Of a DNA stretch of 64,000 nucleotides, positions 1 through 64,000 are shown piece after piece. Every line of letters begins with the position of its first letter. The stretch's first letter is position 1. The notes under the pieces were generated by a model, which did not search any database, was not told the origin of the DNA, and was given only the letters and a program-made list of their open reading frames with translations. The DNA lies in assembly GCF_026151205.1 (NCBI RefSeq), contig NC_087074.1, positions 3,596,001 through 3,660,000 of the forward strand. The letters run 5' to 3'. The DNA comes from Bolinopsis microptera. Lineage: Eukaryota > Ctenophora > Tentaculata > Lobata > Bolinopsidae. A program made the position numbers and the translations under genes.

Positions 1-141
1 TATGTCCAATTTATGGATAAGACTATAGATCTGGACGAGTCATTATGGGGCCTACCAAATAATTTCCACCGGTATTTTGACGAGCTGAACATCCTTCACC
101 GTTTGAAAATCCTCGATTTGCTTGAATCTCAAAAATGGTGA
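1..141 (+). CDS. 3' end of an unidentified coding region
   Basis: A frame is open from the first base to a TGA at 139-141 and encodes 46 residues. The peptide has a soluble, helix-like composition (FMDKTIDLDESLWGLPNNF, then FDELNILHRLKILDLLE) and does not look like random intron translation. No start or upstream splice site is visible because the window begins inside it. I do not recognise the family. It could be the terminal exon of a host gene or the tail of a mobile-element ORF. Confidence 0.3.
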   Translation, partial: YVQFMDKTIDLDESLWGLPNNFHRYFDELNILHRLKILDLLESQKW

Positions 142-774
142 GCTGGAGGTCAGATTCACAAGTTTTAATCCGACAATTCAGTTGCAGTGCTATTTCCTTT
201 CATACCACTACACCAAAGGATTTCGGCAATACCTATGTACATTTTATAGACCTTCACAAACCTTCCACCGCAGATCCATTTCTGTTCAGGAGTAAATTAC
301 CATAATCTCTTTGTTACTCTCAACGTGTCTTATACAAAGAAATCCAGGAGGGGGCGCTCGTGAGCATGATACCATTTTGTATTACAATAATGCAGCTGAG
401 AAAAGCCAGCCCCTAAAATTGTGAGATCTTAATGTAAATTCTATTGTAATATATCGAGCATTCACAATACGCGGAATGCACCGATGAAACAGCAGTTTCC
501 AACGCCAGTAATGTCATAGCTCTCCCAGATTTTTCCCTTACAAATTTTTCCCTGCAAATTCTCCACCTAAAAGACAAATCATTAGCCATAACATAGAGTT
601 AGCAAAGGGAGGACTTAATCTCAACTCTTTAAGATTAAAATCACATACGATCCAACACCATATTATATATTTTGTTAGTAGCACTGTGCACACCTCAAGT
701 TTGCATCGCTGTTTGTTCCAAGTTAAGATAACAAGCAATATACCAACCAAGGACCTCTACGAGTCCTGGCTAGA
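142..774. other. intergenic, no gene seen
   Basis: AT-rich sequence between the putative stop at 141 and the lectin-like gene starting at 775. I see no convincing exon, RNA gene or transposon end. A 70-codon minus-strand frame at 538-750 has no recognisable features. Confidence 0.5.
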
Positions 775-3056
775 ATGATATTTTTGTTGATCTCACTGCT
801 ATTCTTTGGAAGAATACCTCTGATTGAAGGTAAGTTAGTTTAGTAGGCATATTAGGCCATCAAGGCAATCACATCAAAATAAATAAATTCATTTGTCGTA
901 TATTTAAGTTTTTACAAAAACAACTCCAACTACCAAATATTTTACATTATTTATCGCAGGAGAATCGCAGGTCAGGCCAGCTCACGTTTCTCAGAGCAGT
1001 ACTTATACTTTAAATAAGGCAGAAAACGCTATTGATGGTTATCTGACAACAGTATCACATACTGTATGTGCTTTGGACACTGATATCTGGTATAAAATGA
1101 CATTTGCTGCTATCTACTGCTTCTCTAAGGTAGTTATAGTGCAGTCTCACACAAATGGAAATAGGTATCGCATGGATGGAACCAACGTTTTTGTTGTCAA
1201 CACTGAAACAGGAACCAAAAGTCTTTGTGGAGTTCTCAAAGTTGGAAGTGGTACGACGATTGAAAGTCAGACGTACACAATACCTTGTGATCAGAAGTGT
1301 GGAAATGAAGTTAAGCTGACCCTCCGACATGACAATATATTGTATATATATGTATTTGATGCCTGCATTCACATGAAAGAAATCACGGCATTTTACACAG
1401 GTTTAAACGAGTTTCTTTTTGCAGGATTTTCCTCGTTTTATATCGGATCAGCTGTAAGATAGGAATCAAATTATGTGACACAAACATATTTATGTATGAG
1501 GTTAAATATTAAATAAAACTTGAATAAACTTTTGTAGGATGCACCAGGAAATATTATCTAGAATCACGACCATTTCAGTTTGGTTTTGTGACGGATTTGA
1601 TGTACAGAATGGAACAGTTTCACCCGGTGGCAGTGTGAGAGAGGACACAGTCGTTACAGTGACCTGTTCACGGCCAAACCGCTACGTTCTGATTGGTGAA
1701 AAGAAAGTCACGTGTCAGTTTGTTGAGGGATGGTCAACAAAACCAGAATGTCGAAAATGCGGTAAGAACCTTTTTTGTCACTCTATAAGTCTATAGCTAG
1801 TTCAATATAGAGTCGAAATTACTTATAGGTATTTATTGATCGATTAAGTATATCATTATCAGTATTGAAACTTAGCCCTCAGTTATTAATTATAAGAATT
1901 TTATTAAAAAATGCGTGATAGTCGAAAACAACGTTGTATTGCATGTTTTAAATATTATGTGGTCTGAAGAACGCAGTTTAGGGTTTGTGCAGGAAAGCAG
2001 TTCAGGGATTGCTTTTTCTCTACAAATCCCTACAATCGATTAATTGATGTGTATTTCATACGTTGTAACTTATTTTGGTCGTTCATATTATCATCTGGGA
2101 ACTTCAAGTAATATAACTTCAAGTTCCCAGGTAATTACAGGTCATTACTTACTAATATTCTCGAGGTACCAAACAAATAAACTTAACTAAAAGAAAGTTT
2201 GCAAAGATAAGTAAAGTATTTAACGAATCTAATTTCTCAACTTTATTTTAACTTCATTTTGAGTATCGTTATCCTTTAATCTAAATGATACAGTTAAAAT
2301 CATGAAATTCTTAACACTGCACCAATTACTTTCAAGTTTCATTTGTGACGTAATATATGACGTAATATTATGACAATTTTAATATTGAAAGAGATACTAA
2401 TTACTAAGTACTAATTTCTAATGAAATGAAGTTTAACATCCTTTCTCCATGAACAGATTTTAATCTCAACTCTGTGAGGATACATCACTATCAGTATAAT
2501 GAGCTCCCACGGGTGAGGAACGTTTCGTCAATAACATGAACAGCTTCTAGACAGCTGTAAAACCGGACTACAATATAAAAGATTATACAATGAGCTCAGG
2601 ACACAAGGAACTCTGTAAAATTGAAACTCTGAGTAAATAATTAACAATTGGTGCATGATCAGCAGTTTCATGATGCATCATAAAATATAACGTTTTATAA
2701 GAACCAAATGGTTTTACTAATCAATAAAATGAGTGCTAGCTATGATGGTTTTTAGCTTTTTTAAATAACCTGTTTGTTTCACTTGGTATAAAACATTTTA
2801 AATAAATTATCTATAAAAAACCAATATATAATTTTCTAAAACACCCACGAAAAGCAGGATACCTTAGGTACCCCGGTACCCCTTCTTATAATAAGGATGC
2901 CATGCCCTAAAAACAGGCAGTGCACCTTCATGCTATCCTCTCGTGGGCTTTATACGTCAAGCTTCTCTTTTGTTTCTAGTTGTGGACATTCACATGAGGT
3001 TCCTCGACAGAGGTATAGAAGTGGTGCTGGAACATAAAATTAATAAATCTTTGTAA
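775..3056 (+). CDS. secreted lectin-like protein: F5/8C (fucolectin-like) domain plus Sushi/CCP domain
   Basis: Exons at 775-829, 960-1400 and 1579-1761, with a possible last exon at 2980-3056; all junctions are GT-AG and phase 1, and the total of 756 nt stays in frame (251 aa). Exon 1 is a signal peptide (MIFLLISLLFFGRIPLIEG). Exon 2 resembles fucolectin/F5-8 type C domains: an NAIDG motif, 'VFVVNTETGTKSLCGVL', 'SQTYTIPC' and a C-terminal 'MKEITAFYTG' strand, so carbohydrate or surface binding is likely. Exon 3 is a Sushi domain with four cysteines and the Trp before the last one. The last exon encodes VDIHMRFLDRGIEVVLEHK; its final residues and stop lie on the junction with duplication unit A, so the natural C-terminus may be lost. 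Exons 1-3 are well supported; the last exon is tentative. Confidence 0.7.
1762..2979. other. intron or intergenic AT-rich sequence
   Basis: No exon is seen. Positions 2475-3035 are duplicated at 39,988-42,795. This copy has the uninterrupted GCTTCTAG site (2543-2550) and the uninterrupted site near 2866 where the other copy carries, respectively, a hAT-like MITE and a minisatellite. Confidence 0.6.
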
Positions 3057-3390
3057 GAACTCAGAGTAGAGGAATTATTGTGTATATGAAGTAATTAGTG
3101 GCGGTAATTATGAAATAATCAGTGGCGGCGATTATGAAGTAATTAGTGGCGGTGATTCCCGAGTTTAGATTGTCAGCTATTGTTCAATCCCTAAATAGTA
3201 AATATTCATCAAAATACTCATTAAGATGACAATCATCTACAATGTTTATTATAATCTCAAGAGACGCAGAAATTACTGCCTGGTAATGATGCTGGTAATT
3301 ACTTAATTAGACTGATGGTCACGCACAATCCAATGTGCCATTATTTTCAGACCAAATAAAGTCCGTTAAGGTATTCATCCAACGCTGATA

Positions 3391-3886
3391 CCTTACCTTA
3401 AGGCCAATAAATTTGGTTCACAATAAATTTGGTTACCATAATTTTGGTTACCATAATTTTAGTCGCAAATTTCGCAAATTTTTAGTCTACAACAATTTAA
3501 GTCACATTTTTCGACTTTTTCCATTCCATACGACGTAGTTTATGTCGATATGATCCTTCAGCCGTTTTAACAGAGCATGCATAATGGGATGGATCAATTA
3601 AAAATGTAATGCCCGAGAGGATTTCTAACACTTTAAGTGCAACAGGACTTTGGTACGGTTTTGTCCACTAGTAGGAACGGTGATGTCATTATATTAATTA
3701 TATAGCCCTATAAACAATGTAAGCCTAATAGTATTCAATATTCATGTCATATATGCTCTACTGAAATTTTGGTCTCCTTTAAAATTTGTCGCCGAAAAAA
3801 TTTAGTCTCATGAAATTTGGTTTACAACAATTTTAGTCAAAAGTTTTACTAAATTTATGGTAGACTAAATTTGTCGTTCTTAAGGT
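3391..3886 (-). mobile_element. TA-flanked MITE (CCTTAAG family), copy 1
   Basis: The element begins CCTTA CCTTAAGGCC, ends TTCTTAAGG and is flanked by TA on both sides. Unit B keeps the unoccupied site at 16,531-16,540 (GCTGATAATC), which proves insertion with a TA duplication. The TA target and short inverted ends suggest a Tc1/mariner-type non-autonomous element. There is no ORF. Other copies are at 4,865, 19,787, 34,395, 42,798, 50,748 and 52,221. Confidence 0.8.
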
Positions 3887-3888
3887 AA

Positions 3889-4862
3889 TCGATTTATTTC
3901 GTTGAACTTAAAGTTCAACAGTGTTCGTTATCTATTTGTATATCGCTCCTGCACTGGTCGTAATATAAATTATTATCGTGCACGTGCTACCACAGGAGCA
4001 ATTAAATGAGCATGCACAGCTGCTTAAGCAGTGACCACATACCAGAAACATTTATCTTTTCATGCTATATCGGGGGCAGTTAACGCACGTGGACATGTGC
4101 TGCTATAACTTTATAAGGACGAAGCCGACGAACCAATAACATCAACAGGACGCATGTGTGCCAAAAAAAAATGAGTAATTAACGACGGTGCTTAACTAGC
4201 TGGTCTGCCTGAACTCGGAATTAGTCGGTTGCCATTTCGTGAGACAGTTTATTCTGAAGGACAGTTCAGTATGAATTATGCAGGTAATTGGAAATACTTT
4301 TGTAAAATTTAGTTGCTTCAGGGTATCTGGACCTGTACCTTATCATTATGTTCCGAATCAAGACAATAGTGGATTGGTATTATTATTTGCTACACATCTT
4401 ACACATTTTACACATAGGTTAACTTGATATAATGATAAAGAAATCTATATTTGTTCATTTACTAGATACTGTATTTATTCTTTGATACCTATGATAACTT
4501 TTAATTAATGCATTATCAAAGGATATAAAAAGGAAATGTTGAAATGTGGACCGATGCAGTGTTTTCCATCGCTAGCTTCAATATATCTGGCATTATAAAG
4601 GTTTCTAGGTAAACGTGATTCGTCGTTATAGCAACCTACTATTATATAGGTTTATTGCTATAGCAACACTCTAATATGGTGTGAACAAAGTTATTATGTT
4701 GGAGGACAAGATTAGACGTTACCAAGTCGAATATATCCGTGTCACTCGTTTTTTTTTCTTTGTTGAACAGAGCTCGAACAGTTCTGCTTTGTTAGCATTT
4801 GAAAAGTATAATTGTTGTCTCGATCAAACTTATCGGGGTTTCATATTTTTTTGCTTATATGT
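3889..4862. other. non-coding leader of unit A
   Basis: Sequence shared with units B (16,536-17,590) and C (51,258-52,218). Copies differ by small indels and base changes. No splice-consistent coding exon is seen; short frames such as 4681-4896 are not preserved well enough between copies to be convincing. Confidence 0.5.
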
Positions 4863-4864
4863 TA

Positions 4865-5206
4865 CCTTAAGAACAAATTTAAACCAAATTTCATGAGACT
4901 AAATTTTAAAGCAGACCAAAATTTCAGCAGAGCAAATATGACATTTGTTTATAATTAATATATGACATCAACGTTCCTACTGCACAAAACTGTACTAAAG
5001 TTTATTGCACTTAAAGCCTAAAGGGTTAGAGCTCATCTTAGACATTACATTTTTAATCGATCCATCCCAATGCATATTCTGTTGAAACGGCTAAAAGATT
5101 ATATCGACATAAACAACGTCGTTCCGACAAAAATGGTTAAGTCGAAATTTGTGAATAAAATTTATGGTAACCAAAATTATGGTAACCAAATTTATTGGCC
5201 CTAAGG
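4865..5206 (+). mobile_element. TA-flanked MITE (CCTTAAG family), copy 2
   Basis: Begins CCTTAAGAACAAAT, ends GGCCCTAAGG and lies between TA dinucleotides. It is in the opposite orientation to the copy at 3,391 and is shared with units B (19,787-20,136) and C (52,221-52,571), so it was present before the duplication. Non-coding. Confidence 0.7.
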
Positions 5207-5407
5207 TATACAAATTATTTGTTCTGTTAAAATACCAACCAACTAAGTTACTGTCGTCATTGATTTTTTTAATTTAGGATATATATTTATACAATGATGC
5301 GGGCAACAATTCTTCTTGGTCTGATAGCTTCTTCGTCAGCAGCAGGTTAGTTTTTCAAATACCAATTTTATTGATATTCTGATTACAACTAGGTAATATC
5401 GGGTGGG

Positions 5408-5510
5408 CGACAATTGACCCCCGACAAATCACCCCCGACAATTGACCCCCTGACAATTGACCCCCCGACAATTGACCCCCGACAATTGACCCCCGACAAT
5501 TGACTCCACC
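5408..5510. repeat. (CCCCCGACAATTGAC)n short satellite, unit A
   Basis: About seven imperfect copies of a 14-15-bp unit centred on CAATTG. It flanks the inverted Cys-rich exon; further isolated copies occur at ~5,635 and ~6,740, at the other side of the inverted block. Confidence 0.8.
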
Positions 5511-5703
5511 GGGGCACGAAGTGTACTGGCCTCCCGCGCAACACAAACTGTCTCTCTGAATCACACTGCCGTCACATTGGGCACCCTGAGGCTCGTAGAA
5601 ATTCTCCATGTTGGATTTACAACAGTACTGTCCGTGGGGGTCAATTCCGGGGGGTCAACCCTAACCCAGGACCCTAACCCTAACCTTAACCCTGACCAAG
5701 GAC

Positions 5704-6737
5704 TCTGACCCTGACCCTGACCCTGACCCTGACCCTGACCCTGACCCTGACCCTGACCCTGACCCTGGCCCTGGCCCTGACCCTGACCCTGACCCTGACC
5801 CTGACCCTGACCCTGACCCTGACCCTGACCCTGACCCTGACCCTGACCCTGACCCTGACCCTGACCCTGACCCTGACCCTGACCCTGACCCTGACCCTGA
5901 CCCTGACCCTGACCCTGACCCTGACCCTGACCCTGACCCTGACCCTGACCCTGACCCTGACCCTGACCCTGACCCTGACCCTGACCCTGACCCTGACCCT
6001 GACCCTGACCCTGACCCTGACCCTGACCCTGACCCTGACCCTGACCCTGACCCTGACCCTGACCCTGACCCTGACCCAGACCCTGACCCTGACCCTGACC
6101 CTGACCCTGACCCTGACCCTGACCCTGACCCTGACCCTGACCCTGACCCTGACCCTGACCCTGACCCTGACCCTGACCCTGACCCTGACCCTGACCCTGA
6201 CCCTGACCCTGACCCTGACCCTGACCCTGACCCTGACCCTGACCCTGACCCTGACCCTGACCCTGACCCTGACCCTGACCCTGACCCTGACCCTGACCCT
6301 GACCCTGACCCTGACCCTGACCCTGACCCTGACCCTGACCCTGACCCTGACCCTGACCCTGACCCTGACCCTGACCCTGACCCTGACCCTGACCCTGACC
6401 CTGACCCTGACCCTGACCCTGACCCTGACCCTGACCCTGACCCTGACCCTGACCCTGACCCTGACCCTGACCCTGACCCTGACCCTGACCCTGACCCTGA
6501 CCCTGACCCTGACCCTGACCCTGACCCTGACCCTGACCCTGACCCTGACCCTGACCCTGACCCTGACCCTGACCCTGACCCTGACCCTGACCCTGACCCT
6601 GACCCTGACCCTGACCCTGACCCTGACCCTGACCCTGACCCTGACCCTGACCCTGACCCTGACCCTGACCCTGACCCTGACCCTGACCCTGACCCTGACC
6701 CTGACCCTGACCCTGACCCTGACCCTGACCCTGACCC
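5704..6737. repeat. (CCCTGA)n = TCAGGG variant-telomere array, unit A
   Basis: About 170 tandem hexamers, nearly pure (CCCTGG variants at ~5,765-5,776, one CCCAGA at ~6,075). It is preceded by CCCTAACCC and CCTTAACCC telomere-type words. The orientation is opposite to the arrays in units B and C. Long dipeptide frames here (GS, RV) are artefacts of the hexamer. Confidence 0.95.
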
Positions 6738-6759
6738 GATCAATTGACCCCAGTGTCGG

Positions 6760-7620
6760 GGGTAAGCTATTCACTCCGATAATCGTAACCGATAAATATC
6801 TCCGATAATTCGTTAATAAAATTTATCTGTTTATCTAGATTAAATGTATTTGAATCGGTATAAAAGTAAAACTTCACCAGAAATTACCGAAAGTAATACA
6901 GTAACATTTTAAGGAAATTTTAGTGGTTTTGCTTCTCCCTGTTCACAAGTAATCCAAGGAGCAGTCCCAAACGTCTTTTGGCTATTGATATTGTTATCTC
7001 GAGGAGGGTGCTAGCATTTTAGCTTACATCCACTCTGGAAACGTGCACCAGCATGTTACTGTTAACACGAGTCAGGAATACTGGCATGGCACTCAATTAA
7101 GAAGTGCTCTGAGGGTGATACATTATCCTCAGGAGAATTACGGATCTGTTTTCCATAGGAGAATGAAACTAGTCACCGATGCTCTATACTGTTCTGAGGA
7201 GACGAAAACTGATGCTTTACTGTTTTCTAGAGAATGTTCACTCCTATTGTCAGGAGAAGGAAACTAGTTCTCTGATATTTTCAGAAGTAACGAAATAGTG
7301 CTGAACCAATTTTACTGGTAAAAACTAAAAAGTGATAACAGGCGCCAATTAGTTCTCGTGAAATTTGGGAAAAAGTTTTGGCTTTTACCTTGAGCAAAAA
7401 ACTACCTGTTTTATCGGTTTTATCTAGTTAAACCTAAATAGTTATCTAGATAAACTAATTTGTACTGATAATGGATAGTCTACTAAATACCACTAAGTAA
7501 ATAATAATGAAATAATGCTGAGCATTTATTAAAGTGGTGAAACAACATGCCACACTTTTTTTAAAAGCTGTTGAGGCCCCATATATTCGTAAGGCAAAAA
7601 ACATTAAACAAAAACTCTTC
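6760..7620. other. intron of the Cys-rich/CWKDT gene
   Basis: Shared with unit C (54,090-55,388). Unit C has an extra 405-bp LINE insertion that is absent here. The 74-codon frame at 7043-7267 is degraded in the other copy and is judged non-coding. Confidence 0.6.
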
Positions 7621-8429
7621 AGGCTCGGATTCTATAATGGTCATAGAAGACCTCGGCTGCTGGAAAGATACAGGAATCAGAGCTATACAACTAATTGAAG
7701 GGAAAGATTCAAAGATTCTTACCCTCAAAGAACCGATGCGTATGAAAAGTGCCTCAAAGCAGCCTTGTCCTTTGGATACAAAGTATTTGCTATACAGGAT
7801 GGAGGTCATTGTGCAAGTGCAACAGATGCGGATCAGACCTATAATAAATATGGAGAGTCGAATGCTTGTGGTAATGATGGCCAAGGAGGCCCATGGGCAA
7901 ACCAAGTTTACAAAATAATGTTTTATGGTAAGTCCAATCATTGCTAGAAATCTTACTATTATACCTATAGTTTATAGTTTTAGGGAATTTTTTATGAATA
8001 AATATTTATGTAAGTCGCGAATCACAATGCTGGCAAGCATTACCGTCGCCCTTATACTCACAATACTATTTACCCCCTATACTAGTATATCCCCTTTATT
8101 GTTTTCCAGGCATTAAGACTCATCGAAAGTAGTTCAGCAGGCATTTTTAAGTTTAAAACATTCTAATTCAATGTTAAAGATGACAGGAATAAGAAATAGT
8201 TATGTGGAGGTTTTTAAGAAATTTGCGCAAAATACGCGCCAGCATGTTATACGAAATTAGGTAAAAAACCCAAAATCGCCATATTCAGGTGCCTTAAAAA
8301 CCATGTTAAAATTGAGTTAGAGATATGAAACTTTGCAGGGCGTCTAGACCTTGTCCAAATCGACTGTAAGAAAAATTTCATGTTTTAGGAGTATCGGGAA
8401 GTGGGTTTTCTGGAACCCCTGTTTTACAA

Positions 8430-8563
8430 CAGATTGTCCAGTGGCGCGGCGTTGGGCCAGTAATCGCAAGGTTGCTGGTTCAATACCCGCCATCGGCAAA
8501 ACCAACCTTGATGATTTGAGCCATACTGATGAGTCCTAATAGGACGAAACACTGTGTCTATGG
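8430..8563 (+). mobile_element. tRNA-derived SINE-like repeat with hammerhead, copy 1
   Basis: The head contains a B-box-like GGTTCAATACC (about 8,478-8,488; one mismatch to GGTTCGANNCC) and a degraded A-box region around 8,436. A hammerhead follows directly. The body is related to copy 2 and to the array at 38.5-39.98 kb. Confidence 0.7.
8521..8563 (+). ncRNA. type I hammerhead ribozyme 1
   Basis: All catalytic-core bases are present: CTGATGA (8526-8532), stem II GTCCT-AAT-AGGAC (8533-8545), GAA (8546-8548), and a minimal 3-bp stem III ACA-CTG-TGT (8549-8557) followed by C8558, the predicted cleavage position. Stem I is CCATA (8521-8525) paired with TATGG (8559-8563). The very short stem III resembles the SINE-like Sm-alpha repeats of schistosomes and metazoan retrozymes, where tandem transcripts often cleave best as dimers. 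Activity is predicted only. Confidence 0.88.
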
Positions 8564-8735
8564 ATATATACTATATATATAACACTGTGTCTATGGATAA
8601 ATATGCTCGCCTAGTTTACTAAGCTTGAGCACTCTAGGGAATGAATAGATCTACCGCAGCTTAAATGCAAAGCTCCTAACTTGTAATGAGTTTGTAGAGC
8701 ACTCTGGTACCTATGTAATTCCTTCATTATTAAGG

Positions 8736-8871
8736 CCTTGGTGGCCCAGTGGCGCGGCGTAGAGCCAGTAATCGCAAGGTTGCTGGATCGATACCCGCCA
8801 TCGGCAAAACCAACCTTGATGATTTGAGCCATACTGATGAGTCCTAATAGGACGAAACACTGTGTCTATGG
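8736..8871 (+). mobile_element. tRNA-derived SINE-like repeat with hammerhead, copy 2
   Basis: A box TGGCCCAGTGG at 8742-8752 and B-box-like GGATCGATACC at 8785-8795 (one mismatch) give a type 2 Pol III promoter with tRNA-like spacing. The hammerhead starts 33 bp downstream. An (AT)n tract follows at 8,873-8,897. The 8,583-8,735 segment is the tail of the preceding monomer, so the two copies form a short tandem. Confidence 0.8.
8829..8871 (+). ncRNA. type I hammerhead ribozyme 2
   Basis: Same sequence and pairing as ribozyme 1: stem I CCATA/TATGG, core CTGATGA, stem II GTCCT/AGGAC, GAA, 3-bp stem III. Predicted cleavage is after C8866. The core is intact. Confidence 0.88.
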
Positions 8872-9878
8872 ATACTATATATATATATATATATATAGAC
8901 GCTTTTGCAGTCAATTATAGCCTACATTTAAGTGTCCGTAGATTCAAAAGTATAAAAGATACAGTCATTTTGAACCACAGGTCTTGAAGATAATCGTTTA
9001 CACTCCAGTTTACATTATATTAAAAAGTAATTTAACGTCATCATCATCACTTGATGACGTCATCAAGTTAAGTGTTTTAAAAACTTGGTTTTTAACAAAA
9101 TAACAACTTTTCAAATCGATTTTAAACCATTAAGGAGTAATTTTATTCAAAATCTGAGGATATTTTCACCTTAGATAATTGTTCAAGCATTCTGAAAATC
9201 TACCGGAAAATTTTCCTACCTTGCTCCTTCATAAAGATATTCGCTATTGAAGTTAGTGCTTTTTTGAAGAATAATTTTATAAAAATACAAAAGTTGTGAA
9301 TTAGTATTCTCTGGTGTTGGGCCATCCCTTGGGTTGTGGAGCTCGATTGTGCTTCCTAAAGGTCTAAATTGTGTTATAGGCTAGTTTTAAAGTTGAAAAT
9401 CGAAAAGTTGCACACGTGGGGACACGCCCAAATTGATAGAAAATTGCTAAAATTACTGAAAATTGCTGTTTTTACCATTTTTATCAACTTTGGAGTCCCG
9501 TTGTGATCCAAGTTCTATATGAAATCTTCTGAAACTTTACATGCTTATTAAATTATATATAAAATACTGCTATGCAAAGATTTACGGTGATTCAATATTG
9601 TATGCGCACGCAACGTCCGCTCAAAGTTTGCACGTGCGAAAGGTGAGAATTTTGCTCATTCGTGATTTCGAATAAATTCTGCTTTCCCGCGATATTTAAA
9701 TGGAATTATATATGAATTTAATGCCAACTTGAATGAGTAAAAAGTGCCATATTCAGTCAGGTAAAATTTCGAAATCGATGAAATTACCTCCTAATTATTA
9801 ATATAAATATTAATGAAGTTATGAGTTTACATTTCGGCTTTGTAAATTATCCTGACATTATAATCAAAAAGAGATGAT

Positions 9879-10214
9879 ATTTGACCAAAACCCATAATCA
9901 TGGGTAGAGTGTACCGCTGCCAGTGTCTCTCTTTTCCAAACAAAAGGAAATGATATTAATTTGAATAACCGTCCGCAAATGCAAATTGATACCGAGAATG
10001 AAATCGGTCGCTCGCTTTTTCCATTCGATCACGGCTTACGAATTGTAATTGGTAATAAAGCTTATTGATTAGAAAAAGCGAGCGACCGATTTCATTCTCG
10101 GTATCAATTTGCATTTGCGGACGGTTATTCAAATTAATATCATTTCCTTTTGTTTGGAAAAGAGAGACACTGGCAGCGGTACACTCTACCCATGATTATG
10201 GGTTTTGGTCAAAT
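9879..10214. repeat. 143-bp inverted repeat with 50-bp spacer
   Basis: The arms 9879-10021 and 10072-10214 are exact-length reverse complements over the stretches compared, beginning ATTTGACCAAAACCC. The right arm ends at the insertion boundary with the unit sequence, so it may form one end of a foldback-type element. A transcript would fold into a long hairpin. Confidence 0.85.
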
Positions 10215-10950
10215 TAGTTTCACTGAAATTTGGGAAAATAGTTGGTTTTTGCCTTCAGAAGAAAAATTATCGGTTTAATCTAGATAAAACCTAAATCTTT
10301 ATCTGATTATCTAGATGTACATGTAAATATGTTGAACCTCCTCCCCTACTCCCCTAGCACATCCTCTCTCCACCCCACGTTCCCAAAAAGGTGATTAGTG
10401 AAGACTTTAGTTACCCTAACTCAGATATCTTCTATCCCTTAACTTAAGAACAAGATCTGATTGAATAACATTAACTGTTATAGTGTTAAGCTATGTAATG
10501 AAGGCTGAATAGTGAATATCATGAAGAAATGATTGAATAATCAAAGAGTTAAAGCAGCATTGGAGCACACAAGATTCTGTGTGACAAACATCACCATTTT
10601 AAAATCATTAAATGTAACGAATTATTAGATGTCATATTAAGATTTGTTAGTGTGATAAACTAGTTGGTACTGAAAACCCCCTCATTGCTTCAATTCAAAA
10701 GGAAATGTTGATACAATATTTTGCAATTCAAATTGATAAAAATGAAGCATTGTTGTGATGGTCAACGGAGGAAAGAGCACAAAAAGCTAAACAATAACTT
10801 TTGAGATTTCATCAACGTCTTTAGTTTATAATATTATTAAATTTTCCTTTTAATATCCAAGTATAAATTTCCGATGTCACAAGTAAAAGAATAGTTTTAG
10901 ATTTACCCAAAAAAATAATTAAATTAAAAGCGAGGATTGAAATAAAAAAG
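10215..10950. other. 3' flank of the protease gene
   Basis: Shared with unit C (55,794-56,534). No coding exon seen. Confidence 0.5.
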
Positions 10951-10953
10951 GTC

Positions 10954-12012
10954 TTACTCCTCCACCTCAACTGTACTGGTTTTCTGCAGGGAAATAGTTT
11001 TAACAGAATCACTTATCCTACAAAGGTTGTTGACCCTCCTGCTGAACCTAATGTAGCCCTGCTCCCCCCAGTTACTGCCCCAACTGTTTCGCACCTTCCA
11101 GTACTGGAAACTGTATGCCACCACCACTACTCCGTGGTTTAAAGGAGTGCCCGCACACTGCCCCACTCTGTCACTCCACACACCTGATTTATACCCGTTC
11201 AGCGCTGAAGGGAAGCTCATAGCCACTGCCACTGGCGCATCTTGGAGCGCGCTGAACAAATTGTTATCTCCTTTGATGTAGTTCACTGCTGTTATTCTAA
11301 AGGGTAGAGCATTGGAGTGTTGGCGGGCGTTACACCAACCGTCGTTCCTTTGATAGGGATAATCAGCTTCTGTGGCTAGATGATTTTGATCCCGCACTTG
11401 TCTGAGACCAGCGGGTAAACTCCCCCCGTTGGTCCCGGAGCCCTCAGTGCAATCTATAACCTCCTGCTCAGAAAGCGCTACGTAGTGTCCGGTGGTGAGA
11501 TATGCGTGTCCCTCTAAGAGCCCAACTCCAGCAAAGGCCCAGCACGATCCACAAGGGCTCTGATCCTTTATAGGTCCGTATCTGACGTCATTCGCGATCT
11601 TCAGATCAGCAGTATCTTCATCTTCATCAGCATCCTCATCTTCATCATCATCATCATCATCATCATCAGAGGTTGCTGATTCTGCTGTGTCTTGGAATAG
11701 GGCAGTTTGGTTGATACCCCGTAGTCTGTTTGCTTCTGCAGCCGTGAGGTCTGCAGAGAACGTAATACCATACTGTACATCCTCATCCATCCGATTCAAC
11801 TCGTCAGCGTTCTTCACAAAACTATTGAAGTTCTGCAGCCTTAGCCTCCTCTCCGAGCGTGAGTAGTGTCGGCTGTACGTCTTCTGGAAGTCACCGAACA
11901 GACGTAGCATAGCTTTAGGGTCTTTGACAGCCAGGCTGACCTGGTCGTCTTCTGCAGCGTAGGCTGCTGAGAGTGAGATTAATAATAGTAATATGATAAG
12001 TATGGCTTTCAT
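10954..12012 (-). CDS. papain-family (C1A) cysteine protease, unit A
   Basis: A single-exon 352-aa secreted or lysosomal cathepsin-like protease. Signal peptide about residues 1-19; an I29-type inhibitory prodomain follows (FGDFQKTYSRHYSRSERRLR to about residue 100). A strongly acidic linker, starting SDDDDDDDDEDEDADED, joins it to the mature domain. Catalytic features: oxyanion Gln and Cys in KDQSPCGSCWAF, His in NHGVVVVAYS, Asn in RNSWGSNWG. The usual cysteine of the GCxGG motif is missing (the sequence reads SGTNGGS). The acidic linker is encoded by a GAT/GAA run and is not part of ordinary cathepsins. Unit C holds an almost identical copy. Proteolysis is likely because the triad is intact; the substrate is unknown. 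Confidence 0.93.
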   Translation of the reverse strand: MKAILIILLLLISLSAAYAAEDDQVSLAVKDPKAMLRLFGDFQKTYSRHYSRSERRLRLQNFNSFVKNADELNRMDEDVQYGITFSADLTAAEANRLRGINQTALFQDTAESATSDDDDDDDDEDEDADEDEDTADLKIANDVRYGPIKDQSPCGSCWAFAGVGLLEGHAYLTTGHYVALSEQEVIDCTEGSGTNGGSLPAGLRQVRDQNHLATEADYPYQRNDGWCNARQHSNALPFRITAVNYIKGDNNLFSALQDAPVAVAMSFPSALNGYKSGVWSDRVGQCAGTPLNHGVVVVAYSFQYWKVRNSWGSNWGEQGYIRFSRRVNNLCRISDSVKTISLQKTSTVEVEE

Positions 12013-12058
12013 CGCGAATGTCTTCTCAAACTAAATTGCTCTTGTTCTTCAGGCAACT

Positions 12059-12068
12059 GGTATATATA
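12059..12068 (-). promoter_or_regulatory. TATA box of the protease
   Basis: On the minus strand the word ACTATATATACC lies about 50-60 bases upstream of the protease ATG, at a usual distance for a TATA-driven promoter with a short leader. It is conserved in unit C at about 57,640-57,649. Confidence 0.6.
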
Positions 12069-12079
12069 GTCGGGGAATG

Positions 12080-12770
12080 AACGGATGGGTGACTTCTTTT
12101 GTGTCGCTTTCGAGGTTCTTTTATTGTATAGAACTATAGAACATTCTACCGAAGCCAGTCAGTCGGAAAATCTGGTTACGATCCACATCTGTCACGGTGA
12201 CCGTGAAGATGAACACGTCACGGTTCTGTTCTTTTTAACACAGGTTAAAAAGACAAAACCGATTGGTTTACTTGATTTAAGGTACTAGTGCTGTCTTTGT
12301 GTTAATATTTTATTTTATCTCATTTTATCTTTATATTGTCTTGAGGGTGGTCAGATTTTGCATGATGGTGTAAATTGGAGGTGAGACTTGAACTGTTCTG
12401 CTGGGCGCCCTGGGAAAAGCATAATCAAATAGATGGGCACTGAATGGCTTATCTGGGCAGTGGTAAAGTTTGAGCTGAGTTTCGTGCGAATGAGACGAAC
12501 ATTCTAACTTTCTAACTACTAGATATATTTAGAGTAAACGAATATAATGTAACGTTCACAATTGCATTTAACCAAGTTACTGGTTTGCTACTGCAAGCGC
12601 GAAAGGGTTCTGCAGTTAGAGCAAATCTTTTGGTGTGGAGGAGTACGTGAACATTGTCTAGGTCTAACCGCATAGCCTTGTGGAGGAGTACGTGTACACT
12701 GTCCACTGTCCAGGTCTAACATAGCCTTGTTTTCCACGAGAGTGGCGGAGTGTTCAGCATGCATATTACT
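12080..12770. other. non-coding with a short tandem repeat
   Basis: Divergent promoter side of the protease. Around 12,630-12,720 is a ~43-bp minisatellite (unit containing GTGGAGGAGTACGTG), with two copies here and three in unit C (58,210-58,345). No gene seen. Confidence 0.5.
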
Positions 12771-12774
12771 TACT

Positions 12775-13056
12775 TTACTTTGGGCGATGCTCGATCGAAA
12801 TCTCCTCCAATCTACGTCTCCAGATGGTTCTGTCGCACATAACTGTTCGGAGATCTTCTACCCGCAACCCTGTGTCCCTGGCTACGGTGTCAAGAAAAGA
12901 GAGTGGTCTCCTCCCACGCCTGGACTGTGGCAGCCGCCAAGGAAGGATGGTAGAGATGACCTGGTCTGAAGCTCTCATGCAATGCCCAGCAAATCTGGCA
13001 CGTCTCTGTGCAACGATGGTGGAGATGGAAGGGAGGTCACCATAGATTTTCTTTTA
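12775..13056 (-). mobile_element. LINE 3' end (C-terminus of reverse-transcriptase ORF), unit A
   Basis: The minus strand encodes the characteristic C-terminal tail of non-LTR retrotransposon polyproteins: IYGDLPSISTIVAQRRARF, AGHCMRASDQ, then RRGRRPLSFLDTVARDTGL and a terminal DRTIWRRRLEE. Only about 90 residues remain, so it is a 5'-truncated dead copy. It is present in unit C at 58,394-58,675, so it predates the duplication. Confidence 0.75.
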
Positions 13057-13059
13057 TAG

Positions 13060-13550
13060 GGTTGGATGCTTCTTCCATGAAAGATTCCTGGCTTTCATTA
13101 GAAGCCTGGTGTAGCACCCGTCGAGACGCATGCATATTGATATAGCATTATATGTTATAGCTGTTTGACTACAACAAGTATTATATATATACATTGACTA
13201 CAACCAGTATTATATCATATACATAATATATAATGTATATGGTACCAGTGTACCAAAAGCTCGTCCTTCAAAATAAAAATAAATGGATGTATCAAAATCA
13301 AAAGAATAAATTAACAAGTTCGCAGTGATTGGTTATAGCTTTAGATCGCCACGAATCACTGCCCTGGACTCGATCGTTCTTTATAGCCTTTCAGCTACAG
13401 TCACAGAGCATGCGGTATGAATTATATTCATATTACAATTTGCATCAGGTTCGAAATGTTGCATCGGATCAGACGTAAATTTTGTGATTTTTGTTTTGCA
13501 GAAATTTAGAGACCGGCTCAAAGGTTAATACTTTTTTGATATTCTCGATA
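13060..13550. other. 5' flank of the PAN-like gene
   Basis: AT-rich sequence with ATATAC/TATATA tracts. A splice acceptor (TTTTGCAG at ~13,494-13,501) precedes the ATG by about 50 bases, so the coding start probably follows a 5' UTR intron. Shared with unit C. Confidence 0.45.
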
Positions 13551-13552
13551 TC

Positions 13553-14513
13553 ATGTTTGGCATGAGCTTACTGAGTGTTCAGATCCACATAATTGTAGCA
13601 GTGAGCCTGTGCAATGGACTTCCTGACAAACCAACACTTCAAAATTCTCATAGCTCTTCCCAAACTGCTGTTAGCAATATCCTGCCTGTCTCTGATCACG
13701 AGGATGCTTGCTTCAAAACAGGTCTTATTATTCCTGTACCCCCAAAAGGGCGCGCCACCAGTTTTCAAACAGCTGGCAGCTTCTATTGCTGGAGATATTG
13801 TAAGATTTCTAAATCGTGCAAAGCAATTTCTTTTGACATCACAAATTCTACATGCAGTTTGTTGAACCGATTGTATCAAGTGATTATTGAGAAATCCAGC
13901 GAGGGAAAGAGCATCACTTTAGAGAAAACATGTGTGAAAACAACAAATGGTATGAACGCGGAGATGGCGGTAGCTAAGATGAGAAGTACGGACTCGTTTC
14001 GAGGGAAAAGTACGTACTTGTACGCAACTTTGAAAAGTCCGACTCATACGACGTAGGATTCAGATAAAATTTTTTTGTTTTTGAATTATTATCATCGGGA
14101 CCGTTGTAAAATGTAATTGTTTGCCGATGTTAAGTGAACGCTGAGAGCGCCGCCAGGGAAGCCGTTACCGAAGCCACATCTTGTCACGTCAACACCGAAA
14201 CCGATGTCAAATGTAACAGGTAAATCAAATTCATCCAATTTCATTCGAAAAATTTCCTGAATCTAACACTTACATGTAAATTTGAACGATCATATTTTCA
14301 TTATTTATTGTGCATGCTATGCACTTATGCAACAAATTCCAATCTCATTTCAGCCCCGCACCCCTCGCTCTTGAAGCTGAATGGGCAAGCTCTCAATCTG
14401 GATGTGGACCTTGTGCCAATGATGAGGATGAGAAATATGTGTCTTGTGAAGGTGATGGTTGCAACTCTGCAGCTGCCCTAGCTGCTTTCTTCCTCCGGCC
14501 CTTTGATGACTGA
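13553..14513 (+). CDS. secreted PAN/apple-like plus Ly6-like Cys-rich protein, unit A
   Basis: Exons 13553-13949 (ends phase 1), 14135-14219 (ends phase 2) and 14354-14513 join in frame: 642 nt, 213 aa. Signal peptide MFGMSLLSVQIHIIVAVSLC. Exon 1 carries a PAN/apple-like region with cysteines in DACFKTGLIIP, SFYCWRYCKISKSCKAISF and NSTCSLLN. Exons 2-3 encode a Cys-rich tail with ATSCHVNTETDVKCN and SGCGPCANDEDEKYVSCEGD followed by GCN, like the C-terminal half of Ly6/DUF753-type modules. The residue before VSC is Tyr, while the related terminal exon at 48,578 has Cys (EKCMSC), so a disulfide may be lost. Without splicing, exon 1 reads on to a stop at 14,054-14,056. The splice model is inferred. 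Confidence 0.65.
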
Positions 14514-15812
14514 CCATAACACACTCATGTAAACTCTTCCTGAAGAACTTACTTAGTACGATTATAGTATGATATAGCTATTTTATGTTTAGCGTGGGGT
14601 ATTATCAAAATCATTGTTTTGTAGTCTTATTTAATGTTTAAATGCCCACGTAGGTGCTTTTTAAAAGTCATACTTAATTTTTTGGGGACACATTTTGAAA
14701 TATATCATGCTTCTATCATTATTGATTGTAAATTAATCAAATTTAAAAATTAAAAACAACTGATTATCATTTCTTTCAATACTATACAAAATTACGGCTT
14801 ACTACGACTGATATTGGAAGTACATGTAAGTTTCGAGAAAGAACGTTTTCTAGCCTTGATTTCAATCAATGTCAAATCCATCACTGAGCTGAGAAAGGTA
14901 GCAATAATTCACGATTCACGCTACATTATTATTCTATTATTGTTAGTTATCACTCAATAATTCGGTATCAAGTAAAAAATCTATAACTCCATTGCAATTT
15001 AATAATATTCGGAAGAAGCAATTGAGGAATACTTCAGCTTTTTAGTAAATTATATTGGTGTTTAGAAATCAGGGGCTTTATTCGAAAAATTTGCAACCAT
15101 GATCCATACGAGATAAATGGATTAGACTGCAATTTAATGATAACTGATAGCGATAAGCAGTCCCGGCTGGCTCAACGACCTAAATTAAATTATATGTCTA
15201 CTAGTCTTTTCAAAGCTGAGGTCACTAAGCATCTATGGAAATGTTTATTGGATAGTGAAACAACAGTCTAGCCTAGTCTCTTTGCTCCCCGTATTATTAT
15301 TCTTTTAATATACCTTCCTATACTTTCAACATCATATCACACTTCCCCCACACACCTTCTCACACATTAATGACTATATCAGACCTGTTTCTAATGTATC
15401 TGGAATTTGACGTATTGAAATACCAATTTTGACTATATGTATATCCACAGTTATTCACCATGGATTTGTTTGTTATTAAATAGTTTTTCATAAATTTTTG
15501 GATTTAGATTAATTCGATGTAATGGGTCCAAGTTACTGCGGACATAGTTCACTATGTGTTTACCGTGTTTGGGTGCCCATCATATTTTACAGATGGGGGC
15601 GATATTTTGAACAATTCTATTTTATATTCATCTATTGCTGTACTCTGTAAAATTTGAAAAGTATTTAATTTTTAAAAAATGTATGAGGCTGTTCTTTAAA
15701 ATAGCCTTCAGAATACTAATACTATCATACTGGCTCAAATTGATTAAATAGATTGAAATGATCGTTTGCTTCAATAAAACAAACGATTTTATTTAAGATA
15801 AACAAAGAAAGT
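14514..15812. other. intergenic, duplicated three times
   Basis: AT-rich non-coding sequence shared with 48,738-50,018 and 60,137-61,426. No gene or RNA detected. Confidence 0.55.
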
Positions 15813-16226
15813 CTATTTTTGTTCACAGCTATTGAGTTTGTTAACCACTACGTGTTTCGCTTCTTTATCCTCGTCCTGCCCTTCTAGCTTCTTCTTCCTT
15901 GATAATATCTGAACGTCTTCAGGAGTTTCAGGAACAGATCTCCCCGTGGTGTCAGGAAGGAACCAGACCGCCACACATGCCAGCAAAGATAAACCCGCAA
16001 ACAGGGCTAAAGGCACCCCCCTTTCTGTCAGCCCATACAGCAAGTTAACGTACTAACGTAGGGACCAATGAAGCTGCCTATCCTGGCACAGCTGGAGCAG
16101 AGACACATTATCATGCCCCGGTGTGATGTTGGAGCTAATTCACCAGGATACAAGTACATCATGATGAAAGCAGCTCCAGATCCCATGCTTCCAATAATGC
16201 TGGCCAATGTTTCTAGACTCCAAAAT
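15813..16226 (-). pseudogene. SLC22-type organic ion transporter, last two membrane segments, unit A
   Basis: The minus strand encodes the end of a major-facilitator transporter of the SLC22 type. The upstream part reads GSGAAFIMMYLYPGELAPTS then RGMIMCLCSSCARIGSFIGP (TM11). The downstream part reads LLYGLTERGVPLALFAGLSL then LPDTTGRSVPETPEDVQILS, a hallmark C-terminal motif. The two are out of frame because TACGTTAG is tandemly duplicated (8 bp) near 16,044-16,060. The same 8-bp duplication is in all three copies, so the lesion predates the segmental duplication. The 5' nine-tenths of the gene are absent. Confidence 0.8.
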
Positions 16227-17592
16227 CTTTGTAAGAACGTAGAACTCAGAGTAGAGGAATTATTGTGTATATGAAGTAATTAAGTAATTAGTGTCGGTGA
16301 TTCCCGAGTTTAGATTGTCAGCTATTGTTCAATCCCTAAATAGTAAATATTCATCAAAATACTCATTAAGATGACAATCATCTACAATGTTTATTATAAT
16401 CCCAAGAGACGCAGGAATTACTGCCTGGTAATGATGCTGGTAATTACTTAATTAGACTGATGGTCACGCACAATCCAACGTGCCATTATTTTTTCCGACC
16501 AAATAAAGTCCGTTAGGGTATTCATCCAACGCTGATAATCGATTTATTTCGTTGAACTTAAAGTTCAACAGTGCTCGTGATTTATTTGTATATCGTTCTT
16601 GGTCGTAATATAAATTATCATCGTGCACGTGAGCTACCACAGGAGCAATCAGCATACACAGCTGCTTAAGCAGTGACCACATACCAGAAAAATTTATCTT
16701 TCATACTATATGATAATAATTCTGGACTGAGCGAGTTCATACTTCCCTATACCACCATTTAATTACGAAAATGTAATGTCTGTTTTCGAATATTATAATA
16801 GGCAGGTTTATTATACTGTTGCATTTCAACTGCGATAGTGAGGTCCCGGCCGTAGGCACCTGCTAATGCTATAGTTATATAAGGACGAAGCCGAGGAACC
16901 AATAACAGGACGCATGTGTGCCGAAAAAAAGATGAGTGCTTAATTAGCTGGTCTGCCTGAGTTCGGAATTAGTCGGTTGCCATTTCGAGAGCCAGTTTAT
17001 TCTGAAGAACAGTTCAGAATGCAGGTAATTCGACATATTTTTGTAACATTTAGTTGCTTCAGGGTATCTGGACCTGTACCTTGCTTATGTTCCGAATCAA
17101 GACAATAGTGGATTGGTATTACTATTTGCTACACATCTTACACATTTTACACATAGGTTAACTTGATATGATGAAAAAGAAATCTATATTTGTTCATTTA
17201 CTAGATACTGTATTTATTCTTTGATACCTATGATAACTTTTAATTAATGCATTATCAAAGGATATAAAAAGGAAATGTTGAAACGTGGACCGATGCAGTG
17301 TTTTCCATTGCTAGCTTCAATATATCTGGCATTATACAGGTTTCTAGGTAAACGTGATTCGTCGTTATAGCAACCTACTATTATATAGGTTTATTGCTAT
17401 AGCAACACTCTAATATGGCGTGAACAAAGTTATTGGAGGACAAGATTAGATGTTACCAAGTCGAATATATCCGTGTCACTCGTATTTTTTTTCTTTGTTG
17501 AACAGAGCTTGAACAGTTCTGCCTTGTTAGCATTTGAAAATTATGATTGTTGTCTCGATCAAACTTATCGGGGTTTCATATTTTTTTGCTTA

Positions 17593-19777
17593 TGGACACG
17601 TTCATTTGAGTTTGAGGATATTGGTAAATATAAGTGACCCTATTAGAAGGCACAGTGTAGTTGACTTTGTCACACTATGAAATTACTTAAACCCTTGATG
17701 GTTAGGATAATCGTCTCATCCTCTAGGCTAACTTTGTCACATAACGATATCTTAATCAGGTGATAAGATATCGCTTAAATACGGCCGGCACGGAAATGGT
17801 TACATTGTCACACTATAAACATGTGACGGAGTAAATATGGACCCCTTGCTGCCGTTTTTGACCAAATTTTTTAGTGTCCAGTTGATTGGATGGGTACATA
17901 TGACCATTACCTACATATTTGACGACTTTTTTCGTTAGATGGTGCATTCAGGTTTACTCTGTCACACATTAAAGAAAATATGTGATGAATGTTTAGGGCA
18001 CCCTGATAAGCAATGCTGAGTAGTGTAAGTTAATTTGATAGCCTGGAAGTGCTGGGAATTGTTATTATATCATATAGTCGTAAGGAATTAAAACACAGAA
18101 GGCACAACCAAGTTTACTTTGTCACATAATCTTGATGATATCTGAACATGTGTGAAATTGAACAAATAATGATATACCAGCTTAAACCCCTTATATTACG
18201 TACTATGGACCAAACAACATTGATAGTACCATGCACCAGTCACATAAATCATTATCAGGTGGTAATATGTTAACAGTGTCACAATTAAACTACCGCTACA
18301 TGGTCAAAAATAGGGTAATTTCGTCACAAAAAATTATTATAACTCTGTTAGCTCCTTGCTGGCAAAATAACTAGTTTATCGAAATTTTGTTGATGATAAA
18401 GTTACATAGTATTCTAATAGAGGTATAGTTCTTCAAAATAGGGGCAAGACATGTTTACTTTGTCACATCAGTTATTATAAGAGTTAGGTAATCGTCATCA
18501 GATTAAAAGATATTTTTCGTAGTTTGGATCGATTAATACTTTAATATACCTGTAATAAAGCATCCTATGCCAATTTTAACACACTATCTTGATACTGTTG
18601 GGGCAGGGAAAGTTAATTTTGTCACATTTTAATGTCTTTGACAAATTAATCTAAATTTTTAAAATTGAGCTCTTATGTTCTGGACAATATTCTTCCAATC
18701 GTTTCTGAAACAATGTTGAATTCTAATAGAGTTATAGATCTTCAAAATAGGGGCAAGACATGTTTACTTTGTCACATCAGTTATTATAAGAGTTAGGTAA
18801 TCATCATCACATTAACATATATTTTTTTGTAGTTTGGATTGATTTATATAGGTAATAAAGCAGCCTATGCTAATTTTTACACATTATCTTGAAATTGTTG
18901 GGGCATGAAAAGTTAATTTTGTCACATTTTTAGTGACTTTGACAAATTTAACCTAAAATTGTTAAACTTAAGCTCTGATATTCTGGACAATATTCTAATA
19001 AAGGTATAGAATATAGATCTTCCAAATAGGGGCAAGACATGTTTACTTTGTCACATCAGTTATTATAAGAGTTATTATAAGAGACTATTTCATTCTATAA
19101 TCATTGTTTTTAATCTATTTACGATTTCGTATAATTTTTTGTGACAATGTAAACATCAACTGATCTTAACTTGCATCAACTACATTGTCATTATATAAAA
19201 TTTTTTCCACCTTTCAAACCAAAATCAGATATAAATAATTCGCCCAAAATTTAAAATTTCATATATTGTGACAGAATTAACCTCATTTCCCAATAACCAA
19301 GTACCTGTATTAGCTAACTAGTCAAAACAACATATTTTAGGGCTATGATTGGTAGAGCAACCATCAAATAATGAGTTGAAAGGGTTTTTAGGACACCTCA
19401 CAGTAGAATAGAGGTATGGTATCATGAGTGTGACAAAGTTACCCAAATATTGCCTTGTAACCGTTCGATCCGTGCCCATTAACCAATGTTGTATCATAAT
19501 TGTTAGATTGACCTAATTTACTATATTTCAGACCAAGGAATGATAATTAGACAACTGCAGTTAACTAAGTCACACAAAATGTGACATTTGAAACATTATA
19601 GTGCCTAACAACAATAGATTTTCTTTCTGAGCGGTGCATATGGGAGTATGAGTTACGTGGCTAATGTTCAGAACTTCTGAACGTGCTAAGTTAATAGATG
19701 ACAAAATTAAGCCACTATCGTCAAAAACGCTATTATTTTTGTTTACCAATATCCTCAAACTCAAATGAACGTGTCCA
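17593..19777. mobile_element. 2.2-kb Tc1/mariner-like non-autonomous element
   Basis: The terminal inverted repeats begin TGGACACGTTCATTTGAGTT and extend about 36 bp (to GGTAAA). The flanking TA dinucleotides (17,591-92 and 19,778-79) are a target duplication; units A (4,856) and C (52,210) keep the empty site GCTTATATGTTACC. No transposase ORF is present. The interior repeats the word GTTTACTTTGTCACAT at least 12 times between 17,660 and 19,050, about every 150 bp from 18,450 on. Beyond 19,130 the word appears as its reverse complement (TGTGACAAAGTTA). Confidence 0.88.
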
Positions 19778-19786
19778 TATATGTTA

Positions 19787-20136
19787 CCTTAAGAACAAAT
19801 TTAAACCAAATTTCATGAGACTAAATTTTAAAGCAGACCAAAATTTCAGCAGAGCAAATATGAAATTTGTTTATAATTAATATATGACATCAACGTTCCT
19901 ATGCACAAAACTGTACCAAAGTTTTATTGCACTTACAGGGTTAGAGCTCATCTTGGACATTACATTTTTAATCGATCCATCCCAATGCATATTCTGTTGA
20001 AACGGCTGAAAGATTATATCGACATAAACAACGTCGTTCCGACAAAAATGGTTAAGTCGAAATTTGTGACTAAAATTATGGTAACCAAAATTATGGTAAC
20101 CAAATTTATTGTGAACCATATTTATTGGCCCTAAGG
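19787..20136 (+). mobile_element. CCTTAAG-family MITE, unit B copy
   Basis: Orthologous to the copy at 4,865-5,206, with TA flanks and ends CCTTAAG and CTAAGG. Confidence 0.7.
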
Positions 20137-20223
20137 TATACAAATTATTTGTTCTGTTCAAAAGCCAACCAACTAAGTTACTGTCGTCATTGATTTTTTG
20201 AATTTAGGATGTATATTTATACA

Positions 20224-23200
20224 ATGATGCGGGCAACAATTCTTCTTGGTCTGATAGCTTCTTCGTCAGCTGCAGGTTAGTTTTTCAAATACCAATTTTA
20301 TTGATATTCCGATTACAACTAGGTAATATCGGTTGGGCGACAATCGACCCCCGACAAATCACCCCCCGACAATTGACCCCCGACAAATCACCCCCCGACA
20401 ATTGACCCCCGACAAATCACCCCCCGACAATTGACCCCCTGACAATTGACCCCCGACAATTGACCCCCCGACAATTGACCCCGACAATTGACAATAGAAT
20501 TTAATACAATTAACATTTAACCCTGATCCTGACCCTGACCCTCAATTGTCGGGGGTCAATTGTCCAGTAGTATATAATAGAACATTTTGATTTCCTAATT
20601 TTTTTATTATACAATATTTATATTGTTATAATAATAAGGCTTATATTTCAGAGGAAGAGGAAGTTGTTGTAAATCATTGTCCTACTGATTATCCCAACGT
20701 CTACTACAACGGACAGTACTGTTGTAAATCCAACATGGAGGAGTTCTACGAGCCTCAGGGTGCCCAATGTGACGGCAGTGTGATTCAGAGAGACAGTTTG
20801 TGTTGCGCGGGAGACCAGTCCACGTCGTGCCCCGGTGGAAACTGTGAAAGCAACCCAGCACCCACACCAGGTGAGTTGGTCGTATAATTAGTATAACTCC
20901 ACTTTTGACCTATTTGAAGGCCACTTATTATTTTCATAATTGCACCGGTTTTTTTCAGCGAGTTCGATTAAGATTACAAAACTAATTGCACTGTTTTGAG
21001 AGCAACCGAAAACATCAGGGTCAGGGTCAGGGTCAGGGTCAGGGTCAGGGTCAGGGTCAGGGTCAGGGTCAGGGTCAGGGTCAGGGTCAGGGTCAGGGTC
21101 AGGGTCAGGGTCAGGGTCAGGGTCAGGGTCAGGGTCAGGGTCAGGGTCAGGGTCAGGGTCAGGGTCAGGGTCAGGGTCAGGGTCAGGGTCAGGGTCAGGG
21201 TCAGGGTCAGGGTCAGGGTCCGGGTCAGGGTCAGGGTCAGGGTCAGGGTCAGGGTCAGGGTCAGGGTCAGGGTCAGGGTCAGGGTCAGGGTCAGGGTCAG
21301 GGTCAGGGTCAGGGTCAGGGTCAGGGTCAGGGTCAGGGTCAGGGTCAGGGTCAGGGTCAGGGTCAGGGTCAGGGTCAGGGTCAGGGTCAGGGTCAGGGTC
21401 AGGGTCAGGGTCAGGGTCAGGGTCAGGGTCAGGGTCAGGGTCAGGGTCAGGGTCAGGGTCATGGTCAGGGTCAGGGTCAGGGTCAGGGTCAGGGTCAGGG
21501 TCAGGGTCAGGGTCAGGGTCAGGGTCAGGGTCAGGGTCAGGGTCTGGGACCCAGGACCCTAACCCTAAAAAAATCAGACCTATAATAAATATGGAAAGTC
21601 GAATGCTTGTGGTAATGATGGCCAAGGAGGCCCATGGGCAAACCAAGTTTACAAAATAAAGTTTTATGGTGAGTCCAATCATTGCTAGAAATCTTACTAT
21701 ACCTATAGTTTATAGTTTTAGGGAATTTTTTATGAATAAATATTTATGTAAGTCGCGAATTAGTTTCACTGAAATTTGGAAAATAGTTGGTTTTTGCCTT
21801 CAGAAGAAAAATTATCGGTTTAATATAGATAAAACCTAAATCTTTATCTGATTATCTAGATAAAAGGTTTAATACCGATAATGGATAGCCTAGTCGGGGG
21901 GTCAATTGTCGGGGGGTCAATTGTCGCACTAAACCCTAGATTTCGCGACAGTTGACCCCAGTGTAATTACATAGGGGGTCAATTGTCGGGGGGTCAATTG
22001 TCGGGGGGTCAATTGTCGGGGGGTCAATTGTCGCGGTACCGTGATATCATGCAATAGATTATAATATTATCATAACCTGTATAAGATAACGTAACCAGCA
22101 TAACACCCTTCAGTTGACTACAAGACGTACAGGATAACAACGGAAACAAAAGATGTCGATGACGCTGATACAGATGGCGACTTTTATTATACCATCATAG
22201 GGACCAAAGGAAAGACACTTGAGTACAATACTGACAACACTGGCGATGATAGAGTCAGAGGAGGAAGTGACACCCATGTGATTACGGACAACACTGAGAT
22301 TGGCGAGTTCAGATGTGTCTCTATAAGAACGGATAGTAGTGATGAGTGGCTTTTCTCAACGGTACAGCTTACCACATTTTACTCGCGCAATTTTTTTTTC
22401 GAATAATATTTAAAATTATTTTATCTACATGGCTGATACATGACAAGTGTGATATAACTGTGTTATATTCTTACGGGGTGATGGTCAATTCTCGAGTCTC
22501 GACGCAACCAACAATATTATATTGTAATGAGCAAGACGTGAATTTTCCTTTTCATTTATTGGCACTATCCATCGCGGAGTAGAGTCCGCGGCGGAGCCGC
22601 CGGACTCCGAGCGGACTCCGGCGGTGCTCCGCCAAAATGTATTTACACTGGACTCGAGTACATTTTGGCGGACTCCGAGCGGAGCCGAGCGGACTCCGAG
22701 CGGACTTTAAAGTCCGCCGCGGACTCCGAGCGGCTCCGCGGCGGCTCGGCGGAGTGTCCGCCGCGGACTAAGCCACTAGGCGGACTCCGGTCCGCCGCGG
22801 ACTCCGGCGGAGTGCTTGGCGGACTCCGCCGGACCTCTCCGCCAGACTTGAATCCGGCGGAGTCCGGCGGAGCTTGGCGGAGCTTGGCGGAGTCCGCCAG
22901 CTCGGCGGACTCCGCTGGGAGTCCGCCGGACTCCAACAGAGTCCACTGACTTCCGACCTCAGACTTCCGATCCTCGGCTAAATTTGTCACGTGACATACA
23001 ACATAGCATTTTGCAATATTGTGGTCAGATAAAAAGGTCGCTAGTGATAAACCTTAACCATTACCCTCACAATGTCAATAGTGTACAACTCTAGTCCTAA
23101 CTTTGACCCTATAATGTATATACGTTGACCCTAACCCTCCACCAAACCGTCCGCAGCGAAATATCAATGTCATTGACTGGTCACGTGACCAAAACAATTT

Positions 23201-26200
23201 TTGTCATATTATCTCATATAGGGAAGCGTTTTTAGTTTTACCCTACACGTTGCATGTGGCGTCATTCGGCCGGATCCCAGCAAGCAAAAATACGTCGACC
23301 ATCACAGGACGACGCCAGCCAGCACTCTCTACGCTCTTCGAGCTCCGATCGTCCTGTGACGAAGTAAGGACGAAGCCTGAGGTCCTCAGGTAACATCGAC
23401 CACCGATTGAAAATTCAAAGATTTTTTGACATAAAGGTCAAATGTAAAACTAAAATCTTGATGTTGATTGATTGACGACGTCAACAGTCAATTTTTGAGC
23501 ACAGCGCGAGCGCATGCGGAAAAGGACCGCGTAGCTAGTCAAGATGTTGATAAATATTTGGCTTGTGGCGCGATGTGTTGCTCTAAGTATAGCCCTCTCG
23601 CTTGCAGTAGCGTGCGACCGCCGGAAATGACTTGTTGAACAAGCGCGCCCGCAGCGGCGCGAAAGCACCTGGTTAGCTAGATGAACGCGATGTGCCTTGC
23701 ATTGTAGGATGAAATCCTACTAGCTGACGCCACTCGCAGCTGTGATGTTCGCTGTACGTCAGCGATCGAAATTTATACGCGTATCACCCGTTAAGATGTG
23801 CCACCCGACGCGCCACGCAATTTTTCTCGTTGCTCGTCGCATGCGTTGACGAACAACGAAGCTCGTTGCGACGCGTAATGAGCTGCCAGGCTAGGACATC
23901 GTCCTGGTCCAACAAATTTTGGCGAGCGCGAGCGATTTTCTCCAAAAATTTAATGAGGGCGCCGACTTCCACTCTGGCTAGGTTTCTTCTTATAGGGGGT
24001 GCACGATAAAAATAAAGTTGCTTGGATTTAAAAACATTTTGTACCACTGTTTTCTAGAGACTGTGAGAATTTTCACAATACCAAATTTGTTATACCTTTT
24101 TGGAGAAAAATTGTGTGGCACGTCGGGTGGCACATCTTAACGGGTGATACGCGTATAAATTTCGATCGCTGACGTACAGCGAGCAGCACAGCTGCGAGTG
24201 GCGTCAGCTAGTAGGATTTCATCCTACAAGGCACATCGCGTTTACCTAGATAACCAGGTCATTTCCGCCCCGGCGGTCGCGCGCTACTGCAAGCTTACCT
24301 GAGGACCCCAGGCTTTAATGTTGTTAATAGAGATTAGGCGGAATGACAGGCTGAGCGCGGCCCAGTAACTGCAAGCGAGAGGGCTATACTATAGGGCTAT
24401 ACTATAGTTAGACTTAGAGCAACACATCGCGACACAAGCCAAATATTTATCAACATCTTGACTATATATACTAGCTACGCGGTCCTTTTCCGCATGCGCT
24501 CGCGCTGTGCTCAAAAATTGACGTCGCGTCGTCAATCAATTAACATCAAGATTTTAGTTTTACATTTGACCTTTATGTCAAAAAATCTCTGAATTTTCAA
24601 TCGGTGGTCGATGTTACCTGAGGACCTCAGGCTTTGTCCTTACTTCGTCACAGGACGATCGGAGCTCGACGAGCGTAGAGAGTGCTGGCGTCGTCCTGTG
24701 ATGGTCGACGTATTTTTGCTTGCTGGGATCCGGCCGAATGACGCCACATGCAACGTGTAGGGTAAAACTAAAAACGCTTCCCTATATGAGATAATATGAC
24801 AAAAATTGTTTTGGTCACGTGACCAGTCAATGACATTGATATTTCGCTGCTGGCGGTTTGGTGGAGGGTTAGGGTCAACGTTTATACATTATAGGGTCAA
24901 AGTTAGGACTAGAGTTGTACACTATTGACATTGTGAGTGTAATGGTTAAGGTTTATCACTAGCGACCTTTTCATCTGACCACAATATCGCAAAATGCTAT
25001 TGGCTATGTTGTATGTCACGTGACAAATTTAGCCGAGGGTCGGAAGTCGGAAGTCGGAAGTCAGTGGACTCAGTTGGAGTCCGGCGGACTCCGAGCGGAT
25101 TCAAGTCTGGCGGAGAGGTCCGGCGGAGTCCGCCAAGCACTCCGCCGGAGTCCGCGGCGGACCGGAGTCCGCCTAGTGGCTTAGTCCGCGGCGGACACTC
25201 CGCCGAGCCGCCGCGGAGCCGCTCGGAGTCCGCGGCGGACTTTAAAGTCCGCTCGGAGTCCGCTCGGCTCCGCTCGGAGTCCGCCAAAATGTACTCGAGT
25301 CCAGTGTAAATACATTTTGGCGGAGCACCGCCGGAGTCCGCTCGGAGTCCGCTCGGAGTCCGGCGGCTCCGCCGCGGACTCTACTCCGCGACGGATAGTG
25401 CCCATTTATTTAAGTTTTATCTTCAATTTTGGCGATAATAATAGAATATGAACACAGTTATTATGCCGCATAATATGATAAACTTTTCATAGATGATTAT
25501 TGAGATGGACGGATTACCCACTCACAATTTCACTAATATGGTTGGTTGGCTCGAAAAGGATCCGGCGGTATTGAGTGAAGTAGCATTTTGTGTCACCGAC
25601 ATTGGTAAGTCAAAAGCTGTTACTCCATAATGCAAGCTATATTCATTAACTACTTTTTAAAAATAGCTTAGTATAGGATTGCTCGTCAAGTAAAAAAAGA
25701 AATGGTATTATTTGTTCGCCTTTTTATCGTTGACAAGCAAAGCTTTCTCCATCAAAGCTTTCTCCAGGAGACAAGCGGATTAACACCTGTCCAGAGGAAC
25801 ATCCTTACTCCTTTCTCCAAAACAACCGCTGTTGTTCAAACAACAAGGAGGGTACTCTCAGCGGATTCCAAAGTTGGTGCAATCAAAGGATACTTGGAGA
25901 TGGTAGTATTTGCTGTGATGGAGACAGCATAGAATGCTCTGATAAACCTTGCTTCGACAATCATATCAAAACTCTAGGTGAGAAATAACACTCGTCCTTA
26001 GCCTTTTAGATACCTTACTCGGGATTATTACGACGGGTTTATTAACGACCGGTTAATTTTTTGCCATTTTAGCCAAATGAAGTCGAAAAACCTACAACAA
26101 GTGTCCCAATAGTCTTCTTTAGTGAATATAAGACAACGATTAAAATATGAGCACCCATACCCCTTGGGAACCCTAAAAAGCTAAAAGCAGAGAACGGCGG

Positions 26201-26807
26201 GTTTATTACTTTATTAACGACCGGTGAAAATGTGGTTCGGGAAAAATATGGCGAAATTACCCTAAACCCGCCACTTTATCCCGGTCATAATAATCCCGAG
26301 TATTAAGGTATATCGTATTTGCAATAAGAAACCCAAGCCTATCTGATATTATTATATATAAACCCTTATAATGCCTATATTACATTTATATATTACATTT
26401 ATATATTACATTTATATATTATTCACTTCCATTATTGACAATAATTCTTCAAAGCACTATATAATAATTTATAAACAGTCGCAGAAATAATTTCTTCTCG
26501 TATGGGATAACATTTTAAACAGTCGACTGATCGGGATAGGGGTGTATAACTAAAAGTGATGTAAAATATTCATAAATCAGATAATTGCCAGTTTCTCAAC
26601 TCAGATATCATGGTCCCAATCTGTCCCTTTTTCAAACTTTTGGAACACGCGCTCAACCCGACAACCCTCAGTGATCAGTCGTTATTTATTTCGTATTGTG
26701 TCCATCTATTCAGCTCAGACAGTCTTGGACGAAGCAACAGTACGTGCGGGGCGCTATACATGACGAGTGTGGACTGCTGTGATTTGCCCGATACCTCTTT
26801 AACGTAA
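20224..26807 (+). CDS. chimeric secreted protein: Cys-rich, PLAT-like, Cys-rich modules
   Basis: Proposed exons are 20224-20275, 20652-20870, 22114-22361, 25493-25604, 25768-25977 and 26605-26807; all have AG/GT borders, the phases agree and the total is 1,044 nt (347 aa). Order: signal peptide MMRATILLGLIASSSAA; CC-type Cys-rich module (NHCPTDYPNVYYNGQYCC ... DSLCCAGD ... C); PLAT/LH2-like domain split over two exons (FYYTIIGTKGKTLEY, RGGSDTHVITDNTEIGEF, DEWLF, then the MDGLPTHNF exon); a second CC-type module (INTCPEEHPYSFLQNNRCC ... SICCDGDSIEC); and a terminal Cys-containing exon. The CWKDT exon expected after the first module is truncated (feature at 21,571). A 2.84-kb foldback transposon lies in the PLAT intron. 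The PLAT part to the end is well supported; joining it to the first two exons is inferred from phase and order. Confidence 0.6.
20338..20567. repeat. (CCCCCGACAATTGAC)n satellite, unit B
   Basis: Imperfect 14-15-bp units alternating GACAATTGACCCC and GACAAATCACCCC, followed by a short CCCTGA stretch and one inverted unit at about 20,548. The same structure is in unit C at 52,774-52,999. Confidence 0.85.
21015..21543. repeat. (TCAGGG)n variant-telomere array, unit B
   Basis: About 88 tandem TCAGGG hexamers, almost pure (one TCCGGG near 21,217, one TCATGG near 21,460). The array ends TCTGGGACCCAGGACCCTAACCCTAA, an inverted telomere-type junction, directly against a truncated coding exon. Confidence 0.95.
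21571..21668 (+). pseudogene. truncated CWKDT exon fused to telomere-like repeat
   Basis: Only the 3' third of the exon remains (from ATCAGACCTATAAT, coding CGNDGQGGPWANQVYKI). The 5' two thirds, with the GCWKD core, are replaced by the TCAGGG array. The donor-side sequence TTTTATGGTGAG is retained, but there is no acceptor, so the exon is probably skipped. Confidence 0.75.
21895..22033. repeat. inverted (GGGGGGTCAATTGTC)n satellite
   Basis: Seven or so copies, mostly spaced 15 bp apart, in the opposite orientation to those at 20,338. They mark the end of unit B homology, just before the PLAT-like exon. Confidence 0.85.
22561..25402. mobile_element. 2.84-kb foldback transposon, GC-rich arms (FB-1)
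   Basis: Ends GGCACTATCC ... GGATAGTGCC, flanked by the 8-bp target duplication CATTTATT (22,553-22,560 and 25,403-25,410). The arms are long inverted repeats (about 22,561-23,828 and 24,105-25,402) around a ~276-bp spacer. The outer ~420 bp of each arm is built from self-complementary GGCGGACTCCGCC/GAGTCCGC words. There is no transposase ORF. The spacer contains a 110-bp block (23,994-24,103) shared with the second foldback element. The 8-bp duplication fits hAT-, P- or Merlin-like superfamilies; which one is not decided. Confidence 0.9.
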
Positions 26808-28140
26808 CATGTGACCAAGCCGCTGCTATAACGCTATTGTTGAGCTAATGTTGAGCTATGTAAGTATTTGAAGACTTATCGTATTATGTGAATAGATATA
26901 GGTGAATGATATGTAGCAACCCCAACGGCCAACAGTTAAATAATGCGAACTAATCCAACTGAACAGTTTAACTGATTGTGGTAAGTTATACAACCATGGT
27001 TTCCCTGGTAACACTGATTATAATGATTATCCTGGTAACCCTGATATAGCCTTGGTATCCATAGTAGCCACGGTAACCCTGGTAACCTCGTAAAACCCCA
27101 GGAGATAATGAGGAGGGAGTGGTAAGGGTTCACACACGGTAACCCTGGTAACCTCGTAAAACCCCAGGAGCTAGATAATGAGGAGGGAGTGGTAAGGGTT
27201 CACAGTGCACCCTACTCAGAACCTTGATCACTTTCTTTTAGCTTTAGCAATAGAGGACTCGTACGCGACTAATCTCCCTCCCCCTAGCTGACATTTGGGA
27301 CCGGGGACCCGATTAGAGAAAGTGACACAGATGCTCTGACGAATACAACTTACAAGTTTTTCAACCAAAAGGTTGATAACGTTGTTGTTGTGCTATTGCT
27401 ATGCTCAGGGTACGCATTATATTTGGTTCACCATATTTTTGAAGGATATTTATAAGCAACCCTTGCTTTATCGCTAGAATTAGTCCTTTGATCGAACTTT
27501 TGAGAGCAGCTCAGAAAGGGTCCCGGGTCCTTACCGCCCACTGGTACCGGCGGTGCAACTGTGTCCATATTTAGAATCTACGATATAGATATAAGTGTTC
27601 ATATCTAGAACTGATAATCCAACTGTTTATTGTAATGATATTGATTAATCGTGGGATTTTTCAAAAGACCCACTCACCCCCTTCGCGGTACTAACTTTTT
27701 TTTTGGATAATATTTAAGACTTTTGCGGTACTAACTGTTGAAAAATCACGGTACTATAAACTGTGTCTTGGTACATAAAATAAGATACCCACCCAGTAAC
27801 TGCTTTAAACAGCTCATTAAACATTGGGAAATGGGCAAATTATACCCATTATTTAGTAGGGGTTTTATTTTCAATGTAGTCAAATTAGATAAAAAGTTTT
27901 TTTTTAAAAGGAAACAATTCAATTAAAAAACCCAAAAAAAAAGTCAAAAAACCTCAAAACCCAAAAAACTCATTCCCAAAATTAAAATTTGAGGTAAAAT
28001 GGGTTTTCTAGGGTTGGAACTAGCTGTTTTTTCTGGGAAATGAGCAGCAGACCCACCACTTAGTACAAAAGTACTAACTGTGTTTGGAAGAAAATATGAC
28101 CCACCCCCCCCAACGTGACGTACGGTACTAAGTGTATGAT
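26808..28140. other. non-coding with short duplications
   Basis: No gene seen. Around 27,076-27,204 a ~63-bp sequence is tandemly repeated twice (GGTAACCCTGGTAACCTCG and GATAATGAGGAGGGAGTGG). From 27,650 the sequence is A/T- and C-rich. Confidence 0.5.
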
Positions 28141-28172
28141 CCCCCCACCCCCCCCCCCCCCCCCCCCCCCCC
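28141..28172. repeat. poly-C tract
   Basis: A run of 25 uninterrupted C after CCCCCCA. It sits immediately before a duplicated PLAT-gene intron segment. Confidence 0.9.
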
Positions 28173-28190
28173 GTAGTTGTTACAACCTTA

Positions 28191-28583
28191 TTATGATATT
28201 TAGTTATAGATAAAATGAAAGCAGACTTTGCAAAGTTGCCTTGTTTAAGAAATATCAGATCCCATGATGATTTTCAGAAATTGTAGGTATTTTGCGATTT
28301 TACTTGTACAGTAACGTAACATATTTATACGTTTCAGTAGCTAAATCACATATGACATGCCTTATTAGTGCTTTTCATGCAACAAGTAAATTATGATATT
28401 TAGTTATAGATAAAATGAAAGCAGACTTTGCAAAGTTGCCTTGTTTAAGAAATATCAGATCCCATGATGATTTTCAGAAATTGTAGGTATTTTGCGATTT
28501 TACTTGTACAGTAACGTAACATATTTATACGTTTCAGTAGCTAAATAACATATGACATGCCTTCAGTTGAATACAAGGTTACA
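28191..28583 (+). pseudogene. tandem intron copies and truncated PLAT exon
   Basis: A 173-bp segment (28,191-28,363) is repeated at 28,391-28,563 and is similar to the intron of the 30,584 gene (30,668-30,930). The second copy runs through the splice acceptor into the first codons of a PLAT-like exon (VEYKVT), then breaks off at about 28,583. It is a partial gene duplication. Confidence 0.7.
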
Positions 28584-28589
28584 GTAAAA

Positions 28590-29456
28590 CCCCGATTTAC
28601 CCTGATATACCTTGGGTATGGCGGTAAATTGGCCAAAAAAGGATGAGAAAGGCCTTTAATCCATAGAGGGGATATTTGTACTCAGCTTCGGTAAACTAAC
28701 TTGCTTCGGTAAACTAACTTGCTTATGCGATCATCATTTATGGCCCCAAACATAAAATATACTTATACGGATACTGCAACTTTATCTATATATTTCAAAC
28801 CAATCCTGTCTTCTATAACCACACTTTCGACCAGTCTTCAGTCTTTAGTGCCGGATTTCTATGAACTGCGAGTCTAACTATAATCGTCACGATTTTGAAT
28901 ACCGGGAACGGGGAATCGAGATAGTGTGAAAATACCCAAAACTTTAAAGGTAGGGCCAAAGGCTTGCTCCAAGGCGTTGCTGGATAGTCAAACTAACGAT
29001 CGTCGTTAGTAACGATGGTTTATCAAAATACTCACTATTTGCCACGGTTTAATCGTTTGTCAGATTAGTCAGCGGTGAGAAAGGTATTGTAAATATTGAA
29101 TATTTAGCACAGCAACCCTTATATAAAGAAATAGTCTGCCGGCTGCCCGTTTATGTAGATTGTAAATGCATGTGAGTAGCTCAAGTCTAGGAGTAGTTAC
29201 TAGTTGATAGTTAGTCCTTGATACCGTCAGAGCTGACGACGAGACAATTGGCATTTGGCAGTAGAGTAGTATAGTAGTAGTAGGCTACTGATTCAGGATG
29301 TGGACGAAGTTACTGGGGTTATAAGAAACCACGAGAAATAAACTCTCTTTATTATTTTGTTTGCATCGACTTTTTCACGCGGTGAATCTGGATCGTTTAA
29401 CGATAAAGTCTTGATGGTTTAAACTCGGATATAAAAAGAAATGAGACGTGAACTAG
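28590..29456. other. non-coding; possible decayed LTR
   Basis: Nothing coding is seen. At 29,100-29,400 a TATATAAAG word, a later AGAAATAAACTC polyadenylation-like word and a T-rich tail are arranged like an LTR, but no paired terminal repeat or target duplication was found. Confidence 0.25.
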
Positions 29457-29458
29457 TC

Positions 29459-30153
29459 ATTTCATTTCATTTCATTTCATTTCATTTCATTTCATTTCAT
29501 TTCATTTCATTTCATTTCATTTCATTTCATTTCATTTCATTTCATTTCATTTCATTTCATTTCATTTCATTTCATTTCATTTCATTTCATTTCATTTCAT
29601 TTCATTTCATTTCATTTCATTTCATTTCATTTCATTTCATTTCATTTCATTTCATTTCATTTCATTTCATTTCATTTCATTTCATTTCATTTCATTTCAT
29701 TTCATTTCATTTCATTTCATTTCATTTCATTTCATTTCATTTCATTTCATTTCATTTCATTTCATTTCATTTCATTTCATTTCATTTCATTTCATTTCAT
29801 TTCATTTCATTTCATTTCATTTCATTTCATTTCATTTCATTTCATTTCATTTCATTTCATTTCATTTCATTTCATTTCATTTCATTTCATTTCATTTCAT
29901 TTCATTTCATTTCATTTCATTTCATTTCATTTCATTTCATTTCATTTCATTTCATTTCATTTCATTTCATTTCATTTCATTTCATTTCATTTCATTTCAT
30001 TTCATTTCATTTCATTTCATTTCATTTCATTTCATTTCATTTCATTTCATTTCATTTCATTTCATTTCATTTCATTTCATTTCATTTCATTTCATTTCAT
30101 TTCATTTCATTTCATTTCATTTCATTTCATTTCATTTCATTTCATTTCATTTC
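29459..30153. repeat. (ATTTC)139 pentanucleotide array
   Basis: 695 bp of uninterrupted ATTTC (equivalent to TTTCA), exactly 139 units. The one open frame through it (ISFHF repeats) is an artefact. Confidence 0.98.
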
Positions 30154-30583
30154 TGCTTTTAACCAATTGGTTTTTTTTCGGTGTGTCAATAAAATCAATT
30201 ATATTGTATTTATAATATATAAACAGATACACTATACTATTACTATTTTGCGACAGTTAATCTGATATTATCTCTTTAACATTATTCATTATTTTTTGAT
30301 TTTATGAGACCCGTGTTTTGTTTTTAGTTTTCTGCTCCGATGAGGAGAAAAAGTTTTTTGACGAGAGCCGCTTGAGACATGGGCACCGTATTGTGTAAAT
30401 TATTTAGTTATATTTTATACAATATCTTTGTCGCATAGTTGCAGGGTAGTAAATACAATGTTTCGTTTCGTTTTGTAACCAAAATTATGGTAATATTATG
30501 GTAACAATTATGGTTGAATAAATTGCAACTGTTACCCAATTAGAATGTTATAGGCCGTCGTTTTCTTTGATACCACTCGCAAG

Positions 30584-31187
30584 ATGAACTGTAGGTGGAA
30601 TAAGATGACATGGACATCAATTCTCCTCGCGCTGATCACTCTGTCGTTAGCAGGTCAGTTGTTACAACCTTATTATGATATTTAGTTATAGATAAAATGA
30701 AAGCAGACTTTGTTTTAGAAATATCCGATCCCATGATGATTTTCATGAATTGTTTATTGAAGTTATTTTGCAATTTTGATAGTTAAGTCTCGTACAGTAA
30801 TTTTATAAGTTTCGACGACGATTAACACATGTTTATTGAAAGCTTCTACAAGTTAAATCATCGTATCTCTTATATGTTTTTAACCCAACTCCACTCAGTT
30901 ATAAGTTTCAGTAGCTAAATAACATGCCTTCAGTTGAATACAAGGTTACAACGGATACAAGCTCTGTCGACAATGGCGCAGGCTCAAACAATCAATTTTA
31001 TTACAAGTTTATGGGAACGAAAGGCAGCACAACTGAGCACCTTGCTGACAATGATAATGATAGGGAGATAGGGAAAAGTGACACCTATATGATCACAGAT
31101 AGCACCGACATAGGCGAGTTCAGATGTGTGTCAGTGAGACATGGCGGTAGTGATGGGTGGATGTTTAACGAGGTAAACCTTAATTGA
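30584..31187 (+). CDS. secreted PLAT-like protein, partial
   Basis: Signal-peptide exon 30584-30653 (MNCRWNKMTWTSILLALITL) ends in phase 1 and joins a PLAT/LH2-like exon at 30934-31172. Its motifs match the PLAT exon of the chimeric gene: FYYKFMGTKGSTTEH, GKSDTYMITDSTDIGEFRC, SDGWMFNE. PLAT domains are beta-sandwiches that bind lipids or membrane-associated proteins. The exon ends phase 0 at GAG|GTAAAC, as its paralogue does, so a further exon is expected; none is visible before the degraded block. If unspliced, a TGA at 31,185-31,187 ends the protein. Confidence 0.7.
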
Positions 31188-31189
31188 TT

Positions 31190-31900
31190 TCACTTCTGAA
31201 TTTTTGTGAATTATATTGACACACTGGTTTGACTAAAGACTGAAAATACATGGAATTAAATCAAAATTAGTATATAATCTATATCTTATCATTTGTGCAA
31301 GCTGTTGACGGCTCTAAACCTCAATATCATATAAAAAATCACTAAGGAGAGAAACATTGAATGTTCTGAGTGTTCATATGCCAACTGCTATTAATTAGCA
31401 TTTAATATCGCCACCAGTAAATGAATGCTAGTTAGAATCATTTAGAATTCTTTATTATGGGTTTTTCTATTGTTTTAATTATGTGACTGAATTTTATACT
31501 TTTATGAGTATTTGATCATCGGAAGTTTGTTTTAAAAAAAAACTATGATTTCCTAGATTCTACGATTTAAATCTATCTTTTTCCGTATTTAGATATTTTG
31601 ATTTAGGAATAATTTACCCGAATAAAAACAAGTCAAAAAACTTTCATTTCATCTTAGACACATTATGTAGCCTAATAGTATTTAAAGATCATAGATATGT
31701 AACAATATAATATAATTAACGATAAATTTATATTCGAAATAGTTTACCATTGTCAATATTTGCTTAATTATAATGTATGTTGACTTAAATTACCATTCTG
31801 ATTATATGCATTCTATCACAAAACTTATCCTGTAAAAATGTATAGTGCCAAATATATGATAGATGCACGGCACTCCTGATATATGATGACATTACTGCTG
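31190..31900. other. AT-rich, no gene
   Basis: Low-complexity AT-rich sequence; nothing supported. Confidence 0.5.
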
Positions 31901-33340
31901 ATTTTAACTTCCTCTTGAATTCTTTTTTATAAATTTAACCAGGAATTATTCTAGATGTCATTTTTCCTCACTTTAAAGCGAAATAAAAGACGAAGAAGAG
32001 GATTTGGAGAAGCAAAACTGGAGGATTTCCTTATGTCCAGCATGTGGTGACAAACTTCTTTCTCTGAGAAGTATTTTATTGAACATGTCGGGAAACGTCA
32101 TTATCAGCCTGACCTACAAAGTACTAGAAAGATGAGGAACAAAGTATGTTCAGTGAATTTAATGGAAGTTCTTGTTCATGAAAATGGGATTAAGTTATAG
32201 AACAAGTTGGTTGTTGTGTCGAAAAATAAATATTACGATGTTCTTAAATCAGAAGTAAAAACGGAGCAGAGTGTAATTAATGGCATGTCTGGAGGCTTTT
32301 CTGCTCAGTTTGTGGGGGAAAAGTTTCTGGAGGAGGATACTCTTCATTAAACATATTCAGACTTCATATACAAAGCTCTGGCAAACGAAAAAGACCAAAA
32401 ATGTGGATGGAATTTTCAAATGATAGTGATAATAATAATGGTCTAAGATCTAGAATTAGGAATAGATCGGACTGTCCTGGCATTCCTATGGAAAAAATGC
32501 CATCCTCAAGAAAAGATCTGACATGTACTCTTCAATTTAGCGTACAAATATTCAATCCGGAGAGAAAATCATTTAAATGGTCGTGATTGTTTCATAATGC
32601 AAACTACTCTGAAATCATACCTCAAAAAACAATTGGAAGACTAACTCTGGAGAGATACCATTTAAATGTACCAGATTGTTAATATGCAGCAGCTCGGAAA
32701 TCACACCTCAGACTTTGAAAGACTCATTCCTGAAGAAAAACCATTTATAATGTCCATGAATGTTGTTTGCACAGCTTTTAAATCATCATCAAACGTACAT
32801 GTGAAGACCACACTAGGGGATAAACCCATTTAAATGTCCTGATTGTTCATATGCAGCAGCTCGGAAATCACAATCAAATATCATCTAAAAAAACTCACTC
32901 TGGAGGAAAACCATTTTAATGTCCAGAATGTTTCCATATGCAACAGCTAATAATGCAACTTAAAGATCATCTAAATACTCATTCTGGAGAGAAAACATTT
33001 AAATGTCAGAATGTTTGTTTGAAACTGCTTTATAAATCTCGCCTCAAGATCTATAAAGACTCATTCCAGAGAAACCTATTAAATGTCCCAGTTTGTTCGA
33101 GCAGCATTTATGAAATCTATCTCAGGAGTACATATGATGACTCCATTCGGTGAGAAACATTTAATGACCAGATTGTTCATATGCAGCAGTATCGGAACTC
33201 AAGCCTCAAAAGTACATATGATTACTCACCGGAGAGACACCATTTTTAAAAGTCCATGAATTGTTCATACGCAACAGCTAGAAAGTCGCATATTTAATAC
33301 AGCCATCAGAAAACCCATGATAGTTAGAATCTTTCTAGAA
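31900..33340 (+). pseudogene. C2H2 zinc-finger cluster, degraded copy 1
   Basis: Recurrent fragments of finger-linker coding sequence (HSGEK, then F-K-C-P-D-C-S-Y-A, later H-x3-TH) occur in changing frames, e.g. HSGEKTFKCQNVC near 33,000. Single-base gains and losses break every frame, so the longest remaining piece is about 70 codons. Intact homologues would be DNA-binding zinc-finger proteins. Random indels in this block may be sequencing errors. Confidence 0.65.
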
Positions 33341-33739
33341 TCTTTATTCTGGCTTTTATCTTTTTTTTCATTATGTTCGCTGGATAGTATATTTTATTGT
33401 TTTGTTTGATCATGGTAGTGTTGTTTTAAATAATGATGAACATCAGATTCTACAATTTAAATCTATCTTTTCCGTATTAAGATATTTGAATTGAGAAAAC
33501 TTGCCGGAATAAGGTGAAGTCGAAAAAATTTCATATATCATCTTAGACACCACATTTTGTTAGCCACGTCCCGTCTATGTTTCTTTGTTTCATTAGTATC
33601 CAAAGGGACTGGAGAGGACAGTACAGGACGTGGCTCACCAGGGGACATAGGATGACAAATAGGCGGACATAGAGGACATTGGGTGGACATTTTTTGTGGA
33701 CATTGACAGACAAAAGTCGGACATTAGCGGACAAATATG

Positions 33740-33786
33740 GACAACAAATTAGCTAAATTTTATTAAATTTTGTTAAAATTATGCTT

Positions 33787-33850
<64 letters not shown>

Positions 33851-34395
33851 TTTGTTAAATTTGTAATAAAGGCAGGAATGATTTTCTTAAAATTTGTTTA
33901 GAAACCGGAATTTAAAAGTTGGCCCTTTTTGGCCCCTTACCCAGAGTTCATGGGGGCGATGGCTCCTTGCCCACCGCTTACCTACACCCCTGATAATTTT
34001 AGTCACAAAAATGGGACAACAAATTAGCTAAATTTTATTAAATTTTGTTAAATTTTGCTATATTTTGTTAAATTTTGTTAAATTTGCTAATAAGGCAGGA
34101 AATGATTTTCTTTAAAATTTTTTTAGAAAACCTGAATTTAAAAGTTGCACTTTTTGGCCCTTAACCAGATTTACATGGGGACCAGCTTTCATGGGACAAA
34201 AATGGACAACAAAATTGCTAAATTTTATTAATTTGTTAAATTTTGCTATAATTTTGTTAAATTTGCTAATAAGGCAGAGATGTTTTTCTTAAATATTTTT
34301 AGAAACCTGAATTTAAAAGTTGGGACCTTTTTGGCCCCTTACCAGATTTCATGGGGGGCGATGGGGCATCCTTGCCACCGCTTCCTACCCCCTGA
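33740..34395. repeat. poly-T and three-fold AT-rich tandem repeat
   Basis: A run of about 60 T (33,789-33,848) lies in the first of three ~200-bp units (about 33,740, 34,010 and 34,205), each with AAATTTTGTTAAATTTTGC and GGCAGGAATGATTTTC words and ending in a CATGGGGGCGATGG-like motif. Copies differ by scattered indels. Confidence 0.6.
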
Positions 34396-35040
34396 TAATT
34401 TTAGTCACAAATTTCGCAAATTGTTAGTCTGCAACAATTTTAGTGACATTTTTTTCGACTTTTCGAGACCATTTTCCATTCCATTTACTTAACAACGACA
34501 AATTTAGTCTACACAGTCATGATGCATTACTAGATTAAGCTGTAATGTATTACTCTCGAAGGAAATTTCAAATTACATCAGATCCAGAGTTGTGACCCTG
34601 TATGATTCCACGAATATATAGTTCTTCAGTACACTATTCAGTTCTTTCTTCTACCTTTACGACTTTAGCATACTCTGTCGGTACTACGCGTAAGTTTAAT
34701 GTCACTATTTGATCCTTTCAGCCGTTTCAACAGGCATCATTGGGATTAGATCGATTAAAATTTATTAATGTCCAAGAGGAGCTCTAACCTTTAAAACGTA
34801 ATGGAATTTGGTACGTTATGTGCGTAGACGGTGATGTCATATTTAATTATAAAGCCCTATTTCAAGGTGAGAACTTAATATATCAATATTCATGTCAATA
34901 TATGATCTACTGAACTTTGGTTCTCCTTTAGAATTAGTCGCCGAAAAATTTAGTTCTCATGCATGAATTTTGAGTTTACAATAATTTTAGTCAAAAAGGT
35001 TGACTAAATTTATGGTAGACTACATTTGTCGTTCTTAAGG
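34395..35040 (-). mobile_element. CCTTAAG-family MITE, diverged copy
   Basis: Homologous to the 3,391-3,886 element (TTTTAGTCACAAATTTCGC near the start, GTCGTTCTTAAGGTA at the end), with additional sequence and many indels. Confidence 0.6.
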
Positions 35041-35179
35041 TATATTACCTTGACCAACTACTTGATTATAATATTCTATGTCCATGTTAATAAATATACT
35101 TTTTGGAATGTAATTGTTCTTTTTTGCTTATTTATAAATGGTATTGTCGACTTAATTCCCATTCTGACTAAATGCATAT

Positions 35180-36670
35180 CAAAACCTATCCTGTATAAAC
35201 ACTGTATAATTCAAATATCAAAATAGATTGCACGGCACTTCCTGATTCATTGATAACAATACTACTGTATTTACATCCTCTTGAATAATTTTATTAATTT
35301 AACCAGATTACTTTCAGATGTCATGTCCTCACATCTAAAAGCGAATAAAGACGAAGAAGAGGATTTGAGAAGTAAATTGGAGGATTTCTATGTCCTGCAT
35401 GTGGTGAACAATTTTTCTAGGAGAAGTATTTTATTGAACATGTCAGGAACGTCATTATCAGCCTGACTTACAAGTATAGAAAAGATGAGGAACAAGTCGT
35501 TGAGTGAATTTACTGGAGGTTCTGTTCATGAAAATGGTTATGTAACTGAACATGATGGTTGTTGTGTTCAAAATAATGTGATGTTCTTAAATCAGAAGTA
35601 AAAAACGGAGCATAGTGAAATGATGGATGTCTGGAGCTTTCTCTGCTCAGTTTGTGGGGAAGATTCTAGAGGAGGATTGGTTTCTTAAAACATATAAAAG
35701 ATCTTGTAGAAAACTTCTGACAAACGAAAAAGATCAGAATGCGATGGAATTTCAAAAAGTACTGATAATATAGTGGTTTAAGACTGCAATCGGAATAGAT
35801 CGGACAGTGCTTGCATTCCTCTGGAAAATAGGAATTCTCACAGAAAAGATCCGTGTACTCTTCAATATAAAGTAACAATTCACTCCGGAGAGAAATCATT
35901 TAAATGTCCAGTTTGTTTGTATGCTACATCTCAGAAAATCAAACCTCAGAGTACTATGATGACTCACTCGGGAGATAAAACATTTAAATGTACAGATTGT
36001 TTGTTTGCAACTGCTCTATAAATCACACATCATAAGATCATATAATAAAGACTCATCCGAAGAAAACTTATTTAAATGCCCAGATTGTTTGTATGCAGAG
36101 GCTCGGGAATCAACCTTAAATTACATATAATTACTCACACGTGAGAGAAAACATTTAAATGTCCAGATTGTTCATATGCAACAGGTCGGAAGTCCAAACC
36201 TCAAAATACATATGACAGACTCACTCTGAAGGAGAAACACATCAATAAATGTCCAGATTGTTCATATGCAACAGGTCGGAAGTCGTATTTTCAACATACA
36301 TATGATTACTCACACGGGAGAGAAACCATATAAAAATGTCCAGATTGTTTCATATGCAACCGCTTTGTAAGTCATACCCAAAGTTAATTTAATGGACTCA
36401 CTCGGGAGAGAATCCATTCTAAACTGTCCTGATTGTTTCGTATTGCAGCAGTCAAAATCCACACCTCAGTTTACAATGAAGACTCACTCAGAAGAGATAC
36501 CATTTATATGTCAGATTGTTCAGCATGCATAACAGTTCGGAAGTCATACCTCAAAATGCATATGACGACTCACTCAGAAGAGAACCTTTTAATGTCCAGA
36601 TTGTTTTTTTTTTTTATTCAATAATATGCAACAGACTTATAAGTAGTGTTTTATTGCGCCACCAGAAAAT
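35180..36670 (+). pseudogene. C2H2 zinc-finger cluster, degraded copy 2
   Basis: Second tandem copy of the unit at 31,900, starting with the same AT-rich leader (CACGGCACTTCCTGATTCAT) and the acidic GACGAAGAAGAGG stretch, followed by repeated finger remnants (TTTAAATGTCCAGATTGTTC). Frames are broken throughout. Confidence 0.65.
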
Positions 36671-37110
36671 GCAGCTTGTTAGAATCATTAGTATCTTTAT
36701 TCCGGGTTTTATTTCTTTTTTTTCATTGTGTGCAATTAATACTTTAACTTTTATGATGTACTTGTCAAGTGTCGAAATGATTTATTTTATCTGATTCATT
36801 ATAAGGGTTGATTTAAAAAATGATGGAATATCTAGATTCTACAAAATTTAAATCTTTTCCTTTTCCCACATTTAGATTTTGAACTTGGGAATTCTTGGCG
36901 AATAAAATAAGTCAACTTTTCATATCATCTTTGTATAATTTTTTTAGCCTTAATCGGATATATTAGATAATAGATATGTAACAATATATATAATTTACGA
37001 TAATTTTATACGAAATAGTTTACAATTGTCATCTTTGCTTACTTAATATAATGTATGTTGACTTAAATCTTCCATTTCTGACAAAATGACATCCATCATA
37101 AAAAGTTATA
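36670..37110. other. AT-rich spacer between zinc-finger copies
   Basis: 3' flank of copy 2; similar to the flanks of copies 1 and 3. No independent feature. Confidence 0.5.
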
Positions 37111-38515
37111 CTGTTAAACTCTGCATAGTGCCAAATTTATAATGAATGCATGGCACTCCTGATTCATGACAAACTTTTCTGCTGATTTTAAACTTCCTCT
37201 CGAAATTATTTTATTAATTTAACCAGAATACTCTTCAGTGTCATGTTTCCTCACATTGAAAAGCGAAAATATAAGGACGAAGAGAGCATTTAGAAGCAAA
37301 AAATGGAGGATTTTTGTCCAGCATGTGGTGAACAACTTTTCTATGAGAAGTATTTTTATTGAACATAAAGTCAGGGAAACGTCATTATCTGCCTGACTTT
37401 GAAAGTACTAGAAAAGGAGATGAGGAACAAAGTTTGTTGAGTGAATTTACTGGAGGTTCTGCTTCATGATATTGATAATGTTTACAGAAACAAGATGGTT
37501 GTTTGTCGAAAATAAATATGTTCTTAAATCTGAAGTAAAACGGTGCAGAGCGAAATTTAATGGCATGTCTGGAGGCTTTTCTGCTCTGTTTGTGGGGAAA
37601 AGTTTCTAGAGGAGGATAGTTTCATTAAACATATCAGACTTCATGTACAAGGCTCTGGGAAACGAAAAAGACCAAAATGTGATGAATTTCAAAATGATAG
37701 TGAGTAATAATAGTGGGTTAGGATCTTAGAATTAGGCAATAGATCGGACAGTCCTGGCATTCCTTATGGAAAATTGCATCCTCAGATAAAGATTCGTGCT
37801 ACATTTTAATATGACGTTACAATTCACTCCGGAGAGAAATCATTTAAATGTCCAGATTGTTCACATGTAACATCCTCGGAAATCATACCTCTAAGGCACA
37901 TATGAGTATTCACTCCGGAGATTAATCCGTTTATTGTCAGATTGCTTGTTTGCAACAGCTAATAAGTCTTACCTCAAAAGTACATAATGAGTATTCATCT
38001 CCGGAGAAAATCATTTAAATGTCCGTTTGTTATATGCAGCCAGCTCGGAATCACACCTCAAAGAACATCTTAAGACACATTCTGGAGATGAAATACCATT
38101 TAAAGGTTCAGATTGTTCGTAATGACAGCAGCTCGGATAATCCAAGCCTCAAAAGTACTTATAATTATCACACGGGAGAAAACACCCATTTAAAATGTCA
38201 GAATTGTTAATAGGACAACTGATTATAAATCACACATCTAAAAGATTAATATAAAGACTCACCTCTGAAAGAGAAAACAATTTAATTGTCCAGATTGTTG
38301 TATGCATCGCAGCTCTGAAATAACACCTCAAAAGAACATCTAAAGACTCATTCTGGAGAGAGAACCATTTAAATGTCCAGAATGTTTGTTTGGCCAACGC
38401 TTATCAATCTTCATCTCAAAGCCATCTAAAGACTCAATCTGGAGAGAAAACATTTTAAATGTACACGATTGTTCATATGCAACCAGCTAATTAGGTCATA
38501 CATCAAACGCACTTA
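37110..38515 (+). pseudogene. C2H2 zinc-finger cluster, degraded copy 3
   Basis: Third copy of the same unit, with GGAGAGAAATCATTTAAATG finger-linker words at irregular spacing and no long frame. It runs directly into the hammerhead-repeat array. Confidence 0.65.
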
Positions 38516-38624
38516 TATATTGAATATGTATATATACTTCATATACATATGCGTAGAGCCAGTAATCGCAAGGTGGCTGGATCGATTACCCGCCATCGGC
38601 AAAAACCAACCTGATGATTTGAGC

Positions 38625-38668
38625 CTACTGATGAGTCCTACATAGGATCCGAAACACTGTGTCTATGG
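38625..38668 (+). ncRNA. hammerhead motif, array copy 1
   Basis: CTGATGA, a stem II region with two extra bases (GTCCTACATAGGATC), GAAAC, ACTGTGTC and TATGG. The catalytic bases are present; stem II and stem I are slightly altered. Predicted cleavage is after C38663. Confidence 0.65.
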
Positions 38669-38904
38669 ATAAATATGCTCGCCTAGTTTTACTAGGATTG
38701 AGAAATCTGGGATGAATTAGATCCTACGCCTCAGTCTTTAGATGTCATAAGCTCCTAACTTGTAAGAGTTTGTAGAGCACTCTAGCGTACTATGTTATTC
38801 CCTTATTATTAAGGCAATGGTGGCCCCAGTGGCGCGGCGTAGAGCAGTAATAGCAGGTTGCTGGATAGATACCCGCCATCGGCAAAACAACCTTATGATT
38901 TGAG

Positions 38905-38946
38905 CCATATGATGAGACATAATAGGACGAAAAACTGTGTATATGG
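38905..38946 (+). ncRNA. hammerhead motif, array copy 2 (degraded)
   Basis: The core starts ATGATGA instead of CTGATGA, stem II is mismatched (GACATAATAGGAC) and the cleavage-site C is replaced by A. Probably inactive as written. Confidence 0.5.
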
Positions 38947-39198
38947 ATAAATATGCTCGCCTAGTTTATTAAGCTTGAGCACTCTAGGGATTGATTAGAT
39001 CTACGCTCAGTTTAAATGCAAAGCTCTAACTTGTAATGAGTTTGTAGAGCAACTATGGTACCTATGTAATAACTTATTATTAAGGCCTTGGTGGCACAGT
39101 GGCGCGGCGTAGAGCCCAGTAATCGCAAGGTTGCTGGATCGGGATTTTTTTTTTTTTTTTTTACCCGAATCGGCAAAACCAACCTTGATGATTTGAGG

Positions 39199-39239
39199 CC
39201 ATACTGAGAGTCCTAATAGGACGAAACACTGTGTCTAGG
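39199..39239 (+). ncRNA. hammerhead motif, array copy 3 (1-base loss)
   Basis: CTGAGAG lacks one T of the core CTGATGAG; stem II and GAAACACTGTGTC are intact. A single-base loss in a core this conserved may be a sequencing error. Confidence 0.55.
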
Positions 39240-39475
39240 ATATATATGATCGCCTAGTTTACTAAGCTTGAGCACTCTAGGGAATGAATTAGATTACCGC
39301 TCAGCTTAAATGCAAGCTCCTAACTTGTAATGAGGTTTGTACGAGCACTCTGGTTAACTATGTTATTCCCTTATTATTAAGGCCTTGTTGGCCAGTGGCG
39401 CGGGTTTAGAGGCCAGTAATCGCAAGGTTGCTGGATCGACCCGCCATCGGCAAAAAACAACCTTGATGATTTGTG

Positions 39476-39517
39476 CATACTGATGAGTCCTAATAGACGA
39501 AATCACTGTGTATATGG
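39476..39517 (+). ncRNA. hammerhead motif, array copy 4
   Basis: CTGATGAGTCCTAATAGACGAAATCACTGTGTATATGG: core present, stem II lacks one G, an extra T follows GAAA, and the cleavage position is A. Confidence 0.5.
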
Positions 39518-39759
39518 ATAAATATGCTCGCCTAGTTTACTAAGCTTGAGCACTCTAGGAATGATAGAACTCTAACGCTCAAGCTTAAATGCACAAAGCT
39601 TCCTAACTTGTAATGAGTTTGTTAGAGCCTCTGGTACCTATGTAATTCCCGTATTATTAAGCCTTGGTGGGCCACAGTGGCTCGGCGTAGAGACATAATC
39701 GCAAGGTTGCTGTGATCGATACCCCCGCCATCGGCAAAACAAACCTTGATGATTTGGAG

Positions 39760-39802
39760 CCATACTGATGCGTACTAATAGGACGAAACACTGTGTCTAT
39801 GG
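39760..39802 (+). ncRNA. hammerhead motif, array copy 5
   Basis: CTGATGC replaces CTGATGA and one stem II base is changed (GTACTAATAGGAC); GAAACACTGTGTC and stem I are intact. Predicted cleavage would be after C39797. Confidence 0.55.
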
Positions 39803-40066
39803 ATAAATATGCTAGCCTAGTTTACTAAGCTTGAGCACTCTAGGGAATGAATAGATATACCGCTCAGCTTAAATGCAAGCTCCTAACTTGTAACTGAGTT
39901 TGTAGAGCACTATGGTTATATGTAACTTCCTTATTAGTAAGGCTTGGGGGGTGCCAGTGGCGCGGAGTAGAGCCAGTAATAGCAAGGTTCATAGGATACA
40001 TCACTATCAGTATAATGAGCTCCCACGGGTGAGGAACGTTTCGTCAATAACATGAACAGCTTCTAG

Positions 40067-40355
40067 CAGTGGCGTAACGTTGCCTGTTGGCGCCCCCCTG
40101 CCGAAAAAAGCGCCCCCCTGTTGGCGCCCCCTCCCCTTTTGGTGCCCCTCCCTAAAATTGAACAAATTAGGTGATTTTAGAGAATACGCCGGTAAAATCT
40201 CTAAAAAAGTGTGTATCTAGAGCAAAACGCGCAGTTTTGCTAGTACTTTAGTTAAGTTTTCGAAATTGTCCCACATTCAAACGACGATTTGGCGCCCCCC
40301 TAAGACGGCGCCCCCCTGCACAGCGGGGTCAGCAGGGCCTTTCGTTACGCCACTG
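40067..40355. mobile_element. 289-bp hAT-like MITE
   Basis: Terminal inverted repeats CAGTGGCGTAACG ... CGTTACGCCACTG with an exact 8-bp target duplication GCTTCTAG (40,059-40,066 and 40,356-40,363). The paralogous empty site is at 2,543-2,550. The interior is rich in GGCGCCCCCC words and has no ORF. The CAGTGGCG end and 8-bp duplication are typical of hAT elements. Confidence 0.93.
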
Positions 40356-40679
40356 GCTTCTAGACAGCTGTAAAACCGGACTACAATATAAAAGATTATA
40401 CAATGAGCTCAGAGTCAGGACACAAGGAACTCTGTAAAATTGAAACTCTGAGTAAATAATTAACAATTGGTGCATGATCAGCAGTTTCATGATGTATCAT
40501 AAAATATAACGTTTTATAAGAACCAAATGATTTTACTAATCAATAAAATGAGTGCTAGCTATGATGGTTTTTAGCTTTCTTAAATAACCTGTTTGTTTCA
40601 ATTGGTATAAAACATTTAAAAAAAATTATCTATAAAAAACCAATATATAATTTTCTAAAACACCCACGAAAAGCAGGAT

Positions 40680-42627
40680 ATCTCCTCCTTCACCCCTCCT
40701 ACCCCTGTCCCATATTACCTCTCCTCCGCCACCCCTCCTACCCCTGTCCCATTATATTACCTCTCCTCCGCCACCCCCTCCTACCCCTGTCCCATATTAC
40801 CTCTCCTCCGCCACCCCCTCCTACCCCTGTCCCATATTACCTCTCCTCCGCCACCCCTCCTACCCCTGTCCCATATTACCTCTCCTCCGCCACCCCTCCT
40901 ACCCCTGTCCCATTATATTACCTCTCCTCCGCCACCCCCTCCTACCCCTGTCCCATATTACCTCTCCTCCGCCACCCCCTCCTACCCCTGTCCCATATTA
41001 CCTCTCCTCCGCCACCCCTCCTACCCCTGTCCCATATTACCTCTCCTCCGCCACCCCCTCCTACCCCTGTCCCCTACCAACTCTCCTCCTCCACCCCTCC
41101 TACCCCTGTCCCCTACCACCTTTCCTCCTCCACCCCTCCTACCCCTGTCCCCTACCACCTCTCCTCTTCCACCCCTCCTACCCCTATCCCCTACTACATC
41201 TCCTCCTCCACTCCTCCTACCCCTGTCCCCTACTACCTCTCCTCCTCCACCCCCTCCTACCCCTGTCCCCTACTACGTCTCCTCCTCCACCCCCTCCTAC
41301 CCCTGTCCCCTACTACCTCTCCTCCTCCACCCCTCCTACCCCTGTCCCCTACTACCTCTCCTCCTCCACCCCCTCCTACCCCTGTCCCCTACTACGTCTC
41401 CTCCTCCACTCCCTCCTACCCCTGTCCCCTACTACCTCTCCTCCTCCACCCCCTCCTACCCCTGTCCCCTACTACGTCTCCTCCTCCACCCCCTCCTACC
41501 CCTGTCCCCTACTACCTCTCCTCCTCCACCCCCTCCTACCCCTGTCCCCTACTACCTCTCCTCCTCCACCCCCTCCTACCCCTGTCCCCTACTACCTCTC
41601 CTCCTCCACCCCCTCCTACCCCTGTCCCCTACTACCTCTCCTCCTCCACTCCCTCCTACCCCTGTCCCCTACCACCTCTCCTCCTCCACTCCCTCCTACC
41701 CCTGTCCCCTACCACCTCTCCTCCTCCACCCCCTCCAACCCCTGTCCCCTACTACTTCTCCTCCTCCACCTCCTCCTACCCCTGTCCCCTACTACCTCTC
41801 CTCCTCCACCCCCTCCTACCCCTGTCCCCTACTACCTCTCCTCCTCCACCCCCTCCTACCCCTGTCCCCTACTACCTCTCCTCCTCCACCCCCTCCTACC
41901 CCTGTCCCCTACTACTTCTCCTCCTCCACCCCTCCTACCCCTATCCCCTACTGGCTACTACCTCTCCTCCTCCACTCCCTCCTACCCCTGTCCCCTACTA
42001 CCTCTCCTCCTCCACCCCCTCCTACCCTTGTCCCCTACTACTTCTCCTCCTCCACCCCCTCCTACCCCTGTCCCCTACTACCTCTCCTCCTCCACCCCCT
42101 CCTACCCCTGTCCCCTACTACCTCTCCTCCTCCACCCCCTCCTACCCCTGTCCCCTACTACCTCTCCTCCTCCACCCCCTCCTACCCCTGTCCCCTACTA
42201 CGTCTCCTCCTCCACTCCCTCCTACCCCTGTCCCCTACTACCTCTCCTCCTCCACCCCCTCCTACCCCTGTCCCCTACTACCTCTCCTCCTCCACCCCCT
42301 CCTACCCCTGTCCCCTACTACTTCTCCTCCTCCACCCCCTCCTACCCCTGTCCCCTACTACCTCTCCTCCTCCACCCCTCCTACCCCTATCCCCTACTGG
42401 CTACTACCTCTCCTCCTCCACCCCTCCTACCCCTGTCCCCTACTACCTCTCCTCCTCCACCCCTCCTACCCCTGTCCCCTACTACGTCTCCTCCTCCACC
42501 CCCTCCTACCCCTGTCCCCTACTACTTCTCCTCCTCCACTCCCTCCTACCCCTGTCCCCTACTACCTCTCCTCCTCCACCCCTCCTACCCCAGCTGTCCC
42601 CTACTACTTCTCCTCCTCTACTTTCCC
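40680..42627. repeat. ~40-bp minisatellite, about 49 units
   Basis: Unit CCTCTCCTCCTCCACCCCCT + CCTACCCCTGTCCCCTACTA. The first ~10 units form a distinct subtype (CTCCGCCACCCC, CCCATATTA). Higher-order differences (ACGTCTCC, ACTTCTCC, TATCCCCTACTGGCTACTA) recur in blocks. The TSPPPPPPTPVPYY frame is a by-product. The paralogous site at ~2,866 has no array. Confidence 0.95.
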
Positions 42628-42797
42628 TTAGGTACCCCTGTACCCCTTCTTATAAGGATGCCATGCCCTAAAAACAGGCAGTGTACCTTCATGCTATCCT
42701 CTCGTGGGCTTTATACGTCAAGCTTCTTTTTTGTTTCTAGTTGTGGACATTCACATGAGGTTCCTCGACAGAGGTATAGAAGTGGTGCTGGAACACA

Positions 42798-43545
42798 AAA
42801 TTTAGTTGCAAATTCCGCAAATTTTTAGTCTACAACAATTTTAGTCACATTTTTTGACTTTTCGAGGCCATACGACGTAGTTTATGTCGATATGATCCTT
42901 AAGCCGTTTCAACAGAGCATGCATAATCGATTAAAAATTTAATGCCCAAGAGGATCTCTAACACTTTAAGTGCAACAGGACTTTGGTACGGTTTTGTCCA
43001 CTAGTAGGAACAGTGATGTCATTATATTAATTATAAAGCCCTATAAACAATGTAAGCCTAATAATATTCAATATTCATGTCATATATGCTCTACTGAAAT
43101 TTTGGTCTCCTTTAAAATTAGTCGCCGAAAAATGTAGTCTCATGAAATTTAGTTTACAACAATTTTAGTCAAAAGTTGTATTAAATTTATTGTAGACTAA
43201 ATTAGCCGTAATCGCTTTATTTCGTTCAACTTAAAGTTCAACTGTGCTCGTAATCTATTTGTATATCGCTCCTGGTCGTAATATAAATTATCATCGTGCA
43301 CGTGCTACCACAGGAGCAATAAAATGAGCATGCACAGCTGCTTAAGCAGTGACCACATACCAGAAAAATGTATCTTTCATAATATATCGCGGGCAGTTAA
43401 AACGCACGTGAGCATGTGCTGCAATAACTCTATAAGGACGAAGCCGACGAACCAATTACAGGACGCATATGTGCCGAAAAAAATGAGTAATTAACGACGG
43501 TGCTGGCCTGCCTGAGCTCGGAATTAGTCGGTTGCCATTTCGAAA
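42798..43545. repeat. fragment of a duplication-unit leader with truncated MITE
   Basis: Homologous to 3,445-4,240. A 5'-truncated CCTTAAG-family MITE ends near 43,208 and is followed by the ATCGCTTTATTTCGTT leader, which diverges after GGTTGCCATTTCG. Confidence 0.8.
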
Positions 43546-44088
43546 ATAATACAGAGCACATCAGTATTATAAATATAAGGACCAGTGAATACCCCAGTAA
43601 ATGACGCTTTATATTTTCGATTTTCTGTTAAGGAATTGCAGCCTCACTTTTGATGAAGCATGGACCAAATCCCAATACCTAGTTTATAATTTCTGTCACG
43701 CATCCTCCGAGTAGTCTTGATACCATTTACCGAGGTTTTCGCAATATTGTAGCAATCGATTATATTGAACTTGACAAAAACAAACAGAGCCTATTAATGT
43801 AAGAATATAAGTTTCGTTGTTGAATGTTCCGGCAAAGTGTTCATCTGGCTGAAAACGTAATCCACGACATGTTTTGACAAATGTCATATCCACGGAAATA
43901 GGAAGCAATGAAAAGTGAAAACTACCAAATATCCACCTTTCAAACATTTTTGCGCAAACTATGACCTAGAATGGGGCTGTTTGATATAATTTTGAAATAA
44001 AGTTAGAACGTTAACTTAACACCTGCTACAGAAAAAATATACAACAGGATTAAGTTATATGGGAGTTGGTGAGATACACACGACAAAC
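43546..44088. other. 5' flank of the two-domain lectin-like gene
   Basis: Contains an 83-codon minus-strand frame (43,696-43,947) of unknown meaning, without splice or homology support. No promoter element is clear. Confidence 0.4.
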
Positions 44089-47000
44089 ATGTTACAGCTT
44101 CTCAAGCTCTTTGGAGTTCTCCTAGTCTTGAGGATAACTCCTTTTGTTGGTATGTAGTCACACTTCCTAGTAAATCACCACAATTACCTTTTACCTTTAA
44201 AACAGTTTGCGTAATATCATTCTGAAAATGGTTTCATCAGATATTTCTCCTTACTTTACAGAGAAAATATCTGCATACATATTAGAGGTTGATGCTTTTT
44301 ATAACAGTATTTTGACATAATAATACATATATTTCAGTGGGAACTGACCTGCCGATAACAATAGTATCGTCAGATGCACATAGCATTCATCCGAACGCTG
44401 GCGGGCAGAAGCCAGAAAAAGCGTATGATGATGACGTGAAGACCATCTATACCCCAAAAGATCGCGGTGATTTTAGTAAAGAGAACTGGGTGAAATTCAA
44501 TTTTGGAAAGATATATTCCATCACAAAGATAGTAGTCATCAATAGGATCGACTGTTGCTGGGATATACTTAGCAACACTGAGGTAAATGTCGTCAACACA
44601 GGAACTGGTGAAAAATCTCTATGTGGAGTCATTGTTGTTAATAGCAATTCAAAAACAGTAGAGGCTCAAACATACACATTCTATTGCAATCTGGTTGGAG
44701 ATCAGGTTATGATGACCGATAGGGATATCACGGCACCATATACACTGTCTTTCGCAGAGATCGCTGTGTTTTATTCTCCTTCTGGTAAGTATTACAGTAA
44801 TTTAATATAAAGTGTTTTCATTATATTCTAATTCTATATACATATAGTGTATACAAAAAAAGCTGTATTATTATTATTTGAAGGTACAGCGGCTGAAAAA
44901 AATTGAATGCTAAATTTATAAATTGAGTTTACATCATCATCACTTACTTTTCAGCAACATCAGATGAACCGCAAGAGATAACTTCAATAACAGCAACCCA
45001 ATCTAGAACAAAAGATAGTGATGAGGATAACTTCTCTGCGGACAAGTCCTTTGACAATGACCTCTCCACTGCAGCTTTCTCATTTGGACAAGAGGGTGTA
45101 TGGCTCAACCTTGCTATGGATAAAATCTATTTCATCGACGAAGTAGTGGTCTTCAGCCAGTTTTTCACGACTTGGTTTGTAGAAGAAGATCTCTGCACCA
45201 CGAGCTTGGAGAAATTCAAAAAGTGTAAGGAGAAACAATCTGGGGCCACTGTTATGGTATACCAAGGGAATAATCGTAAACAAAAAGCTTGCGGCCAACT
45301 CGATCTCCACGATAAACTGACAAGAGAAGAGCAAACTTACAGAATTGAATGCAACTGGAAGGGAGACAATGTCAAATTCTACAAGGCTACCGGAGATCTT
45401 GTAATACATGAAGTGGCTGTCATTGGATGGGAAATGGGTAGGTTCAAATCAAAAAGAATACATTATTACTATTTTAACTTCTTGTATGGTGTCCAAAACT
45501 TTGGCTAGGGCCAACGTTTTGGGTACAACTACAAAATAAATACAAAATAAAACAAAACTGACCCAAACAATCGATCATATAAATAATAATAATCTCAACA
45601 CTTGTACTCCACACTTATACTCCTCCAAATACGAACTCTCTGCTGTGCTGGCGCAACGAGCGATACTTTAGTTCGCTTAGGGGTGGTCAGAAGATGTGAT
45701 GGCCCCGTCAAGTCTTGACGAAACTCAACATAGGTAGGTAGGTAGGTTGTGAGAAGATTTGTTATTAGAGAAAGTTGTGATGGGGTGCAAACTCCAGCAC
45801 TATGGAATCCGTGGGCAAGCTTTGCAATGGTTTAAATCCTACCTGAGCACACGTCAGCAATATGTATGTTTGAATGGTATTAAATCAGCTCTTAAACCTA
45901 TTACATACGGAGTTCCACAGGGCAGTATTATGGGACCTTTGTTATTCCTAATCTACATCAATGATATGCCAAATATCAACAGTATGATAAAGTTTATACT
46001 CTACGCTGATGATGCGAATATCATAATAAAAGGCAAAAATGCAAACGATGTTATACAAAAATTCAACCAATTCTCCCATGAGTTTGTACGCTGGGTTGAC
46101 TGTAATGGACTTGCACTTAATCTAAAAAAGACCTGCTATATGCTTTTCGGTGTTAGAAATACTGATAATACTCCAAATATTCATATTGCAGACACACAAT
46201 TAGAACGTAAAAGGGAAGCACGGTTCCTTGGCGTTATAATGGATGATAAACTAACATGGTCTAAGCATATAGCAGCTGTTAGATCAAAAATGATGCGGTA
46301 TGTAGGAATTATGTATAAAATAAAACGTCACCTATCGATTCAAATAAGGCTACAGATATATCAAAGTTTTGTTCAATCGCATTTAAACTTCTGTTCAATT
46401 GTATGGGGGTTTGCAGCAAAAAATCACATTGAATCACTCTTCTCACGACAAAAACAGGGTATCAGGGCAGTAATGCCAGGTCACATTAATTACTTTTACA
46501 AAGACGGTCGACTGCCTGAACACACAAAACAATTTTTCAATAACAATGGTATACTCACGGTGCACAGTGTTATTGTAAAAAACACACTAATTCTCATGCA
46601 CCGAATCAAACATTTCCGTAGCTCAGTTCCTCAACAAATCTGTATGACTATCCCAGAAAATGCACCCACTGCAAACTCAGATCACGTGACTGCAGCTTCC
46701 TGGTTAGCCGAGTACAACACCACACATTTCAGATCTTCGATGTTCTTCAAAGGACCTTTACTCTCAATTTATGCTGTAAATGCAAATGTACTTTTTTCCA
46801 TAAACCTTTTTAAATCGGCTACAAAACGCATGCTCTTGAACCTGCAGAGTGAAAATGACGATGACACGTGGCCCAGTTTCTTATTACATAATATTCCAGG
46901 TCTAAGAAGGTCACAACGTGTCTGAAAGTTACTGGACACAACGGTCATTATATCATTTTAGTGAATTAGTTAATTAGTTAATTAGTAAATCAGTTATTAG

Positions 47001-48351
47001 TCATATGGTTATTATTAAGTACTATATATTATATGATATTACAAAAATAAACTATGAATATATATTCGCACACAAAAAAACCAGAACAAACCGATCACAG
47101 ACTAGCGGCAACTAATATATTAATGGATAAGCCACACATCCTAAATTCCAGGTCCATATTTACACTGCCACATTCCCCACTATCACTATTTTCCTATCAG
47201 CACAAACCGTAATCAATTGATTTCAACAATCACAACACTACATATCCAAACTATATTTTTTTATAATGGCATGGCATAGCAATATCTACGATATCCTAAA
47301 TCAGTCCCTAACAAACTTAGCGCGAGTCTGAAAGGCTGTTGGAAGCACAGAGTGCTCCATATTTTGTTTTTATCAATAAACCTTTATTTTTTTTTCATTT
47401 TTTTTTTAAATAAATTTATTAACTGCGTGCAAATTTGTGTTTCAGATTTGATCTATTCATGATATATATTTATGATTATGTAATAAAGTTATTAATATTA
47501 TATTCGTAAACATTGGCTGGCTTACAAACCAGTCCCCAAACAAACAAACGGGTCTGTGATGAAGTCTTGAACATTCCTGAAGCTCTGTTTGACTGACAGT
47601 AATACACTGATAACACATTAAGTTTACACATCGCTACTTTTCGGTTTATAGTTGAGGTCAGTGACTAAATTCCAACTTTCTACTTCATTCTTTAACTTTT
47701 ATTATAAGAAGGAAAATATAACATTTGGTTATTAAACTGTATTTCAGTTGAATTTATGGAGATCAACATACAAAAGTATATTTCATTTATAATAACTGAC
47801 TGAAAGCTGCTAATTTTAACCTTTAAGTAGATTGAAACAGCTGTCACTCAAGTTTGTAAAACTGCAGCAATACTAATACAACATTTATTACAGGAAAAGT
47901 CGTCAAGAGGGAGAGTGGGGATGAGGCAGACAGCGAAGGTAAAATTGTATTTTGTAATTGCAATGGTAAAATATAATACGACTATTGATACTTTATCACT
48001 CATATAATATATATCTCACAAAAAACTGCATCACAGTATTTGTTAATTCTATACACGATACAAATTAAAAAGGAGGAATTTTAAAAATATATCGTCTTAC
48101 ATCAACGTTCTCTCCCAGACGCATACTCTTGTGTACAGGGACCTGATGGCAAGGTTGAGTCCTCTGACTGTGAAGCTGGAGATAAATGCTCTTCCCCCTC
48201 ATTCGTGGACTATAAAGGTTACAACTCTGAGGTAGAATGGGGATGTGGATGTGCTACTGCTGGTGTTAAGAACTGTGAGGAATGTGAAAATGAAGATGGT
48301 GCCTCCGGATGTAACGCTGATAGAAGTTTGAGTGCTTTAACCACTCCTTGA
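44089..48351 (+). CDS. secreted protein with two F5/8C-like domains and a Cys-rich module
   Basis: Exons 44089-44149, 44338-44784, 44955-45437, 47894-47938 and 48119-48351 are all AG/GT bounded with phase 1 joints; total 1,269 nt, 422 aa. Signal peptide MLQLLKLFGVLLVLRITPFV; an in-frame ATG ten codons upstream is possible. Two fucolectin/F5-8C-like domains follow (WVKFNFGKIYSITKIVVINR, GEKSLCGVI, SFAEIAVFY; then VWLNLAMDKIYFIDEVVVFS, KACGQLDLH, VIHEVAVIGWE). A short charged linker exon (GKVVKRESGDEADSE) and a Cys-rich module (SCVQGPDGKVESSDCEAGDK ... VEWGCGCATAG ... CEECEN ... GCN) complete it. The stop (48,349-48,351) falls exactly where duplicated sequence begins, so the original C-terminus may be missing. 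A LINE lies in intron 3. Confidence 0.82.
45745..47405 (+). mobile_element. 5'-truncated LINE with RT domain (Jockey/CR1-like)
   Basis: A 388-codon frame (45,759-46,925) encodes the C-terminal half of a non-LTR reverse transcriptase: YGIRGQALQWFKSYLSTRQQ, GVPQGSIMGPLLFLIYINDM, catalytic FILYADD, LNLKKTCYMLFG, FLGVIMDDKLTW and a C-terminal IPGLRRSQRV. The N-terminal RT blocks and the endonuclease are missing. The 3' UTR runs to a TTTATTTTTTTTTCATTTTT tract near 47,405. It lies sense-oriented in intron 3 of the lectin-like gene, bordered 5' by a TAGGTAGGTAGG microsatellite. Confidence 0.88.
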
Positions 48352-50426
48352 ACGCTGAGAGCGCCGCCTGGGAAGCCGTTACCGAAGCCACATCTTGTCA
48401 CGTCAGCGCCGAAACCGATGTCAAATGTAACAGGTAAATCAAATTCATCAAAGTTCATTTGAAAAATTTCCTGAATCTAACACTTACATGTATAGTAAAT
48501 TTGAACGATCATATTTTCATTATTTATTGTGCGTGCTATGCACTTATGCAACAAATTCCAATCTCATATCATTTCAGCCCCGCACCCCTCGCTCTTGAAG
48601 CTGAATGGGCAAGCTCTCAATCTGGATGTGGACCTTGTGCCAATGATGAGGATGAGAAATGTATGTCTTGTGAAGGTGATGGTTGCAACTCTGCTGCTCC
48701 CCTGGCTGCTTTCTTCCTCCGGTCCTTTGATGGCTGACCTTTACACAATACACACTCATGTAAACTCTTTTTGAAGAACTTACTTAGTACGATTATAGTA
48801 TGATATAGCTATTTTATGTTTAGCGTGGGGTATTATCAAAATCATTGTTTTGTAGTCTTATTTAATGTTTAAATGCCCACGTAGGTGCTTTTTAAAAGTC
48901 ATACTTAATTTTTTGGGGGACACATTTTGGAATATATCATGCTTCTATCATTATTGATTGTAAATTAATCAAATTGAAAAAATTAAAAACAACTGATTAT
49001 CATTTCTTTCAATACTATACAAAATTACGGCTTACTACGTTTCGAGAAAAAACGTTTTCTAGCCTTGATTTCATTCAATGTCAAATCCATCACTGAGCTG
49101 AGAACGGTTGCAATAATTCACGATTCACGCTACATTATTCTATTATTGTTAGTTTAGTTATCACTCAATAATTCGGTATCAAGTAAAAAATCTATAACTC
49201 CATTGCAATTTAATAATATTCGGAAGAAGCAATTAAGCAATACTTCAGCTTTTTAGTAAATTATATTGGTGTTTAGAAATCAGGGGCTAAATTCGAAAAA
49301 TTTTCAACCATGATCCATACGAGATAAATGGATTAGACTGCAATTTAATGATAACTGATAGCGATAAGCAGTCCCGGCTGGCTCAACGACCTAGATTAAA
49401 TTATATGTCTACTAGTCTTTTCAAAGCTGAGGTCTAGTCACTAAGCATCTATGGAAATGTTTATTGGATAGTGAAACAACAGTCTAGCCTAGTCTCTTTG
49501 CTCCCCGTATTATTATTCTTTCAATATTTCTTCCTATACTTTCAACATCATATCACACTTCCCCCACACACCTTCTCACACATTAATGACTATATCAGAC
49601 CTGTTTCTAATGTATCTGGAATTTGACGTATTGAAATACCAATTTTGACTATATATCCACAGTTATTCACCATGGATTTGTTTGTTATTAAATAGTTTTT
49701 CATAAATTTTTGGATTTAGATTAATTCGATGTAATGGGTTCAAGTTACTGCGGACATAGTTCACTATGTGTTTACCGTGTTTGGGTGCCCATCATATTTT
49801 ACAGATGGGAGCGATATTTTGAACGATTCTATTTTATATTCATCTATTGCTGTACTCTGTAAAATTTGAAAAGTATTTAATTTTTAAAAAAAGTATGAGG
49901 CTGTTCTTTAAAATAGCCTTCAGAATACTATCATACTGGCTCAAATTGATTAAATAAATTGAAATGATCGTTTGCTTCAATAAAACAAACGATTTTATTT
50001 AAGATAAACAAAGAAAGTCTATTTTTGTTCACAGCTATTGAGTTTGTTAACCACTACGTGTTTCGCTTCTTTATCCTCGTCCTGCCCTTCTAGCTTCTTC
50101 TTCCATGATAATATCTGAACGTCTTCAGGAGTTTCAGGAACAGATCTCCCCGTGGTGTCAGGAAGGAACCAGACCGCCACACATGCCAGCAAAGATAAAC
50201 CCGCAAACAGGGCTAAAGGCACCCCCTGTCTGTCAGCCCATACAGCAAGTTAACGTACTAACGTAGGGACCAATAAAGCTGCCTATCCTGGCACAGCTGG
50301 AGCAGAGACACATTATCATGCCCCGGTGTGATGTTGGAGCTAATTCTCCAGGATACAAGTACATCATGATGAAAGCAGCTCCAGATCCCATGCTTCCAAT
50401 AATGCTGGCCAATGTTTCTAGACTCC
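48346..50426. repeat. tail of a fourth duplication unit
   Basis: Matches 14,136-16,221 and starts abruptly inside the Ly6-like exon (TTGAACGCTGAGAGC). It contains the 3' part of the Ly6-like gene, the shared intergenic sequence and an SLC22 pseudogene, then joins unit C. Confidence 0.88.
48350..48737 (+). pseudogene. Ly6-like last two exons without their gene
   Basis: Exons 48,350-48,433 (NAESAAWEAVTEATSCHVSA and DVKCN) and 48,578-48,737 (SGCGPCANDEDEKCMSCEGD, GCN, then AAPLAAFFLRSFDG and stop) are open and correctly spliced to each other. The first 5' part (signal peptide, PAN-like) is absent. The reading frame is +1 relative to the upstream lectin-like gene, so the fusion ends in a stop at 48,351. 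This copy keeps the Cys (EKCMSC) that is Tyr in the copies at 14,354 and 59,977. Confidence 0.7.
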
Positions 50427-50431
50427 AAAAT
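50019..50431 (-). pseudogene. SLC22-type transporter 3' fragment, copy 2
   Basis: Same two exon pieces and the same 8-bp TACGTTAG duplication as at 15,813. It also lacks one G in the GGGGGG run (near 50,222), which adds a second frameshift before PLALFAGLSLL. Confidence 0.8.
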
Positions 50432-50747
50432 CTTTGTAAGAACGTAGAACTCAGAGTAGAGGAATTATTGTGTCTATGAAGTAATTAAGTAATTAGTGGC
50501 GGTGATTCCCGAGTTTAGATTGTCAGCTATTGTTCAATCCCTAAATAGTAAATATTCATCAAAATACTCGTTAAGACTTAAGATGACAATCATCTACAAT
50601 GTTTATTATAATCTCAAGAGACGCAGAAATTACTGCCTGGTAATGATGCTGGTAATTACTTAATTAGACTGATGGTCACGCACAATCCAATGTGCCATTA
50701 TTTTCAGACCAAATAAAGTCCGTTAAGGTATTCATCCAACGCTGATA

Positions 50748-51255
50748 CCTTAAGGCCAATAAATTTGGTTCACAATAAATTTGGTTTCCATTATTTTGGT
50801 TACCATAATTTTAGTCGCAAATTTCGTAAATTTTTAGTCTACAACAATTTAAGTCACATTTTTCGACTTTTTCGATTCCATACGACGTAACTCAGTCATA
50901 CGACGTAGTTTATGTCGATATGATCCTTCAGCCGTTTTAACAGAGCATGCATAATGGGATGGATCAATTAAAAATGTAATGCCCAAGAGGATTTCTTTAA
51001 GTTTAAGTGCAACAGGACTTTGGTACGGTTTTGTCCACTAGTAGGAACGGTGATGTCATTATATTAATTATATAGCCCTATAAACAATGTAAGCCTAATA
51101 ATATTCAATATTCATGTCATATATGCTCTACTGAAATTTTGGTCTCCTTTAAAATTTGTCGCCGAAAAAATTTAGTCTCACGAAATTTGGTTTACAACAA
51201 TTTTAGTCAAAAGTTTTACTAAATTTATGGTAGACTAAATTTGTCGTTCTTAAGG
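50748..51255 (-). mobile_element. CCTTAAG-family MITE, unit C copy 1
   Basis: Orthologous to 3,391-3,886; TA flanks at 50,746-47 and 51,256-57. Starts CCTTAAGGCC without the extra CCTTA seen in unit A. Confidence 0.8.
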
Positions 51256-51257
51256 TA

Positions 51258-52218
51258 ATCGATTTATTTCGTTGAACTTAAAGTTCAACAGTGTTCGTTA
51301 TCTATTTGTATATCGCTCCTGCACTGGTCGTAATATAAATTATTATCGTGCACGTGCTACCACAGGAGCAATTAAATGAGCATGCACAGCTGCTTAAGCA
51401 GTGACCACATACCAGAAACATTTATCTTTTCATGCTATATCGGGGGCAGTTAACGCACGTGGGCATGTGATGCTATAACTTTATAAGGACGAAGCCGACG
51501 AACCAATAACATTAACAGGACGCATGTGTGCCGAAAAAAAAATGAGTAATTAACGACGGTGCTTAACTAGCTGGTCTGCCTGAGCTCGGAATTAGTCGGT
51601 TGCCATTTCGAGAGCCAGTTTATTCTGAAGAACAGTTCAGAATGCAGGTAATTCGACTTTTTTTGTAATATTTAGTTGCTTCAGGGTATCTGGACCTGTA
51701 CCTTGCTTATGTTCCGAATCAAGACAATAGTGGATTGGTATTACTATTTGCTACACATCTTACACATTTTACACATAGGTTAACTTGATATAATGAAAAA
51801 GAAATCTATATTTGTTCATTTACTAGATACTGTATTTATTCTTTGATACCTATGATAACTTTTAATTAATGCATTATCAAAGGATATAAAAAGGAAATGT
51901 TGAAACGTGGACCGATGCAGTGTTTTCCATTGCTAGCTTCAATATATCTGGCATTATAAAGGTTTCTAGGTAAACGTGATTCGTCGTTATAGCAACCTAC
52001 TATTATATAGGTTTATTGCTATAGCAACACTCTAATATGGCGTGAACAAAGTTATTGGAGGACAAGATTAGATGTTACCAAGTCGAATATATCCGTGTCA
52101 CTCGTCTTTTTTTCTTTGTTGAACAGAGCTTGAACAGTTCTGCCTTGTTAGCATTTGAAAATTATGATTGTTGTCTCGATCAAACTTATCGGGGTTTCAT
52201 ATTTTTTTGCTTATATGT
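51258..52218. other. non-coding leader of unit C
   Basis: Equivalent to 3,889-4,862. No coding exon. Confidence 0.5.
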
Positions 52219-52220
52219 TA

Positions 52221-52571
52221 CCTTAAGAACAAATTTAAACCAAATTTCATGAGACTAAATTTTAAAGCAGACCAAAATTTCAGCAGAGCAAATATGAAAT
52301 TTGTTTATAATTAATATATGACATCAACGTTCCTACTGCACAAAACTGTACCAAAGTTTTATTGCACTTACAGGGTTAGAGCTCATCTTGGACATTACAT
52401 TTTTAATCGATCCATCCCAATGCATATTCTGTTGAAACGGCTGAAAGATTATATCGACATAAACAACGTCGTTCCGACAAAAATGGTTAAGTCGAAATTT
52501 GTGACTAAAATTATGGTAACCAAAATTATGGTAACCAAATTTATTGTGAACCAAATTTATTGGCCCTAAGG
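52221..52571 (+). mobile_element. CCTTAAG-family MITE, unit C copy 2
   Basis: Orthologous to 4,865-5,206 and 19,787-20,136. Confidence 0.7.
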
Positions 52572-52658
52572 TATACAAATTATTTGTTCTGTTCAAAAGC
52601 CAACCAACTAAGTTACTGTCGTCATTGATTTTTTGAATTTAGGATGTATATTTATACA

Positions 52659-55600
52659 ATGATGCGGGCAACAATTCTTCTTGGTCTGATAGCTTCTTCG
52701 TCAGCTGCAGGTTAGTTTTTCAAATACCAATTTTATTGATATTCCGATTACAACTAGGTAATATCGGTTGGGCGACAATCGACCCCCGACAAATCACCCC
52801 CCGACAATTGACCCCCGACAAATCACCCCCCGACAATTGACCCCCGACAAATCACCCCCCGACAATTGACCCCCTGACAATTGACCCCCGACAATTGACC
52901 CCCCGACAATTGACCCCGACAATTGACAATAGAATTTAATACAATTAACATTTAACCCTGATCCTGACCCTGACCCTCAATTGTCGGGGGTCAATTGTCC
53001 AGTAGTATATAATAGAACATTTTGATTTCCTAATTTTTTTATTATACAATATTTATATTGTTATAATAATAAGGCTTATATTTCAGAGGAAGAGGAAGTT
53101 GTTGTAAATCATTGTCCTACTGATTATCCCAACGTCTACTACAACGGACAGTACTGTTGTAAATCCAACATGGAGGAGTTCTACGAGCCTCAGGGTGCCC
53201 AATGTGACGGCAGTGTGATTCAGAGAGACAGTTTGTGTTGCGCGGGAGACCAGTCCACGTCGTGCCCCGGTGGAAACTGTGAAAGCAACCCAGCACCCAC
53301 ACCAGGTGAGTTGGTCGTATAATTAGTATAACTCCACTTTTGACCTATTTGAAAGCCACTTATTATTTTCATAATTGCACCGGTTTTTTTCAGCGAGTTC
53401 GATTAAGATTACAAAACTAATTGCACTGTTTTGAGAGCAACCGAAAACATCAGGGTCAGGGTCAGGGTCAGGGTCAGGGTCAGGGTCAGGGTCAGGGTCA
53501 GGGTCAGGGTCAGGGTCAGGGTCAGGGTCAGGGTCAGGGTCAGGGTCAGGGTCAGGGTCAGGGTCAGGGTCAGGGTCAGGGTCAGGGTCAGGGTCAGGGT
53601 CAGGGTCAGGGTCAGGGTCAGGGTCAGGGTCAGGGTCAGGGTCAGGGTCAGGGTCAGGGTCAGGGTCAGGGTCAGGGTCAGGGTCAGGGTCAGGGTCAGG
53701 GTCAGGGTCAGGGTCAGGGTCAGGGTCAGGGTCAGGGTCAGGGTCAGGGTCAGGGTCAGGGTCAGGGTCAGGGTCAGGGTCAGGGTCAGGGTCAGGGTCA
53801 GGGTCAGGGTCAGGGTCAGGGTCAGGGTCAGGGTCAGGGTCAGAGTCCTGGGTCAGGGTTAAGGTTAGGGTTAGGGTCCTGGGTTAGGGTTAGGGTTAGG
53901 GTTAGGGTTAGGGTTAGGGTTAGGGTTAGGGTTAGGGTTAGGGTTAGGGTTAGGGTTAGGGTTAGGGTTAGGGTTAGGGTTAGGGTTAGGGTTAGGGTTA
54001 GGGTTAGGGTTAGGGTTAGTGTTAGGGTTAGGGTTAGGGTTAGGGTTAGGGTTAGGGTTAGGGTCCTGGGTCCGATCAATTGACCCCAGTGTCGGGGGTA
54101 AGCTATTCACTCCGATAATCGTAACCGATAAATATCTCCGATAATTCGTTAGTAAAAGTTATCTGTTTATCTAGATTAAATATATTTGTATCGGTATAAA
54201 AGTAAAGTTTCGTACTCACCACCATAACTAGCTCTAAATTTTGCTGTTGATAGTATGTCAAATATGAGGGGAAGGATTGGTAGACATCAATGTAATATTT
54301 CTAAAACTATTTTAGACGATTTGAATAAAAGAAATATCAATTTGAATAATAGTGACGACTTGACAGACTTAAGGTATTTAGCCTCGAACCGCCAATTGTG
54401 GAGAAATTTATTTTAAATTTGATTAGTTCGATAATTTCAGTTTTAAGTTCAATTTTTTGCATAATTTTTGATTTTGATAAGTTCAGTTTTAAGTTCCATT
54501 ATTTGTATTTATAGTAAGTTTTCAGTTCTACAAGTCTTTTAAGTAGACTTATCAGGTCTTTAGGATGTTCTTAGTAACTACTTTGGATTTGTGTAAAGTT
54601 TGATAATAATAATAAAAGTAAAACTTCACCAGAAATTACCGAAAGTAATAGTAATACAGTAAAATTTTAAGGAAATTTTAGTGGTTTTGCTTCTCCCTGT
54701 TCACAAGTAATCCAAGGAGCAGTCCCAAACGTCTTTTGGCTATTGATATTGTTATCTCGAGGAGGGTGCTAGCATTTTAGCTTACATCCACTCTGGAAAC
54801 GTACATCAACATGTTACTGTTAACACGAGTCAGGAATACTGGCATGGCACTCAATTAAGAAGTGCTCTGAGGGTGATACATTATCCTCAGGAGAATTACG
54901 GATCTGTTTTCCATAGGAGAATGAAACGAGTCACCGATGCTCTACTGTTCTGAGGAGACGAAAACTGATGCTTTACTGTTTTCTAGAGAATGTTCACTCC
55001 TATTGTCAGGAGAAGGAAACTAGTTCTTTGATATTTTCAGAAGGAATGAAATAGTGCTGTACCAAGTTTACTGGTAAACAGTGATAACAGTCGCCAATTA
55101 GTTCTCGTGAAATTTGGGAAAATGTGTTGGCTTTTACCTTGAGCAAAAAACTACCTGTTTTATCGGTTTTATCTAGATAAAACCTAAATAGTTATCTGAT
55201 AAACTAATTTGTACTGATAATGGATAGCCTGCTAAATACCACTAAGTAATTGATTTAAATGAAATAATTTCAATGCTGAGCATTTATTAAAACCTTTAAG
55301 TGGTGAAACAACATGCCACACTTTTTTAAAAAGCTGTAGAGGCCCCATATATTCGTAAAGCAAAAAACATTAAACAAAAACTCTTCAGGCTCGGATTCTA
55401 TAATGGTCATAGAAGACCTCGGCTGCTGGAAAGATACACGAAACAGAGCTATACAACTAATTGAAGGGATACACCCTCTACTCAAAGATTCTTACCCTCA
55501 AAGAACCGATGCGTATGAAAAGTGCCTCAAAGCAGCCTTGTCCTTTGGATACAAAGTATTTGCTATACAGGACGGAGGTCAGTGTGCAAGTGCAACAGAT

Positions 55601-55720
55601 GCGGATCAGACCTATAATAGATATGGAGAGTCGAATGCTTGTGGTAATGATGGCCAAGGAGGCCCATGGGCAAACCAAGTTTACAAAATAATGTTTTATG
55701 GTAAGTCCAATCATTGCTAG
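52659..55720 (+). CDS. secreted Cys-rich plus CWKDT-module protein (intact copy)
   Basis: Exons 52659-52710, 53087-53305 and 55389-55720 give 603 nt, 200 aa, with phase 1 joints. Order: signal peptide MMRATILLGLIASSSAA; a Glu-rich start; a CC-type Cys-rich module (NHCPTDYPNVYYNGQYCC, QCDGSVIQRDSLCCAGD, CPGGNC); a Pro-rich hinge; and a module with LGCWKDTRNRAIQLIEG, YEKCLKAALSFGYKVFAIQD, GGQC and CGNDGQGGPWANQVYKI. I know the last type from secreted proteins of cnidarians and other invertebrates but cannot give it a firm family name. The stop (TAG 55,718-55,720) is reached by reading past a possible donor (TATGGTAAG), so a further exon is not excluded; AATAAA follows at ~55,770. Introns hold GACAATTGACCCC, TCAGGG and TTAGGG arrays and a LINE fragment. 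Confidence 0.8.
52774..52999. repeat. (CCCCCGACAATTGAC)n satellite, unit C
   Basis: Same arrangement as 20,338-20,567, including the inverted last unit. Confidence 0.85.
53450..53843. repeat. (TCAGGG)n variant-telomere array, unit C
   Basis: About 66 perfect hexamers, ending TCAGAGTCCTGGG before the TTAGGG array. Confidence 0.95.
53858..54067. repeat. interstitial telomeric (TTAGGG)n array
   Basis: About 30 TTAGGG units (one TTAGTG near 54,016), bounded on both sides by TCCTGGG and preceded by a transitional TTAAGG. It is directly abutted to the TCAGGG array and lies inside an intron. Confidence 0.95.
54207..54611 (+). mobile_element. 405-bp 5'-truncated LINE
   Basis: Flanked by an exact 11-bp target duplication ATAAAAGTAAA (54,196-54,206 and 54,612-54,622); unit A has the empty site near 6,860. 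The interior encodes a LINE-type C-terminus ending SNRQLWRNLF and stop, followed by a 3' UTR and an (AAT)n tail. Confidence 0.85.
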
Positions 55721-55793
55721 AAATCTTACTATTATACCTATAGTTTATAGTTTTAGGGAATTTTTTAAGAATAAATATTTATGTAAGTCGCGA

Positions 55794-56530
55794 ATTAGTT
55801 TCACTGAAATTTGGGAAAATAGTTGGTTTTTGCCTTCAGAAGAAAAATTATCGGTTTAATCTAGATAAAACCTAAATCTTTATCTGATTATCTAGATGTA
55901 CATGTAAATATGTTGAACCTCCTCCCCTACTCCCCTAGCACATCCTCTCTCCACCCCACGTTCCCAAAAAGGTGATTAGTGAAGACTTTAGTTACCCTAA
56001 CTCAGATATCTTCTATCCCTTAACTTAAGAACAAGATCTGATTGAATAACATTAACTGTTATAGTGTTAAGTTATGTAATGAAGGCTGAATAGTGAATAT
56101 CATGAAGAAATGATTGAATAATCAAAGAGTTAAAGCAGCATTGGAGCACACAAGATTCTGTGTGACAAACATCACCATTTTAAAATCATTAAATGTAACG
56201 AATTATTAGGTGTCATATTAAGATTTGTTAGTGTGATAAACTAGTTGGTACTGAAAACCCCCTCATTGCTTCAATTCAAAAGGAAATGTTGATACAATAT
56301 TTTGCAATTCAAATTGATAAAAATGAAGTATTGTTGTGATGGTCAACGGAGGAAAGAGCACAAAAAGCTAAACAATAACTGTTGAGATTTTATCAACGTC
56401 TTTTGTTTATATTATTATTAAATTTTCCTTTTAATATCCAAGTATAAATTTCCGATGTCACAAGTAAAAGAATAGTTTTAGATTTACCCCAAAAAATAAT
56501 TAAATTAAAAGCGAGGATTGAAATAAAAAA
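55794..56530. other. 3' flank of the unit C protease
   Basis: Equivalent to 10,215-10,950. Nothing coding. Confidence 0.5.
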
Positions 56531-56534
56531 GGTC

Positions 56535-57593
56535 TTACTCATCCACCTCAACTGTACTGGTTTTCTGCAGGGAAATAGTTTTAACAGAATCACTTATCCT
56601 ACAAAGGTTGTTGACCCTCCTGCTGAACCTAATGTAGCCCTGCTCCCCCCAGTTACTGCCCCAACTGTTTCGCACCTTCCAGTACTGGAAACTGTATGCC
56701 ACCACCACTACTCCGTGGTTTAAAGGAGTGCCCGCACACTGCCCCACTCTGTCACTCCACACACCTGATTTATACCCGTTCAGCGCTGAAGGGAAGCTCA
56801 TGGCCACTGCCACTGGCGCATCTTGGAGCGCGCTGAACAAATTGTTATCTCCTTTGATGTAGTTCACTGCTGTTATTCTAAAGGGTAGAGCATTGGAGTG
56901 TTGGCGGGCATTACACCAACCGTCGTTCCTTTGATAGGGATAATCAGCTTCTGTGGCTAGATGATTTTGATCCCGCACTTGTCTGAGACCAGCGGGTAAA
57001 CTCCCCCCGTTGGTCCCGGAGCCCTCAGTGCAATCTATAACCTCCTGCTCAGAAAGCGCTACGTAGTGTCCGGTGGTGAGATATGCGTGTCCCTCTAAGA
57101 GCCCAACTCCAGCAAAGGCCCAGCACGATCCACAAGGGCTCTGATCCTTTATAGGTCCGTATCTGACGTCATTCGCGATCTTCAGATCAGCAGTATCTTC
57201 ATCTTCATCAGCATCCTCATCTTCATCATCATCATCATCATCATCATCAGAGGTTGCTGATTCTGCTGTGTCTTGGAATAGGGCAGTTTGGTTGATACCC
57301 CGTAGTCTGTTTGCTTCTGCAGCCGTGAGGTCTGCAAAGAACGTAATACCATACTGTACATCCTCATCCATCCGATTCAACTCGTCAGCGTTCTTCACAA
57401 AACTATTGAAGTTCTGCAGCCTCAGCCGCCTCTCCGAGCGTGAGTAGTGTCGGCTGTACGTCTTCTGGAAGTCCCCGAACAGACGTAGCATAGCTTTAGG
57501 GTCTTTGACAGCCAGGCTGACCTGGTCGTCTTCTGCAGCGTAGGCTGCTGAGAGTGAGATTACTAATAGTAATATGATAAGTATGGCTTTCAT
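56535..57593 (-). CDS. papain-family (C1A) cysteine protease, unit C
   Basis: 352 aa, single exon, nearly identical to the unit A copy (differences include LLLVISLS for LLLLISLS, TFFADL for TFSADL and VEVDE for VEVEE). It has the same signal peptide, I29-type prodomain, poly-Asp/Glu linker, CGSCWAF catalytic Cys, NHG His and RNSWG Asn, and the same absence of the GCxGG cysteine. The Phe in TFFADL matches the family's usual FADL pattern. The frame, promoter and triad are intact in both copies, so both are probably functional. Confidence 0.93.
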   Translation of the reverse strand: MKAILIILLLVISLSAAYAAEDDQVSLAVKDPKAMLRLFGDFQKTYSRHYSRSERRLRLQNFNSFVKNADELNRMDEDVQYGITFFADLTAAEANRLRGINQTALFQDTAESATSDDDDDDDDEDEDADEDEDTADLKIANDVRYGPIKDQSPCGSCWAFAGVGLLEGHAYLTTGHYVALSEQEVIDCTEGSGTNGGSLPAGLRQVRDQNHLATEADYPYQRNDGWCNARQHSNALPFRITAVNYIKGDNNLFSALQDAPVAVAMSFPSALNGYKSGVWSDRVGQCAGTPLNHGVVVVAYSFQYWKVRNSWGSNWGEQGYIRFSRRVNNLCRISDSVKTISLQKTSTVEVDE

Positions 57594-57639
57594 CGCGAAT
57601 GTCTTCTCAAACTAAATTGCTCTTGTTCTTCAGGCAACT

Positions 57640-57649
57640 GGTATATATA
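57640..57649 (-). promoter_or_regulatory. TATA box of the unit C protease
   Basis: Same ACTATATATACC word, at the same distance upstream of the ATG as in unit A. Confidence 0.6.
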
Positions 57650-57659
57650 GTCGGGGAAT

Positions 57660-58390
57660 GAACGGATGGGTGACTTCTTTTGTGTCGCTTTCGAGGTTCT
57701 TTTATTGTATAGAACTATAGAACATTCTACCGAAGCCAGTCAGTCGGAAAATCTGGTTACGATCCACATCTGTCACGGTGAAGATGAACACGTCACGGTT
57801 CTGTTCTTTTTAACACAGGTTAAAAAGACCGAACCGATTGGTTTAATTGATTTAAGGTACTAGTGCTGTCTTTGTGTTAATATTTTATTTTATCTCATTT
57901 TATCTTTATATTGTCTTGAGGGTGGTCAGATTTTGCACATGATGGTGTAAATTGGAGGTGAGACTTGAACTGTTCTGCTGGGCGCCCTGGGAAAAGCATA
58001 ATCAAATAGATGGACACTGAATGGCTTATCTGGGCAGTGGTAAAGTTTGAGCTGAGTTTCGTGCGAATGAGACGAACATTCTAACTTTCTAACTACTAGA
58101 TATATTTAGAGTAAACGAATATAATGTAACGTTCACAATTGCATTTAACCAAGTTACTGGTTTGCTACTGCAAGCGCGAAAGGGTTCTGCAGTTAGAGCA
58201 AATCTTTTGGTGTGGAGGAGTACGTGAACATTGTCTAGGTCTAACCGCATAGCCTTGTGGAGGAGTACGTGCACACTGTCCAGGTCTAACATAGCCTTGT
58301 GGAGGAGTACGTGTACACTGTCCACTGTCCAGGTCTAACATAGCCTTGTTTTCCACGAGAGTGGCGGAGTGTTCAGCATGCATATTACTT
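57660..58390. other. non-coding with 43-bp minisatellite
   Basis: Three ~43-bp units with GTGGAGGAGTACGTG around 58,210-58,345 (two in unit A). No gene. Confidence 0.5.
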
Positions 58391-58393
58391 ACT

Positions 58394-58675
58394 TTACTTT
58401 GGGCGATGCTCGATCGAAATCTCCTCCAATCTACGTCTCCAGATGGTTCTGTCGCACATAACTGTTCGGAGATCTTCTACCCGCAACCCTGTGTCCCTGG
58501 CTACGGTGTCAAGAAAAGAGAGTGGTCTCCTCCCACGCCTGGACTGTGGCAGCCGCCAAGGAAGGATGGTAGAGATGACCTGGTCTGAAGCTCTCATGCA
58601 ATGCCCAGCAAATCTGGCACGTCTCTGTGCAACGATGGTGGAGATGGAAGGGAGGTCACCATAGATTTTCTTTTA
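58394..58675 (-). mobile_element. LINE 3' end, unit C
   Basis: Orthologous to 12,775-13,056, with the same C-terminal reverse-transcriptase tail motifs. Confidence 0.75.
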
Positions 58676-59170
58676 TAGGGTTGGATACTTCTTCCATGAA
58701 AGATTCCTGGCTTCATTAGGAGCCTGGTGTAGCACCCGTCGAGACGCATGCATATTGATATAGCATTATATGTTATAGCTGTTTGACTACAACAAGTATT
58801 ATATATATACATTGACTACAACCAGTATTATATCATATACATAATATATAATGTATATGGTACCAGTGTACCAAAAGCTCGTCCTTCAAAATAAAAATAA
58901 ATGGATGTATCAAAATCAAAAGAATAAATTAACAAGTTCGCAGTGATTGGTTATAGCTTTAGATCGCCACGAATCACTGCCCTGGACTCGATCGTTCTTT
59001 ATAGCCTTTCAGCTACAGTCACAGAGCATGCGGTATGAATATTCATATTACAATTTGCATCAGGTTCGAAATGTTGCATCGGATCAGACGTAAATTTTGT
59101 GATTTTTGTTTTGCAGAAATTTAGAGACCCGCGGCTCAAAGGTTAATACTTTTTTGATATTCTCGATATC

Positions 59171-60136
59171 ATGTTTGGCATGAGCTTACTGAGTGTTCAG
59201 ATCCACATAATTGTAGCAGTGAGCCTGTGCAATGGACTTCCTGACAAACCAACACTTCAAAATTCTCATAGCTCTTCCCAAACTGCTGTTAGCAATATCC
59301 TGCCTGTCTCTGATCACGAGGATGCTTGCTTCAAAACAGGTCTTATTATTCCTGTACCCCCAAAAGGGCGCGCCACCAGTTTTCAAACAGCTGGCAGCTT
59401 CTATTGCTGGAGATATTGTAAGATTTCTAAATCGTGCAAAGCAATTTCTTTTGACATCACAAATTCTACATGCAGTTTGTTGAACCGATTGTATCAAGTG
59501 ATTATTGAGAAATCCAGCGAGGGAAAGAGCATCACTTTAGAGAAAACATGTGTGAAAACAACAAATGGTATGAACGCGGAGATGGCGGTAGCTAAGATGA
59601 AAAGTACGGACTCGTTTCGAGGGAAAAGTACGTACTTGTACGCAACTTTGAAAAGTCCGACTCATACGACGTAGGATTCAGATAGAATTTTTTTGTTTTT
59701 GAATTATTATCATCGGGACCGTTGTAAAATATAATTGTTTGCCGATGTTAAGTGAACGCTGAGAGCGCCGCCAGGGAAGCCGTTACCGAAGCCACATCTT
59801 GTCACGTCAACACCGAAACCGATGTCAAATGTAACAGGTAAATCAAATTCATCCAAGTTCATTCGAAAAATTTCCTGAATCTAACACTTACATGTAAATT
59901 TGAACGATCATATTTTCATTATTTATTGTGCATGCTATGCACTTATGCAATAAATTCCAATCTCATATCATTTCAGCCCCGCACCCCTCGCTCTTGAAGC
60001 TGAATGGGCAAGCTCTCAATCTGGATGTGGACCTTGTGCCAATGATGAGGATGAGAAATATGTGTCTTGTGAAGGTGATGGTTGCAACTCTGCAGCTGCC
60101 CTGGCTGCTTTCTTCCTCCGGCCCTTTGATGGCTGA
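59171..60136 (+). CDS. secreted PAN/apple-like plus Ly6-like protein, unit C
   Basis: Exons 59171-59567, 59753-59837 and 59977-60136 give 642 nt, 213 aa. They match the unit A gene nearly residue for residue, with the same splice phases (1, then 2). It ends GCNSAAALAAFFLRPFDG versus ...FDD in unit A, and has the same Tyr in EKYVSC. The product is predicted to be secreted; a short hydrophobic C-terminus could be a weak GPI-type tail, but it is shorter than usual. Confidence 0.65.
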
Positions 60137-61426
60137 CCTTTACACACTCATGTAAACTCTTCCTGAAGAACTTACTTAGTACGATTATAGTATGATATAG
60201 CTATTTTATGTTTAGCGTGGGGTATTATCAAAATCATTGTTTTGTAGTCTTATTTAATGTTTAAATGCCCACGTAGGTGCTTTTTAAAAGTCATACTTAA
60301 TTTTTTGGGGACACATTTTGGAATATATCATGCTTCTATCATTATTGATTGTAAATTAATCAAATTTAAAAATTAAAAACAACTGATTATCATTTCTTTC
60401 AATACTATACAAAATTACGGCTTACTACGACTGATATTGGAAGTACATGTAAGTTTCGAGAAAGAACGTTTTCTAGCCTTGATTTCAATCAATGTCAAAT
60501 CCATCACTGAGCTGAGAACGGTAGCAATAATTCACGATTCACGCTACATTATTATTCTATTATTGTTAGTTATCACTCAATAATTCGGTATCAAGTAAAA
60601 AATCTATAACTCCATTGCAATTTAATAATATTCGGAAGAAGCAATTGAGGAATACTTCAGCTTTTTAGTAAATTATATTGGTGTTTAGAAATCAGGGGCT
60701 TAATTCGAAAAATTTGCAACCATGATCCATACGAGATAAATGGATTAGACTGCAATTTAATGATAACTGATAGCGATAAGCAGTCCCGGCTGGCTCAACG
60801 ACCTAAATTAAATTATATGTCTACTAGTCTTGTCAAAGCTGAGGTCACTAAGCATCTATGGAAATGTTTATTGGATAGTGAAACAACAGTCTAGCCTAGT
60901 CTCTTTGCTCCCCGTATTATTATTCTTTTAATATACCTTCCTATACTTTCAACATCATATCACACTTCCCCCACACACCTTCTCACACATTAATGACTAT
61001 ATCAGACCTGTTTCTAATGTATCTGGAATTTGACGTTTTGAAATACCAATTTTGACTCTATATCCACAGTTATTCACCATGGATTTGTTTGTTATTAAAT
61101 AGTTTTTCATAAATTTTTGGATTTAGATTAATTCGATGTAATGGGTCCAAGTTACTGCGGACATAGTTCACTATGTGTTTACCGTGTTTGGGTGCCCATC
61201 ATATTTTACAGATGGGAGCGATATTTTGAACGATTCTATTTTATATTCATCTATTGCTGTACTCTGTAAAATTTGAAAAGTATTTAATTTTTTTTAAAAG
61301 TATGAGGCTGTTCTTTAAAATAGCCTTCAGAATACTATCATACTGGCTCAAATTGATTAAATAGATTGAAATGATCGTTTGCTTCAATAAAACAAACGAT
61401 TTTATTTAAGATAAACAAAGAAAGTC
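60137..61426. other. intergenic, duplicated
   Basis: Third copy of the non-coding sequence at 14,514 and 48,738. Nothing further. Confidence 0.55.
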
Positions 61427-63697
61427 GGTTCTTTTGCGATAGTCAAAACGCGACAACTAGCGCTGGATGGCGACAACTAGCGCTATCCAGCGCTAGTTGT
61501 CGCCATCCAGCGCTAGTTGTCGCTATCCAGCGCTGGATAACGCTGGCCAGCGCAAAATATATATGTTCGATAATTGTCGCTATCCAGCGCTAGTTGTCGC
61601 CATCCAGCGCTAGTTGTCGCCATCCAGTGCTAGTTGTCGCTATCCAGCGCTAGTTGTCGCTGGCTATGCGACACTGTCGCACGCGATAGTTTGCGATGGC
61701 CAGCGCAACTGGCCATCGCAGAAAACAGTTCGATAACTAGCGCTGGATGGCGACAACTAGCGCTGGATAGCGACAACTAGCGCTGGCCAGCGCTGGCCAG
61801 CGCTAAGCGATAGCCAGCGCTGGCCAGCGCTGGCCATCGATATCCAGCGCAAAATTTTTGCGCTATTACTCGTCAGCTAGCGCTAACCAGCGCTGGCCAG
61901 CGCTAACCAGCGCTAACCAGCGCTAGCCAGCGCTAACCAGCGCTAGCCAGCGCTAACCAGCGCTAGCCAGCGCTGGCCAGCGCTAGCTGACGAGTAATAT
62001 CGCAACTATATTGCGCTGGCCAGCGCTGGCTGACGAGTAATACTAATATCGAGCGTGCTAAATCACTCTACAGTGGATCTTCGAGATTGTTCTAAAAGGG
62101 CCCCCGGTGGTTGTGTCCAACTTCAATCGATGTATTTTCGGACGCTAATTCCGAATCAACCCCCATGGGCCCATGACATAGGGTTAAAATGCTCTCCTGA
62201 CGAGATATTGGCGAAAAACTGTACATGTATCGATCACGTGATATGACCGTATAAGGAAGTTAGTCTAATTTCTCGTTATTGTTAGGGTTTCAGTAAGTAG
62301 TGCGCCATCGACAGTGAGCCGCGCGTGCCGACTGTAGGATGGTTTTTTAGCGCTAATTTCGGCCAGCACAATTTTCTTCAAACAGATAGATATTAAGTAT
62401 CCTTCCCGACCTCCAATTGCAACAAAAATTGGTAAGCTTACTCATAGACTTACAAGGAAAGTGTCCGAAAAATTTAAAGCATATCCAACCTTCAAACATT
62501 ATGTTACAGCTAAAAGCAGTGTATTTTGCCCCATTTTTATCACTATATTAACTCCGATATCCACCAAATTTTTCGGACAGTTGTGAAAGCCCTATTGGAA
62601 GGTCGCGTCGTCAATTTCCAGAATGATCTCATTTAAGGAACTGAAAATAAATCCGAATAACACGACAAAAATGGTCAAATTTGGACGAATTTGGTCAAAT
62701 TACGCGACTTTTACAGCTACTTTTGCTCCAAAAGCCGCGCACCATCAAATATGGCACCTAGGCGAAACTCACTGATCTTTCCAAAAAGGTATGACAAATT
62801 TGGTATTGTGAAAATTCTCACAGTCTCTAGAAAACAGTGGTACAAAAATTTTTAAAATCCGAGCAAGTTTATTTTTATCGTGCACCACCTAGTTTCAGCA
62901 TATGTTTTTGTTAATGATTGGGTTAGGGTTAGGGTTGGGATCAGATTAGACTTAGAGGGTTGGGGTTTCGAAAAGTCGTTCAGAACCAGCTAGAGTCAGA
63001 GAATGGATTAAAAAAGGCACGTGACAGTCAAGTGTAAAGTGATTAATCATCATCCGAGTAATATCGCAAGTATATGATTTTGATACATTGCGCTGGCTTA
63101 TAACGCTGGCTTGCGCTGGCTAGCGCTGGATAGCGACAACTAGCGCTGGCTAGCGCTGGATAGCGACAACTAGCGCTGGCTAGCGCTGGCCAGCGCTGGC
63201 TAGCGCTGGATAGCGACAACTAGCGCTGGCTAGCGCTGGCCAGCGCTAGCTGACGAGTAATAGCGCAAAAATTTTGCGCTGGATATCGATGGCCAGCTGG
63301 CTATCGCTGGCTATCGCTTAGCGCTGGCCAGCGCTGGCCAGCGCTAGTTGTCGCTATCCAGCGCTAGTTGTCGCTATCCAGCGCTAGTTATCGAACTGTT
63401 TTCTGCGATGGCCAGTTGCGCTGGCCATCGCAAACTATCGCGTGCGACAGTGTCGCATAGCCAGCGACAACTAGCGCTGGATAGCGACAACTAGCGCTGG
63501 ATGGCGACAACTAGCGCTGGATGGCGACAACTAGCGCTGGATAGCGACAATTATCGAACATATATATTTTGCGCTGGCCAGCGTTATCCAGCGCTGGATA
63601 GCGACAACTAGCGCTGGATGGCGACAACTAGCGCTGGATAGCGCTAGTTGTCGCCATCCAGCGCTAGTTGTCGCGTTTTGACTATCGCAAAAGAACC
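61427..63697. mobile_element. 2.27-kb foldback transposon, AGCGCT-rich arms (FB-2)
   Basis: Ends GGTTCTTTTGCGATAGTC ... GACTATCGCAAAAGAACC, with an exact 8-bp target duplication AGAAAGTC (61,419-61,426 and 63,698-63,705). Empty sites exist at about 15,803 and 50,005. The arms (about 61,427-62,050 and 63,085-63,697) are mutual reverse complements made of nested palindromic words such as CCAGCGCTGG and TAGCGCTA joined by GTTGTCGC or GGCGACAAC. The ~1-kb centre has no transposase; a 63-codon frame (62,055-62,246) is not recognised. It contains the 110-bp block shared with FB-1 (62,781-62,890, opposite strand). Confidence 0.92.
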
Positions 63698-63704
63698 AGA
63701 AAGT

Positions 63705-64000
63705 CTATTTTTGTTCACAGCTATTGAGTTTGTTAACCACTACGTGTTTCGCTTCTTTATCCTCGTCCTGCCCTTCTAGCTTCTTCTTCCTTGATAATAT
63801 CTGAACGTCTTCAGGAGTTTCAGGAACAGATCTCCCCGTGGTGTCAGGAAGGAACCAGACCGCCACACATGCCAGCAAAGATAAACCCGTAAACAGGGCT
63901 AAAGGCACCCCCCTGTCTGTCAGCCCATACAGCAAGTTAACGTACTAACGTAGGGACCAATGAAGCTGCCTATCCTGGCACAGCTGGAGCAGAGACACAT
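63705..64000 (-). pseudogene. SLC22-type transporter 3' fragment, copy 3 (cut by window end)
   Basis: Carries LLYGLTDRGVPLALFTGLSL and the LPDTTGRSVPETPEDVQ tail, plus the shared 8-bp TACGTTAG duplication that breaks the frame to the upstream exon. The FB-2 transposon inserted just beyond its stop. Confidence 0.8.

What the first reader, a model, noticed from the sequence alone, without database searches (positions are those of the whole stretch)
8430..8897. tRNA-derived repeats carrying complete hammerhead ribozymes
Two adjacent repeats combine Pol III promoter boxes (A box TGGCCCAGTGG, B-box-like GGATCGATACC) with a perfect type I hammerhead core (CTGATGA, GTCCT/AGGAC stem II, GAA, 3-bp stem III, cleavage after C8558 and C8866). 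This parallels the schistosome Sm-alpha SINE-like satellites and metazoan retrozymes (established), but the surrounding gene content is not that of a flatworm. A promoter plus self-cleavage suggests an RNA that is cut into unit-length, possibly circular, monomers.
Basis: partly seen in the sequence, partly recalled or inferred. Interest (0 to 1): 0.88.

Follow-up and report, generated by a model that had tools for sequence, protein, structure and literature searches.

The report
Comb-jelly ribozyme element targeting TA repeats
The two repeats are copies of a small jumping element with a predicted self-cutting RNA, in what is very probably a comb-jelly genome; most copies sit in TA-repeat DNA, the same landing sites used by a Penelope-type retroelement that may be what moves them.

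Summary
The hammerheads are real: both reach Rfam's threshold (35.9 bits), with cleavage after C8558 and C8866 as stated. Genome-wide the repeat has a 277-nt unit with 78 DNA matches: a metazoan non-LTR retrozyme. The genome is very probably a lobate ctenophore.

The insertion anatomy is the news. In 49 fetched loci (55 element segments), 50 of 55 3' ends fall at u140-149, 7-16 nt past the cleavage site, whatever the 5' truncation. An alternating TA tract abuts 50 of 55 at one end or the other (25 at both), against 1-1.5% background. Eighteen empty copies of one host transposon show that the tract pre-exists. The 3' end falls at the unit's best 8-nt match to (TA)n. A Penelope-like element uses the same tracts (58 of 62 forward 3' ends) and lies within 100 nt of 11 of 55 segments.

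Best reading: ribozyme-made circular RNA, primed by nicked (TA)n DNA and copied by the Penelope-like enzyme. RNA circularity and the partner are inferred. 'tRNA-derived' is not supported.

The parts
8438..8897 (+). Retrozyme insertion 1: unit u13-277 plus u1-141, then a (TA)n tract
   Evidence: locus L046
8438..8500 (+). Head of the first unit, 5'-truncated at u13; B-box-like GTTCAATAC at 8478
8519..8565 (+). Type I hammerhead ribozyme 1; predicted cleavage after C8558
   Evidence: RF00163, 35.9 bits
8548..8603 (+). Partial duplication: AACACTGTGTCTATGGATA at 8548 and again 33 nt on, with a TA tract between
   Evidence: family D2
8599..8733 (+). Linker of the unit (u141-277)
   Evidence: alignment with the second array and the genomic copies
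8734..8808 (+). Head of the second unit (u1-75) with A-box-like motif at 8742-8752 and B-box-like motif at 8786-8794
8827..8873 (+). Type I hammerhead ribozyme 2; predicted cleavage after C8866
   Evidence: RF00163, 35.9 bits
8875..8897 (.). Alternating TA tract abutting the fixed 3' end; the only alternating tract of 12 nt or more in the window
8023..10212 (.). 2.19-kb stretch holding insertion 1, absent from two paralogous segments near 21760 and 55795; belongs to a dispersed repeat whose empty copies carry a TA-rich tract
38551..39989 (+). Second retrozyme array (locus L047): five units, the first 5'-truncated at u24, plus a sixth piece ending at u48; many substitutions and indels
38622..38670 (+). 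Decayed hammerhead in array 2
   Evidence: RF00163, 30.9 bits, below the gathering score
39198..39241 (+). Decayed hammerhead in array 2
   Evidence: RF00163, 26.8 bits, below the gathering score
39474..39803 (+). Two decayed hammerheads whose halves were joined into one match
   Evidence: RF00163, 29.4 bits, below the gathering score

Best explanation
The repeats are insertions of a non-autonomous, non-LTR retrozyme, very probably in a ctenophore. Its 277-nt unit (head hairpin, 47-nt type I hammerhead, linker) is transcribed as a multimer, from its own Pol III-like boxes or by read-through (inferred). The hammerheads cut the RNA to unit length and a host ligase closes it into circles (inferred; reported in print for coral, mussel and axolotl elements). 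A nick in a genomic (TA)n tract gives a primer that anneals to the unit's best 8-nt (TA)n complement, AUAAAUAU at u139-146; reverse transcription then runs round the circle for a part of a turn up to more than six turns and is sealed into the same tract. The fixed 3' end, variable 5' ends, tandem units and TA target are shown; the mechanism is inferred. The enzyme is probably that of the (TA)n-targeting Penelope-like element abundant in this genome (inferred from the shared target and side-by-side insertions).
For: Two hammerheads over the Rfam threshold in the window; 69 matches in the genome, 67 over the cut-off; 78 DNA matches of the unit, tandem spacing about 277. 3' end at u140-149 in 50 of 55 segments; lengths 39-1,810 nt, 20 of 55 longer than one unit. 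Alternating TA tract of 8 nt or more at 50 of 55 at one end or the other (3' 42, 5' 33, both 25), background 1.1% and 1.5%. Eighteen empty sites against five loci with the retrozyme between the same flanks, judged by eye. Best 8-nt match to (TA)n at u139-146, 7 of 8 against 6 of 8. Hammerhead less diverged than the rest: 4 of 846 against 137 of 4,140 positions. PLE with GIY-YIG: 58 of 62 forward 3' ends run into (AT)5; PLE within 100 nt of 11 of 55 segments, none in the 64-kb window.
Against: No RNA data. No shared end sequence between PLE and retrozyme, and no hammerhead in the PLE loci scanned, although published PLEs often carry one. A linear multimer primed internally would leave the same copies. 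At 10 nt the (TA)n match of u139 ties with other places, and at 12 nt the best match is u134-135. Each locus's own two flanks resemble one another only slightly more than those of different loci (permutation p 0.05). Array homogeneity is mixed: fixed against variable columns L066 15/3, L040 4/1, L059 0/12, L079 2/51, L047 1/103. Other transposons also sit at these tracts, so the shared target may be a common soft spot; no other reverse-transcriptase family was checked to the end.
Confidence: 0.6

Rival explanations
1. An ordinary SINE: a linear Pol III transcript with a (UA)n tail read from its flank is retroposed by a LINE or PLE; multimers come from transcripts of arrays and the hammerhead is incidental.
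For: A- and B-box-like motifs in order; no TTTT in the unit, so Pol III could read through; 5' truncation and one fixed 3' end as in SINEs.
Against: No tRNA model fits the head. Only 6 of 55 5' ends lie near the head start, u266-u5. The hammerhead is the least diverged region. Unoccupied TA tracts at the same host site show that the tract is target rather than tail.
Confidence: 0.2
2. The retrozyme works as described, but another reverse transcriptase (a LINE family) moves it, and the sharing of (TA)n tracts with the Penelope-like element only reflects that such tracts are open to many mobile elements.
For: Several unrelated repeats also abut these tracts; PLE and retrozyme share no sequence; a LINE with at least 40 copies exists.
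Against: TA tracts are rare (one of 12 nt or more in 64 kb), and this PLE is a retroelement with an endonuclease whose 3' ends nearly always meet them (58 of 62 forward).
Confidence: 0.25
3. A satellite spread at the DNA level, by unequal exchange or by repair of broken TA tracts, without reverse transcription.
For: Tandem arrays of up to about 6.5 units; TA tracts are known to be fragile (recalled).
Against: Copies with one fixed end and scattered other ends occur on all 13 large contigs, and the ribozyme is the least diverged part.
Confidence: 0.04

Closest known systems
Metazoan non-LTR retrozymes (Cervera and de la Pena 2020, PMC7229834; parts 1-3 of 6, passages and Discussion read)
   Same: Type I hammerhead in short tandem repeats (277 nt here; 150-450 bp there), low GC, dimers to multimers, no LTRs, PLEs in the same genome, predicted self-paired circle.
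   Different: Lies in what is very probably a ctenophore; defined (TA)n target and a 3' end fixed at a (TA)n-like motif; in what I read of that paper no insertion target of this kind is given.
Schistosome Sm-alpha SINE-like repeats (described in passages of PMC8490949 and PMC4918200)
   Same: Type I hammerhead in a SINE-like dispersed tandem repeat; promoter-like boxes (that Sm-alpha has Pol III boxes is recalled).
   Different: Schistosome repeats are reported to hold a tRNA sequence; no tRNA model fits the head here.
Penelope-like elements with hammerheads (Cervera and de la Pena 2014; recalled, paper not held)
   Same: Share the genome and the (TA)n tracts with this element.
   Different: The local PLE loci scanned have no detectable hammerhead, and the retrozyme codes for nothing.
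Plant LTR retrozymes (PMC4918200, passages)
   Same: Non-autonomous, hammerhead-carrying, reported circular RNA intermediates.
   Different: Type III ribozymes, LTRs, primer-binding site and 4-bp target duplications there.

Membership tests
Metazoan non-LTR retrozyme | Type I hammerhead | tested here: met
   RF00163 at 35.9 bits twice in the window; 67 of 69 genomic matches over the cut-off
Metazoan non-LTR retrozyme | Tandem repeats of about 150-450 bp, dimers to multimers | tested here: met
   277-nt unit; 20 of 55 segments longer than one unit
Metazoan non-LTR retrozyme | GC below 50%, highly self-paired circle | tested here: met
   Consensus of the window's units: 45.7% GC; circular MFE -87.4 against -65.9 +/- 4.4 for 200 shuffles
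Metazoan non-LTR retrozyme | Target-site duplications longer than 4 bp, when present | tested here: inconclusive
   Insertion into TA tracts hides duplications; own-flank similarity is marginal
Metazoan non-LTR retrozyme | Expressed as self-cleaved and circular RNA | not testable with these tools
   No RNA reads or bench work
Metazoan non-LTR retrozyme | Loop 1-loop 2 tertiary contacts of the hammerhead | not tested
   Not examined beyond the Rfam alignment
tRNA-derived SINE | tRNA-like head | tested here: not met
   No tRNA match at E up to 5 or 10; ARAGORN none in the window, only low-scoring calls under loosened settings
tRNA-derived SINE | A and B boxes in order | tested here: inconclusive
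   Present in unit 2, but near chance level under a looser A box; both intact in 22 of 37 heads
SINE of a partner LINE/PLE | 3' end shared with the partner | tested here: not met
   No similarity to the PLE ends beyond shuffles
Penelope-like element (the candidate partner, L108) | GIY-YIG endonuclease in a long ORF | tested here: met
   1,002-aa ORF; GIY-YIG E 4e-7
Penelope-like element (the candidate partner, L108) | Penelope-type reverse transcriptase | tested here: inconclusive
   No RT profile, NCBIfam or PDB match; RT-like motifs read by eye against recalled ones
Penelope-like element (the candidate partner, L108) | Hammerhead in terminal repeats, common in published PLEs | tested here: not met
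   None in L108, L101, L106 or in the 17 loci (L101 in both)

The most novel reading that the evidence does not exclude
Ribozyme-made circular RNA serves as an endless template for a Penelope-like reverse transcriptase: a nicked (TA)n tract pairs with one internal AUAAAUAU of the circle and is extended round it several times. This would give the target, the priming site and the machinery of animal retrozymes at once, in a lineage held to be sister to all other animals.
Probability: 0.45. Interest if true: 0.86.

Novelty: new variant of a known kind. Interest (0 to 1): 0.7.

Why it matters
Which enzyme moves animal retrozymes is open in print: the review PMC7761336 (section 9 read) says no motif pointed to the partner, and the Discussion of PMC7229834 names PLEs as a strong candidate. 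Here the insertion anatomy gives a defined target, a fixed start of reverse transcription at a (TA)n-like motif, and a candidate enzyme in the same tracts, so the question becomes a bench assay. It also carries hammerhead retrozymes into what is very probably a ctenophore. One search of the held open-access library for 'hammerhead ribozyme' with 'ctenophor' gave one paper (PMC10886601); the passages of it that I saw concern Helenus LTR elements. Papers outside that library were not searched.

Tried and rejected
Chance hammerhead: rejected. tRNA origin of the head: not supported. RNAalifold on 37 head copies was uninformative. Shared ends of PLE and retrozyme: none. Hammerheads in the PLE loci scanned: none. 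Exact 27- or 30-letter words of ribozyme or head in viral contigs: 0 and 0; ribozyme word in genome contigs: 0 (records of this genome may be left out there). Ribozyme string in papers: 0. A LINE control for the TA target was begun but not finished: one search listed 40 copies, but the query stopped short of the element's end. L109 and L110, meant to show two further GIY-YIG groups, held no ATG-started ORF of 150 aa lying wholly inside; I probably cut them on the wrong side. The iGluR queries listed vertebrate-type chains first (60 of 354 and of 198 shown); the ligand-binding stretches of two other receptors gave ML032222a first. From the counts I dropped locus L047 (3 full units, 4 head copies) as decayed. 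TA content by dinucleotide share gave weaker counts (0.6 or more in 27 of 55 3' and 15 of 55 5' flanks) than the tract test.

Full report
Observation. Two type I hammerheads lie at 8519-8565 and 8827-8873 (35.9 bits, gathering score 34).

Genome. The window is G000:C3:3596001-3660000 of a 264.65-Mb assembly in 232 contigs. Contigs C1-C13 (lengths) sum to 258.07 Mb, 97.5% of it. PMC11797021 gives 265 Mb and 13 chromosomes for the ctenophore Bolinopsis microptera, and 248 Mb and 13 for Mnemiopsis (passages). PMC10232365 gives 13 chromosome-scale scaffolds holding 97.23% of bases for Bolinopsis (passages). The ligand-binding stretches of two glutamate receptors (L112, L113) match the PDB chains named ML032222a iGluR best (115 and 132 bits), then 4zdm (81 and 96), and everything after that at no more than 54 and 76 bits. 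That ML032222a and 4zdm are ctenophore proteins is recalled. Two longer receptor queries had other chains first. A ctenophore is very probable; the species is an inference.

Unit and copy number. A regular array gives a unit of 277 nt: head u1-75, spacer u76-93, hammerhead u94-140 with cleavage after u133, linker u141-277. Genome-wide there are 69 hammerhead matches, 67 over the cut-off (74 of 35,380 first-look candidates scored, so a lower bound), and 78 DNA matches (40 of 76 first-look candidates scored). I fetched 49 regions around the listed places and grouped the matches into 55 element segments. They are not all independent: L039 counts twice because a later transposon splits one insertion, and L044/L045, L072/L073, L074/L075 and the two of L077 look like duplicated loci.

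Insertion anatomy. In 50 of 55 the 3' end lies between u138 and u149, in fact at u140-149; the exceptions are L039 (the split one), L047 (the window's array 2), L058, L069 and L085. So these 50 read through the cleavage site and stop 7-16 nt beyond it, which a linear monomer cut at that site could not give. The 5' ends are scattered: 6 of 55 near the head start (u266-u5), 5 of 55 at u129-145, the largest bin u29-56 with 17. Lengths run from 39 to 1,810 nt; 20 of 55 exceed one unit. An alternating TA tract of 8 nt or more lies within 40 nt of the 3' end in 42 of 55 and of the 5' end in 33 of 55 (either 50, both 25). The background is 1.1% of 5,000 40-mers of the window and 1.5% of 40-mers of the loci's own distal flank; the 3' stretch was 48 nt, 8 of them element. 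By share of TA/AT dinucleotides the flank means are 0.48 and 0.56 against 0.19.

The tract is the target. Insertion 1 lies in a 2.19-kb stretch, 8023-10212, absent from two paralogous segments. Eighteen other places in the genome show two flanks of this repeat joined by an unoccupied tract, in most of them TA-rich (control pattern 0). By eye, five fetched loci (L046, L055, L079, L080, L082) have the retrozyme between these flanks, in both orientations and with different 5' ends. In L046 part of the left flank and its tract are missing.

Why the 3' end is there. Round the circle ATAAATAT (u139-146) is the single best 8-mer match to (TA)n, 7 of 8 against 6 of 8. At 10 nt it ties with other places at 7, and at 12 nt the best, 9, is the overlapping u134-135. 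Most junctions read GGAT followed by target-like TA. The simplest account is priming by a nicked (TA)n strand at this internal site. A circle needs nothing more; a linear multimer primed internally would also do.

Conservation. Against the consensus, 18 full units (L047 left out) differ at 4 of 846 hammerhead positions and 137 of 4,140 others (Fisher p 1.6e-7; units of one array are not independent). With one unit per locus (6 loci) it is 0 of 282 against 43 of 1,380 (p 6e-4). In 21 loci with head plus ribozyme it is 28 of 987 against 201 of 1,953. Some loci were found through their ribozyme, which may favour it.

Candidate partner. The genome has 147 GIY-YIG matches (150 of 524 candidates scored). 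L108 holds a 1,002-aa ORF with C-terminal GIY-YIG and RT-like motifs that I read by eye against recalled Penelope motifs; no RT profile, NCBIfam or PDB match was found. Its exact 3' end occurs 62 times forward and 56 reverse. 58 of the 62 forward ones run into (AT)5 within 8 nt; the reverse count of that call, 153, is inflated because one place can match with several gap lengths. PLE sequence lies within 100 nt of 11 of 55 segments, in 10 of 49 loci. In L060, L068, L070 and L081 only a TA-rich tract of 13-22 nt lies between, in L053, L061 (two) and L087 the matches meet in one tract, and in L052, L072 and L073 other sequence intervenes. No PLE match lies in the 64-kb window. PLE and retrozyme share no sequence beyond shuffles, and no hammerhead was found in the PLE loci scanned.

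Head and promoter. A- and B-box-like motifs occur in order, at a level that a looser A box would give by chance, and are both intact in 22 of 37 heads. No tRNA model fits. The head is predicted to be a long hairpin and the circle is strongly self-paired. The unit has no TTTT. Pol III transcription is possible, not shown.

Array homogeneity. Columns fixed within an array but different from the consensus, against columns variable within it: L066 15/3 (two full units), L040 4/1, L059 0/12, L079 2/51, L047 1/103. L066 and L040 look like one circle copied repeatedly; the others are neutral or blurred by later change.

Literature. PMC7229834 (parts 1-3 of 6, passages and Discussion read) describes animal retrozymes as circRNAs and names PLEs as a strong candidate to mobilise them. 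PMC7761336 (section 9 read, passages) says that no motif pointed to the partner and that promoters seemed absent. PMC4918200 (passages) notes a tRNA only in schistosome repeats and 15-bp duplications in Nematostella. In what I read of these I saw no microsatellite target. That other PLEs favour microsatellites is a vague recollection that I could not check.

Judgement. That this is a retrozyme family inserted in TA tracts I hold very likely (about 0.9); that the Penelope-like enzyme moves it, about 0.65; that the template is circular, about 0.65; the whole statement, 0.6. It is a new variant of a known kind.

Noticed in passing
window 8023-10212; L046, L055, L062, L076, L077, L079, L080, L082, L086: A dispersed repeat with an internal TA-rich tract that is a recurrent landing site; its window copy ends in a 330-nt palindrome (9881-10211), and palindrome-like ends also lie beside (TA)n in L042, L062 and L086.
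   Followed up: partly
L039 positions 907-3873: A transposon-like stretch with inverted ends (TACAGACAGATCC...) sits inside the hammerhead of one retrozyme copy.
   Followed up: no
L109, L110 and other GIY-YIG places with profile span 1-54 or 2-48: Further GIY-YIG groups with long open frames, possibly with the endonuclease at the N-terminus; the stretches I cut did not contain the frames.
   Followed up: partly
window 45753-46925: Non-LTR reverse-transcriptase fragment (RVT_1, E 3e-16); the 3' region has 40 listed copies, most 94-96% identical.
   Followed up: partly
window 5658-6737, 21015-21548, 53450-54065: Long hexamer arrays of CAGGGT (about 180, 89 and 102 copies) inside related duplicated segments.
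   Followed up: no
window 10212-15813 and 55793-61426: 5.6-kb duplication, 98% identical, with a papain-family protease frame carrying an acidic run and a weak PAN-domain frame.
   Followed up: no
L072 439-594, L073 644-690, L051, L067, L070, L108 4329 onward: A short repeat containing AGTCAGCCACAACTATCAGTAAAACAACGCCTTGAC recurs beside (TA)n tracts next to both retrozyme and PLE; nature unknown.
   Followed up: no
window 38551-39989 and L059: Both arrays begin at u24 after similar CATATACATAT flanks and may stem from one insertion; the window array is far more diverged within itself (24%), from age or assembly error.
   Followed up: no
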